Position numbers and translations under genes: made by a program. Positions 1 through 64,000 of a stretch of DNA of 64,000 nt are shown here, one piece after another (positions within the stretch are counted from its first letter, which is position 1; every line of letters starts with the position of its first letter). The notes under the pieces are model-generated. The model was given only the letters and a program-made list of their open reading frames with translations, did not search any database and was not told where the DNA came from. Location: contig JABSSW010000007.1 of the NCBI GenBank assembly GCA_018902385.1, positions 868,001-932,000 on the forward strand, given 5' to 3'. Source of the stretch: Physcia stellaris (lineage: Eukaryota > Ascomycota > Lecanoromycetes > Caliciales > Physciaceae).

Positions 1-73
1 TTCCTCCATCACTGACTTGGAAGACGTCGCATAAAAAGCAGACCAAGCTAGACGATGTTTTCGGAATATCTAG

Positions 74-767
74 GGAAAATCCAATTGCAAGAAGCAGAGC
101 AAAATCGATAAGCTCTTCCCAGTCGTCAAGTCAAAGCCAAGAAGGAAAGTATACTGTACCTGCCGTAGACCTGCATTTGGCTTCATGATCTATTGTGAAG
201 GACCTTGTGGGGAATGGTATCATGGCCGCTGTGTAGGGATTACTGCAAGTGATGCTAAGGAGATGGATAAGTACTTCTGTGAGTGCTACGTTTTCGTCTC
301 GAGCTTCTCCGTTGCTGATGATCTGGCTAGGCAAGAGTTGTACTGCGCCACCAGCAGCTGCGCTAGACGATGCTGTTGCTGAGAAGGATGCGCCTCGCAA
401 CACGGTCGAACCGATGACTGCGGTGGACCATGTTGTGGAACAGGCTCCCAAATCTGCCTCTCCTGACGTCCAGGTTGAGCCGACTACTGCCCACGTCGAA
501 GATTTGGAATCTACCTCCTCTGTCACCCCAGCTCCTACTCTTCAGCATGTCACTACTGCACGGCTCAAATACTTTTCGCCGAGCTCGAACACCCGAGTGA
601 CAATAGAGAGACCCGCTGCTGTTCAGGAACCAAAGCTATTGACTACCCATGCCCCATCGAGCAATGCAGAGGATTCATTTGCTCAGGCACTTCATAGCTT
701 CACAGCCCTTCGTGGTGGAGCCATTCGATTCGACTTCGGTTCTTGCAAGGATATCTTCGAAGACTGA
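74..767 (+). CDS. PHD-finger protein, Spp1-like (5' end outside window)
   Basis: Two exons are visible, 74-278 and 331-767, joined over a 52-nt intron (donor GTGAGT at 279, acceptor CTAG at 329-330). An acceptor-like CTAG at 70-73 opens the first exon, so earlier exons lie left of the window. A basic stretch leads into a Cys4-His-Cys3 PHD finger: YCTC, then CEGPC, then WYHGRC, and FCKSC formed exactly across the splice junction, which supports the intron. The finger resembles those of Spp1-type subunits of the Set1/COMPASS H3K4 methyltransferase complex, where it reads methylated H3K4. The remaining roughly 145 residues are low-complexity Ala/Thr/Pro/Val-rich and unlike the Cys-rich C-terminus of Spp1, so the family call is inferred from the finger alone. 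A coding-like stretch at 800-900 might be a further exon, but no good splice pair was found. Confidence 0.6.
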
Positions 768-1459
768 ACGTTGACCAAAGGTATTCCAGCATGACAGATC
801 AACATCGGGACCGATATTTGCGCCGAGTTAATGAAAAGGAGAACCAGAGCAGACTTAAAGACTCAAGAGGTCTGCAAAAAAGTTGAAGAACACGATGCGA
901 GTGTGGCGCGATGGTATGCTATTCGCAGCGCCAGCTTCGCTAGGTGGACACTGGGAAAGTTGTTACTGTACCTCTGCTGTTCGACAGGGTTTTCGACTGT
1001 TTTCGCACCTATGATGTTACTAGCTTCATCGTTAATTAATCATCCACCGTAGCAAACTAAAAAGTCGATTTTGTCCGTCTTAACGTCCTCTAATCGACAA
1101 GCTCGCCTCTGATAGGCCTGAGTGCCTAGACTCTTGACTCCACCGTCCGGTATGCATGAATAAAATCGTCCTTCACCGGTCTTCCCGATTCTGTAAACAA
1201 AAAGACAAGGAAAGCAAAGTGAGAACCCAGGTTATCAATTTGTTTTGTTCCGCACCCGCGAAACTATTTCCATGTGTCTGCACTCAATCTTTGCGGAGGC
1301 AAGTGATCCTTGCACAGAAGACACACATCCTACGCAATCTTCGAAGCAGGGAACACAGGGTAATAACATCTGTTCGCCAATCCCACCGCAAGTGCAATAC
1401 CTTTTTTGTGTCCAGCCTTCGAGAAGACTCTACCTTGGATCACGGCTTCTACCTATCAC
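768..1459. other. Intergenic, no clear gene
   Basis: Short open stretches at 831-1052 and 1156-1479 on the plus strand have no recognisable domain. The first begins with a charged, coding-like segment of about 30 codons that could belong to the PHD-finger gene. Nothing else is seen here. Confidence 0.4.
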
Positions 1460-2251
1460 TCATAGCCCTCGTCTGCTAATAATTTGTGCCGTTGTGTTTG
1501 TCGTTTTCGTTGATGCTGTCGTTGATGCCGATTCTTTCTCCCAAGCTTCGCTAGAACGAACACTGGATCCAGCGGCGAAATTCGAATAGGTAGGCGGAGG
1601 AAATTCATGCTCAGCATCCGAGTGCTCATCTCCTGGCGGCTCTGAAAAGCTCGAGATAGTATCTAGCCCCTCATGATCGCTATGATGGCCCATGTCCTGA
1701 CCTTGACGGGTATGAAGCAGACTCTCCGTATCACTGGGACGAGAATTATCAAAATGAGCCCCGTCGTCAGCGTGCAACTCTGTTTCAGAGCCTTCCTCGG
1801 TCAATGGCCCAACCTTTGGCTTAGGCTTCTTCATCGATTTGGGGCTTTTACCCGTTTCCTTCACCTTCCCCGACTCCGGTGTCTTAGAAGGCTTTGCTTT
1901 CTTCTTCTTGGTGCCTCCAAGCGGCTGATCGCCCATTACCCATTCCAAAACTTTATGACCAGCTCCGTCTTTGCTTTTCCCACCTTTGCTGTCTCTAGTT
2001 TTCTTCTCCTTCTGTGCATCTGGACCTTTGACATTGAGCGGCTGCTCTCCGATGATCCATTCCCAAGCCTTTGCTATAGGATCAGGAGCGGGGCTTCTAG
2101 TAAGTGCTCGGTCACGCCTGGTTCCCGATATCCGGCGTCGTTGGGCTTTCTTGGCTTGTGAGGTGGATGCTGGAGCTAACGGCATGTCGCCCAAGACCCA
2201 TTTCCAAATCCCACGCGCAGTATCAGAAAAGCCAGGTCCCATTGTCTTCAT
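1460..2251 (-). CDS. Hypothetical protein with three W-G-[DE]-PL repeats
   Basis: A 263-residue unspliced reading frame. It holds three copies of a short motif, WKWVLGDMPL near residue 17, WEWIIGEQPL near residue 63 and LEWVMGDQPL near residue 102, about 40-45 residues apart. Lys/Arg/Ser-rich, probably disordered linkers separate them. The C-terminal half is acidic and Ser/Asp/Glu-rich, with PPPTYSNF near residue 218. No signal peptide or membrane segment is visible. The frame stays open without an ATG for a further 35 or so codons upstream, so a first exon may be missing and the ATG at 2251 is only the first available start. I do not recognise the family. The repeated aromatic motif suggests a short linear binding motif used three times, which is inference. 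Confidence 0.6.
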   Translation of the reverse strand: MKTMGPGFSDTARGIWKWVLGDMPLAPASTSQAKKAQRRRISGTRRDRALTRSPAPDPIAKAWEWIIGEQPLNVKGPDAQKEKKTRDSKGGKSKDGAGHKVLEWVMGDQPLGGTKKKKAKPSKTPESGKVKETGKSPKSMKKPKPKVGPLTEEGSETELHADDGAHFDNSRPSDTESLLHTRQGQDMGHHSDHEGLDTISSFSEPPGDEHSDAEHEFPPPTYSNFAAGSSVRSSEAWEKESASTTASTKTTNTTAQIISRRGL

Positions 2252-2932
2252 TATTCCCTTTTCCTCTTTGGGCTCCGTATTAGGCTTCGTCGAAGTGATG
2301 AGTGGGGGAGAAGCTCGAATTTGGAGGTCCTTAAGTGAAAGTATGCTTGACCAGGATTAATTCAGCACTGAAGTGATGTAAGCTGTCCACTGTTTTCTGA
2401 GTATCTGGAAACTGCTCTACGGGTCTTCATGAGGATTTGCGGACAGAAAACATTGTTTAAGCTTCCGCATGCGAGCTGCGTCACGAGAGCCTCCTCCTAT
2501 GGATAGAGTTGAGTCATGATGGTTGTAAGTGTAGTTAGTCGACTGCAGATGTCATAACTAGCAGCTTGTTATGACAGAATTCGATAAGCATTGGTTTTGG
2601 CGATCTTGCTCTTCCCTCAAAATACTTACACATCCAGTCATTGTTGGGCAGCCAACCACGGAAACAGACCCCAACTCACGAAACGCCAGGCTGTAGCCAC
2701 CGGCGAGCTACAAAACGGTACTCATATTATGTTGACTCAGGATAGTCTCCCATCAAATTGACATGCGCTGACCGACAATTGTTGAAATCTGGAGAATATT
2801 TCCATCGTTGACCATGATCAACTTCATCAATCAACCTCGAAGCGGCCGGCTATTGAAACGCAGTAGCCCCTCTCTATGATAGTATAACGTCTGTTAATTC
2901 CGTCATTGTTTGATGTTTCAGTGTTCCGAGCT
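2252..2932. other. Intergenic between two minus-strand genes
   Basis: The first 110 bases stay open in frame with the gene to the left and may hold its first exon. The rest shows no coding frame, RNA gene or repeat that I can support. Confidence 0.4.
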
Positions 2933-3619
2933 TTAATGCTTTCGAGAATCCTTTTTCAGTCGCTCTTCCTGCACAATTGCATCAAAGCGAAGTAGAGCCG
3001 GGAACCCCTCAACGGAATCACTCAAGACCCACTTCCACCACAACTGACTGAACATAGGTACTGTGTGTTTTTCCAAACGCCTCTTCGCTAGATAGAGTAC
3101 TTCGCTGAAGTGCACTACCAGCATGAGGTAGAAGAGGAAAGGCTGTATGGTGTAGCAGAACTTGGCAAACCCAGGCACGTGCCTGAAGAAGATCCAGTGA
3201 TAGAGAGATCCGGGGACAAAGTTCGAGCGTGTCGAGAAAGTAATGATTGTCCAAAGGCACATGGCGAAATTGAGCACCATAGTGCCTTTTGGAGATGCAT
3301 ATCTCTTGACCGTTATGTTTGAGCAGCCTGTACCCTTACATGCTTCTCCATCCATCTCCGCAAGACGTGCTCTGGCCTCAGCCCAAGATTGCAGCGGTGG
3401 GTCCAAGGTCACGGCGTAGGAATTCGATGAGGAGGGAGGTAAGGATGTCGAGATGGTCATTGTCTTGAGAGTGATGTATGTCAACTGGGCTTGGCGGGCA
3501 GCGAAAGAGGAAAGGCCATGGTAGTGACGAAGGTAGCGTATCAAGCTATCCGAGTGGTCTGCATTCATGTGAGCTATAATGCGAGCCGGAGCGGCGACAT
3601 CTTTGTCAGTAGATGACAT
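2933..3619 (-). CDS. DUF2470-domain membrane protein
   Basis: A 228-residue unspliced frame. Residues 10-100 match the DUF2470 (HugZ C-terminal-like) fold: the opening IIAHMNADHSDSLIRYLRHY is the family hallmark, followed by a central beta segment and a helix ending in EARARLAEMDG. The second half has hydrophobic segments around residues 118-132 and 157-175 (FLFYLMLVVHF), so the protein is likely membrane-bound. In bacteria and plants this domain occurs in haem-utilisation and related flavin split-barrel proteins. In fungi the architecture DUF2470 plus membrane helices is widespread but of unknown function. The start is the only ATG close upstream of the domain, and the next gene-like feature lies beyond 3759. 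Confidence 0.8.
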   Translation of the reverse strand: MSSTDKDVAAPARIIAHMNADHSDSLIRYLRHYHGLSSFAARQAQLTYITLKTMTISTSLPPSSSNSYAVTLDPPLQSWAEARARLAEMDGEACKGTGCSNITVKRYASPKGTMVLNFAMCLWTIITFSTRSNFVPGSLYHWIFFRHVPGFAKFCYTIQPFLFYLMLVVHFSEVLYLAKRRLEKHTVPMFSQLWWKWVLSDSVEGFPALLRFDAIVQEERLKKDSRKH

Positions 3620-3758
3620 TGCAAATTGGCTTAGGTCACATGTCGTCTCGAGTTATATAGCTCGAAGGAAGAAGAATGCTATGGGTGATTCGTGCAGAGG
3701 TAGACTTGTCGTCACGGTAGGCGGTGGCTACAACTGTTGGGTTGAAATGACCGTGGCA

Positions 3759-4097
3759 TCACGTGATAGTTAAAGACCCTGATTTGTTCTCCATTCGGCA
3801 AGCGGGCCGAGGCACAAGAGGTGAAACATGATCAGACTCTTCCTCCAGCGCATCTTCGTGCGCTTGTTCGAGCGCACTCGGCATCCCCAATGAAGCAATC
3901 GTCCTCCGATCGCATGACTTCTTTGACCAACCTGCGATGGCTCTGTCAAACACGCACCAGGCCAGCACGAGGCTCTCGCTGCACTGAGTGAACTCTATGG
4001 GCAGCTTGAAATCTTCCCGAGGGCTAAAAGGCATGTCATCATCTTGTTTCCGTTCAATCGCCCCCTGAAATGATTTTGATAGTTCAAGCTCTCTCAC
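3759..4097 (-). CDS. Weak hypothetical ORF
   Basis: A 112-codon open frame with mixed composition and no recognised domain. It lies divergently upstream of nothing obvious and could be a chance frame in the gap between the DUF2470 gene and the secreted-protein gene. It is listed only because the gap from 3620 to 4709 holds no better candidate. Confidence 0.2.
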   Translation of the reverse strand: MRELELSKSFQGAIERKQDDDMPFSPREDFKLPIEFTQCSESLVLAWCVFDRAIAGWSKKSCDRRTIASLGMPSALEQAHEDALEEESDHVSPLVPRPACRMENKSGSLTIT

Positions 4098-4484
4098 TCT
4101 TTGCTATCTTGTACTTCGAACACCCCAGATTTGCCCGGGCAGAGCCTCATCGTTAATCCTTGCTTGGTTTCGTTTCGATGTATCTTGGAACAATGCTTGT
4201 TCGAGATGGCTTCACGGGACATTTTTCATTATTGCGCCTACGTCGGGTATTTGCTTGGCCCTTCGTGTTCCTGGCATGAGCATCTAGCAAGCCCAGTAAT
4301 TGACCGTTGTCTGCATCTCTCTGACCGACTAAAACGACGTAAATCAGTGCGTCACGGCGGAATCGGACAGCGGACGGGTAAATAGTATAAGCGGGAGGCG
4401 CTCGTCAGATGCGATGGGTGCTCCATTCGAAGTCATTGGGTGGTTAGTGGAGAATGCTGACGACTGCACCTTCCTTGCGTCTGG

Positions 4485-4493
4485 TATATAAAA
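4485..4493 (+). promoter_or_regulatory. TATA box of secreted-protein gene
   Basis: A canonical TATATAAAA lies about 220 bases upstream of the chosen start codon at 4710. This fits a fungal promoter with a 5' leader of about 190 bases. Confidence 0.5.
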
Positions 4494-4709
4494 CCGAATG
4501 CAGCCTCTGCCGATGGATCCTATCAACATTTCTCCGTTCTGTTGACCTCCCTTCTCGGTTATTAGGTTTGTGGCGTGCAGTATCTTCAACAGGTCGCTCA
4601 ACAACTACTCGTTGATCACACATCCAACCCTTCTCGGATATTTAAGCTGAAGCTTGAGTCCAAGGCAGTTTCTTTTCCTTTCCCCATATCCTGCAGTCGA
4701 AGTTCGAAG

Positions 4710-5762
4710 ATGAAGTCCTCAGTTGCTTTCATCGCCTTGCTTTGCGCTCCCGAGGTTTTCGCTGTTGCCCTCCCTCACATGCCAAAGCTCAACTCGAGAT
4801 GGTACCACAAGGAGGAATTAGGTACTAATGATATCGCACATGCCAAGCGGGGAAGGACGCACGACAACAATGAGCTCAAACCGCGAGCAGCCGGTCCGTT
4901 CGAGGTCGTCCGCCCATCATCCTCACCAGCAACGACAACACTACCGGGAACAGGAATCTCTGGGCCCTCAACCACACCCGAGGCAGCTGCCGCCGCTTCA
5001 ACCTCCCCACTGGGTATGCTGCCCCTACCAGCAGCGACCATTCACAACCCCTTTGTTGGCAACCATCCCTTCATTGGCCACGGCCCCGTAGTCCGGTATC
5101 CAACCGCAACTCCATCAGCATCGGACTACGGCCAGAACTTCACCCTTACCTACCTCGCCACAGGCACCGCACCACCCATCGCCAACGCTACAGCCACCAT
5201 CTACATACCTCCAATCATCTATCCAATCAGCAATAACACGGCAAACGTGACCACTTGCGACGAAGTCCCCGAATTGATCGACGCCAACGGGAACTTCCTG
5301 CCTGGCGATCTGCAACCGAAATATAACGGGTCCTCGCACTGCGTCTCCTCGATCGTAAATACCACATACACAGTCGCTGGGCCAGAAGCCGAAAGGATTG
5401 TTGTCGAAGGGCATATAGTGGGAGAAAACGAGATCGTAGAAGTGGAAGTCACGCCGCTGCCCATGAACATTAGTTCCTGGAATAACACGGCAGACGGCAA
5501 CTACGGGACCTACTACGGCGCCAATCCCACCGGCTATGTTTATCCTTCCGGATCAACATCCTTGCCATATTCGACAGAAAGCATTCCAATTTATGTGGGT
5601 TCAGGCATCAGCTCGTCTTTTTCAGCTCCTACTTCTACTTCCATATCAGTACCCCACCAAAGAGTGCCCACATCAAGTACGCCGGGGTTCACAGGGCCGA
5701 AGGTGCGTCGTGCTGCCGTTAGCCCTGAATCGGGCGAGTTGACTGACTTGGATGTCGAGTGA
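4710..5762 (+). CDS. Secreted Ser/Thr/Pro-rich, N-glycosylated protein
   Basis: A 350-residue unspliced frame. I chose the ATG at 4710 over the upstream in-frame ATG at 4575 because it starts a good signal peptide (MKSSVAFIALLCAPEVFAVA), while the upstream extension looks like leader. The mature protein is rich in Ser, Thr, Pro, Ala and Tyr, carries many N-x-[ST] sequons in residues 150-280 and has only a few cysteines. No catalytic motif is visible, and there is no hydrophobic C-terminal tail of the GPI-anchor type. It is most likely an extracellular or cell-wall protein of unknown role. A dibasic KR near residue 47 could be a Kex2-type processing site. Confidence 0.7.
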   Translation: MKSSVAFIALLCAPEVFAVALPHMPKLNSRWYHKEELGTNDIAHAKRGRTHDNNELKPRAAGPFEVVRPSSSPATTTLPGTGISGPSTTPEAAAAASTSPLGMLPLPAATIHNPFVGNHPFIGHGPVVRYPTATPSASDYGQNFTLTYLATGTAPPIANATATIYIPPIIYPISNNTANVTTCDEVPELIDANGNFLPGDLQPKYNGSSHCVSSIVNTTYTVAGPEAERIVVEGHIVGENEIVEVEVTPLPMNISSWNNTADGNYGTYYGANPTGYVYPSGSTSLPYSTESIPIYVGSGISSSFSAPTSTSISVPHQRVPTSSTPGFTGPKVRRAAVSPESGELTDLDVE

Positions 5763-6276
5763 TCAGCCCACGAAAACGGGAGGGCCGAGAAGGTGTGGTA
5801 GGTTCTATTGCGTGGATTGAAGAGACAGTCGGTAGTGTACAGAGTACTGAGCATCAGCTAGTGGAAGAAAGTGATATTCCATGCAGAGGACCGCAGAGAG
5901 GGTGGCGAGTTACGAAATCGTAGGGTATGGGAAAGTATTGATAGACTGTGGGAATCACGGTTGATTAGATACGAGGCAAATGATGTGGAGTCTAAGGCAG
6001 TGGATCTCGGAACTCCAGATTTTGGATGTATACCCAGACAGTACATGTCACTCATTTATGAACTATGGAAGATATCTGCAGCCCTGACGTCGTTTGTTTG
6101 TGCTTCGCAATTGATGCTATTCCGCCCGACTTATTCCCGTTCTCTTGCCCAGTGTTTCAAGTCCCGCCTCAAGTGTCCAGATGGGAGAAAGCGAGGAAAC
6201 CTAACTCTGAGACACAAGACAATTAGCGCACATCCTTTGTGAGCAGTGTTCGGTGACATAGTGAGATGTGTTGTAG
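5763..6276. other. Intergenic, no gene seen
   Basis: This stretch lies between convergent genes. Short frames on both strands lack splice support or domains. It probably contains the 3' ends of the secreted-protein and micro-gene transcripts. Confidence 0.4.
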
Positions 6277-6749
6277 TCAGACATCCAAGGAAGATTGCCG
6301 CTCATGAAGCCGTCGACTTAATAGGTAGTGCGGGGCGTCGCGTGAAAACTGCGAATGTGGTATGTATTTCATCATAGAAGGTGTGTGTGAAGAAGGTAGA
6401 AGTGAGAGGGGACAGCTTACCAGTGAAGGTGATTCCGGAGAGACAGGCTCACTTTGAGGGGTGGCTTCCTCTCCAGCGTCTGTTGCCCTTAGGACCTCGG
6501 GGACTGTAAGGACCTAGGAGGAGAACAGTGTCAGCGACTCTGACGGAAGGAGGGTGAGAGCAGAGCATGATCAGAGGATGTAGTGTCAGACAAGGTATAC
6601 TGGCAAGTAGCAGACGCCCGGCGAAGGGCGTCCGGGGGTGAAAGTCTCTTCAAGGTCGACTCAGCTGGGAAAAGAAGACTTTTGTATTGTTGTCATCTTT
6701 CGAATGCAGTCATGAACGGAACGGGAGGATGGTGACATACCTGTAGCAT
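6277..6749 (-). CDS. Three-exon micro-gene, 57 residues
   Basis: Exons at 6741-6749 (ATG plus two codons), 6421-6513 (31 codons) and 6277-6348 (23 codons plus stop) join in frame at phase 0 twice. Introns are 6514-6740 (donor GTATGT, branch-like CTGAC, acceptor CCTAG) and 6349-6420 (donor GTAAGC, acceptor CGCAG). The product starts MLQVLTVPEV, has an acidic Glu/Ser/Pro-rich middle and ends in a basic, amphipathic stretch (APHYLLSRRLHERQ). No signal peptide or membrane helix is visible. It lies divergently from ptaB with about 890 bases between the starts. I do not recognise the family. The evidence is coding texture plus matching splice sites, so the model is inferred. The tiny first exon is its weakest part. 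Confidence 0.5.
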
Positions 6750-7637
6750 ATCAAAGAGCGGTAGGAGAAATAAGATGCATGCAAGTGGATATTGATGCTG
6801 CTGAGAGAGGGAATTTTTAATAATGGAAGTTGGGTGACTCGAATAATTTCGCTGTCAGATTTAGTGTGGAGCTTATGTCAGCGCCAAGATCCCATTCGGC
6901 CAATGGCCAGTGTCTGGGGAAGAGCAGCGTGGCAGGGAACCTCCAGGATACTTTAGGTCAGCGACTCCATTTGCACAAGACGTCGCAATCATCTCGTGTG
7001 CCTTTGCTCGTTCCAACCGTACTATATGTATCATTAGTGATCAACTTCCTCGACCTTCTCAGCCCACGCGATTAATTCAGCTCGGACAGACATTTCTCCA
7101 TCGTCACACTCCATCGGACATTCTTTCCGAAATCCCCGGCCAAGCATCTCGCACGGTCGACACCGCAGACTCTAGACGAGAACCTTGCAGGCCACGACGA
7201 CAGACGACTTCCCCGCCCATAATACCTACACTCTCCTCCTACTCTGCTGACCTGTACTCTTTACCGCCTGCTTTCCGACAATCCACCACCATCGTGGCAA
7301 CCGCACATCCAACGTCACCATTTCGTCTCGTGCGCGACCTCGCAATCTGCACAGTCCGGGAGCTCGGGGAACGGACAGGACATTGAACCGAACAACAGTA
7401 AACATGTGGAGGTCTGGAAGGTGATACTGGGCCCCGAAGGCATCAAGGCTGTCTTGCCGTGGGACCGTTCCTACCCGGCACTGGAGGGGTTCAACCACTT
7501 GGACAAGAGGAGGACCGAACTGGAAACGCTGACCAGCGCCACAGTCTGTATCCATTGCAGGTGCCACGACACTCGTCCGACGGAGGTCCCGAATACCTTG
7601 GCCTGAAGCTAGCGTTTGTACCTGCTGAGTACCAACC
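6750..7637. other. Shared upstream region of micro-gene and ptaB
   Basis: This is the gap between two divergent starts. The part after about 7080 is rich in CT and pyrimidine runs, as usual for a long 5' leader of a fungal regulator. Open frames here have no domain and no splice support. Confidence 0.4.
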
Positions 7638-8566
7638 ATGATGAGCATGGCGCAACCATTCGCGCAACACCCACCGGGCATGGCAATCCATGGCGGTCAC
7701 CCCATGGCACAAGGCCACCCTTCGGCCCAGGGTATACCAGGAGGCCAACAGCCTGGAGTTTCCATGGGCCCACAGATGCACGCCGGAGTTGCCGGACCGG
7801 GAGGGCCACAGGTCAGCCAGGCAGGACCAATGATGGCGGGCATGATGCCAGGTGGCGGACCAGGCGGCGTTTCGGGAGGTCCCAGTGCGCATGCGCAGGC
7901 TCATCTGAATCCGGGCCATCAAGGGCAGATGTTCACACAAAACCCACAGATGCAGCATATGAGTAAGTCATGATTTTTCTTCGGCAGCCTACGGATGTTG
8001 CTGGCAATTGTGCGGCAAAGCTTGTGAGGGGATTGCTACTCATTGGACTGCGAACGCTCTTCAAATGACGTGGGGAAGAGGCTTCGAATCCAGACATCAA
8101 TACTCTGCGTTGTTACTGCCCCTACCTACACAAGGAATTACATATTCAATCGCTTCGAACGATGTCTCCCTATTCTGTCGTCCATTGGCTAACCAATTGT
8201 CAAGTGCAAAACAATCCGCAAGCTGCCTTGGCCCAGCAGCAAGCTCAACACCACATGCAGCAACGATTCTTGCTAGAGCGTCGCGCACAACAGATGCAAA
8301 ATGGTGGCATGCCAAATCAAGCCATGAACCCCCAACAATTCGCAGCAATGCAGCAAGCCAATGGTGCAATGCGTGGTGTCCCTTTACCTGCTCATCTACA
8401 ACATTCTCAACAGGCGCAACAGCAGGCACAACAACAGGCACAACAAGCACAACAAGCACACGCCCAAAGAATACAGCAGCAGCAGCAGCAACAACAAGCG
8501 GTCCAGCAGCAAGTAGCACAGCAAGCTCAGCAAGCCCAGCAACAGCACGCTCAAGCTCAACAACAA

Positions 8567-8602
<36 letters not shown>

Positions 8603-10420
8603 GCGTTAGTGCAGCAGCGGATGGCCATAGAGGCAGCTGCAAGTCAGGCAAGTCAGAACCAACCTCAGCCAGCACCACAAGGTCCTTCGAGAGCACAATC
8701 GCAGGCGCCCGGGGGACAAGACTCCCAACATACCCCTCAACAACAAGCTCAGATGCAGCAACAGCAGAATCAGCAGCAGCAACAGCAGCAACCGCAACCG
8801 CAATCCTCGAATCTAACCGCGCAACAACAGGCTCAACAACAACAAGCCCAGCAGCAACAAGCCCAGCAGCAACAACAACACAATCAGCAGCAACAGCAAG
8901 CTCAGCAGCAGCAGCAAATGCAGCAAGCTCAAGCTCATGCTCAAGTACAGGCCGCTCAAGCACAAGCACAAGCTCAAATGATGCAACCGAGAATGCAAAA
9001 CATGCAGCGCGGGAATTTCCTCATGAAACTACTGAATTTCGCAGACTATCTGGTCAAACCTTCGGTAAGCAAAGCGAATATACATGGCCACTAGAGGATT
9101 GTCCTGACTTTTCGTGTAGTTACGACAGGATGAGAACGAGCATAAGTATTGGCAAAGTTTCGTAGATCGATTTTTCTCACAGACAGGTGTTCTCCGTACA
9201 CAGCTATGGTCAATGCGAGACCAGACGGAAAAGAAATATGAAATCTCGAATCCATGCTTGGCAAAGTTCTACTGGACGCATTTCAACAGCGGATTTCAAA
9301 AAATACAAATGTCCTTGGAAATAGTGACTGAGCGAGATTTACAAAATGGAGCCCATTTCATCGATTGCCAGAAATGTACCTACTATTACTGGATGACTGA
9401 TAGCCATGTAGTACGTTTCGAATTCCTGTTCTCTGACCGTAGCTAATCGTGTACAGATTATCAAGAATGGTACTCTGTCGGCACAATTTGATCCTCTCGG
9501 CAAAATAGACATGTTGGACATGTATCCGACTGACCACAATGAGCTTATACCTAGAATGCAGCTCATACACTCCGTCCATAACTCTCCCGATGTCAAAAAT
9601 TCGCCCAATGCAAGTAAAAGCGGCAACAAGAAAGGAGCCCTGCAGCGGCAGAAGCAATTACAAGTTCGGGATCAACCACCTCAAGCCCCAGTCCCGGAAT
9701 CAATGGTGGAACCCGAGTATGGCACAACCAAAGCCATATTGGGATTTCTTGAGGTATTTCGTGCTGCTTGCTTCTCTAGACCTAACACTAACCTCCCAAA
9801 AGATGGCAGAAACGATGTCCGCCCTCGGTCCCTTGTGCCAATTTGCCCAACAGAACCCCAACCACTCCGCCTCCGAATCCCTCCACGTCCTCAATGCTCG
9901 TCTCGCAGCTCAATCGCAGCAACAGCAATTCGCACATGCCCACCCGCAACACCCAAACCACCCTCTCGCGCTCAATCAACAGATCCCGGGTCAATTCATC
10001 TCCCCCGGTAATCCACCCCACCTCGCCCTTCCAATGTCGAACCAAAACTCAAACTCCGTTTCCGCCTCCCCACACACCCTCAACAACATGTCTCCAGCCC
10101 TCCAAAACCAAATGCTGCAGCAAAACCACCACCTCACCGGCACCCCGCAGCAGACGCACCAGAGCCTCGGCCCCGCTCCGACGAGCGTGGGTATGGTGGC
10201 CACCCAAAGTCAGCAAGGAACCAACACCTCTGGCGGCGGCAGCCAGGGCACGAGTGCGAACGCGAGTCCCAACGTCACGAATAAGAGAAGGAGAGCGAGC
10301 GCGGTGAAGGTCGAAGGGGATGATATTGGTCCCGAGGTGAATGGGACGGGGCCCGCGGGCGCGAATAAGGTGAAGGCGAGCCCGAGGAATAATATCAAGA
10401 GGCAGAAGGGGAATGGATAG
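7638..10420 (+). CDS. ptaB: LIM-domain-binding co-regulator, PtaB/Mfg1 type
   Basis: Exons 7638-7962, 8205-9064, 9120-9410, 9457-9753 and 9803-10420 join to 796 codons. All introns have GT..AG ends, and branch-like GCTAAC or CTGAC boxes are visible in most. Residues 1-110 are Gly/Met/Pro-rich. Residues 125-365 are extremely Gln-rich. The LIM-binding domain runs from about 368 (GNFLMKLLNFADYL) across exons 2-4, with WQSFVDRFFS, WSMRDQTEKKYEI and the exon 3/4 junction DSHV/IIKNG. A Gln/Asn/Ser-rich tail ends in basic KRRRASAVK and NIKRQKG segments, likely nuclear signals. In Aspergillus PtaB and yeast Mfg1 the protein partners SomA/Flo8-type factors to drive adhesion, biofilm and filament genes. 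The start is the first ATG of the open frame. Symbol use rests on domain and architecture, not on a search. Confidence 0.85.
8401..8980 (+). repeat. CAG/CAA tract coding poly-glutamine
   Basis: This is a near-continuous run of CAA, CAG, GCA and GCT codons inside exon 2 of ptaB. It includes a pure CAG block around 8571-8600 of about ten units. It encodes the Gln/Ala-rich transactivation-like segment and is a likely site of length variation between strains. Confidence 0.85.
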
Positions 10421-11390
10421 CAGCTGTTTGGGCCCGGTTAGTCGAGGGAGAGGGATGTAGAATGATTGAAGGAGAGGGGGTAAAAAGCAGAACAGCGGAA
10501 GGAGTGGGAGAAGAGAAATAGCTTGGGTGGTAATTTCCTGTTTCAAAGCTTTCTGGTTCCTGTCTGTCCCTTCCAGCGATGGCGCTATTTCCTTTTCCGG
10601 GGCGGGTACTTTTTTATCGATCGATCCATCCATCTGATCACGGTTCGGCAAGGGAACGGCGTTTTTTGACCCTGCTTCTTCGATTCTTGTGTGTCTTCGA
10701 TGTCTATACGACAGAGAAAGAAAGTGTCTATGGGAAATGGAGTATTTAAGGCGCTTCTGTAAGGGGGTGGTTGGGTTGTGGCATACTTTCATCCTGTAAT
10801 GGTGTTTTAGGCTATATAATTTCATGCAGATACTTTTGCCGAATCGGTTGATATGGTTTTGTTTTCGATGAGTGTTTTGAGGGTATCGAGCCTCATTCCC
10901 TTTCCCATCATACCCAAATAATGTCCCTGAGCGCTTTCCATACATTCCATCACGCCAACCGAATATCCAATTCCACATCCGTCTCCAGATCACCTATCAC
11001 CATTAAAAAAGCGATGATCCAGCTATCAGCAAACACAGCGCTCAACCTCCATCTCCATCCCCCGAGAAAAATCTCCAACCCCTCCTGCTTGGAACAAGAA
11101 ATCCCAATCCCAGCCTACAGCCTCCTCCAACCACTGAATAAACGCCCTAATCACATCAGATATCCCTCCCCACACAAAATTCCAAAAACTGCAGATCCAA
11201 CCCTGCCCACCATCCCCCACCTAACCCCAAACTCACTCCTAAACCTCAAGTCCCATAAACCCATTGCTAGCGATTTAACAATAATGAAGACTGGGATGGT
11301 GGCACGGGATGGGACGGGATATTGGCGGGTTAAGATGGGGATTTAGGGAATTTTGGGATTGAGGGATGGATGGATGATGTGGATATTGCT
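10421..11390. other. Intergenic, strand-skewed, no gene seen
   Basis: The first part is the likely 3' untranslated region of ptaB. From about 10,920 the plus strand turns C/A-rich and then G-rich. This yields open frames of low complexity that look like composition artefacts. Confidence 0.4.
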
Positions 11391-11545
11391 GGGGGTGGGG
11401 GTGGGGGTGGGGGTGGGGAGGAGGGGGTGAGAGGGGGAAGGGGTGGTTGATATTGAAGGGGAGGGGAGGGGGAGGTAGATATTGAGGGGGAGATGATGGG
11501 CGGAGAGATGATGGGGGAGAGATGATGGGGGAGAGATGATGGGGG
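11391..11545 (+). repeat. G-rich simple repeats, G-quadruplex prone
   Basis: A (GGGGGT)n run spans 11,391-11,418. A separate tandem array of the 14-base unit AGAGATGATGGGGG spans 11,504-11,545 in three perfect copies. The intervening DNA is also purine-only in long stretches. Several G5 runs close together could fold as quadruplexes on the plus strand. Confidence 0.8.
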
Positions 11546-11587
11546 AGGGGTTGAGGGAGGGGGTGGAGGGGGTTGGGATTGTTTTGG

Positions 11588-12120
11588 GGGATGGTATCGG
11601 AACGGGAGAAAGATTCGTGGCCGTTTTTCGATCATTTTCTTGTTTGTTTCTTTTCTGCCGGGGGCGGGGGAGGGAGGATGATAGGGGTAACCGTAGGGGG
11701 ATGGGTGGGTTTGGATGGGTTCTGGGGGCCTGTTGAGTTGGGAGGGATTGCGAGAGTGGATAGGAGGTGGGTTTTTGGATTAGGATTTTGGTGATAGTCT
11801 CGGGACCAGAGAGAGATTTGTGGTTGTTTTCGATTTTTTTTTTTTTTTTGGATTAGGGGGAGGAGATGCTGATTCAGCTTTGGAGATAGATGGAAGAAAG
11901 GATTGGATGGGTTTGTGGGGGCGTCCCCGAATCGAGAGAGCGGGTAGGGAATTGGTTTTTCATGATGACATCAGAACGAGGGAAAGATCCACGTTCATTT
12001 TTCGATTCTTTTCTTGTTCTTGAAGGAAGGAGGGGAAAACATGCTAGATCAGCTTTTAGGATAGATACTATGGCGGGAAATCTTTGGATGAATTTGGGAG
12101 GGAGGATTGGTAGGTTGGGA
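11588..12120 (+). repeat. Three degenerate ~185-bp tandem copies
   Basis: Three copies in order begin near 11,588, 11,786 and 11,959. Each carries a block like GAAAGATTCGTGGCCGTTTT followed by a T-rich CGATTTTCTTG-like run. About 90 bases later each has a block like GGATGGGTTTGGATGGG and then a GAGAGnGGATAGG-like segment. The copies are clearly related but diverged and contain small length differences. Confidence 0.55.
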
Positions 12121-12133
12121 GAGCCGATAGAGG

Positions 12134-12138
<5 letters not shown>

Positions 12139-12170
<32 letters not shown>
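12139..12170 (+). repeat. Poly-T run of 32 bases
   Basis: An uninterrupted T run (poly-A on the minus strand) directly abuts a coding-like minus-strand segment at 12,174-12,279. Confidence 0.95.
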
Positions 12171-12171
<1 letters not shown>

Positions 12172-12173
12172 AT

Positions 12174-12710
12174 TTTGTTGGATCTGAGAAGCCCATTTCT
12201 TCGCCCGTGGCGGGACCAGCAACTTCTTTCAAGAGCATCATCCGATCTTCTCAGGACTGAGAATATATCATCTAAGGCGACTTAGACAAGCAGTACGCAA
12301 AACTCACCTACCCACTCTCTTCAAATCTCGCATGAAAGTGAGCAGCGCGGTACCTGAACCCAAGCCGCCACGTGCATCACCAATATCCAAGCTCCTTCCG
12401 ATAGAGTCAAGAAGCTTGAACGAAGAATCCACCTCACGCCCGATGAAGGACTGTTGCGGGATGGCTCGTTATAGCTTTATTTATGCTAGAGATTATATAC
12501 TTAACGTATTTTAGAATCTATGTCTCTCCTATACCGAGAATAGATACCAGCAGTTTTCCTCTCCCCCTCTACACCTCCAAATCCAATCGGCGACGCAATA
12601 CTCTCACCAGGGATCGATTCCGAGAAAACGGGGCAGAAGAGTCGTCATCGGGGATCTTCCCGAGATGTGTATAGGATTGCCGAGACACCGTGGGCAAATC
12701 ATATCAAAAG
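12174..12710 (-). pseudogene. Coding-like remnant on minus strand
   Basis: Several minus-strand stretches have strong protein-like texture but do not form one clean model. Bases 12,308-12,468 are open for about 53 codons, with segments such as SFKLLDSIGRSLDIGDARGG and ALLTFMRDLKRV, followed by good donors (GTAGGT or GTGAGT). Bases 12,174-12,279 read DDIFSVLRRSDDALERS-like until the poly-A run. A further open stretch lies at 12,570-12,710. No ATG or splice chain links them convincingly, so this may be a decaying gene or one whose exons I cannot order. The family is not recognised. Confidence 0.3.
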
Positions 12711-12994
12711 GGGTTCATAGCTATAGTCCCCGAAAGCGATGAGAAGATGAAATTGGGGTATGGGATTGCTGCATGACTGACGGGTGTTTTTCGTCGTGAA
12801 AGATTTAGGGATGGAAGTCGAATCAGAGCAGAGATAGGTTTTCTTATCTGTTAGGACCTTTGCGCAAGGGTTGAGGAACGTTCGGCCAGCTGATGCTGCC
12901 TATTTCGTTAATGCTATGTACATGAAACCGGATGGTTGGGGCCTGGCCTTCTGCTGAACAAGAAGTTGTGAAGGATGGGGCCTTGACCTCGTAT

Positions 12995-13470
12995 TTAAGT
13001 AAAAGATCTATTCCTTGATGGGTTTTTCTTTTTCCTCATCTCTGCATTAGCATCTATGGCTAGCCTGGACGGGTGGCTTGGTGATACCTTGTTGGGGGAA
13101 TTCGGCAACGTTTTGATAATTGTATGAAGCGGGTTGTTTTCTGTGATGAGCGTATGGCTTCGAGGAAAGGATCAGGATCTTACCTAATATCAATAAAATA
13201 CCCCACAGTGGAGTCTTTCAGACTTTTGTCAGCAATTTTGATGACGCGGTGATCTCTATCACAAAAGCAGGAAGCCAGATATGATATCCTACCTTCTCCC
13301 CAGCCAGCTCTTCCAAAAACATCCGTATCCTCCAAAACTTACGCCCAACTTAAACCCCTTCAGCCATTACATGGTGTATGTTCAATCCACTCCTTCCCTG
13401 CTTCGAAATCCCCCCCCAGGAATAACAAAAGCAGCCTCACAAACCAACCAAAAAAACCCGAAACACAATT
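12995..13470 (-). CDS. Spliced hypothetical gene, 5' end uncertain
   Basis: Coding-like exons on the minus strand join in frame: about 13,293-13,400, then 13,184-13,255 (HRVIKIADKSLKDSTVGYF), 13,088-13,140 (QPASYNYQNVAEFPQQ) and 12,995-13,041 (basic C-terminus and TAA stop). Introns of 37, 43 and 46 nt have GTAGGA, GTAAGA and GTATCA donors and ..ATAG, ..CACAG and GCTAATGCAG ends, the last with a textbook branch site. The first exon is ambiguous: two acceptors two bases apart allow two frames, and the true start may lie as far up as 13,740. I do not recognise the protein. The middle exon is the best evidence that something real is encoded. Confidence 0.4.
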
Positions 13471-14178
13471 GTATCAAACACAGCATCGAGGTGTTTTTCC
13501 TTACTGGCTGGGATGGGGAGTATAGCGAGAATCAGGTGATGAAATTCTCAATGAGGAATGATGGGATGGGCATTTGATTCTGAGGGAGATTGCTGTCCGA
13601 AGTGAGGAGGAAGGATGGGTTTTTGCAAGAAGGGGAAGTGGGATAGGTTGTGGTGAGTGCGGCGAGAGTTTGAAGTCGTTATTTGAGATGAATCTTCGAA
13701 CGATATCTGGATAAGTAAGCAAAAATCAAATGTTATCATGTTACTCGATCTTATATATGATTCAGCACCGGGCCTAAATCCCGCTACTCACGACCGCCAA
13801 AAGCCAAACCCTTCTAGAGTGGAAATCTTGGAGTCCGGCCGACTGAACCAGAGTGCTTCAGCAAAAGAAACAAAATTGCAATGGCCGGGGCTTGACACAC
13901 GACAAGTCCCCCAATCGGGCTTTTGATTGCTGCACTTATTCGAGACCGAGATAACGTACTATCTTTTTTTCTGCTCGACGTCCCTTCTGGTCTATTCTTT
14001 CCTTGGACGGCTTAAGTCTTGAGGTTTTGGGGAGTTTCTTCCGGCGTAGTGGCGACACGCTTTGGTTCCCGTGGGCATACTGATTGCTAGAAACTATGGC
14101 CCATACATCTATTGTATTATAAGCAACATTCCTCAAGAAGATTTGACTCAATCAGCATACCATCTACCGTGAAATAGC
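13471..14178. other. Intergenic, no firm gene
   Basis: Two overlapping minus-strand frames at 13,501-13,739 (62-73 codons) could hold the first exon of the spliced gene to the left. The rest up to the NLR-like gene's stop codon shows nothing that I can support. Confidence 0.35.
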
Positions 14179-17100
14179 TTAACACGTCTCCTCTTCATCA
14201 GAAGAAAGCTGCCACGTGTTTCTTTTTCTTCGGACTTTTCTCCCCTTCTTTTGCCATTTTTCCAGAATTTTCTGCAGGCCCTCATGCTTGCTGAGCTTGA
14301 CGAGCTCGCGAACCGCCTCCTCGCCATTGTACTTACCGTTCGGCTTGTAATCACCGTTCGTACTGCACTCACCGTACTCTTGTAAGAAGCTTTCGACTGA
14401 GCAGATGTCAGTTGTGTGCGCAGGACAGATATTCGCAGTCGCCTTCAAGTCCGCTCCTAACCCAAGTAGAAGATTTGCAACTCTGTAATTCTCGAATATC
14501 AATGCAAGAGTCAACGGTGTTACACAGGCCTGGTAATCATGAGCATCACCACCCTCCATTATCATCATCAGCTGTTGGTTGACATATGCTCCACTGTCCA
14601 GGAGTATTTTGGCTACCCGGAGACTTCTTTGGCGCCCATGGTCGTCCTCATAGCCCCGCCCGAGTCTGATGACCATAGTGTGTCGATGTCCACGAAAGAT
14701 GACACCGTATTTAGAGCCACTAAGTATGGCAAGATGGAAGGGTGTCATCTGGGGCAACTTTAAGTCTCCCGTTGTATTTGGATCAGCGCCCTTGTCTAGC
14801 AGACTCTGTGTCATATTCGCTAAACCTGTAGCAGCCGCGAAGTGTAGTGGCGAGGGTATTCTAGGGTGTAGTATCCTATCGCTATCCCAGCGGTCAGCCA
14901 TGTAGGTCGCGCAGGTATCCCACAGCTCAAAATGTCCGCCAGTAGGTATAGAGAAGAATTGGTGAAGAAGTTCAATGCCATCTTCTTGAAGCTCATTCCA
15001 GTACCACGGTCTAGCGCATAGCCTCCAAGTAGCATAGCTGTAAAGAGAGTGCTTTGACAGGTGATCCTCGACTGCTGCCGGCGACGGGCAAACAATGTCT
15101 GCAAACTGCCTGTGCATGACATAACTTAGGCAAACATGATCTATATAGTTGTGGTCGTGCGAAGTCACCAGGTACTTCCGGGCAATTGAACTGGAAACGT
15201 TTTCCGGACTCATGACAAGGAATTCCTTGATCGTGAAATGAGATAACTGGATAATTTTGGCTCCGTCTGCGTCAAAGTCGACTTCAAGACGGACTAGACA
15301 ACCTAGCCACTGAACAATATCATCCAATGTTGGAGTGACTTCATCTGTTGGCCAATCATCATCATTCTCGATGCATAATGCTTGGCAAAGTATTTCAGTC
15401 GTTAAGTACGAAATTACTTCGATTTCGATTCCGCTACGTATACGGAAATAATTCTTTTTTGAACCATTGTCGAAGACGAGCCATTTCAAGAGTCGCTGAA
15501 TATAGGTCACTGTTTGCTCAGGATAGGTGCTATCAATAGTTTCTAGGATCCGAATATACGTCTGCCAAAGGTCAGGTGGGAGCGCTTTGAGAGCTTTGCG
15601 CTTTGCTGTATCATTCGGTAGTCGTTGCAAGTAGTCAATCTGAGCGCGAACCCAAAAGAACCTATCACTAATTAGCACACACACTTTAGACCCTGGGTCG
15701 AAGGGACTTAAGAAATGACAATGCGTAAAGGAACAGCCATCGATCGAAGGAAAGACCGACAACTCACATTCCTTTGGCCTCTTCTACCAGTGTATCAACA
15801 ATCTGAACCTTGAGTTCATCACTACGGACGTTAAGCTTTCCTGACCATGCGTTGGCGAACAAGCGAAGGTCAGCAGAAGTTGCCGCAATAGAGACGATCT
15901 GAAACTGCGCATGCTCGAAGCACTTTCTGATATCTCGTTCGTCTCGACTGAATATCAAGGTGCGAATCGATCTTTCTGCATCGACATGCAGTTCCGCTAT
16001 GATGTTTATCAGACGTTCTCGATCGCGGTCAAATGCAGGTCCGCACTCGTCGAGTCCGTCAATCATGATGTATGTGCTCGTGAAGTATTGGGATATTTCG
16101 ATCAACAAGTCAGTAAGATCATTGTCCTCTGGGGCTGTAGCTGGGTACGTCTGCTCAACATGTTTTTTGTAAAACTCCATAACCTTGGCAAGAGCGGAAG
16201 AGTTCTGACGAGCCAGTTGTGCAATCAGAGAACCTAGAACGTTCTGTGGTTTGTGGCTCGCGCTATCATCATGCCGAATGTAGAAGTATCCAGTGCCGAC
16301 TGTCGCACATCTTTTGCGAGCCAGAACCTCTTCGACGACCAGAGTGCTAAGTGTGGTTTTACCGGCACCCGGGATGCCGTAGATCCACAGAGCACTGTTG
16401 GACTTTTCTAACCATTGTGTCATTTCTGGCAGATCGCACAGCCACGTTCCCGTTCCATGCTGTCTGTCGCGACTGAGTTGCTGGAGTTTCAAGGCTGGAT
16501 TTACGGGCGACAGCCAAGTCAAGGCTTTCTCTGTATATCAAGTCAGACTTGCAAGCAAAAGGAGCTTTTCGCAAAGAAAGTCAAAGAGCTTAATCAGCAC
16601 AGAAACTTGAACCAGGGAAAAGGGTTCGATGAGTGATCACTCACCTTGCTCCTGATTGAGAGATAGATCCAGCATCTTTCCCTGAATACCCTTCAGATCC
16701 GCTAAGTGCTTGTTCATAACTTTTTGTTGCTCAAGCACAGTATGGATACCGACTAATCCGTCTCCAGCTAGTGCCATCGTACAGGTACTTTTGTAGCGTT
16801 CTAGAGCCTGGATCAGCTGTAGAGTTTTCGACCTGACTAAGGGCCACTTCAGATCTCTGGGCTCGAGACGTCGGAATCCAGACAGACTGCCTCGCTTCGA
16901 ATGCCTGGTATGAGTGCTCTGAGCTTGCTGAGTGCCCGCATGACCAAAGTTGTTCAGTATACCCTCGATCTCGACCAAAGTCTTCTGACATTCGTAAATG
17001 AACCCAGGGGGTTGGAGCTTTTTGCCAGACTCGTTGGACTCATCTTCTGCTTCGTCTCCACTACGAAAATGTTGACTATGCTCCACAGGATCCTCTGCGT

Positions 17101-17296
17101 CGTCTTCGTCACTCTGCACCAGAATTTCAAGCCTCTTGAGAATACCGCAGAGCACGTTGACCTCAGCCATCAATGCTCGGACTTCGTCTGAACAGTTCCG
17201 GGCCGCTTTAAGATATCGATAGCCTTTTGTGGCTACATTCTCGGCCAGAGTAGCGATTCCAATAACAGACGCAACGAATGAAATTGGTTCTGCCAT
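14179..17296 (-). CDS. NLR-like STAND protein: HeLo-like N-terminus, NACHT, ankyrin
   Basis: Exons 16,645-17,296, 15,768-16,530 and 14,179-15,661 join in frame to 965 residues, with introns of 114 and 106 nt (GTGAGT donors). Residues 1-110 (MAEPISFVASVIGIATLAEN, then coiled helices) match the fungal STAND N-terminal, HeLo-like domain. The NACHT domain has Walker A GIPGAGKTT at 269-277 and Walker B YIMIDGLDEC at 371-380. The second splice restores the KGMFFWVRAQIDYL segment typical after NACHT. Ankyrin-type repeats (PLHFAAATG, LLLGLGADL) cover about 742-878, and the basic tail RKVRRKRN may be nuclear. Fungal proteins of this design act in allorecognition and cell death after ligand sensing by the repeats. 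That role is family knowledge, not shown here. Key motifs are intact. Confidence 0.85.
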
Positions 17297-17752
17297 TGCT
17301 CATCGCCCGGGACAAAACTAAGTGCCGATAAGAGGTAGAAATCACTCGCCAGATGGAGGTTACCCGTCTTTGGAATTCAAGACATCCTCCGATATGAATG
17401 TAATTCTAAGCTCCACGTCTTTCCGAAGTCGGGCTACCGTTTGTTCTTTTTTATTTGATGGGGACAATTGTGATCATGTGAGCAAAATTTGAAGAGATGA
17501 GATCTGCACTCGATTTCGTTCGGGGCGAGTAGTTCAAATGAGAATCTGTATCCGAACCTTGGCAAAATCTATAAGTCAGGGAATCTTTCTTGCCAGCAGA
17601 TTAGTAGAGATTAAATAGATGGTCTGCTGTCAGCCTCGTTGGAGACGGATGTGCTCCTTTTGGCTTAGTACATGCAGCTGCACTGCCAGCGACTTCTCCT
17701 ATCATTGAGCAGTCCCACCCAGTAACTTCACAGCCTCTGCAGGCAGATCGAT
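17297..17752. other. Upstream region of NLR-like gene
   Basis: This gap lies between the NLR-like start at 17,296 and the stop of the small membrane-protein gene at 17,753, both on the minus strand. No other coding frame or RNA gene is seen. Confidence 0.4.
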
Positions 17753-18142
17753 CTACTCCAAATAAAGATGACATGACGTCTGCCACGTCAAGAAGATGTC
17801 AACATAAGGCTGTGTCCACAATCTAAGTGCCGTAACTGATTGTAGGCCGGTAAGCGTAAGATAGATGAGACCGGTGATGAAGAGCACGATGAGTAGATTA
17901 AAATCTTCCGAGACTTGTGCCTTATTGAATGATGATGATGCTGCTGCTGACAACGATGATTGTTTGTTGATTTGACGGTCTGCCGGCGCGTATAACTCTC
18001 TCTCGCCTGAAACAAGACAACAGTCTGTATGCCATTGCCCGGTCTAGTGCGATTCTGCCTCCCACGCCTCGCCACCAATACACCCATTGTGGCACCCGTC
18101 CTTGTAACACAACGCATGAAAAAGACATGGAAGAGAGACCAT
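17753..18142 (-). CDS. Small spliced membrane protein
   Basis: The second exon, 17,753-18,006, is well supported: a clean acceptor (TTGTTTCAG) opens an 84-codon frame with GERELYAPADRQINKQ, a Ser/Ala-rich linker and one hydrophobic helix (LLIVLFITGLIYLTLTGL) ending near LRLW. The best partner is a Cys-rich first exon at 18,076-18,142 starting MVSLPCLFHALC, joined at phase 1 over a 69-nt intron, which gives 106 residues. The first exon choice is uncertain because other ATGs lie within 20 bases. The product would be a single-pass membrane protein of unknown function. It sits just upstream of the NLR-like gene on the same strand. Confidence 0.4.
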
Positions 18143-18479
18143 CAACTGATTCCGTTCTAAACCGAGTAATCGTAAATTCGTCGAGGTCACCACTTCCTAC
18201 TAGACCACGGGATATTGCTTTCTCTTTTCTGTTCTAGCCCGGAGTTTAGAGATCTCTAGATCCATATCCAATCCAGGTAAAAAGTGTGATACTGATTGAC
18301 GTTGATGCTATGACAGAGTGGATGAAGGTGATAACATGACAGAGTTGATGTCACCGGCTCAAAGACATACCGGCAGCTTTAGATCGATCTTGTCCGAGAA
18401 AATGACACAGTCTGCATACAGCTCGTGCTAGCTTGAGGGGGATCAATCCTCTCCATCAAATGTGAGAATACTATGGTTG
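18143..18479. other. Flank of the Copia insertion
   Basis: No gene is seen. This is the left flank of the Copia target site and probably the promoter of the small membrane-protein gene. Confidence 0.4.
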
Positions 18480-18484
18480 CGCTG

Positions 18485-18629
18485 TGTAGAACTAGGTGGC
18501 CAATCAGGGGCCGCCAAGAGCTTAGTCATTAGTACGCATTTCAATGACATTAGATGCTAGAAACCATGTAAATTAGCACTAGATAGAACATCATGCAATC
18601 AATGATTTACGACTCCATGCAGTCTGACA
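18485..18629 (+). repeat. 5' LTR of Copia element
   Basis: A 145-bp LTR with TG..CA ends that pairs with 23,482-23,626. Confidence 0.95.
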
Positions 18630-18650
18630 GTTATGAGCCCGGATCACGCT
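18630..18650 (+). promoter_or_regulatory. Primer-binding site, half-tRNA type
   Basis: Directly after the LTR comes GTTATGAGCCC followed by ATCACGCTT. This complements the anticodon stem-loop of initiator tRNA-Met (GGGCUCAUAAC). Drosophila copia primes from a cleaved initiator tRNA half in the same way, rather than from the tRNA 3' end. Confidence 0.7.
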
Positions 18651-18814
18651 TTATTGCTGCATCCAATACGTGATCTAATTGACTATCGATACCTCCAGCA
18701 TTCGATTGCTTCGGCAGGCTAACGAGAGAGGTCAGAACACCGCGAGAACACTCCTGTGTTTACACCCTCCTACAACGAAGAAAACCCTTCCTACTTATCC
18801 GCCCGTCCAGCACG

Positions 18815-21800
18815 ATGACGGATACGAAGCGAGAGCTCAAGCTGAGCTCCTCCAAGGACTGGGACGCGTGGCTTTCAGTCGTACGAGCTAAGGCCACCGG
18901 ATACTCGATTTGGGATCTCATCGACCCATCCAAAGATACTCGGCCAACGGGCAAATTTGAGCCCGTAGAGCCCAATCTTGATGCACAACAGGGTGTGGAT
19001 TTCAACGAAAAGCATGCCCGATACAAGATAGCGTCATCGAGATACAAGACGGAGCTTCAAGACTGGAAGGAGCAGAAGCAATCCATGGCGAAGATAATCG
19101 ATCACATCTATGATACAACAACGATTACAAATCTCAGCTTTATTCAGTTCGTTGAGATTCATCCATGGACCGTTCTACGCGCTCTCAAAGCACGTCTTGC
19201 ACCCACCGATTCGGCTAGGAGCTTGGAGCTGGAGCAAGAGTACAACCGCATGGCCAAGGGCCCATCCAATCGTCAGAGCATCGATGCCTGGCTAGACGAC
19301 TACCTGAAGATGCTGGCTCTCGCTAAGCAGGCGAAGATTGCTGAGGTCACCGATAGCAAACGAGCGTATCGTGACTTTCTACACGCAATCGACAAGATCG
19401 CACCTACCTTCGCTGAAGTATATCAACTCCAGCTAGACACCATAACGAATCACGAAACCCAGCTTCTCACTCTCATTGAAACCTTCCGCCAACACATACG
19501 CATGAAGGAAGCTCGAAGGGGGAAAGAAACGATATCCAATTCGGCATTTGCTGCTGACGAGTGCAATCACACAAATCATCGAGACCATTCTGGCACCCCG
19601 TCATTTCGAGGTCAGAATCAGTCTCGAGATCCCTGCATTTGCGGAAAGAAGCATTTCTACGGCGATTGCTTCTACCTCAACGAGAACATACGTCCAGATG
19701 ATTTCAAACTGAAGCCAGAAATCGTGGCTAAGATAGACGAAGCAAAGAAGAATCCAAAGAAGAGGAGGCAAATAGAACAGAGCATCAAGCGGGCTGACGA
19801 AAAACGTCAGAAGAAGGACGATAATAACAAGAGCACAGAAGCCGAAGTAGGGTCCTTCGCCGCCATCCACGTCAATGCCATAGGGTCGTTTACAAGCGAC
19901 TCGTCCTCGTCAAGTTACTCCCTTCGTTCGTCATGGCTTATGGATCACGGCTTCGGCATCCACGTGGCCAACAGCACAATGAAACAACGCTTCCAAAAGG
20001 AGCGGGATTGCACAGACGGATCGAAAGTTATGTCCGGCATGGGACCACTTCCTATTCTGGCATATGGCCGGATGCGTATCGACGTCGATACACCCACAGG
20101 AAAGAAGCCAATGGAGCTTCTAAATGTTGCCTATGTACCCGATTTCATGGTCAACATCGTTGCGGGTAGTATTCTTGCAGACAAGGGCCTGCACTTCGAT
20201 ACGGCACACGGTCATCTTCATAGAAACGGTAAACCGGTCGTCCACGTGCCGAGAGTAGGTGCACACTACGTTCTCGAAGATAATAGATCTGAAGGGGTGG
20301 GCACCTTTGCAGCCACTGTGCGACAAGGATCTACTCTAGAATGGCACCAGCTTCTCGCCCATGCGAATAATGACGCCATACAGCATTTACAAGAAGCCGC
20401 TGAAGGGGTGGAGCTTACTAACAAGGATAAGGTGCCCTTGACTAACAAATGCGAAAAATGTGCACTTTCCAAAGCACATAGAATCGTATCCAGATCCCCT
20501 GAAAAGTCAGAAACTTCAAACAAGCCGTTCTATCGAATTACCTACGATCTCATCGATATGACAACGGCATTGAACAAGCACCAGTGGATATCACACGTGG
20601 CATGCTCCGAAACAGGCTTCCACATGATATACACGCACGAGAGCAAAGGACAGGCCACGGAGGTGCTTATTCGGGCCATCCATACAATCGAAACCAGATA
20701 CAACGGCAAGGTCGTATTTGTACGTTCTGACGGCGAACGTGCGTTAGGCACTGCCTGGGGTGACTACTGTGCATCCAAAGGCATTACACATGAACCCTCG
20801 GCCGTTGATACTCCAGCACAGAACGGCCACAGCGAACGACTAGGTGGCATACTGTTGACCAAGTCACGAGCAATGAGACTCGAAGCAAATCTACCTGTTT
20901 ACCTATGGCCGTGGGTCAACGAGACGGCTGGTTACATAATGAACCGTACACCCTCCAAGAAGCATGGATGGAAGACACCGTTCGAATTGGTTACCGGCAA
21001 GAAGCCGAATCTTGCTCACATCGTTCAATATGGAGCAAAAGCATACCCCTTGGATAAGGATATTCCAAAGAAGGAAAAGATGAGGGCCAAAGCACACATC
21101 GGCTTCCTTGTAGGGTATGACAGCACCAACATCTTCCTAATTTGGATTCCTAGTCAACGAAAGGTTATACGCACACGTGATGTCACATTCAACGAAGACT
21201 TACGTTATCGTCTTAACGAAATAGACCTAGCCCAGCTCGTCAACGAGCCCTTTCTGACTAACGATACGCTTGACATACCGCAGAGCGATTTCACGAGAAT
21301 AGTGGACATCGAATCAGACAGCGACGAAGATGTATGGGAGTTAGCATCTACAGGGTCCATTACCGATCGCGATGCAAAGAAATCTCACAAGCAAGTAACT
21401 GAGGACGATTCTGGACCAGGATATCTACCCTCACCTGCTCCATCTTCGTCAAGGGGTGAGGACACGTCAAATACGCCTGATCCTTCGTATCCTTCGTCAC
21501 CTGCCGCTACAGAAACCGCTACAGAAAATCCCTCGTCACCTGCCGTTGCAGAAACAGTGGAGGAACTACCCCCGCCTGCACCGCCGTTGAAAGAGAAGAA
21601 ACCGAAGCATTGGGCGAAAACAACGATTGACGAGGTCAATATTCAGCCTGAAGGGTTCACTCGTATTCGCAAACCAAATCCGCTTCGAGGCTTCAGTCAT
21701 TACACCGCCCTAGAGGATGCGTCCGCAGGAGGAATGCGTTCATTCTATGGAGCATTCATGACTTCAATGACGAAGGAAAAGAGACCGCATCGTGACGATC

Positions 21801-23557
21801 TCCTCGCCGAATCACGTTTCTATCATCAGATGCTCAAGCATCCTGAGGCCGCCGGATTCCTACGGGCCATTGACGTGGAGATCAAGGCATTACAGTCAAA
21901 GCAGACCTGGAAGGAGGTTCCATGGCATCATGCCAAGAACGCAGGAAAGACTTCTATACCTACCACGTGGGTATTCAAATACAAATTCGACAATGAGGGA
22001 TACTTGGTAAAGCATAAGGCTAGATTGTGTGCCCGAGGAGACCTCCAACAAACCGAGCAAGATGTCTATGCTGCTACACTAGCTATTAGAATCTTTCGCG
22101 CACTAATGGCCATAGTTACAGCCTTCGGTCTGAGCACTCATCAATATGACGCAGTCAATGCCTTCGCAAATAGCGATATCGACGAACCCACCTACTGCAA
22201 GCCGCCTGACGGCTGGAAAGGAACACCGAATGTGCTACTTCTTCTATTGAAAGCACTCTATGGACTAAAACAGTCCCCAGCGCTATGGTATCGACATCTT
22301 TCGGCCACTCTTAACAAGCTGCCAGGCATCGAGTGCCTATTTATGTGCGACTACATGATTCTATTCTTCTTCGTGGATGATATAGCAGTCATGTATTATC
22401 CTCAGTACTCCAAACAGGTCGATGCCTTCGAAAAGAAGCTCTTCGAAGCATATGAGATGAGAAACATCGGCGAGATCGAATGGTTTCTCAATATTCGCAT
22501 TACACGCGATAGGGAGCAACAAACAACGTCGTTTTGTCAGGACAGCTACATCGACAAGCTCATCAGCAAGTTCAACATTGACATGACTAAGAAAGGGCCA
22601 GGATCACCTATACTCACTCATATTCCGATGGTAAAGAATGAGGGTAATGCCACTTCACAGGAAACTCATATTTATCAGCAGAAGGTCGGCTCAGTCAATT
22701 TCGCTGCAACAACAACTCGACCAGATGTAGCCGCTGCAGCTTCGTTACTATCTGAATATCTTACGAATCCATCTAAACACCATGCGGAGCAAGCGACTCG
22801 AACGCTAGAATATCTAGCACACACCAAATACTACGCCATTGTCTACAAAGGTCAGGCAGGTCATGAAACCACCATCTTTCTAGCCTCGTCAGATGCGTCA
22901 TTCGCAAACGATCTAGACACCCGTCAGAGCTCAAATGGATACTGCTTCATGCTCTTCGACGGTCTCATTGATTGGAAGGTCACAAAGCAGAAGACAGTCA
23001 CCACGAGTTCCACCGAGGCCGAATTGTTGGCCATGTCAATGACGGCCAACACCAAGATGTGGTGGGACCGTTTCTTTGAATCAATACAAATGAACATGGG
23101 GGGATCCACTCACATCCAATGCGATAATCGCCAGACTATACGAGCGTTTACTATGCCAGCGGCCAAACTAACCACTAAGTTACGTCATGTCGATATACAT
23201 CGTCACTGGTTACGTCAGGAGGTTCAGAAGGGCACGATTAACATTCAATGGACTCCTACAGCGAGTATTCTGGCCGACGGTTTCACCAAGGCCCTACCGC
23301 CTCAGAAGCAGAAGGCATTCGTGAAGCTGATTGGTCTAGAGTCTATTTCGGTACCAGGGTCAAGGAGGACAACGAATCCGGCCAATCAGAGGCCGAATAG
23401 GCCGCATCATGGGCCACATCGAAGAATGGGTAAAACACCAAGGGTAGGACGAAATATCAGATATTTCCTCCTAAAGGGGTGTGTAGAACTAGGTGGCCAA
23501 TCAGGGGCCGCCAAGAGCTTAGTAACTAGTGCGCACTCCAATGACATTAGATGCTAG
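18815..23557 (+). CDS. Copia gag-pol polyprotein
   Basis: One frame of 1,580 codons. The N-terminal gag starts MTDTKRELKLSSSKDWDAWL, with a Cys/His knuckle-like segment near residue 270 (CICGKKHFYGDC). Protease follows around residue 370, then a GAG-pre-integrase segment (WHQLLAHAN) and the integrase core (around SDGERALG and TPAQNGHSERL). A Pro/Ser-rich linker leads to reverse transcriptase (WVFKYKFDNEG, ALYGLKQSPALWYR, FFVDDIAVMY) and RNase H (TTSSTEAELLAM). Order and motifs place it in Ty1/copia. The product builds virus-like particles and carries out reverse transcription and integration. Confidence 0.95.
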   Translation: MTDTKRELKLSSSKDWDAWLSVVRAKATGYSIWDLIDPSKDTRPTGKFEPVEPNLDAQQGVDFNEKHARYKIASSRYKTELQDWKEQKQSMAKIIDHIYDTTTITNLSFIQFVEIHPWTVLRALKARLAPTDSARSLELEQEYNRMAKGPSNRQSIDAWLDDYLKMLALAKQAKIAEVTDSKRAYRDFLHAIDKIAPTFAEVYQLQLDTITNHETQLLTLIETFRQHIRMKEARRGKETISNSAFAADECNHTNHRDHSGTPSFRGQNQSRDPCICGKKHFYGDCFYLNENIRPDDFKLKPEIVAKIDEAKKNPKKRRQIEQSIKRADEKRQKKDDNNKSTEAEVGSFAAIHVNAIGSFTSDSSSSSYSLRSSWLMDHGFGIHVANSTMKQRFQKERDCTDGSKVMSGMGPLPILAYGRMRIDVDTPTGKKPMELLNVAYVPDFMVNIVAGSILADKGLHFDTAHGHLHRNGKPVVHVPRVGAHYVLEDNRSEGVGTFAATVRQGSTLEWHQLLAHANNDAIQHLQEAAEGVELTNKDKVPLTNKCEKCALSKAHRIVSRSPEKSETSNKPFYRITYDLIDMTTALNKHQWISHVACSETGFHMIYTHESKGQATEVLIRAIHTIETRYNGKVVFVRSDGERALGTAWGDYCASKGITHEPSAVDTPAQNGHSERLGGILLTKSRAMRLEANLPVYLWPWVNETAGYIMNRTPSKKHGWKTPFELVTGKKPNLAHIVQYGAKAYPLDKDIPKKEKMRAKAHIGFLVGYDSTNIFLIWIPSQRKVIRTRDVTFNEDLRYRLNEIDLAQLVNEPFLTNDTLDIPQSDFTRIVDIESDSDEDVWELASTGSITDRDAKKSHKQVTEDDSGPGYLPSPAPSSSRGEDTSNTPDPSYPSSPAATETATENPSSPAVAETVEELPPPAPPLKEKKPKHWAKTTIDEVNIQPEGFTRIRKPNPLRGFSHYTALEDASAGGMRSFYGAFMTSMTKEKRPHRDDLLAESRFYHQMLKHPEAAGFLRAIDVEIKALQSKQTWKEVPWHHAKNAGKTSIPTTWVFKYKFDNEGYLVKHKARLCARGDLQQTEQDVYAATLAIRIFRALMAIVTAFGLSTHQYDAVNAFANSDIDEPTYCKPPDGWKGTPNVLLLLLKALYGLKQSPALWYRHLSATLNKLPGIECLFMCDYMILFFFVDDIAVMYYPQYSKQVDAFEKKLFEAYEMRNIGEIEWFLNIRITRDREQQTTSFCQDSYIDKLISKFNIDMTKKGPGSPILTHIPMVKNEGNATSQETHIYQQKVGSVNFAATTTRPDVAAAASLLSEYLTNPSKHHAEQATRTLEYLAHTKYYAIVYKGQAGHETTIFLASSDASFANDLDTRQSSNGYCFMLFDGLIDWKVTKQKTVTTSSTEAELLAMSMTANTKMWWDRFFESIQMNMGGSTHIQCDNRQTIRAFTMPAAKLTTKLRHVDIHRHWLRQEVQKGTINIQWTPTASILADGFTKALPPQKQKAFVKLIGLESISVPGSRRTTNPANQRPNRPHHGPHRRMGKTPRVGRNIRYFLLKGCVELGGQSGAAKSLVTSAHSNDIRC
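23473..23480 (+). promoter_or_regulatory. Polypurine tract
   Basis: AAAGGGG lies immediately before the 3' LTR, the expected site for plus-strand priming. Confidence 0.6.
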
Positions 23558-23626
23558 AAACCATGTAAATTAGCACTCCATAGAACAACATGCAATCAAT
23601 GATTTACGACTCCATGCAGTCTGACA
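23482..23626 (+). repeat. 3' LTR of Copia element
   Basis: A 145-bp LTR that pairs with 18,485-18,629 and is followed by the target duplication CGCTG. Confidence 0.95.
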
Positions 23627-23631
23627 CGCTG

Positions 23632-24069
23632 TTGTTTATGTCGTTCATTTCAGGTACGAGTGCCGTTCCAAGTGTACGTGTGGAACTGCATTGTGCAATA
23701 CTCGCTTAGCCTGGAGATGACTAAGCAGGCTTGGCATATATATATGTACTGTGATCAGATCGAAATAAAGTACCTTGACGCGTTGACCTTTCGCGCACCC
23801 CACTACTACTACCTTACTCGCAAGAGAAGAAAAAACCGGCGATGAGATCTCTCAACCCCAAATGTTCTACACAAGTCTTTCATCTAATCCACTCCCTCAA
23901 ATAGCTGAAAAGGCCGAAAAGAGGCAGAGCAGACAGCTGCGCTCTGAAGTCTAAGTACACCCGGAGTAAACAAACACGGCTCAAACGCCATCTTCAATGG
24001 CCTGGCTTCTCCTTCTCTCCTCTTCACGTCTACGGTCTCGCATCTCATTCTCCCCACTGTGCCCAGCAA
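23632..24069. other. Right flank of the Copia insertion
   Basis: A non-coding stretch between the element and the stop codon of the AAA ATPase gene. Nothing recognisable is seen. Confidence 0.4.
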
Positions 24070-27000
24070 CTAAACCTGTGTCTCCCTCCTCACCCGTCCT
24101 TTCTCACCCCCTGCCTCCCTCTCCCCCTCCTTCACAGTCTCAAACCCATACCCGCCCAACTTCTTCCTTCTACCTCTGCGGTCGCCGTATTTCTCGTCGA
24201 ATTTACGGATAGCGCTCAGACTGCCCATGTCTTCGCTTATGCTGGCCGAGATCTCTTCGAGTGCACGGGTGAAATGGTGTGCATGGAGAGTGCGTTTAGG
24301 GTAGGTTTCGGGCGAGGAGGATGGGGAGTCGGTAGATGAGGGGGTTGAGGATGAGAGTGTTGAAGGGGATACTGGGGGCGATAAGGTCGCGGTAGAGGGG
24401 GATTCGGTTGTTGATAGGGGGATATCGGGCGAGGGAGAAGATTGAGTGCTGGGATCGGAAGAGGATGTAGTTTCAGATGATGGGGTGGTGGTAGATGCAG
24501 ATTTGGCAGCCGCAGCCGCAGCGTCGAATTCTTCACGAACGCAAGCCAATGCGGCGGCGACGGCGACATTCTTGAGGTCGGAGCCGCTGTAGAAGGGCGT
24601 TTGTGAGGCGAGATTTGAGAGTGAGACATCTTCCGCGAGCTGCTCGTCCTTGAGGTGTATGCCAAGGATAGCTTCTCTGTCTTTCTCCGTCGGCAGATCT
24701 ACGAGTAACCGCCTTGGTAATCTTCTCAACGAAGCCTCATCGAGATCGAATGGCCTGTTGGTAGCGACCATGATGAAGGCACTCGTCGCCGTCATACCGT
24801 CCCATTCACGCAGGAACTGATTAATTAGCTCACGATGCGTCGTTCGATTTGAGCTACCACCTCGTGATCCTAAAATAGCGTCCGCTTCGTCGATGAACAC
24901 AATGCACGGCGTGAGTTTCTTAGCGAGAGTAAAGATCGCGCGGATGTTCTTCTCGCCCTCACCCACATACATGTCATAGACGTCAGAGCCGCTGACTTCT
25001 AACACTGTTGCGCCACTTTCCTTAGCAACAGCTTTGGCAAGTAGAGTCTTGCCTGTACCAGGAGGGCCGTAGAGCAGTAAACCCGGAATGCGGTCGGTAG
25101 CAAGGACACCATACGTGAATGCATCTGGGCGAACGAGGGAGAGAGAGGTTAGTGTTTTTAGGGCCTCGATAGTTTCTGGCGGGGCGCGAACGTCGGTGAA
25201 CGTGGTACGGATGGCGGAGGGGTTGATTACGCCGTGGAGAAGTTTCTTCTCATGAGTGTTGCAGGATTTGCGGAGTTTTTTCATACGCTCGTCGTTGCTG
25301 GCGGTAGATGCTGGGTCGCGATGGAGTGGATTAGAGCGCTGCTTTTCAAGAGCTGCTTCCTTCTCGAGAAAAGTCACTTTCGAGGTGTCGCTCATATCGA
25401 TGAGACTCAGTGCGCCTTCAATGTCATCAACTTTCATTTCTTCATTTTCTTGAAGCCTTCCAAGGGCGAGAGTGGCAACACGATGGACCTTATCCATTGA
25501 CCACACAGACTCATCTAGACCCGAAGAGAAGACTAGATGAGAGTCAAGCTCCAGGGTGGCTTCCGAGAGGAGAGCGTTTGTTTGGAATGGATCTGAAGAT
25601 ATTCGACGAAGCATGTCACGAATGTGGCGAATGTTGATATCCTCTATCCGCGTCTTTGACTCTTCCGCAAATTGGGTGTCTGCGCTTGGGGCAATAGAAG
25701 GAGTAACGATGGTTCTTGTGAATCTGTTACTCTGATCTGATTGCACATGCCGCAGTCCAGACTTTGATAAGGAGGGCAAAAGCTCTTCGGCAGTAGTTGT
25801 ACCGATAATGATAATCCTTTGGCCCTCACCCCGTTTCCGTTGCACTGTCTCATGTAGCCTTTCTAGCATCCTGCTACCATTCTGCGTCGAGATAATCTCA
25901 TGATAATCTCTAATGTGAATAATGATTTTCTGTAAAGGATTGGAAGACGAATTGATGTTCGGAGCTTCTTGGAAGATAGTAGATTTCCCTTCTGCTGTTT
26001 CAGTGGTCGAGGATGCTAGACTGTCGGCATTTGAATCAAACGACGATGAATCTTGAATATCCTCCTTGATTGGCTCGCCATCTGCTGCCGCTACACCGGA
26101 TCCCATAATTATTGGTTGGGCTTTTCTCTTTGCTTCAGTCGCAGAAAGCAATGCCTCGATGAAGAGCGATGTCTTGGCTTCTCTGTTTGTTTCTGCATTC
26201 TGACTTTGAGGTGTTATAAGTTGCCCAGAGAATTTACTTGGCATCATGGGGCGTCCTCCCTCACCGCCCAACATTCCCAGGAAGTCTGCTAACTTTCCCC
26301 CAGACACCTGTACAGGAAGGATGCTCATACTGGGCTTCGAGATTGGGAATGACATAGACTTAGGCCTACGACGATCATCCTCCTCTTCAAGGTCTTCCCC
26401 TTCATCTTCGGCAGCATCGTCATTCTCTTGGACTTCTCGAGAAGGGGGCACCATGTAAGTCTGATATCCCAACACGCTCAGAGTATTGCCATGCATATCT
26501 TTGAAATCTTTGATGTATCGTCCCCCTATTTCCGCAATATCCTGAGCATCTATTCTGACTATATCGGTTTCGGAAAGCAAGGCGAAATGTTTCACCAAGA
26601 AATCCAGGAAATATGTTCCGCCTTCTTGGGGGCAATGCAAGATGAGATGTGGCCTTGATGAGGAGGAGTTATCGGGATCGCGAGGAATGTTGAGGCCTGC
26701 AGAGATCATATCACGTATTTCCTGGTATACACTCGCGTCTATGGAATAAAGGGCGTCCTTTTCCGATTTCCAGGCAGAGTCGGCTGCACCGGGGGATGTT
26801 TTTCCTTCTTCCTCAACTCTTGCATTGTATATTCTTGTTTTCAAATTCCGATTGAGCTGCTCTAGGCTTCCACCACGGTACAAGTCTGCCGGGTTAACGC
26901 CATTTTCCTCCTTCAGGGTTACGTTCCCCTCGAGGAACCAGCTAGGAAGAGCTGGCGGGGTAGCTGGTGGGCGTTTAACATTTCTGAAAGCTCTCCGAGA

Positions 27001-27315
27001 AGCTGAACCGTATGGGCTTGGATCTTTTGAATTCGAAGGATGTGGGGGGGTTCCACCAAAGCTTTCCGCTACCTCTTCGGCTTCCACCTCTTGACCCTCT
27101 GATGATTGCGGCGGTAGATACTGTTCGACGATGTGATTTTGCACGGCTTCTGGCAGCTCTGACGGCTCTGGAGGCTCATCTTGGCGATTGCGTTGTGGTA
27201 CGCTTTGAAATGATCTTTTCGAGGTAGGGAAGCGTCGGCCGGCAATGAAACGGCAAACAAGAGGATTATGTCTAAGAGCTGCTAGCCTCAGCGCTTGCCA
27301 TGCTGGAGTGTGCAT
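24070..27315 (-). CDS. Mitochondrial AAA ATPase, large Msp1-like form
   Basis: An unspliced frame of 1,081 residues from the ATG at 27,315. I chose this ATG over the in-frame ATG at 27,405 because it starts a good presequence (MHTPAWQALRLAALRHNPLV, basic and amphipathic). A long, largely disordered N-terminal part with a coiled middle leads to one AAA domain with Walker A GPPGTGKT near residue 750, Walker B VFIDEADAI near 805, sensor ATNRPFD and the arginine pair LRRLPRRL. After the domain an unusually long Ser/Thr/Pro-rich insert (about residues 935-1010) splits it from the C-terminal helices (ALEEISASI). Such fungal proteins are predicted to work on mitochondrial proteins, likely at the inner face or matrix. 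The substrate is unknown. Confidence 0.8.
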   Translation of the reverse strand: MHTPAWQALRLAALRHNPLVCRFIAGRRFPTSKRSFQSVPQRNRQDEPPEPSELPEAVQNHIVEQYLPPQSSEGQEVEAEEVAESFGGTPPHPSNSKDPSPYGSASRRAFRNVKRPPATPPALPSWFLEGNVTLKEENGVNPADLYRGGSLEQLNRNLKTRIYNARVEEEGKTSPGAADSAWKSEKDALYSIDASVYQEIRDMISAGLNIPRDPDNSSSSRPHLILHCPQEGGTYFLDFLVKHFALLSETDIVRIDAQDIAEIGGRYIKDFKDMHGNTLSVLGYQTYMVPPSREVQENDDAAEDEGEDLEEEDDRRRPKSMSFPISKPSMSILPVQVSGGKLADFLGMLGGEGGRPMMPSKFSGQLITPQSQNAETNREAKTSLFIEALLSATEAKRKAQPIIMGSGVAAADGEPIKEDIQDSSSFDSNADSLASSTTETAEGKSTIFQEAPNINSSSNPLQKIIIHIRDYHEIISTQNGSRMLERLHETVQRKRGEGQRIIIIGTTTAEELLPSLSKSGLRHVQSDQSNRFTRTIVTPSIAPSADTQFAEESKTRIEDINIRHIRDMLRRISSDPFQTNALLSEATLELDSHLVFSSGLDESVWSMDKVHRVATLALGRLQENEEMKVDDIEGALSLIDMSDTSKVTFLEKEAALEKQRSNPLHRDPASTASNDERMKKLRKSCNTHEKKLLHGVINPSAIRTTFTDVRAPPETIEALKTLTSLSLVRPDAFTYGVLATDRIPGLLLYGPPGTGKTLLAKAVAKESGATVLEVSGSDVYDMYVGEGEKNIRAIFTLAKKLTPCIVFIDEADAILGSRGGSSNRTTHRELINQFLREWDGMTATSAFIMVATNRPFDLDEASLRRLPRRLLVDLPTEKDREAILGIHLKDEQLAEDVSLSNLASQTPFYSGSDLKNVAVAAALACVREEFDAAAAAAKSASTTTPSSETTSSSDPSTQSSPSPDIPLSTTESPSTATLSPPVSPSTLSSSTPSSTDSPSSSPETYPKRTLHAHHFTRALEEISASISEDMGSLSAIRKFDEKYGDRRGRRKKLGGYGFETVKEGEREAGGEKGRVRRETQV

Positions 27316-28016
27316 CAAGTCGAATACAAAAGGTTGTGGGAGGTTGACAGAAGGGTTACCAAAGTCTATCGAAGTTTGAATTTCCACGTCACATCCCCCT
27401 GTCATGCCAAGCCCGCTCTTGCCGCGCCTAGAGTAGCGCCAGCGGAGAATCGAGGCCCCCCTTCTCCATCCGAGCCCCTTATCTCCGCTAAGTGGCTATG
27501 AAACGGAAGCCACATTTCAATGTAGCTTGCAGCGCACGATTGGCCATACGTCAAGGTTTTAGAAAATGCACGCGTACTGATTTTAGGCCTATCTTATTGT
27601 TCCCTAGGGTCTCGGACTCTCATCGATTCCTTGTTGTGGTACAGCATTTCATAGGGTCTTTCAACCGGGGCAAATCTCTACTTCTCCTTGTGTCTTTGGC
27701 CCCTGTCTCAACAGTGTCCTACCGTCCCATGTCGACCTTTTTGGATGTTTCTACAAATCTTCAAGAGGTCCAAAGAATGATACTAGCAGACGCATATGCA
27801 TCTAAGCGACCCGTGCTGTGCAGCGTTCGGAGCGTGCCGTTGTCGCATTTGCTTTTGTGAACATGCGATGACTACTTCTTTAAATAACCCCCCTCCTCAA
27901 CATGATACCACAGCCATGTCGACCTTCAAGCGTGGTTCTCTCTGTAAACAAGAATTCAGTATTTCATCCTCTCCTCATATGTAACCCATATCTACAATAC
28001 CACTATCGATGGGCCC
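27316..28016. other. Divergent intergenic region
   Basis: This region lies between the AAA ATPase start (minus) and the small secreted protein (plus) and contains both promoters. A 122-codon plus-strand frame at 27,492-27,860 has no domain or signal and is probably chance. Confidence 0.4.
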
Positions 28017-28598
28017 ATGTTGATCGCCAATATCTTCCTCGCGCTCTTGTTCGCTGCCTCACATCTCTCCGTCACCGATGCCTTATCAACAGGACGAAGA
28101 GACTCCACAGTTCGTCGAGTCAGTAGCCCTTTACAAGACGACCATCGCCTCCCCCCAAACTTCCCCAGTCCCCCAGTCAAGCAACCAAACCCCCCAAACC
28201 CTCACCTAAACCCCCGAACAATCGGCGCCGTCCAACTCACCGACCACTGGATCCTAGCCCTCGAATCCTACCAATGGTTCATCCCCAGCGCACCCGCCAT
28301 CCCATTCATGGCCAATTTCTACCAAGCACTAGAAGACAACGCAGCCCTGAGAATCGACCAAGTCAGCGAGCTCCCACAGATGATCCTCCACGCCGGCGGC
28401 ATGAATCTGCAGTTCTGCGCCCTTTTCGGCGGGATACCCTGGTCTTTGATTTTTCACTTCGCGACCTTCATGCGCGCGATGACGGATCGCGGGTTTGCTG
28501 GATTTTACCGGGCAAGGGCCGTGCATCGGAGCGGGATCATTGTTTTCATTACGTTGTATATCGCGCAGGAGGTGGGCGGTGGGGCGGCTGCTCCTTGA
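28017..28598 (+). CDS. Small secreted hypothetical protein
   Basis: A 193-residue unspliced frame. The N-terminus MLIANIFLALLFAASHLSVT is a clear signal peptide with a likely cut after VTDA. A proline-rich spacer (residues 45-66) precedes a folded-looking part with TDHWILALESYQWF, FMANFYQALEDNAALR and LQFCALFGGIPW. A final hydrophobic stretch (SGIIVFITLYIAQEV) could be a membrane helix. Cysteines are too few for a typical disulphide-rich effector. I do not recognise the family. Similar WILALESYQ-type segments recur in secreted fungal hypothetical proteins as far as I recall, which I cannot verify here. Confidence 0.6.
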   Translation: MLIANIFLALLFAASHLSVTDALSTGRRDSTVRRVSSPLQDDHRLPPNFPSPPVKQPNPPNPHLNPRTIGAVQLTDHWILALESYQWFIPSAPAIPFMANFYQALEDNAALRIDQVSELPQMILHAGGMNLQFCALFGGIPWSLIFHFATFMRAMTDRGFAGFYRARAVHRSGIIVFITLYIAQEVGGGAAAP

Positions 28599-28982
28599 TG
28601 GGCCTTCATACCCTTATCCCCTCTTGTCCCTAAACTGTATGTTATCATGTATCTTGTGGCTCCAGGACAGTAACCTTCAACAATGTGCGAGAAATCCTCT
28701 TGAGAACTAAGATCCTTCGACCAAAATCGCCAAAGACTACAATTCGGCACAACGTTGCCGGCCCGAACGGGAGGATTACTGGTGCATAGAGGCGGCTAAA
28801 CCACAGTAGCTTGATATTCTAAGCCCATTTACACATACGTTATGATCAGGCAGGCTTTCATGGACTCTATTGGTCTCCCTAAGAGCACTATCAACGTAAT
28901 ATCTCAACAAACGGAACAACAACAGAAAGATGAAGCATTTCGTAGCATCGTTTCATCACACCCTCGTATATAATCCAGAGAT
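28599..28982. other. Convergent 3' regions
   Basis: A gap between two convergent genes. No frame or repeat can be supported. Confidence 0.4.
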
Positions 28983-29960
28983 TCAATTAGTGCCCACAAA
29001 CACCACCTGTACGCTCGCGAACCTAAAGAATAACGTAAGCCGATATTTGGAAGAGCTCACGATCCTCAGCACCGAACTTACGCGCAAGTAGCTGCGAAGA
29101 TCTCGATCTTCCGAGACCTTGTAAATACCGAGAGAAAGAGGGAGAAGAGGAACAAGAAAACCGCTATAACAAGCAAGCGAGCCAGCTTGCTACTGATATA
29201 ATTTAGCACAATCACCGAGGTCATCGTCAAAGCCGAGCCCAGGCCAGTTCCCAGTCCTCCAGATAGCCTTGCAAGCTTGATGTCACTGTATCGTGTGAAA
29301 CCCGCTTCTTCGTCTCCAGACTGTGACTTTGGGTAGACACGTTCGCCAATGTACTGAACGTAACGATGGAAGACTGTTAGGGGGCGGTTTGCAACCCAGC
29401 GTGTAAAGGCATCTTCCTGGCACGCATCCGTGGCTAAAGCTATCAGATCGCCTTCGTTGGGCTCCTTCCAGATGTCATTATCGACCCTGCGGAGAAAGCT
29501 TTTCCCTTCATTTGGGTGCTCGAGCCAGCTTCGCAAAATTTCGACTTGCTGCTTGGGAGGCTTTGGGAGCTGCAGTAATTGGCTTGTCTGGATGAGTGCG
29601 TGGTCTAATGCCACTAATGTAAGCAAATATAGTATACCATTCACGTTGGTCAGTCTGACTATATTGAGCCAACTTCGAGCGTATTTTTAGCCATTGCCGC
29701 CACTGCTTGCCAGCGGAGCCTGATGACCTTGCAAGTTTGATCCATTCCTTGGAAAATTTAGCCCGCTGAGGATCTTCTGACTCATAATTATCTCGCGCGA
29801 TGTCCTGGTAGTCTTCAAGCAAGTGGCTTATTTCTGACTGGAGGTACAACAGGTTCTCTATGTTCAATTCGCTAAAGCCTCGGAAAATCGCTACGCGAGG
29901 GTTATCAGCCATGAACGCTGCAAGCTTGGGATAGCCATCAAATGTCTGTGACTTGGTCAT
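28983..29960 (-). CDS. DUF6594 membrane protein
   Basis: Exons 29,660-29,960, 29,082-29,604 and 28,983-29,022 join in frame to 287 residues. The second intron has a strong GTAAGT donor, and its removal replaces a premature end with FASVQVVFVGTN, the usual C-terminal style of this family. The first intron (55 nt) has a weaker GTCAGA donor but restores LAQY-x-HALIQTSQLLQLP. The N-terminal hallmark GYPKLAAFMADNPRVAIFRGF and ELNIENLLYLQSEI helices identify DUF6594. The C-terminal third holds hydrophobic helices (TMTSVIVLNYI, LLVIAVFLFLFSLFL). The domain is common and expanded in Pezizomycotina, often near NLR-type genes. Its function is unknown. Confidence 0.8.
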
Positions 29961-30468
29961 GATTTCATATAGAAACAGTGCCCGTTTGCACTTCGTAATC
30001 GTACAGTCACTGGGTTGATGTATGAGGTGTCATGTGTAACTGGTGTATGCGTTTGGATTTTGACTTACCTGCCATGAGATTACACGAATAATTGACCGGC
30101 TGATGCATGAATGACAAACATTCAGCTGCCAATCATTTGAGGCTTTGTTTTTGGCCTTGTTGTGTTGCGTCCAATGACCGATCCGAGACCGGTTACCTGC
30201 AGCAGAGGATGGTGATAGGCCAAACGTAGATGAATCGATGATGGGAGATTGTCTGCCGATGTGTTCTTACATGAGTTGTAACTTTGATGAGGACAAATCA
30301 ATTTCGATGTTTGTTGTTTTAGAAAATGATGGTATATAAGCTCAACAAGCCTATTATGTATGAAGGGGAGCAAAGGAAGAGAATTAACACGAGGTTTCGC
30401 GAAGTATTTTTGAGCACATACGAATTAGAACAATTCAGGATCTATCTCCATAGCTGGGTAACCCCCAG
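29961..30468. other. Intergenic, possible first exons of next gene
   Basis: The promoter of the DUF6594 gene lies here. The start codon and first exon of the plus-strand retropepsin-fold gene should also lie here, but I could not place them. Confidence 0.35.
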
Positions 30469-31194
30469 AGACCTATAGCCTGGTTCAACAGAGCCTCGCA
30501 CTCGTCCAGCAAACATCGTAATACTTGCAACAATGGTCTGAGAATAATCTGCTCAGGGTTTCATTGGAAGATACGCTGACGCTTTAGTAAGACCAATCCC
30601 TCCGGAGGAACCGCACTTCATGTGTATTCCAATGGAGATGATGCCTTCGTCGTTGTACTGGGGCTTCTTGACTCCGGTGCTAGACATAATTGGATATCTC
30701 GCGACCTAGTTGTGAGGCTTGGCCTATGCCCAGTCAAGCTTGTCGAACCGGCCGATTTTGAGGACTTCCAAAGTGGAACTTTTACAGCCTATGAGTACGT
30801 CAAACTAAATTGGTATGGCAGATCTAAGCGCACGAAGGAGGGGCGTTTTTTGGTGGCTGAGAAGGGCCCGTTCGATGTCGTAATTGGATCAGACTTCCTG
30901 TTCTCTGCAGAAGTGTTCACTTACAATGAGATGGTCTTGGGGAACGCACCGATCCCTCTAACGAATGGTATATGGCACCACACTTCCCGTAGTTAACGGA
31001 CTGACAGCCTCACAGACCAAACAAAAGAGCAAGCAGAGCAGAAAAAAGCGCAAGATGACGAAATAGCCAAGGACGCAGCCAGAGTAGCAGTCCAAAGAGC
31101 GAAAGACAGGGAAGCTGAAAAGGCTGCCCAGGAGAAACCTCAGAACGATGCTTCGAGTAGCACGGGCACCAAAGGATCATCATCTAGCAGCTGA
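30469..31194 (+). CDS. Retropepsin-fold host protein (5' end unplaced)
   Basis: Exons at about 30,469-30,517 (ETYSLVQQSLALVQQ), 30,588-30,967 and 31,016-31,194 join in frame over introns of 70 and 48 nt. Branch sites CGCTGAC and GACTGAC and acceptors TTTAG and CACAG are all good. The middle exon is a single retropepsin-like domain: LLDSGARHNWIS carries the catalytic D-S-G, and FDVVIGSDFLF is the closing loop of this fold. The last exon is a charged, Lys/Glu/Gln/Ala-rich helix ending in a Ser-rich tail. No reverse transcriptase or LTR lies nearby, and base composition is host-like, so I read it as a host gene of the Ddi1-like or retroelement-derived protease class. The start codon is missing from the model. 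Confidence 0.55.
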
Positions 31195-31407
31195 GTTACT
31201 GCTCCACACTTACATCAGGTCGTGGCATCAGCGATGGCGTTAAGTCGTGTTTTTTCCATTCCATTTCGCTGCACCAGGGGTTTTTCCACTGGCTTTAGGT
31301 AGTTTGCTTTTGCTTTCATGAGGCCCAACAAAAATGCATGCAGGGATTTTCCTCATTGAAGTCATAAACTGCGTGCTCCTTGAACTGTGAAACAAGAACT
31401 CTGTTCA

Positions 31408-31961
31408 TCAATAGTGAGACTTTGAGGCGTAGTCATGACTCTGAAATTGTCTTCGAAGCCGACGATGCTTTCTCACGTACTCGGAAAGAAGTGGGTGCAC
31501 TGGATGGAGAGCACAAACCCGGCGATATGCCGTTGCAGCTCTGTAGTCGATGACTGCGTCTGTTAAGGGGACGATGGTCAACCCGTTAGCTGTCATTTGA
31601 CGCAGGCACAAATCGGTGATGCTATTGTTGTAGGTGTAGACTGTAGTACGAATCTGCTACGAAGTAGCGAAGATGAAGAAGTAGTAAATGCGCCAAGCCG
31701 GCTAGCACCGGCCAATTAGAGTACATAGATCGTGAGAAAAGCGGATTAGCAGCACGTGGTCTGAACAAATGACGTAATGCCTTTAAGGATAGTCCCATCG
31801 CAGGTCTCAAGATGATGCTTTATGAACAGCCAATTATCATGCCAAATAGGATTAACCTTAGTAACCCTAGCCTTCGTTGCCCGGCCCATTTTGCACTCCT
31901 TCCGGCCATCATCAACATCGTAACCAAGAAACACAATATTACCATCCCCATCTAATCCCAT
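31408..31961 (-). CDS. Probable spliced hypothetical gene
   Basis: Two coding-like segments lie on the minus strand. The first, 31,750-31,961, starts MGLDGDGNIVFLGYDVDDGR and contains RATKARVTKVNPIWHDNW and GTILKGITSFV. The second, 31,408 to about 31,655, opens at an acceptor-like TAG/CAG and runs through LCLRQMTANGLTIVPLTDAV to a stop, with a basic segment RKHRRLRRQF. The intron between them should span roughly 31,655-31,760, but the donor is ambiguous, so the exact join is not claimed. Family and function are not recognised. Confidence 0.4.
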
Positions 31962-32036
31962 CTTCTCTCCCCATCCACCCTATTCCCCCCCACTCCTCTT
32001 CCCTCCTCTCCCCTCCCCTCCACTCTTCTCTCCCCC

Positions 32037-32366
32037 TCACATCACCCAACAACCCAAACATCTCCCTTTCGCATCCACATCTCCAATCATACTCCTAGTT
32101 TCTAAACGAGATACAGCTTTCCGCACTACTGACCACAGCCTTGTCCTAGCGCTGCGAGAACGTGGGGTTCTTGAGTCGGAGATTGGGTGGGTCCATCTGA
32201 GGATTTGAGAGATGGGTTTGGAGGGAAAGTGGGAGAAGAGGGGGGAAAGAGTTGGGAAGACGTTGAAAAGGGAGGGGAGGAGATGAGGAGATGGGAATTG
32301 GATAATTTGAGATTTGATAGAAATTGAGACAGTGATAGACTGCCCTTCAAAGCTAGAGGGAGCCAA
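32037..32366 (-). CDS. Weak hypothetical ORF
   Basis: A 109-codon frame directly upstream of the spliced hypothetical gene. The Pro/Ser/Phe-rich first half reads like the complement of a purine-rich leader, while the last 35 codons (LWSVVRKAVSRLETRS) look more protein-like. It could be an upstream exon of the next gene or chance. Confidence 0.2.
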   Translation of the reverse strand: MAPSSFEGQSITVSISIKSQIIQFPSPHLLPSLFNVFPTLSPLFSHFPSKPISQILRWTHPISDSRTPRSRSARTRLWSVVRKAVSRLETRSMIGDVDAKGRCLGCWVM

Positions 32367-32583
32367 AAAGAATTTTTTTGAAAAAGAGTTCAGATAATGT
32401 TATAGTGAGTAAATATAAGCAATCGCTGTACGTGCTCTGCACTAACCAGTCATTCTGCGCTCGAAGCAACAGAGTCATGCGTGCGGTCTAAAAGAATAGG
32501 TACGTCGGAGCCACCATCATCTTTGTCGTAATAATTTCCCGATCCATCTTCGTCTCATCCCCACCAGCATGAAATCTCTCATC

Positions 32584-35055
32584 TCACTTCATCTCCGCCC
32601 TCTCCTCAGCTCTGCCTGCATCTCCCTTGCCACCCATGAAGGGGAGAGAACTCTTCATCTCGCCCATATTCGGGAATTTAGATGGGAGGCCCGGGGTATA
32701 CTTGCTAAGCAGCCCCTGCTCCGTCTTCTGTCTAACCTCCTCCTCCATCTTATGTGCTTCCTCTTCTGCTTTTTTCTCATCCTGCGCTTTCTCCTCATCG
32801 CTCTTCTTGACCGTCTTAGGCTTCCCATCAGCCCCATATACGACCTTCTCGCCCGCGCTGTACGCTTGATCCAATAGTTTCCTATGCTCTTCCTCCTCAT
32901 CCATCTTCTTCAACGTCTCGCGCTCCTTCTCTACCTGCTCCAAATCGAGATCCTCGAAGCCGATCTGTGCCAGGATGGCTCCCACAAGGTAGCGGTATCG
33001 AAGATGTCCACTGACCGTTTCACTTACATCCACATTCTCGACCCCTGGCAGTCCTTCGATCTTTTGAAGACCGGCAACACCGAGCTGGACGCTGGAGGTA
33101 CGGTACAAGAAGCCGAGGACGTAGTCATTGGCGCTGAAAACATTGACGACTCTTCCAGCAACCACACTGCGGATTTCCCTCCAATCACTCGTACTCGCGG
33201 GGGCAGGTGCGCCCATCAGCACAACGCTCTCCACCAAGCCAAACGCTCTTCTCTTCGCTAGGCTCATTAAACAGGAATAAATGACGCGCGCACCGAGCGA
33301 GTAGCCGACCAAAGTGACAGGCCGCTCGCCCTGCGCTTTGTTGATCAAAGCATCAGCAAGCACCTCCCCAGCCTTATCAGCCCTGATCTTCGCGACACTG
33401 AATGGATTATCTACCACCCGTGACACCTTCAATAATGCCAAGGGCCACAGCGCCATTGATAATTGCGCAAAGACGGTATGTTTAATAACCTCGCTCTTCG
33501 CATAGCCCCAAGCCGCTGAAGAGACCATCGTCGTCATACTATTCCCCAGATTTAGTAAAGCTTCAAGTTCCCATCGCAAGGCGAAGTTTTCGGAACCAGA
33601 GCCAAGGACGCGCCATGGGGTTAGGATCTCGGGCTTTGAGGTCAGCCAACCTGAGATACCGATTGTGACGCGCAAGCGGCGGGAGGAGGGGTCGTCGACT
33701 GCGGCTTTTTCGGCTCCCTTTAGGGGTTTGCCATCGAGAGATTTGCGGCCGCCGGGATGGTGGAGGACATCATCTTCGGGTTGAGAGAGGGGGTTTGAAA
33801 TAGCTGTGGGTTTGCTATGGTCACCGTGGTGCTTCTCGCCCTCGGTAAGCTGCTTTTTCGATGTTTCGCTGGCTTTAGCGTCCAGATCTTTGAGGCCTTC
33901 AGGAATTGGTAGGAAGGCGAAATCAGACACTTCGCGCGCATAATTGTCCATCATCTCGCCGGTCATTTTGCCGCCGTAGGCACCGAAGAGACCGCCAACT
34001 ATAAGCGTGCTGCCTGCTACACTGCCAAGGTAGCCTGCTGCTGCAGTAGCACCCAGACCAAGCCCACCCATAACGCTACCGACGCCTGCTGCTACAAGTG
34101 GGGCAGCGAGTCCGCCTGTGACACCGATGACTGCTGCACCGGCAACGGAGGCGAGGCCGACTTTCCATTTTCGAGAGGTCTTGTTTTCGTCGGCTTTCTT
34201 TTGGGTTTCGGTATCGCCCGACATTTGCTTTGCGGCTTCGAGAAGTCCTTTGGCTACTTTTTCTTCGTCTTCGGTGAGGGTTTTGAGGGGGAGGTGGAAG
34301 GAGGATGTCATGTAGAGAAGGAGGACACGGGATAGGGCGGTGTAGTGCTCTAGGGAAAGGAGAAGTAGGAGGGTTGAATGGAGGATTAGTATTTTCTTAG
34401 GCTCGTCCATGTCGGCGAGAGGTGTAGCAATTGGAGGGAAGAGACTTGATAGCTTGTCTTCAGCAGCGCTTTTAATAGACTTAGTTGGATCAGAGGGTGA
34501 TGGATTGATCTTGGTATCGGACGGTGAGTGTACGGTATTGTCAGGTGCAGAAGCTTGCTGAAGGTGCGACGAGGCCTCTTCTTTGGAGTTTACAATGGAG
34601 CCAACGCGCTGTATAACATGTAATCTCCATTGGTCGATAAACTTCAGCGACTCTTTCTTCATTTCCTGCGTTTTCTCGTTGCTGAGCTCTTTCCGCTGCT
34701 GCTCCCTAAATTTACGCTCTTTGTCGAGCTGAGCGACATCGCTGGTAGCAGGATCAACATCAGGATTCATGATTTTCTCATCTTCGGATCTTAGATCTTT
34801 CGGAGGGTCTGATTTCGGAGCAGGTCCAGCCTAAATATGTCAGTATGGGGTTGCGGAGTTGAGTGAAGTTGATCGACTGACCGAGGCGTCAAAGTTGGAT
34901 TCGATAGTCTTGCGCATGGCAGCCGTAATGCTCGCAATGAACAGTGTGAGCTCGCCCCGTTGATTCTCATCAAGTATACTCGTGAGAGACTCCTCCTCCT
35001 CGGCGCTGTGCTTCTGGCCCTCCTCGTGGGAGGACCAGGGCATTTTCTTGAACAT
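32584..35055 (-). CDS. DUF726 alpha/beta-hydrolase (TMCO4/Mil1 family)
   Basis: Exons 34,882-35,055 and 32,584-34,830 join at phase 0 over a 51-nt intron to 806 residues. The start is MFKKMPWSSHEE. An in-frame ATG 29 codons upstream at 35,142 is possible but its extension looks non-coding. An N-terminal helical region is followed by a Gly/Ala-rich double hydrophobic segment (about residues 280-345), the family's membrane stretch. The hydrolase core has the nucleophile elbow VTLVGYSLGARV near residue 565 and FSANDYVLGFLYR later. The C-terminal 120 residues are charged coiled coil. Human TMCO4 and yeast Mil1 belong to this family. Yeast Mil1 binds the AP-1 adaptor. The catalytic substrate is unknown. 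It is the last host gene before the repeat block. Confidence 0.85.
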
Positions 35056-35689
35056 GTTGGTTGGTGAGTGTAGTCCTCTGGCGTTCAATTGACAGAACTG
35101 TCTAGTAGGAAGCCGGGATTGACTTTTGTCAGGGTACTTCACGAGGCGATAAACCTGAGGTAGTAATAATACTTATCGGAACGACCAGGTGGTCAATCCT
35201 TAAAGATGTTGGCACGCGAGGCACGGTTGGTCCTTCGCAACTCCGATAAGATATTCTACGTCATAATTCTGGGCCTTATCAGCACGTGATAATGTATGAA
35301 GCCCTAAGCTTGGAGTTAGCCGAATAGACAAACTTCCCGTTTTTTCGTCTTCTGTTTCCATCCACTTCAGACTTCCAGAGCTACTTACACTGAAGAATTA
35401 TTTACCATCTCTAGGACGTTAAAACTCGTGTCTTCGGAGTATGCTAACAAAACTAGTAATCGTGAATCTGTTGAAGTAAACTCACCATCAAAGATAATGT
35501 CAAGACGTTATATTGTTATAAACTAGAATGCAAACTTTGTACAATAATTCACATTCATCACATGTACGATAGATAGTATTATCATGAATAAAATGCATGT
35601 TGCATTTACATATTTACAACAAATTATGAATTCGGCAATGTTTGTCAGATATCATTCGAATCGATTCATACTATTTTACAACGTTCAAA
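35056..35689. other. Transition from gene-bearing to AT-rich mutated DNA
   Basis: The first 300 bases look like a normal promoter. From about 35,450 CC and GG disappear, and from about 35,690 CT and AG disappear too. No element end is clear inside the stretch. Confidence 0.5.
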
Positions 35690-38600
35690 CGTTGATTTCA
35701 TGCATCGATCGAAAAATTTTTGATTGATTAAACGACGATCAAATTCGAAAACATCAAATTGAATTCACAACGAATTTATCGTCATTTAGTGTCGTCAATA
35801 AAATGCATATTGTTTATTTTAACGATCGTCATTTAGTTTTTCAAAAATTCAAAAAATCAATATCGACGTCGATCGATAAAAACGTCATTTATCGTTCAAA
35901 CGAACGTCAAATTCGAACGCACGATCGATCATTCGATTTCGATGAAAACGTTTTCAAAAAACACGAAATTTCACATACACGATTCGATGATTCAATGAAT
36001 TCGTCATTGTTTCGAATTGATGTTTCGAATTCATTTGTTACGAAATGAAAAAAAAAAAACAAATACGACATGAAATTCACACGTTTTACACGATTTCACG
36101 AATCACATACGTTTTATTTTTTTTTTTTTTCATTTATACGATTCAAATTTTCAAATTCAAATATCACAATGATTACGTCAAATATCATTCACAATTTTGT
36201 CGTTTTCATTTCAAAATCAAAACAATATTTCAATTGAAAAATCGACGTCAAAAACGATTTTCGAATCAATCATGTTAAATAAACAATCAATTTATCAATA
36301 AAATCAATGTTTATCGTCGAATTTTTACACAACAAAAATATCGATTAAAATTTCATCGATACAAAAACGAAAATCAAATTCACGAATTTCATCATCGTCG
36401 TCGAAAAACACGAACGAAATTTGAATAAAATTTTTTTTATTTGTTCAATGCAATGAACGTCAATTATTGTTTTTTTATCATTGTCATAACGAATTCAACA
36501 TCATTGATTTATTGAACAAAAATAGCAAAACGTTTCAAAAAAAATATTTTCGTTTTTTTCGTCGATATCATTTTCGATTTCATTGATCGATTTGTTATTT
36601 TAGCGAACGTCGAATTTTACATCAAAGTCGTTGAATCATTACACAATCAACTGATCATCGAAAACGCTGACTCGAAACTCACTGTCGACGTATTCTGTCA
36701 GAATATTCTGCTGTTCAAAATGCACAAATTAACTCATCTCAATTATTTCGTGACTCGTCAACGTGACGAGTGAATTTTCGAAAACACAAATCTCATCGAA
36801 ATCGAAATTCTTTTTCTGAATTTCGTTAAAATCATCATCGATACGATAACAAAATCAAATTCAATTGCATTAATCGTTAATCGTTTCGAAAAATTTAAAC
36901 GTATTCGTTTCAATACATCAAAATTTGAATACATCGATTTTTTTACATCAATCAAAAATGTATAAACAACGATTTCATCAAACATGATTTTGAAAAATGT
37001 TATTATAATCATTCAAAAACGCTTTCAAAAATGAATTGATAAAAACATGTTTGATCATTCATACGACAAAACTTTGAAAAAAATTCAAAATTTACAATAA
37101 CAATCAACGTCGTTGATTGAATTTTGAAAACAAATTTTGTTCATTAATCATTCAATCAACGATATGTTGTGATACACAAATTCGAACGTCAATATTCACG
37201 TGTGCAAAAATCGAAATTTGATACATTTTTTCATGTTTCACATCGAACATGTTGTAATTGCAAACAAAATTCGTTTCATTGTTGAAAAAAAAATCAAATT
37301 ATTGCTCGTTTTTTTTTACAACAATGCAAATGATCAATTCATTGATTTGTTAATTTTTTACATGTCAGATTCGTCAACAAATTTGTTGTCAATATCAACA
37401 TTCGAAAAACAAAACGTTTATTGAAATATTGAAAATTACATTTTCAAACATCAAAGCAAATCAATCGAATATGTTTTTTTTGCAAAACAACGAATTATAC
37501 GTTTTGAAATTGCAATTACATCAAATGATTGCATTGTCAACAACATCATCATTGTCGTTTATCGTATGACATCGAAATTTGAATCACATGAATTTTTTTA
37601 TTTCGTCAATATTTAAAAAAATTGAATCATTTTTATCAAAACGATTGCAAAAATAATCATTGCGATGTTTGCAAACTAATCAAAACAAAAAAATCGAATA
37701 AAAAGAATATTCATCATGTCGAAAAAACGTTTCATATTATTCACATTGATTTAATATCAATAACGATCGAAAATTTTGAAAATGAACGTTATTACATCAA
37801 TATCATCGATGACAAATCACGTTGAACGAAAATATACATCGTCAAAAACAAACACGAATGATTACAATGTTTTATTAAATACATCAATTGAATCAAACGT
37901 CAATTCGATGTTGACGTCAAAATCGTACGTACAAATTATGACAACGAATTTCGCAACACGCAATCAATTAAGTATTTTGACAATCAAAACATTGAATTCA
38001 ATTCAATTTCAACAAATGCTCAAAACGTCAATGATGTAATCGAAACACATCAACGCATTTTCATCATTATAATCAAAACAACGTTATTGACGAAAAACAT
38101 ATCGAATTTTTTGTAATCAAACATCACACATGCAATGACGTATATCAAAAATCGACGTTCAATTTCGTATTTTGAAAATCAATCATCGTTCGAAAATATT
38201 TACGAACAATTTTCGAAATTGACGAACATGTATTCATTCGAATCAATCGTTTACGTTGTTATCAACAAAAAAATCAAAAATCATTTGAAATCGAATGTCG
38301 AAAAAAATTTTCATCGAATATGACGATGACATCATTTATCGAATTTACATATCGATTAGTCAAAAAATCGAACGCGTCAAAAATTTCGATATTTATAATC
38401 ACAAATCAACATCAAAATTGACATTGAATTGAATGAAAATCTTATCGAATCAATTGTTGATTTAACAATGATAAATTTTTTGTTATTCACATTGAATTCA
38501 TTGCAAAAACAAAAAATTCAATTTTAAATTTTTCAAAACATTGAAATTCGATCACATATCAAAATCAAATTTTCAAATATCATTATACAAAAATCAATGA

Positions 38601-39621
38601 CGTCACAACAACAACAAAATTTCAAAAAATTTCACAAAATACGTTACAATGCGCTCAAACAAAAAAACAATTCGAATAAATTTTTTTATGAATTTTATCG
38701 TTTACAATGTCATAATTTTTGTCAATTTCACGATGTTTCATTTAACAATACGTGAATTGCTCGCGAATTGAAATTCAAATTCAAATGATTTAATCGTTTT
38801 GTTCGACAACATTGTTGATTTTCAATCAATTTCAATTGCAAACGTTGAATTTGATACAATCAATTTCGTTTTATTGTTGATCGATTACGTCGAAAACATC
38901 GACGTTTTCTCGTTTGAAAAATTCATAACAATGTTGACGATTGACGAGAAAAATCAAATAATTACAACGACGTTGCACGAAATTTTCACTTTTCACAATG
39001 ATTAAAAACAATGCAAAAAAAAAAATCTCGACTTTTTATCGAAAAATCACATTTGAAATTTAATAAATTTTACGTTCGATGAAAAAATCGTTGAACGATA
39101 AATGAATTTACAAACTCAAACGCAATGTCGCTGACGTTGTAATACGATACAAAATTAAATAATGCGTCAAAGAATTTTTACAACAATACGACATTGATTT
39201 TGATTAAATTTTTGTTTTCGTCGTCAAATCAATGATTTTTCGAATTTTATTCGTCGTTGTCGTTTTTTTTTGAATCTAAAAATTGAACAAATGAACGTGA
39301 AAATTGCGTTTCTATACGAATTCATTGATTCAAACATTTACGTTAAATATTCGATTGAATGTGACAATGACAAAGTTATTTGCAAATTGAACAAAATATT
39401 GTATAATTTGAAACAATCATTCAAACTATGATATAAACGTTTGTTCGAATTTTTTTACAAAAGTTAATTTTCAATTTTTTCGACGCGAATCAAAACATAT
39501 TCGTCACGAATGTTGATTTCAAGAATTTTATCATCATTACATAAATCGATGATATATCAAAATCATTGTTTTCAATAAAATCATGACTAATAAAACAAAA
39601 ACGAAATTCAATAGCGTTTTT
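35690..39621 (+). mobile_element. Copia A, dead, left part
   Basis: Very AT-rich remnant with Copia order on the plus strand: gag-like DNA at 35.8-37.0 kb, protease region at 37.1-37.45 kb, integrase zinc-binding and core similarity at 37.62-38.33 kb (HCDVCKLIKTKK, FHIIHIDLI, INIIDDKSR) and reverse transcriptase similarity at 39.28-39.62 kb (KLNKILYNLKQS). Broken by a very large number of changes. It ends where gypsy 1 starts, so the rest was displaced or lost. Oldest layer. Confidence 0.7.
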
Positions 39622-39848
39622 TGTTACGAGCATGTTTGACAAATAAATTTGACAAATAAATAGTTGATATGATATGATCGAACAACGAATTATGTTTTAA
39701 TTTTACGTCGAAATTAGCGTGATTTGAAATTTGACGTCGCACATTGTTTGCAATTTCAACATTTTGTATTTATTTGTTTTTGCAAACTTATTGTTTTCGT
39801 CTAATTAGTCAATAATACGTTTATTCAAACACGATTCATGATATTACA
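39622..39848 (+). repeat. 5' LTR of gypsy 1
   Basis: Pairs with 48,113-48,345. TG start and ..ATTACA end. Confidence 0.75.
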
Positions 39849-42800
39849 ATAAATTTTCAATTTTTATCGCTCGTCGTGATACGCGAACGTTCAAAAATAA
39901 AATTTCAAATCGATCAAATTTTTCGTGAAAAACAAACGACGAAAAATTTTTCTGACGAAACAAACGACGAAAATCGTGTAATTACAAATCGAATTTACAC
40001 GCAAACGACGAAATTTTCGACGATAAAAAACGACGAAACGACGACGATTTTTTATTTTTTTTTTTATTTTTCGAAATAATTCGCAATTATCATGAAACAA
40101 TTTCATTCAATTCATTTCGTCAAAATTTGAATATCGACGAGATACAAAAAAACGTTGAACAAATGTTGAAAGAAATTCACGAAATCGATGAAAAATTCAC
40201 GATTCGTTACAAATTTCGTCAATTTTTTTTTATTTAAACGTTGTGTCGAATCAAAACGACGATATCACGCATTTTTTGAACATAAAAATCGTTCGTCAAT
40301 TGAAATATTGAATTCAACATTATTTCAACGATTTTTTGAACGTGTTCAACGATTTACGTATCGATCGAAACAAATATTTAATTATTTTAAAAAATTTTCA
40401 GCAATTCGTCAAGTTGTTCAAAATTCAAAAACAAAATTTTTTTGATATCGACAATATTTTTGAAAAAATACGCGACAAATTTAAAACGTTAAAAAAATGA
40501 AAAAAAACGAATTATAAATCAATTCATTGACAAACGTATCGAATACGATTTGATCAAATCGAAAAAATTCGTCGTTTTGAACGTGTTTTAATTTCGATTC
40601 AAATGAAAATTCAAACAATATCGACGATAACGAAAAAAATCTGTTGTTGACGATTCGATCGTTACAAATTTTGTCAAATTTTCGAAAAAAAAACGCACGA
40701 ACAAACATTCGAATTTCGATAAATTCACGAACGATGTGAATTTTGATTGATTTACGTGAAAAATTAACGTTCACGATAAATTCACGATCAACAATGATTG
40801 ATACGAAATTGTTCGATTCATAATCACGACAATAATCGATTGAATTAAAAAAAAACAATCAAACATATTCAATTTCGTCGATATAACAATTTGAATTATT
40901 TCGAAAATAAAATAATGATAATCAATTTTTTCGAAAACATTTATGAAAATTCAAATTATCAACGCAACGTACGTCGAAAATATCGAAATTTAATCATGTT
41001 CGACATTCAAAATTTTCAATTTTTTTATTCGAATTTTTATCGTTTGAATATTCAAATCAATTTCGATGAATTCACGTTGATAAAAAATTTGATTGACAAA
41101 TTTATCATGTCGTTGAAACAAATTTTAAACAATTCGTTTCGTCATTATTTTTTTTTTTTTTGTTCGCATGAAAAAATGACATTCAACAAATATATAACGA
41201 TTGATCAACATTCGAAAAAAAAAATTTCGAATTCGAATTCAAAAATTAATTTTCGTGATTTTCAAATCGACGTTTGTTGTTTCGATTGCAATATCGTTCG
41301 TCAAATCAATTATATCGACGTTTTTTGTCAAATTTAAAAACGATTATAAATATGATTCGATTATCGATCAATTGATTGTCACGAACAAATATTTTACGTG
41401 TAAAAAATTCGATCATATTTGAAAATTCTGTTTCAATGTCAATAAATTTCAAAAACGTTAATGACATAAATTACAAATGTATCAATTGAATTTCGATATT
41501 GATTCGAGCGAATTTGATTCGAAAAATTGACAATTCACGTCAAAAACGCGATTGATGAATGTTTAAAATTTTTTTTTATTTACGATAATAATATGTTTGA
41601 CTTTTTCATCAAACGATTTTTAATTATTATTTGTACGTTATCATTCAACGATAATAAACATAAATTAAAAATTTTAATAAACATTGATGCAATTGATTAT
41701 GCGTTCATTGATAAAAAAATCGCGCAATTTGTATGCAACATGTTGAACATGAAATTCGTATTTTTATTGAAATCGAAATCATTGATTGAATTCGACGATC
41801 GTCATGTTTTTTTTATAATTCACGCGATATATTTCAAATTGACGATAAAATTACATTTCGAATTGATCGTTTTTTTGTTAATCATTGATTTTGATAATCA
41901 TTCGATAATTTTAAAAAAATCGTGAATGAACAAACATGAAATCATATTGAACATGATTTACGATAAATTGATTTTTAAATCATTCAAATGTAATCATCAC
42001 GACAATATATTCAATCAAACGATTCAAATTCGTCGATTGAAAATTTTCAAATCAAATCGTCGATGAAACGTGTTTAATTGACGTCGCGATGCAATATTAT
42101 CGCAAAAAAATGATACAAAACACATAACGACGATGAAATTTCGATATATCATTTTGTTTCGTTTCAAAATCAAATTTTTATTTTTTATTGTTAAAAACGA
42201 ATTTGATATAATCGATTCGAAATATTTCGAATATTCAATTCATTCAAAAATCGATATCGACAACGAATCGTCAACAATCGAATCAAATAATTCAAAATTG
42301 ATATTACGATTGTTACGAAAACGACATTCGTCAAAAAAAAAAAAATTGAAAAATCAACGTAATAAATGATGAAAAACGAAAAACAACAATCAACGTTTTC
42401 GTTATTTTCAAAATTGAATTTTGACGATTCGATGAATATCGCAATGATTGATGCAATTTTTTTTTGTTTGTTGATCGATGTCAAAAATCGAAAATAAAAC
42501 GTTCAATGTTTTTTCATTACGATCAATCAAATCGATTTCGCGTTCAAAACATTACAAACGAATTTTGAATCGTTAAAAATCGTCGTTATAATCAAAAAAA
42601 TTTTAAAACACGAACAAATCAAATCGATATTCGAACGCATAATGAAAAAAATGTCAAAATATTTTCGTCATTTATCAAAAATATTTGATTTTCAAAAAAT
42701 TATCAAATTGTTTTTTTATAAATTATACGATTATAAAATCGAATTGTTGAACGATAACAATTTTTTGTTTCGCAATCGAATGTATTTTTTATTCGAATTC

Positions 42801-44298
42801 AAATTTAAAAAATTGAAAAAAAATTTGAAAAAAAATTTGCAAAAAAAATTTATCGTATTTAATCAAACGACATATGTTTTATTTGTTTTATTTGCGATTA
42901 AATTTAACGATCAATTACGTTTGTGTGTGAATTATCGTCGATTCAATCACATTACGAAACGCAATCGATATTTCATTTTTTGATTGAAAAATTTTGATCA
43001 AAATTCAAAATTGCAAATATTTGATCAAATTGAATATCATATCAATTTTCAATAAATTTCGAATAAATAAAAAAAATGAAAAATTTATCACGTTCGTCAT
43101 TTTTATAAAATCGTATAAATATCGAATATTATTTTTTGAATTAATTAATGATTTTGTTAATTGACAACATTACATAAATGATTTTTTGTTCAATTTTTTA
43201 AACGAATTTTGTTAAATTTATTTGAATGACATATTCATTTACAACAAATTCAAAAAAACATATCGTGCACGTTCGAACAATGTTGAAAAAATTCAAAAAA
43301 ATCGATTTACAAATGAATATTAAAAAATGCGAATTTTTCAAAAAAAAAAAATGATTTTTTTGAACGTTATATTTTCGATAAATGATTTTCGCATGAATTC
43401 AAAAAAAATACAAATCATAATTGATTGAACACGTTTTATCAATTTCAAAAAAATACAAATTTTCGTGAATTTCGTCAATTTTTATCGACGTTTTATTTGT
43501 GATTTCTCGAAAAAAATCAAAATTTTCATTCGAATAATCAAGAAACTCGTAAAATTCGAATGAATTACAAAAACAAAAAAAATTTTCAATTTATTCAAGA
43601 AAACGATGATCGAAATTTTCATATTTCGTTATTACGATAAAATCAAACAAATTATTTTAAAAATCGATTTTTCAAATTACGTCAATGCGAAAATGTTATC
43701 GCAATACGATGACGAAAAAATTTTACATTTTGTTGTTTTTTACAATCGAAACATGATTTCAATCGAATGCAATTACGAAATTTATAACAAAAAATTATTG
43801 ATCATTATTCGTTGTTTAAAACATTGACGTTCAAAATTCGAAAATATTGACGAATCGATCAAAATTTTTATCGATCACAAAAATTTGAAAATTTTCATAA
43901 TTTCGAAAAAATTAATTTTTCGTCAAATTCGTTGAACAAAAATTTTATCGAAATTCAATATCGTTATTCAATTTCAATCAAAAATTCAAAACGTTAAAAT
44001 AAACGTTTTGATTCGCATGTCGAATTCACGATTTAAAAACGATAACGACGAACGACATCAATATAAAAAACAAATGTTATTCATTTTCGAACGATTCGAA
44101 ATTTATGTCGTCGAATTTAACGAATCAATTTACGAACGAATTTTCGTCGTCAACAAAACAAACGACGATTACAAAACATATCGTAAAACGTTCAATCAAA
44201 AATTTATTTTCGTGAATAAAATCAATTTACGCGATTGTCAAAAAAACGATATTTTATATTACAAAAATCGATTATAAATGTTCGTCGATATTTTTTAT

Positions 44299-44580
44299 TT
44301 GTTGACAAGTAGATTCGAAGTTTTTTTAAAAAAACTTTGTTTGAATTGATATGAAAAATTTATTTTCATCAATTTGTATGCGATCAAAACTTCGCATTTC
44401 AATAATTGAAATTCAACAAATATTCAGCATCAAATTTCTTTCAAAACTTTACAATTTTGACTACATAGACGAAAATCATATCAAGTTCTTGATTGATTGC
44501 AATGTGCGAAGAAATTATTGATGTTCTTCGCCAAGATTTCTAATCCAATAAGATAGTAACTTTTTGAAGAGAAAACGATA
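44299..44580. mobile_element. 282-bp insert with 11-12-bp target duplication
   Basis: The sequence GATATTTTTTAT flanks it directly at 44,287-44,298 and 44,581-44,592, and the gypsy 1 integrase region resumes after it. The insert keeps CT and AG pairs that the surrounding DNA has lost, so it arrived later. It starts TTGTTGACAAGTAGATTCG and holds a palindrome-like AAGTTTTTTTAAAAAAACTT. It is too short to code. A duplication this long suits a Mutator-type miniature element better than an LTR, which is inference. Confidence 0.6.
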
Positions 44581-46295
44581 GATATTTTTTATAAAATGTG
44601 TTCTATTTTTTCAAAAAAATTCATGAATTTTTCGCGTCGAATTATTTTGAATTTAATCGCATGAAAAATTTTTTACGTCGTAATTATTATTAATTCAATA
44701 TGCGCAAAACAATTCGTCAATACGTACGTAATTGTCATAAATATTAACGAATTAAAATTTTTCGAAATCGTAAAAACGATTTATTCATTTTTTTGATTAT
44801 ATTTTTACAACGTTGAACAAATATATCAATTAATTTCGTCACGAAATTATTGAACGTTCACGATTATAATGTCATTTGCACGATAATCGACAAATTTAAT
44901 AAAAAACGTCATTATACATTTTGTACAACGAAAAACGAAAACACGAATGTTAAAATCACAACAAAAATATTTATTCAATACGTGTTTCGTATTCATAATT
45001 TTTTTTTTTCATAATTTTTGATTGAAATTTTCAATTCGTGTTTTTTGTATGACAAATTTTTTGCAAAATTTTCGATATCAAATGTAAATTTTTCACGATT
45101 TTTTATTCAAAAATTGATAATTAAATCGAAAAAATCAATCAAAACATCGAAAAACAATTGCGACAATATTGCAATTACATGCAAAACGATTGAAACGTTT
45201 AATTATTTATAATCGAATTCGCAAACAATAACGCGATTTTTGCATTTATTGAATTATTATCGTTTTTCGTCAACAAAAATTTTCATTTTCGTATGAATTT
45301 TTCATCGAATTTTATTTCGTATGTTATCACAAAAAAACAATTTTTGATTGTCAAAACGAAAAACATCACAAACACAATGCAAAATATTTTCGATTATGTA
45401 CGAATTCACGTCGAAATAATTCAAAAACATATAACGACACAAATTAACAAACATCGCAAAATCGTGAAATACGTCGAAAAAAATTACGTTTTTTTGAATC
45501 GACGAAACATCAAAATCGTTAAATCATTCGACAAATTTGATGACAAAAAATTAAATTCGTACAAAATGTTAAAACGTATAAACAATTTTTATTAATTTGA
45601 ATTGTTTGAAACAATGCGAATTTATGATGTGTTTCATTGTTAATTTTTTCGCAAAAATTTTTGTAATTTTTTCGAAAATCAAATTAACGAATCATTCGAT
45701 TTTGTTATAATCAACGAGAATTTCGAATGAAAAATGAACGATATTTTAAAATTTCGATATTATTACGATCGTTTTCAATATCGCGTCAATTGATCGAATT
45801 GATCGTATAATCGAATTTAATATTACGTCGATAACGATAAATTCGATAATGTTCGTGACGTAATAAATAATTATTATCGAAATTATTTTATCGTCGCAAA
45901 TTCGAAATCATTCAAAATTACATTTTTCGTTTTTTAAATCGATGATCAAAATTCATTTGCGAATCGTCGTCGTTTTCGAAAAAAATCGTCGTTTTTTTAT
46001 TCATTGAAATTACGTTCGATTAAAATTTGAAAATTTCAATTAAATTTGAATTTATTTTGATTTCATTCGTTTGTTTCAAAAAAATTTTTTCAATTTCAAA
46101 TTTCATTATTATCGTTTCGACGTTGTTTACAATCAGAATTTACGTCGCATAAAAAACTGAATCGTGTTAAAAATATTTTCAGAAATTGTTGTTCGATTTT
46201 ATTGAATTGTGAATTGATGCAACATATTGAAAAAATCAAAAAATAATAATCGTGAAAATTTCGAATTTCGAATTTGTTCAAAACAATCGACAACG

Positions 46296-46453
46296 TGTTA
46301 GAGACTGTTCCAGAGACGTCACGTGACAGTTTCAATAGAACTAGCGGCGTCAAGGCGATCATCGCGAGCATGTAAATATCTTCTCGCACACATCCTGCTA
46401 GTGAATCAATCAATATTTATCCAACCACAAGCAGTTCAACTTTCGTTGTAACA
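46296..46453 (+). repeat. 5' LTR of short LTR element
   Basis: 158 bp with TG..CA ends, pairs with 47,900-48,050. Confidence 0.9.
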
Positions 46454-46685
46454 ATTGGTAGCATCATCTATACGATGTCCTCCGTCTAGTTACTGTGTAA
46501 CGTCCATTTGCTGTGCAATATCTAGCCCCCGTGGAGCATTCAGTCGATGCCCGACGATAACGGCCTCAGTTGCTCTGCAACACCCATTCAGTCAGAAAAC
46601 ACCTACCTACTCACCTACCTATCCATTTACCTACCTACCTCGAGTCCTCCATCCATTTCGCCAATATCCTACCTATTCGCATATC

Positions 46686-47813
46686 ATGGCCTCAATCCCG
46701 CCTTGGTCCTCCACCTTATGCGACTGTTTCGCAAGTGGCCTCATGTCCGATATGGCCGCCTCCAAAACCCCTCAACGCATCTACCAAATCCACCGAGACC
46801 ATTCCCTTTGCTGCAAATGGTATCTGCAAGTCGAGCGAACCCGCGATACTCATGCAAAGCAAACCCGACAAGCCGAGCAAGCCCGCCTGACCGAACAACA
46901 ACCAGTTCAGGATCTGAGCGCTCAGATAGTCGAGAATGTCATGAACTCTTGGCAGAGCACCTGGAAGAAACTGGTACAACAACAAGCCAAAGAAGTCCGT
47001 CTAGAAAAGGAGCGTCAAGAAGCCGAAAAGGCCAAAGCAGAAGCCTTTGCATGCAGGCGTTGCCCTGCGAAATATCCTAGCAACACCAAGCTTCACGAGC
47101 ATATTCGCGATCACCATGCGAAGAAGCCGAAACCTACTCCTCCTCCTACACCTCCTGAATCGATAACCTCCCTACCTGATAGCCCGAAGCCTGCACCGCA
47201 GCCGAAGGCCCTACCTACTCCACCTCCTTCACCTCCTCAATCGGTAATCGCCTCACTCAACTCCACTCCTCCAACTTCGATATCCTCACCACCTTCTACA
47301 CCGAAGCGAGTCACCTCACCGAAACGCTCACCTCTCTCGGGTTCTGCACCAGAATTCGTACCCAAGCGCTCAGAGAGTGCTCCGCTTACTCCGCCTCCTT
47401 CGCCTCCTCATACGCCTGCTGCAATGCAGTCAACACCCCCCTCCAAATCGACCTCCAAAACACCTTCGAAACCCTACCTGACGGTAGATGATCTGTTCCG
47501 CATGTTTGCTGGGAAGCCTAAACCAATAGGCCTGCAACAGCACCAAAATCACCAATCCTCCCCGCGCACCTTTGGCACTCCGAAACGAGGCCCCATGCAA
47601 ATGCGCATAACCTCCTACTTCCTACCCGAAATCGACGAAATCCGAAGCCTCCACATCAGTGTATGGTTCGGTCAAACAGTCGGCCCGCATTTCACCTCCG
47701 CGGTCTCCTCCATCTCGACCTTCTCCTTCGGTTCGATCCTTGTTCTCGACAAGCCCCTATTCCTCTCCTGTCTGCTGGCGCTGTCAAGGACCTTCCGCCA
47801 CCTATCTGCCTAG
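46686..47813 (+). CDS. C2H2-finger gag-like protein of short LTR element
   Basis: A 375-codon frame from the ATG at 46,686 (MASIPPWSSTLCDCFASGLM). The open frame continues upstream to 46,455 but with leader-like Pro/Tyr/Thr content. Residues 60-125 are helical and charged (coiled coil). A single C2H2 finger follows around residue 120 (CRRCPAKYPSNTKLHEHIRDHH), then a long Pro/Ser/Thr-rich stretch with repeated PTPPPSPPQS-like segments, and finally a short conserved-looking YLTVDDLFRMFAGKP. Between LTRs such a protein most likely plays the gag or RNA-binding role, which is inference. No enzyme motif is seen. Confidence 0.7.
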   Translation: MASIPPWSSTLCDCFASGLMSDMAASKTPQRIYQIHRDHSLCCKWYLQVERTRDTHAKQTRQAEQARLTEQQPVQDLSAQIVENVMNSWQSTWKKLVQQQAKEVRLEKERQEAEKAKAEAFACRRCPAKYPSNTKLHEHIRDHHAKKPKPTPPPTPPESITSLPDSPKPAPQPKALPTPPPSPPQSVIASLNSTPPTSISSPPSTPKRVTSPKRSPLSGSAPEFVPKRSESAPLTPPPSPPHTPAAMQSTPPSKSTSKTPSKPYLTVDDLFRMFAGKPKPIGLQQHQNHQSSPRTFGTPKRGPMQMRITSYFLPEIDEIRSLHISVWFGQTVGPHFTSAVSSISTFSFGSILVLDKPLFLSCLLALSRTFRHLSA

Positions 47814-47899
47814 CAATTGGACTGGTTCCATTGCCGCAAGAGCTGGGATACCTATGGGACGACGAGGGCGCCGTCTTTTCGTTTAAAAAGTGGGCATAT

Positions 47900-48050
47900 T
47901 GTTAGAGACTGTTCCAGAGATGTCACGTGGCAGTCCCAATAGGGCTAGCGCCGCCGCAAGGCGAGCATGTAAATATCTTCTCGCACACATTCTGCTAGAG
48001 CATCAATCAATATTTATCCAACCACAAGCAGTTCAACATTCGTTGTAACA
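47900..48050 (+). repeat. 3' LTR of short LTR element
   Basis: 151 bp, pairs with 46,296-46,453. A short A/G-rich run (AAAAAGTGGG) before it is the likely polypurine tract. Confidence 0.9.
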
Positions 48051-48112
48051 CAACGTTTTAATTTCGAATCAACGACGAATCGTCGAAACGACGTTCGCGA
48101 AAAAAAAAATAA

Positions 48113-48345
48113 TGTTACGAACATGTTTGACAAATAGATGTTTGACAAATAAATAATTGATGATATGATATAATCGAACAACGAATTATGTTTTAATTTT
48201 ACGTCGAAATTAACGTGATTTGAAATTTAACGTCGCACATTATTTGCAATTTCAACATTTTGTATTTATTTGTTTTTGAAAATTTATTGTTTTCGTTTAA
48301 TTAATCAATCAAGACAATTATATAAACACGATTCATGATATTTTA
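48113..48345 (+). repeat. 3' LTR of gypsy 1
   Basis: Pairs with 39,622-39,848. The right edge is uncertain by a few bases. Confidence 0.7.
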
Positions 48346-50382
48346 TGTTTAAATTATTGTTCAAACGATCAATAACATCAATCGTCATTCAAAATTTCGA
48401 TTCGAATTTTACACACAAATTTTGAACATTTGCGCACATTTTTTTATCAAATTGAATGCATTGTTTGCGTTAAATTTTTCAAATCGAGTTTTCATATTCG
48501 AATCGACGTTATTTTCGATGAAATTTCATTGTTGAAAATTATGTTTTTACATTAAATTTCATTTTTTTATTAATTTATTGTTAAATTACATTTGATTCGA
48601 ATGTTTGATTATTCGTTTATTTTGTTCGTTGTTCAAACGTTTGATCGTTTGTTGATATTTTCGTATCGTATAAATGAAAATTTGAACGAAATTTTGAATT
48701 CGAAAATCGTGTCATTAATTCGTTTTTTACAAAACAAATAATTGATTTCGTTATTTTTTTATTACATATTTTTTGTATTTTTCATTGTTCGTTGTTTTAT
48801 TTTCAATTTATTTTCGATACATATATCAATACATTTTTTTGTCTATTTTATTTCATTGTTTGTTTCGAAATAAATTATACGATCGTCATTTCGAAAAAAT
48901 CAAACAATTGACGCATTTGTTTTCGTCGTCGTTACACAATTGTTTATAAATTTTGACAATAAAAAAATGCATGAAACGAAACAAACACGATAATCATTTT
49001 ATATTATTTTTTTAATAAACGTATTCAAATCAAAATGAAAAATCATTCGATCAAATTTTTGATTTACATCAAATCATTATATCGTTTCGAAAATGATTAT
49101 TTTTGAAAATTTGAAATCAAAAATCATTTTCAATTTTTAAATGTTGAATGAATTATTACGAAATTTATACGAATTCGTTTTATCAAAAATTTCATCACAA
49201 ATGAAATCAAAACGAAAAATTATACGAACGAACATGTCGTCGTTAAAACGTTTGATTTGAAAATCGTTCAAAATCGTCATGATTTTAAAATCATCAAAAC
49301 ACATAATTTTTTATTTAATTTCGTGCATGTTTCATATCGTTTCATTATTTTGAATTAAAATATTTTTTTGAAACGTTGAATCGTTATTGTATTTCAATTC
49401 AAAAAAACATTCGTTTTCGTTATAAATATCATTTTTACATTTTTAAATTTCAATTCAAAATCGAATGACGTTGAATCGTTCGTCGTTGTCGTGAAATTTA
49501 TTCAAAATGATTTTATCATTATGAATGTCGAAATTTTCATTATTATATTTGTCATTTGTCAAAACATTTTGTTCGTCAAAATGAAACACGTTCATTTTTT
49601 TTTCGTTCAACAACAACGCAACAATTGAATCGAATTCAATACGAACGTCAATAAACTTTGTTTCGAATTTCGTTATTATGCAAAAATCGTTCAATTTTTC
49701 AAATTCGTCGTCATGATCACACAGATTTCGAAATCGTCAAACAAACGAACACGTATTCACGATGATCAAACGTTCATTTTCACGTCAAAAAATTTCAAAT
49801 ATGTGAAATCATCGTGATTTTTTTTTAAATACGTTGAAACAAATCAAATTCATCATAATTTCAAACGATGTTTTTGACAAAATTTCAACATTGCATACAA
49901 AAATTGACTAAACAAAAACATGTTCGATTACGTTAAAAACGAAACGAATTGACAATTACAATCGATCGTCAATTGAAAACGTGTTTTATTGATTGTTCGA
50001 ACGATCAACAACATATTGTGATACGTTGATTCGAAAACAAATATTCACGTTTGCAAAAACAAACATTTTATTCAATCATTTCGTTTTCACGAATTTATCG
50101 TTTTAATCGTCGATAAAGTTCGTTTTTCGATTTCAAATTTGAACATAATACAATTTTTTATCGTTTTATCAAATGAAAAAATCATTGAAATTTTCATTTT
50201 ATCGATGTATTACATGTTCGATTCGTTTGTCAATTTTTTTTCGATATTTGTTTTCGAAAAACAAAATATTCATTGAAACACATTCGATCACGTGTTTAAA
50301 AATCGTGATGTTTTTGTTGTTTGAACGTTTTTGAACGAAAATGATTTTTATGCAATTATGTTGCAAAACAATCAAATAATTG
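48346..50382 (+). mobile_element. Copia B, dead, left part
   Basis: AT-rich, heavily mutated DNA. From about 49.9 kb it aligns by eye with Copia A 37.0-37.45 kb (both share a GTGATACxxxxxATTCG core and a following GTTTTCGAAAAACAAAA-like run), which marks the gag/protease part. The left edge is unclear: 48.35-49.0 kb may be the end of Copia A or an LTR. Interrupted at 50,383 by gypsy 2. Confidence 0.55.
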
Positions 50383-50579
50383 TGTAAGAATGTAAGCATT
50401 GCGTGATTAAAATGTGCGAATAATAATATTAATTGTTATGATAAATGCTAGACACATAGTAAAATTAATTGCTAAAAAAACAGAAAAAAATTCGTGAAAC
50501 TTCGAATATATAAACACGAAATGCGACAATTAAATTCGCAACGTTTTAGCGTTCGTTTGATCGATTTCGTTTCATTACA
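50383..50579 (-). repeat. Left LTR (3' LTR) of gypsy 2
   Basis: 197 bp, pairs with 57,709-57,905. A TATATAA-like box lies inside both copies. Confidence 0.85.
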
Positions 50580-51699
50580 ATTGTTTTTTTTTTGAATGAT
50601 CGATTTTTCGTGTCAAATATCAATGTCTTTATAACATATCAGAAATGTATCGTAACAACGTTGTTTTGTAAATAATTTTGTGCTTTCGACGTGTAATCTT
50701 GAAACACTGTAATTCAATAAATAGAAATAACAATAACAATATAATGCAATTTCAAATATCGCGTTCGTGTTGTGAAATCGAGTCGAAATGAATCGCGTCG
50801 TGTGTTGATGAATGTTTATTTCAGTTTTTCAATTCATTTTCTGAATTTTTTTCTCTTAACATCTTTATTTCATAACATAATAAATATTTCATTTGATTTT
50901 TTTGTTTTTGCGATAACAACAATTATTGCGACAATGATGTCAACATGATATATTGTTGTCTGTACAGTTATCACATCGTTTTTGCAAATGATAATGTTGT
51001 CGCAATGATGTTTCAATGACGACGAAATTGATTTTCGAACGTCGACAATGCAATACGTGTGTTAACAACGCAATAGATCATGACGTCGTTTTTTTTGCTT
51101 TTTACATTTCGCAAATCGTTTTTTGCAATTTTCGTTGTAAATGTATTGCTTATGATGCTTGACGTTGTTGATTGATGTTAAATTGATAAACTTTTTTCTT
51201 TTGAACAATTGAATGAAAATACGACAATTCAAATGTTTTTTTCGCGTGACAATCGCGAACGCATGTTGTCAAAATTTAATAAACAAACACGCATAATTGT
51301 TTCGAATCAATGTTAATGTATGACAAAATCAATTCATTTCTGATGTCAACGTTGCGTTCGAAAGTTTCGTACAAATTCTAAACACGTTTGCGAAGTTTCG
51401 AAAAGTAACAAACGCGTCAAATGTCAATTCTGTAACAAAAACTCGCATTATTGCGAGAAAAACATGATTTTTTCGCAATTTCAAATTACTGTTCGCGTTT
51501 TTGCTGTTCAAAATAGCGCTCAAAACAAATTGAAAACAATTTTGAAATTTTGAAAAAATAATAACATGCAGATTTTGTGCGTAACGTAATTAACATGACG
51601 CAAAAACGAATCGAAAAAACTCGTTGCTTTTTGTTTTTATCGCGTTTCGCAAAATTGTTGCAACAATTACATCAAAATTTGTCACAAAGAACGATTTTC

Positions 51700-51930
51700 T
51701 GCTCGTTGTTTTTTCGTTTTCGTTTGTTTCTGCGCTTGTTCGAAAGCAAATCAAAATTTTTTTTGTTTCGTTTGCTGATTTTGATTTTGATTTTGATTCG
51801 TTTCGCGTTGTTTTTTTTTCGATTTTTTTCGTTTTCGATTCGTTTGCGTTTGTTTTCGATTTCGTCTCGTTTGCGTCGCAAACAAATTCGTTTGTTGTCG
51901 CGTTTGTTTTTGCGTTTGTTTTCGCGCAAC
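51700..51930. repeat. Low-complexity GTTT/TCG-rich stretch
   Basis: Short units such as TTCGTTTGTTTTTGCG repeat with variation. Open frames occur in several phases on both strands, giving Lys/Asn/Ser/Thr/Glu-rich or Phe/Leu/Arg-rich products. They are composition artefacts inside the 3' part of gypsy 2. Confidence 0.6.
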
Positions 51931-54900
51931 AAAATCGCGTAATACATGATAAACAACGTTTCAATTAAACGCGACGACAATTAACATGACGCAATCGAAA
52001 TCGATTTGATTGTTGTGATTTGAATTTTGATTGATGAATTTATCGACGCGCTAACGTACATTTTCGTGTTTTTGAATTCATTAAATCGCATATTTGATGT
52101 TAATTCTATTTGTTTCTGTGTTTGTTTGCGCTGAAATGTTAAAATTTGTTTGTTTTTGTTGTGACGTGCTGTTCTGTGATTTGCTTGTTGAGATTTACGA
52201 ATTTCAATATATTTTTTATAGCATCGAAATGTATGCAAACTGCGCATGTAATCAAGAACAATTCACAATATCATTTTATTGTTTGTGTTTTTGCGTCGCA
52301 ATTACTGTTATTTTTGCTTTTTGAATCGTTCACGTTTTTTCAGTTTTAAAAATTGACGTGTCTGTTCTTTTGTTGAAAATTTCTCGCTCGATTTCGTTTT
52401 GAATTTGTTTGTTTTTCGACGTTTCGCAGTTTTTTCAAATTTGCGTAACTCGCGCGCATTTTCGAATTTGACAATTGCGTTTTTCGCATTTTCGAGATGT
52501 TTCATTGACTTTCACGAGTTCTCATATGACGATGAATTTATTCATGCAATAAAATATTCAGACTGATTTTTTCTAATGCGCTTGTTTAGCATCTGCGATA
52601 TTTTTCATTTTTTTTTTTTCGTTTTTCATTAATATTGATTGCGATTTTGAATTTGCGTCGTCACGACTATATCAAAGTTCGAGTAAAAAAACATGAAACA
52701 CAGAATATATGAATTCATATTGTTTAAACAAATCAAATTCGTAAATTTGCGTATCTATTTTCTTGACAATTTCAAAAAAATTCAATTGTTTATGATCAAT
52801 TTTTTCTTGAAACGCAATGTGCGTATATTGATTTCACGTAACAACATTTTTTTTTCAAATTCAAAGTTTTTCATTATATGATTTTCATTATAATATTTGA
52901 CTTGCTGTTCGAAAATCGTTTTTCACAATTTCATTAAATGCGCTCGATTGCTTCGCAACGTTTTTGCTCTGTCTGTTGCAAATGCTTTTTTTTCTTTGAA
53001 AATTGTTCACAGAATCGTCGTTTAATGTCGCAACGTATTCAGACAAAAATTTTTGAAAAATTTGATCAATGTTTGAATGTTTGCTATTATTGTAAACAAA
53101 TTGTGTCATAAATAGCAATTCTGATCAATTATTTTGCTTGAAATTACAATACATTCGCAAATAATGTTCGAACACAACATTTTGTTTTTTTGTTTGCTCA
53201 TTTGTTTGTGAATGAAAAACAATGCTAAATTTACGTTTCGTTTTCAAATTTCAGCACAAAGTAAATCAGAAATTGCTTGTGAAAAGAAATTTTCGATTTG
53301 AAATAATGCTACGCATCGTTTCATGACGACATACGAATTTTCGTCATAGCAAGTTCGCAAGATTTATCGCGTTTAACGTTTTTGTGATTGTTATGTACGT
53401 TGCGTATTTCGTCAATTTGTTTATCAATATTAATATTGAATCGTTAGTTTTTTCAGTATAAAAATTTCTAGCAAAAAACATATTTGTAATGAAATTCATG
53501 ATAATTGTATCAAATGATTGTTTTTCATTTGATGAAATTGCTATTATATCGTCATAAAATTTATGTCGATGAATTCGCATTCGTTGACAATTTGAACAAA
53601 TGCGTACATAATTTGTTATTTTTTTAATCATGTCAAATCAAAAATATTTGCGTCGCACAACATTTTCGATTTTTGTTTGCGCAAAATGTTCAACATTTGA
53701 ATCGTCATGATTCATACGAAAAATTTTTTGTTTTGTAACGAAATTTTCAAACACATAAATTGCGAAATCACGACGAAACAATTCATTTTTTTCAACATTT
53801 CATTTCGAAAATTCGTTTTGTTTGTTTGCGTATTTTTGACGTCATTGTTTTTCAACAACAAAAGCGTTTTTTTGCTGTAATTTGAATAATCACGCAATCA
53901 TTGATTTTCGCAATTTCAAATAAAATTTTTCGATTTCATAATTTGATGAACTAAAAGTCGAAATGCGACAGTGTTTAGAATTTTGCAAGCACATTTATCG
54001 AGAACTTTCTCATTCGAAACAATATTTCGAATATTTGTCGTAACAGTGTTACGCAATCGCGCTGTCGATGTTGCAAATTTGATTGAAACAAACACACGTT
54101 GATCGTTTTGCAAATCAGATTGATAATTTTGATTGCGAAACTTGTTTCGCAAAATAAACAAGAATTTATCGTTGTTTTTGTCGTTATCGTTCGATTTCAT
54201 AAAATCAAATTTTTTCGACGACGCGTTCGCAAAATTCAATTTGTTTTTGCGATATTTTATATTGAAATCAAACGCAATTAGTTTTTCAATTCAGCGAATC
54301 TGTTTCGCATTGAGTCTTTTGATTGTCATAAAATATCGAAAATTGTTGTGATCAAAAATAACGCGAATGAAATGTTTGTTATTTTGCAAATAATGTTTTC
54401 AATTTTTGAAATCAAACATTATCGCATACAGTTTCTTGTCATGCGTATTTCAATTAATTTTTGTTTTTTTGAACTTGTAATTGAAAAACGCAATGAAATG
54501 TCATTGATCGTTTTTGTTTTTTTGATTGAACATATCATTTGTTTCGCGATCAGAAACATCAGTTTTCATGCGTAATTTCGTTTTTCAATCATAATGCGTA
54601 AAAATAAAAGCAGTCGTGAATTTAATTTTGAACTCGTTGAACGCAATTTTAGTTTTTTTCGTCATAGCAAACGAAAAGCGATTTTTTTTTTTTCGCATCA
54701 CGCGTCAAATTCGTAAATAATGTTACGATTTGCGAAAATTTTTTAACAAAACGTTTATAAAATTCAACAAAATTTAGAAAAATCATGATATTTTTCGCAT
54801 TTTCGAATTCAAATCAATCGACGATTGCGTTTATACGCAAACGTTTCATTTGAATATCATTGCGCTCAACAACGAAATTTAAAAAATTGATTTTTTTTTT

Positions 54901-57708
54901 GTTGAATTCGCATTTTTTCAACTTGACATACAAACGATAACGTAACAACGTTTTGAACATCAAACGAACATGTTTTCAATGTTGTTGTTCATTCTCAAAA
55001 TAAATCAGCACATCATTCAAATACATCACGCAAAAAACGTCAATGTATGATTTCAATGCTTCATTAACATAAGATTGAAAAGTAGCAAAAACGTTAACAA
55101 AATCGAAAAACATAATTTGATATTCATATTGTTCATAGTGAGTACGAAAAGCAATTTTTCATTCATTTTTTTGACGAATACGAATTTTATGATACGCATT
55201 TCGAATGTCTATCTTGATGAAATGTTTAGCATTCGCGAAACGTTTTAGCGTTTCAAACAGCAACGACAATGAATAATTGTTTTTGATCGTGATTTCGTTG
55301 AGTTTTCGATAATTCACACATAAACGCAAGCTGTCATCTGATTTTTTGACAAACAACACAGATGTTTTCGTAAATGCGTTGAAAAAACGAATTCATTTTT
55401 TCGTCAACGCGTTTTCGAAATAATTGCGTATAACAATAAATTCGTCATGCGACATATTGTATATAAATTCAAAACGCGATTTCTTGTTTGATTGCAAATC
55501 GATAACATGCTCGATTTAATCATGCGTATTCAAATTGTTCGACAGCGTTTTGAAAAATATTTCGATTACTTTTTTGATAGATCAAAAATGTGATCGTTGC
55601 GATTCACTTGTAACGCATTACAACGAGCAACATTTCGTTTTCGATATTGATAATTCTGTGTTAAAAAAAAGCATTTGATATGACATTGCGACATAAACAC
55701 GATCGCGATTCGCAATGACAATCATAATTAAATCAGCAAATTTTTCGCAAAACAAAAACTGATTGAAATTTGCTTGAATTTTCATAATTATCATCACGAT
55801 ATAGTCAGCGACGATCATATCAACGAATGTCAAAATCGACAACATTCAATCATGAATATTTAAAAATCATGTCGTATTCACGCATGTCGATCGTTCAAAA
55901 ATCAACATTTTGTTTTTATATGTTTTTCATTATTTCGTGTCATGATATGCACGTTTTCATGATGTTCATATATTTGAATCACACGATCGTCAACAGTTTT
56001 TACATGCTGTTTAGCAATTTTTTTGAATTCAGACAATTGCATTTGTTTGACAAAAATTTGTGATATAAAATTCGTTTCGACATCAAAATCAATCAAACAA
56101 ATAATTGTTGTATTGTCTGTTTGCGTAACAAATGTCTTGATTGATAACGTGATTATCAAAACACGAAATTTACTTCGTTTTAAATTTATTTTCAATGTTT
56201 CAACGACAAACATCAGATTCGTTTTTTTCGACGATTGATTTTGATTTTGATTGCGTTTTTTTGAATTTGCGCATAATTTTCACACACAAAATCATTTGCT
56301 ATGTGATTCGATTTGTGACATGAAAAACATGTGCGTTTTTCGAATTTTGAAAATGCGAAATTGTGATTTTGATTTCGATTTTCATTTTTTTTTTCATTTT
56401 GTTGATTTTGTTGCGATTTCGAAAATTGATTTTGATTGTTTTTGAGCGTTGTCAGATTCAGCAAATCTGTTACGCGAAACTTTTTGTTTTTATTTTTGTC
56501 GTCGTCATTGTCATTTTCGTGATTTTTCTGATCATTTTCATTATTCTGTTTTGTTTTCGTAACATTGTTCGACGATTTATTTAAAATATTATCGTCGACG
56601 AGCAATTGTTTCGCAATCAACAAATTGACGATTAATTTGAAATAAAAATCGATTTCATGATTTCGCATTTTTACACATTTGATGCGAATGAAAACATGAA
56701 TTTTGATCAGCAATTTTTTTTGTCGTTTTTCGTTCGAAACGTGACGTTTCAGTTTGTTTCACAATTTAATTAAATATTGATTGAACGCAACAATGCTTTG
56801 TCGAAACAATTGCTTGATATTTTCAATAACAATAATCGTGTTCATGACACGAATCATCGAATTGTTAAGCAACGTCAACAAATAATTTTTATATTGTTTT
56901 CATGTTTGTTTTTCAGATTGAACATCAACATAATTACGTCATTGATTTTTTTTTGTCGTCATCAAGAACGACGTCGATCAGTTTGTTTTCATTTTTTCTG
57001 TTTGAAAGTTAACAGAATCGAAAGCGATATACTTTTCGCAATCACGCAATCAGCTTTTCAGATTGTTTCAATTTTCACATTTTTGCGTGTTTGAAATTTT
57101 TGATCGTGCGATTCGTTTCTTGATATGCGAGAACGAATTTTCATATTGATCATCGCTGTTGCGACGACGACGACGATTTCGATCACGTTTCGTTTTCGTC
57201 TTGATCAAGAATATTTTAAAATCATTGAGTTTTGATTCAGTTTTCAGCATTTTGATACGCATTTTCATTTGTTTAAAAATCACGTTTGAATCGACAACAA
57301 CAAACACAACGACATCGTTATTTGACGACAACGAAACAAAATCATTTTTTCGTTGTGTTTCATTTTGACTAAAATGCGTAACAAATGTTGAATTGAAAAA
57401 TTGATCAACATTTGAAATCAAAAATTCGAAAATTGAAATGTGTTTAATTGAAACGTCGATATCATTAAAATCGACAAAATCATTGTTTTTCATCAGAATT
57501 TTCGAATTGAACATCATCGAACAATTCAATAATTCGATTGATAAAAAAGAAAACATAAAAAGATTGTTTGATGAAATGATGTTTGATTGTGATGCAATCG
57601 ATACGATCGCACGATCACGAGTCTGCGAACGAGTTTCGCGACGACGAAACGCATTTGTTGAGCTGAACATTTTTAATCGAGCAATTCTTGATGTAAAGCA
57701 ATTAAAAC

Positions 57709-57905
57709 TGTAAAAATGTAAACACTGCGTGACTAAAATGTGCGAATAATAGTATAAATTGCTATGATAAATGTTAAACACATAATAAAACTAATTGCTA
57801 AAAAAACAAAAAAAAATTCGTGAAATTTCGAGTATATAAGCACGAGATGCGACAGCTAGATTCGCAGCGTTTTAACGTTCGTTTGATCGACTTCGTTTCA
57901 TTACA
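57709..57905 (-). repeat. Right LTR (5' LTR) of gypsy 2
   Basis: 197 bp, pairs with 50,383-50,579. Confidence 0.85.
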
Positions 57906-59330
57906 AATTGTTTTGATTATTGTTTCGTTTATTTCGCTATTTACATGACATAAACGATTGAAACATTTTAATTATTTTGTTTTTCGAATATATTTTAAAT
58001 TTTTGCAAATCAATTATGTTGACGACGTTTCGAATAATCATTGCGATATATGCAAACAAATCAAAATTAAACGAAAATTCAATCGAAACGAAAACATCAA
58101 ACGAATTTCAAAATTTTTTCACATCATACATATTGATTTTGTATTTATTTCGATATTCGATTACGAACAAAAAACGTGTTATATCACGTTTATTTGTAAT
58201 TGATGTCGAAAAATTGATGTTTATACGATCAAAAACAAAACAAAATAAATAATTCATTTTTCGATTTACATTTTCATGATTGAAAATCAATATAATGTGA
58301 AAATCAAAATCGTCAAAATTGATTATAATTTCGAATTTCGCAATATCAAATTCGATGCATTTTTGATTTTCAAAATCATTTTATTCGAATTCGTTTTTAT
58401 CGACGTTCAAAACGTAAATAAAATCGTTGAAATTTATTAACGTACAATTATAATCATGATTCAAACGACGTTATTTGATAACGACATATTTGATTTTTGT
58501 GATCGAACGTCATTTTAATCATGACATATATCAAAAACGTCGTTTTTCGATTTTTTTTTTTGACGACATAAATTTTATCGAAAAATTTATCGACATTGTT
58601 TCAAATTTTTTTAATTTACATTCATTTAAAATCATCGTTTACGTTGTCAAAAATTCGAAACACAAAAATCATTTCGAGTTTCGCGATGACAAAAACATTT
58701 TTATTGAATACGACGACGACACGATTTATCGTGTATGAATTTCATTTTTTAACGACAACGAAATACGCAAAATCAAAAACGTCGATTTTTACGATGTCGC
58801 AATTTTCAAACAATACACGATTTTTAACGAAATCATTGCATTTGAACAAAAAAAATGTTTTATTATTTCAAACACAATTTCAAACGTTATTGTTTCGAAA
58901 ATTATCATATTCAAAAATAAATCGATCATTTTTCGCAAAATCAAATTCGCATCAAAAATTTCACAAAATATATTTTCAATCATTTTTCATAAATTTATTA
59001 TCATGCGTTCAAATCGTCAAATCAAACAAATTAATTTTTTTATGAATTCATTTGTTTATTCGATTATATCAAACAATACGACAAAAATATTTAACGTTGT
59101 TATAACAAAATTATTAACAAATTGAAAATATTTTTTCGACGATTTCGTCGTTTTTTTGAATTGTATCGACGAAAATTTTATTTTCGTCGAACGTTTTTTC
59201 GAATAATATAATGATTCATGCGTTGTCAATTCAATTTTATTGTTAATTGATTTTATCGAAATTCAAAACATCATAAATTTTGAAAATTTCGTTGTTTTCA
59301 ACAATATAAATGACAACGAATTCAACACAT
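57906..59330 (+). mobile_element. Copia B, dead, right part
   Basis: Copia integrase similarity resumes at once after gypsy 2, at 57.96-58.74 kb (NHCDICKQIKIKR, FFHIIHIDFVFI), matching Copia A 37.62-38.33 kb. It shows the strong mutation signature and ends at about 59,331, where CT and AG pairs reappear. This supports one Copia B copy split by gypsy 2. Confidence 0.65.
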
Positions 59331-61315
59331 AATGTCAGAAAGTCGTCGCATGTAATTAATTGTATTGAAATTGACGAAAATATTAATTATGCAACGATAT
59401 TAATTACATGTTGAAAAATTTTTTATTTGCGATAATCATTCGATTAATCGTTTCGATGATTCGCAAACTCGTTCAATTCGAATTTGACAAAAATTCGAAA
59501 TCAAAATCATCACATTATTTTTTTTTTAAAATTTCGCGAAATTTCGACGAATTCGTTTCGTTGTTTTTTCACATGCATGTTGTCATAAACGATCGTTAAA
59601 TGTATCAATTTAATTTCTAAATCTTTTGAGCAACGCATAGTGTTCATTTGAAAACGTCAATGTACGTGAAGCAATCATTTTAATGCGCTTTCGTTTTTTC
59701 AATGATTTCATTAAGCGACTAAAACTGATTTTCAGTAATTGCGTTCGTTCGTTTTCATTAACATTGTTCAATGTTCATTGAGTTTTTGCTATTTCGTTAA
59801 TTATCTGATGAGATTCAATTTTCAAATCGTACAAAAATTGCATGTGAATTCGTCTTTTCTGAATATCTGTGATGAAAATCGACTATCAAATGCGATGTTG
59901 TTTTCAAATCAATGTATGTGTATCAATCGAACGTTGTATTAAAATTATTTTGATTTGATCATTTCACTCGATATTTTAAACAGCTTTTAGTTTTTGTCGT
60001 TGAATCATTCATTTTTCTATCGATTTTGAAATTCAGAATTTCGTTTATTTTTCACAAATTTTCATTGACGTCGATCGCAACAAATGACGATTGCACGTTT
60101 TGTTGTTCAAACATCGAATTTTCATCATCGAAATGTAAAAATCAAAAATGAAATATTGAAAAACATTCTTTCATGATTTGCGACAATTTCAATTCGTAAA
60201 CACAATTGTCAATCATTCGTATGATTTTGAAAAAATTCAAATTTTTATAATCGAAATTTTTGTTGAATCGCATGATTTTAATATATCGCGCATTGAACAT
60301 GATCATGTCATTTATTTTGAATTCGAATGCAAATGTTCGATGTGCGTTAACATATTTTTTTTGTTTGATTTGAAATCATTTGAATTCGTTTTTCAAATAT
60401 TGTTTTAATTTTTTTTGTTTAACAATGAATTTATCGACATTTTTCATTTTTCGTCGTTGCACAAATTCGTCAATTATCGAAATCGATGATTTCAAATTTG
60501 ATTTAAAAATATAACTTTTAGTGATCAAAAATGATTCAATGTCACTTGATGCGTTTTTGTTGAAATTGCTTTCGAATTTCGTTATAAAAAAATAATCGTA
60601 TCAGTCGTTCTGACTGAAATTGACGTAAATTCTCAAATATTGTTTGAAATTTGCATTGACGTTCTCGATCTGATCGTCTGTTTCTGAATGTCAAACGATG
60701 AAAAATTTGAAATGAATGTCTATTCTTTCGCACAATCGTTGTCAGAAATAAAACACAAACTGAATGTCTCGATTTGATACTATTGAATTTGAATAATTCT
60801 TTTCTTTTCATACTCATTCTATGAAAATCTGTATCACGACACTGACTTTCAAAGAGTTTAATGAAATATATTTTTTTTTTGAAAAGTTTATTCATAGAAC
60901 ACTTTCTATAAAAAAAAGTTCGTTTTTTCTTATCAAGAAGTTTTTTCCCGATCGGAACATCAGTCGTAGAAATTCAAGAACATCAACTTTCATTGCATTC
61001 TCATTCACAATCAATCATTATGCACACAGACTCATGAAATCATCAAATTGTAAAATTAACTCAGCGCATTTCAACGCATCAACAATCATTAAAAACGAAT
61101 ATATATCAAGAATGTTGTGAGATTCAGAAATATCGAGATTTTCGAGCTCGTCAAGCTTGCTCGCAAATCAGAGTCTGATTTCGACTCATTTCAAAATCTT
61201 TTGTTAAATTCGATGTTTTCATCAATATTTAATTCAGATTTTCAAAGAGAAAAACGATCATTGCTCATTGAATTTAGCACGAACATCAAAACAATTTGAA
61301 TTCATACAATTGCTG

Positions 61316-61444
61316 TGCAGTTTGCACATCAATCATCAATCACATGAAATTTTGATTTGTTGACATTCAATTATAGAACAGATTAAACGCATTTCAATGA
61401 ATCAAAAATAACGAAAATCGATTCATTGACGCAAAAGTTATGAT
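61316..61444 (+). repeat. Direct repeat copy 1, ~129 bp
   Basis: Shares TGCAGxTTGCACATCAATC, a GCGCATTTCAA-like block and an AAAATCGATTCATT block, in order, with 62,744-62,871. Confidence 0.55.
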
Positions 61445-61499
61445 CGATGTAAATTATATGTTTTGTTGAAAAACTTGTCGAATGATCGAAATCTCGCAG

Positions 61500-61552
61500 A
61501 ATCTCATTTGTTTATTTATCTATTTATCTATTTACTTATTTATCAACTTGCT
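61500..61552 (+). repeat. TTTA/TCTATTTA microsatellite
   Basis: Short tandem units of ATTTATCTATTTATC type inside the insert. Confidence 0.7.
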
Positions 61553-62743
61553 CATCTGCACGTTCGTTATGAAAGATTTTCTCGATTTTGATCTGTGTAT
61601 CAATGTCTTTTCACGAGAACAAGTTTTTAGACGCGCGAAAAAGCGAAAAATGCGTCACAAACAACAATCGGATTCTCGCTTTCGATTTACTTTTTACTCT
61701 TTCTTTTTCTTTTCTTTTTCTTCTTTTTTTTTTTCTATCGACGATTGAAATCATCTGCTCGAAAAATGAATGTTTCAATCAACAAACAATTTTTTATCGA
61801 ACATAATGTCGAACAGTACATCGACAATCTGTTCGATTTCGTCAAAAATATACTTTACTCAACTCGACGTTTCATTTTCGATGTTTTTTCATTGAATGAA
61901 AAATTAAGAAATCGATCGAAACGATTGATTGAACACGTTCAGATTGAAATTAGACTTGCAAAAACTGCATGATTAATTCATACAATTCTTGATGTTTTCG
62001 AATTCATGAATTTCGATCGAATTCTCAAAACTCGATACAACATCATTAAAAAAAATTTACTCAAAGTCATCGTCAATTCAAAACGTTGCGATGAGTTTTA
62101 CAGACAAACTTTTCACGATGTCGACGACGAGAAAATTGAAATTGCAATTCGTTTTCAAATCGAATATCATCGAGCGACTATTGAAGTCGAATCAGAAAAC
62201 AACAAAAAAATGCAAAATGATTCGAATTGAATATTTCTAAAACGTTTCAAGAAACGCAAAAAATGAATCATGATCGACTTTCTCAGAAAATCATTCGTGT
62301 ATGAATCGAAATTATTGAAGACGTCTTCAGTCAATTCGACTTTTCTGAACAGAATACGTTCGTATTTGATCAATATCAACGTTTTTCGTTTTCGTCTTCA
62401 GCGAAAACAGTTAAATAATCTCAACTTATCAGCGTTGTTGAAAATCTGCGAGAAAAAAAATCATATTGCAATTTTCAAAAGTCAACATAAATACATAGAA
62501 TCGAAAATGATCGATATTAAAGCTAATTCAAATTAAAACTCTATCGCGTTATATTCAATCGAAAATCATGATATGTTTCGAAGATGTGCTCAAATGACTG
62601 CAATTTCTGCAATTCAAACTTCATGTTTGACATTGAGACTTTTCAAGTTACTTCAGATTTGCGACATTTTTTCTCGATCTGACTAACTCAAAATCTATTT
62701 GACGATCAATCATCAAAAATGTAGTTTGTCGTTGCAGTTGATT

Positions 62744-62871
62744 TGCAGCTTGCACATCAATCAGCAATCAAATATGATTTTCACTTATTTGATCAAAAAT
62801 GTAAATCAAAATAAGCGCATTTCAACGTTGCAAAAATAACAAAAATCGATTCATTATCGCAATAGTTTTGA
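62744..62871 (+). repeat. Direct repeat copy 2, ~128 bp
   Basis: Partner of 61,316-61,444. They are candidate LTRs of a small element, unproven. Confidence 0.55.
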
Positions 62872-64000
62872 AATTTGAAAAATCATGTTAAAAATGTGTT
62901 TGTAAAACAATTTCTCAACAACGTTTGCAAAGCAATTATGCGATATTCATTATAATTCAATGCGCACTCGTTCGATTTTTGATGTTTTTGATTTTTTGAA
63001 TAATGTTCATTTCGTATTTCAAAACGAGTCTTCGAATGTATAGTTTACTTACTGAATTAAAATGCTATTAAAATGCGAAATCGATAAGATCGCAAAACGA
63101 ATGCGAAACGATTTCGCAATCTTATCAGATCTGACTCTAACTCTGAAAAATCTCGACAAAGTTTTTTTTAAAAAAACTTCCGAATCTACTTGTTATAATT
63201 ATAATGTGTTTGTAATTTTTATCGTTACGTTTGCATATCGATAAAAATGTTATGAAATCTATCGATATGTTTTGAGAATAGCGATTCGATATAGATAACG
63301 ATTTCAACAATTTTTGTTTATTTTCTCGATATGTTTTGATTTTTTTGCATTGATGACAATTGTTGACGTATCGAATCACTGTATCAGTCATGCGTGATCA
63401 AAAATAATGCGTAAAAATTTTATCATAAATTGTCGCTTTGTCGACATGTTCGCTCGATGATGACTCGTGTATTTGTTTAAACATTGTTGAAAAAACGTCA
63501 TCATTATGAAATACGTAAAGTTTGTTTTTTATTCAAAATAATTCGTTTTTTATTTCGCAGTTTTCTAGTTTTAAACGTATTTCGATTTTGATAATGTTTG
63601 TCAATATTCGTTTTAAATCATTGCGTTTACTTTTCATTATTCTTTGTAAAATGATGTCATTTGAATATGTCGCTCTTATTTGCTCTACTATATCGAATTG
63701 AAACATAAATGAATCAATCGTTGATTTTTCTTCTGACTTCTCAATTGTTGATTTTTTTTCAAAAACACGTTTTGCAAACGATTTTTCATCTGATTTTTCG
63801 TTTGCAAAAAGTCTCTTTTCGCTCAATTCGTATAGCATCGTCGCTAAGATAGTAATTTTTTTCTAATTCTCATTCATTAACAACGATGTCAATTTGATAA
63901 CATTGCGAACTCTCTCGTCGAAATAATGAGACTTTAATAAAATTCGATGATTGAATTGTTGACGTTCATCTTGTTGTTTTTCAAATAAATTTTGAAATCG

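Follow-up and report, generated by a model that had tools for sequence, protein, structure and literature searches.

An apparently RIP-like hypermutation of CpC and CpT in repeats of Physcia stellaris

Introduction

A stretch of the Physcia stellaris genome (contig JABSSW010000007.1, positions 868,001 to 932,000; its 64,000 nucleotides are hereafter the window) contains AT-rich blocks in which cytosine is retained before a purine and nearly absent before a pyrimidine (Y). Which process removes CpC and CpT from repeats and leaves CpA and CpG in place? CpA is the usual target of RIP, and a kingdom-wide survey, in the part available, reaches the conclusion that a preference for CpA is common to RIP-like defences (PMC12543289). 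The original prediction, made from the letters of the window, proposed instead that C is turned to T with a preference for CpY, possibly by a non-canonical RIP-like system. The observation behind it is confirmed and is stronger than first stated.

Dinucleotide composition of the window

The features used below are listed by window coordinates; numbers with the prefix L denote loci used for comparison, and C7 coordinates are those of the contig.

1-35,000, no strand: genic control DNA with ordinary dinucleotide content by dinucleotide counts.
18,815-23,557, plus strand: unmutated copia open frame of 1,580 aa, a control with normal CpY; 95-96% identical to L012 and L013 with no CpY bias.
35,690-46,290, no strand: hypermutated block 1, the oldest layer of the original prediction (CC 2, GG 0, CT 52, AG 45).
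37,563-39,616, plus strand: decayed copia element, 79% identical to L010, with an RT piece at 39,279-39,500 (RVT_2 at C7:907279-907500).
41,449-44,187, plus strand as inferred from the orientation of L044: decayed gypsy-type element, 63% identical to the intact gypsy L044 over 2,745 columns.
46,296-48,050, plus strand: unmutated small LTR element inside hypermutated DNA, with 157-b LTRs and an open frame from about 46,686.
48,060-64,000, no strand: hypermutated block 2 by CpY fraction per kb, with CpC near zero throughout and CpT depletion weaker towards the end.
53,374-56,850, minus strand: decayed gypsy-type element (locus L058), RT at 54,874-55,350 (RVT_1 at C7:922874-923350, minus) with two TGA inside.

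In block 1 (10,601 b, GC 25%), 1,411 of 1,465 cytosines precede A or G (A 771, G 640, T 52, C 2). On the complementary side, among 1,194 G there are 45 ApG and no GpG. One thousand base shuffles gave means of 203 CC, 134 GG, 519 CT and 471 AG, and their minima (163, 99, 464 and 426) lie far above the observed 2, 0, 52 and 45. The two hand counts that started the inquiry are exact, with all seven C before A (4) or G (3) in 40,981-41,040 and all 17 before A (8) or G (9) in 42,181-42,300. CpA is indeed kept and TpA is not extreme (odds ratios 1.34 and 0.43, against 1.14 and 0.67 in 1-35,000, where CC, CG and CT stand at an ordinary 0.97, 0.85 and 1.03).

The CpY fraction per kb is 0.00-0.10 in 36,001-46,000, compared with 0.45-0.66 in 1-35,000, and 0.00-0.23 in 48,001-64,000. 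The interval first proposed for the skew, 35,690-59,330, is thus skewed, but its boundaries need revision: about 46.3-48.05 kb is not hypermutated, and 59,331-64,000 is still skewed (3 CC, 2 GG), with a milder CpT depletion (odds 0.60). No Rfam family was found in the window at gathering scores.

Standard RIP indices, with cut-offs of 0.89 and 1.03, flag none of the 41 hypermutated 1-kb windows. TpA/ApT is 0.43-0.45, not raised, and the substrate index (CpA+TpG)/(ApC+GpT) is 1.33-1.34, not lowered. Because such DNA goes unflagged, other genomes may be wrongly filed as RIP-free.

Context of C-to-T changes in aligned copies

The direction and context of change were read from copies at 60 fetched RT loci, namely the best 30 of 137 listed and the best 30 of 150 scored (527 candidates); as the best-scoring rows were taken, the set leans to less decayed copies. 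Comparisons were limited to loci having a suitable less mutated partner. The copia pool omits the trio L012/L013/L024, which is unmutated, and every comparison made against L011 or L021, which had themselves been partly mutated; the gypsy pool omits the L044/L045 pair and the older pair L057-L070. Most of the sampled repeat copies have lost nearly all CpC and CpT and kept CpA and CpG; 11 of the 60 loci lack strong CpY depletion.

Relative to intact or less mutated copies, C-to-T change reaches 96-97% at CpC and 83-86% at CpT, with 7% at CpA and 3-4% at CpG, as the proposed CpY preference predicts. The counts are 3,911/4,074, 4,271/5,162, 452/6,386 and 155/5,116, respectively, in 16 pooled polarised copia comparisons, and 4,315/4,449, 4,008/4,663, 322/4,451 and 143/4,121 in 11 gypsy comparisons. 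Both CpC and CpT are therefore targets, as proposed, but not equal ones, CpC being struck harder. The copia element at 37,563-39,616, polarised against L010, behaves alike (CpC 134/137, CpT 221/243, CpA 21/299, CpG 6/228); for the gypsy-type element at 41,449-44,187, no close unmutated copy was present among the fetched loci. L058 is 92-94% identical to L047, L069 and L072, each of them CpY-depleted. Stops in dead RT copies comprise 157 TGA, 16 TAA and 3 TAG (50 of the first 60 rows).

The original prediction named two patterns that would speak against it, and neither is present. CpA-to-TpA is not the dominant change, which together with the low TpA excludes canonical CpA-directed RIP. The ancestral elements did not lack CpY: intact relatives L009 (a 3.7-kb locus; CC+GG 483, CT+AG 465) and L043 (446 and 469), as well as the rRNA consensus, carry normal CpC and CpT. 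CpG deamination is likewise rejected, with CpG change at 0-9% relative to L009, L010, L011, L021 and L043; only L057-L070, an older pair, reaches 12%.

The pair L043-L060 is the cleanest. Over 3,464 b it differs by 918 C-to-T changes, one T-to-C and one transversion, distributed as CpC 440/442, CpT 452/463, CpA 26/444 and CpG 0/411; judged from this alignment, such cleanness hints at very recent action of the system, in which case it may be amenable to experiment. L010-L016 shows 446 C-to-T against one transversion and 14 reverse transitions. In the older L057-L070, with 182 transversions, the rates are 0.82 (CpC), 0.62 (CpT), 0.20 (CpA) and 0.12 (CpG). These pairs bear on a MIP-like alternative, in which CpY methylation of repeats is followed by slow spontaneous deamination of 5mC with no active mutator. 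Its outcome would be identical, with C-to-T confined to a single dinucleotide class of the repeats, and the genome has cytosine methyltransferases; the burst in L043-L060, far above a background pace, and the counts in L010-L016 make it quite improbable. MIP itself, methylation without mutation, does not describe loci in which mutation is massive.

Both strands are mutated, CpT and ApG losses being alike in most of 13 copies, and the 5' base has a small effect: across copia and gypsy, NCC is converted at 0.95-0.98 and NCT at 0.80-0.90 (copia ACC 0.96, CCC 0.98, GCC 0.95, TCC 0.96). AID/APOBEC-type deaminases read the base 5' of C. APOBEC-like editing is accordingly rejected, and a DNA deaminase unrelated to RID and DIM-2 that reads the 3' base of C in repeats would be unlike that type, since here the 3' base decides. 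Such an enzyme seems unlikely, although the genome has eight PF00383 deaminase matches (11 candidates scored); we take these to be an ordinary set.

Regional action at dipyrimidines, through heterochromatin, replication or UV-type damage, would fit the AT-rich blocks and the confinement of loss to the 5' C of a dipyrimidine. The 3' C before a purine is kept, however, with C-to-T at 0.07-0.08 in TCA and 0.03 in TCG (copia and gypsy), which rules out UV-type dipyrimidine damage; and the small LTR element lies untouched amid hypermutated flanks, despite six transversions in the 157 columns of its LTRs. A regional cause is thus extremely improbable. Only slightly less so is an artefact, whereby T was called at methylated C in repeats or converted reads were taken into the assembly. 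A context- and repeat-specific pattern is what methylation would produce; yet strand-specific miscalls should not yield more than 95% CpC conversion on both strands of a consensus, CpT conversion is graded between copies (0.60-0.98), and neither genes nor the nested insert show the change.

Mutated and spared DNA

At the sampled loci, mutation affects transposable elements and extra rDNA copies and spares the low-copy insert and the window's genic DNA. The insert at 46,296-48,050 is flanked by a 5-b target duplication, CAACG, at 46,291-46,295 and 48,051-48,055, and its open frame has a C2H2-like motif (both by eye). Its LTRs are 86% identical, and its next best copy (query 46,297-48,052) is 83% identical.

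In an rDNA pseudogene, C-to-T affects 61/67 CpC, 36/68 CpT, 1/63 CpA and 0/56 CpG at conserved positions, counted in hand-chosen, better-aligned blocks at capital consensus letters only. Counting the first set at all its positions yields 102/151, 67/106, 12/96 and 24/130, respectively, a contrast blurred because between-species differences are included. Scans of viral contigs found no stretch of functional fungal rDNA and no relatives of the copia protein.

Candidate machinery

The RID and Dim-2 homologues that the original prediction suggested looking for have candidates. A profile search of the genome places PF00145 at three loci, each with PCQ and GN motifs; by these motifs the proteins are presumably one DIM-2-type and two RID/Masc1-like. 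The Pre-SET gene and the MATalpha mating-type gene have one match each. A phmmer search with one RID-like frame against PDB returned 43 sequences, mostly bacterial C5-methyltransferases, DNMT1 and DNMT2, and is uninformative on specificity. The front part of both RID/Masc1-like proteins looks BAH-like by eye; BAH is said to be absent from the RID/Masc1 class in the portion available of one review (PMC7862722).

Comparison with known systems

Like RIP in Neurospora crassa and other Pezizomycotina, the process produces massive C-to-T (G-to-A) change in repeats on both strands, in a genome with candidate DIM-2- and RID-type genes, a Pre-SET gene and a mating-type gene; rDNA copies are mutated, as in the RIP described in the accessible part of PMC5555474. 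Unlike in those fungi, the target is CpC ahead of CpT, few CpA are changed, and TpA falls rather than rises.

A CpT component is itself not new. According to the sections available, CpT-to-TpT predominates in Magnaporthe and Botrytis T4 (PMC4352252), CpT leads in RIP-capable control fungi of an alignment study (PMC7882544), exceeds CpA in Neurospora Tad1 (PMC2621366) and is dominant together with CpA in Anisogramma (PMC10998396). CpT-to-TpT is common here, as it is in such fungi (Magnaporthe, Botrytis, Sclerotinia, Anisogramma); PMC4352252 also links a RID motif to CpT species. As far as these excerpts go, CpA accompanies CpT in PMC4352252, PMC2621366 and PMC10998396, whereas here it is nearly spared, and CpC is the leading class in none of the four papers, whereas here it leads. 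CpG-type hypermutation in Microbotryum and Rhizoctonia, and CpG plus CpA in Aspergillus nidulans, are described in parts of PMC2621366 and PMC4014442; they share with P. stellaris a RIP-like process with a non-CpA target, but CpG is the best protected class here. RIP as published falls mainly on CpA, accompanied and in some cases surpassed by CpT, and the CpC-led, CpA-spared pattern differs from it; a partial search of the open-access literature found no report of such RIP. The nearly all-or-none CpY contrast contradicts the shared CpA preference concluded in the available part of the survey (PMC12543289).

Proposed mechanism and escaped copies

What is observed is C-to-T change on both strands, with the 3' base decisive, close to saturation, reaching copia, gypsy and rDNA copies and sparing genes and the insert. 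These events are probably the work of a repeat-directed, RIP-type hypermutation aimed at CpY, with CpC ahead of CpT and both far ahead of CpA and CpG. The RIP-like label offered by the original prediction suits the apparent repeat-directedness, the action on both strands, the dependence on the 3' neighbour and the candidate DIM-2-type and RID/Masc1-like genes.

Recognition of the repeats would depend on homology and would most likely take place around the sexual phase. A RID/Masc1-class enzyme (two candidates) or a DIM-2-type cytosine-5 methyltransferase may then act on CpY cytosines, its +1-base readout having moved from purine to pyrimidine, and the marked C would become T by direct deamination or via 5mC. 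We lean, by a little, to a repeat defence of inverted specificity (CpC over CpT, with CpA and CpG protected) that works through a re-specified or second RID-class methyltransferase. That cytosine-5 methyltransferase specificity can shift to CC is illustrated, in the part seen of PMC10899764, by an engineered M.MpeI variant that methylates CCA/CCC after changes in its target-recognition domain moved its specificity from CG to CC; it differs in being bacterial and laboratory-made, in methylating rather than mutating, and in being inactive on CT. If inverted specificity is real, the dinucleotide that RIP targets can evolve as a property of the enzyme, and CpA/TpA-based surveys would have overlooked a kind of RIP that is active. 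What determines the RIP target would become testable, since naturally occurring enzymes whose +1 preferences are opposite could be swapped.

Against this model, some near-identical repeats, 3-5% apart and with no CpY bias, have escaped, namely copia L012, L013 and window 18,815-23,557, and gypsy L044 and L045. Under the classical RIP model neither copy of a repeat is spared; here, intact L043 coexists with mutated L060.

Composition of the hypermutated DNA

Between 35,690 and 46,290 of the window (C7:868,001-932,000 of a 43.97-Mb, 147-contig assembly), dinucleotide counts place A 3' of C 771 times, G 640, T 52 and C 2, with no GpG; base shuffles predict approximately 203 CC, 134 GG, 519 CT and 471 AG. 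CpY (CpC or CpT) and its complement make up 0.45-0.66 of C and G contexts per kilobase at 1-35,000 and 0.00-0.10 at 36,001-46,000, and the depletion extends as far as 64,000, broken by an insert of ordinary composition at about 46.3-48.05 kb. Retroelement classes can be given for three stretches of the hypermutated DNA, the remainder being unclassified; the list below ends with the insert:

37.6-39.6 kb, decayed copia fragment, hypermutated
41.4-44.2 kb, decayed gypsy-type sequence, hypermutated
53.4-56.9 kb, decayed gypsy-type sequence, hypermutated
46,296-48,050, the insert: a small LTR element whose LTRs are 157 b long, flanked by a target duplication of 5 b and carrying an open frame that contains a C2H2-like motif

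Dinucleotide content is ordinary in the window's genic DNA. Two adjoining open frames on the minus strand at 14,179-16,522 resemble a NACHT part and an ankyrin part belonging to a single protein.

Profile searches of the genome returned 137 RVT_2 and at least 150 RVT_1 matches. Among the 60 reverse transcriptase (RT) loci fetched (the 30 best of each, with up to 1.5 kb of flank per side), the CpY fraction, flanks included, is 0.001-0.308 in 49 and 0.432-0.516 in 11.

Direction and context of mutation

Changes were polarised by taking intact or less mutated relatives as the reference: for copia, 16 comparisons (three against intact L009 and 13 against L010, itself lightly mutated with a CpY fraction of 0.43); for gypsy, 11 against intact L043. 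In the pooled counts, which are non-independent because copies have a common history, C-to-T change in copia affects CpC at 3,911/4,074 sites (96%), CpT at 4,271/5,162 (83%), CpA at 452/6,386 (7%) and CpG at 155/5,116 (3%); the gypsy values are 4,315/4,449 (97%), 4,008/4,663 (86%), 322/4,451 (7%) and 143/4,121 (3.5%). The original prediction of C-to-T change with a CpY preference and CpA nearly spared is borne out by both families, CpC exceeding CpT and both far exceeding CpA and CpG in all 27 single comparisons. Judged from these alignments, repeat-associated CpY hypermutation is established in this genome.

Taken as the minus log of the unmutated fraction, pooled rates for CpC:CpT:CpA:CpG stand at about 45:25:1:0.45, and CpC:CpT:CpA at 90:62:1 between the gypsy copies L043 and L060. 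The base 5' of C has little influence (NCC 0.95-0.98, NCT 0.80-0.90). At the +2 position, CAC/CAT (0.09-0.15) slightly exceed CAA/CAG (0.03-0.06), and CCC (0.90-0.91) falls below CCA/CCG (0.98-0.99), a pattern that would follow from the second C often being the first to mutate. Leftover CpT sites are clustered (z > 3) in 4 of 13 copies, with no clear clustering in the others; the strands of these 13 mostly lose CpT and ApG alike, one copy showing 0.67 vs 0.82.

Evidence from rDNA and stop codons

The one 5.8S match among the candidates scored in the assembly (39 of 2,644 first-look candidates) belongs to a hypermutated rDNA unit, an independent and useful polarised test of mutation context:

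C41:45,899-46,052, 5.8S match in the hypermutated rDNA unit (with flanks: L008, L039 and L040)

Counted over conserved positions of the Rfam consensus in the chosen blocks, C-to-T change is present at 61/67 CpC, 36/68 CpT, 1/63 CpA and 0/56 CpG. The alternative that ancestral sequences already lacked CpY is contradicted by these CpY-type changes from the consensus.

Stops interrupt 50 of 60 RT rows (the first 30 of each RT search; 157 TGA, 16 TAA, 3 TAG) and 9 of 10 DDE_1 transposase match rows (44 TGA, 3 TAA). Reasoning from the code, the TGA excess agrees with CpC targeting, since TGG-to-TGA is an opposite-strand CpC change; CpA-directed RIP would give TAG and TAA instead.

Timing, the nested insert and escaped repeats

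Across 3,464 b, 918 C-to-T changes separate L043 from L060, beside one T-to-C and one transversion, which makes the burst very recent on the background-mutation scale.

The insert, to which the genome has 65 partial matches (83% identity in the closest other copy), is unmutated, though hypermutated DNA lies on either side. Its sparing, like the ordinary genic DNA, would fit mutation directed at repeats. Its LTRs are 86% identical, with six transversions. Either it is older than the flanking mutation, which bypassed it, or it has been resident and untouched for a long time; both histories argue against a regional process. Six CpC-type differences of the 5' from the 3' LTR, closely grouped by eye, are perhaps a light hit.

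Intact L043 is at odds with a simple RIP picture, as are a copia trio (L012, L013 and window 18,815-23,557) and a gypsy pair (L044/L045), intact duplicates 3-5% apart without CpY bias. The pair differs by 129 synonymous and 14 non-synonymous changes, the trio by 61-64 vs 29-36; this synonymous lean would fit lineages with continued transposition. One guess at their escape is that recent mating mixed lineages that had diverged apart.

Comparison with published systems and candidate machinery

As excerpted, published accounts describe Botrytis, Sclerotinia and Magnaporthe as mutating CpA alongside CpT, which predominates in two of the three (PMC4352252); both CpA and CpT changes for Anisogramma (PMC10998396); more CpT than CpA change for Neurospora Tad1, with CpG for Microbotryum and CpG with CpA for A. 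nidulans (PMC2621366); mainly CpA in rRNA pseudogenes (PMC5555474); CpA plus double CpC-to-TpT changes in Monilinia (PMC8959702); more change at CpA and CpG than at CpY in Tc1 elements of Sclerotinia, with reference to Clutterbuck 2011 (PMC4188875); a CpA bias in Mycosphaerella (PMC4522978); and a CpG bias in Rhizoctonia, with CpC the commonest single class in the SNP table (PMC4014442). CpA preference is common to RIP-like defences in excerpts of a kingdom survey (PMC12543289), and CpT-to-TpT is the leading form in RIP-capable control fungi in those of another study (PMC7882544). Excerpts from the open literature yielded no report of CpC-led repeat mutation with CpA spared. The P. stellaris process works like RIP but departs from its usual CpA criterion.

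A profile search for PF00145 gave four matches at three loci. One encodes a DIM-2-type protein (open frame of 1,118 aa); we take the other two, by their LEQT and MEET motifs replacing ENV, to resemble the RID/Masc1 class:

C6:791,557, RID/Masc1-like candidate cytosine methyltransferase (L004/L042)
C5:499,307, RID/Masc1-like candidate cytosine methyltransferase (L006/L041)

PCQ and GN motifs occur at all three loci and lie in separate frames at both RID/Masc1-like ones, presumably owing to introns. Our best inference is that the CpY hypermutation is RIP by a candidate re-specified RID-class enzyme.

Both RID/Masc1-like loci have, by eye, a BAH-like front part; a review, as excerpted, describes the class as without BAH (PMC7862722). 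Further profile searches of the genome gave one match each for Pre-SET and MATalpha and eight for PF00383 deaminases.
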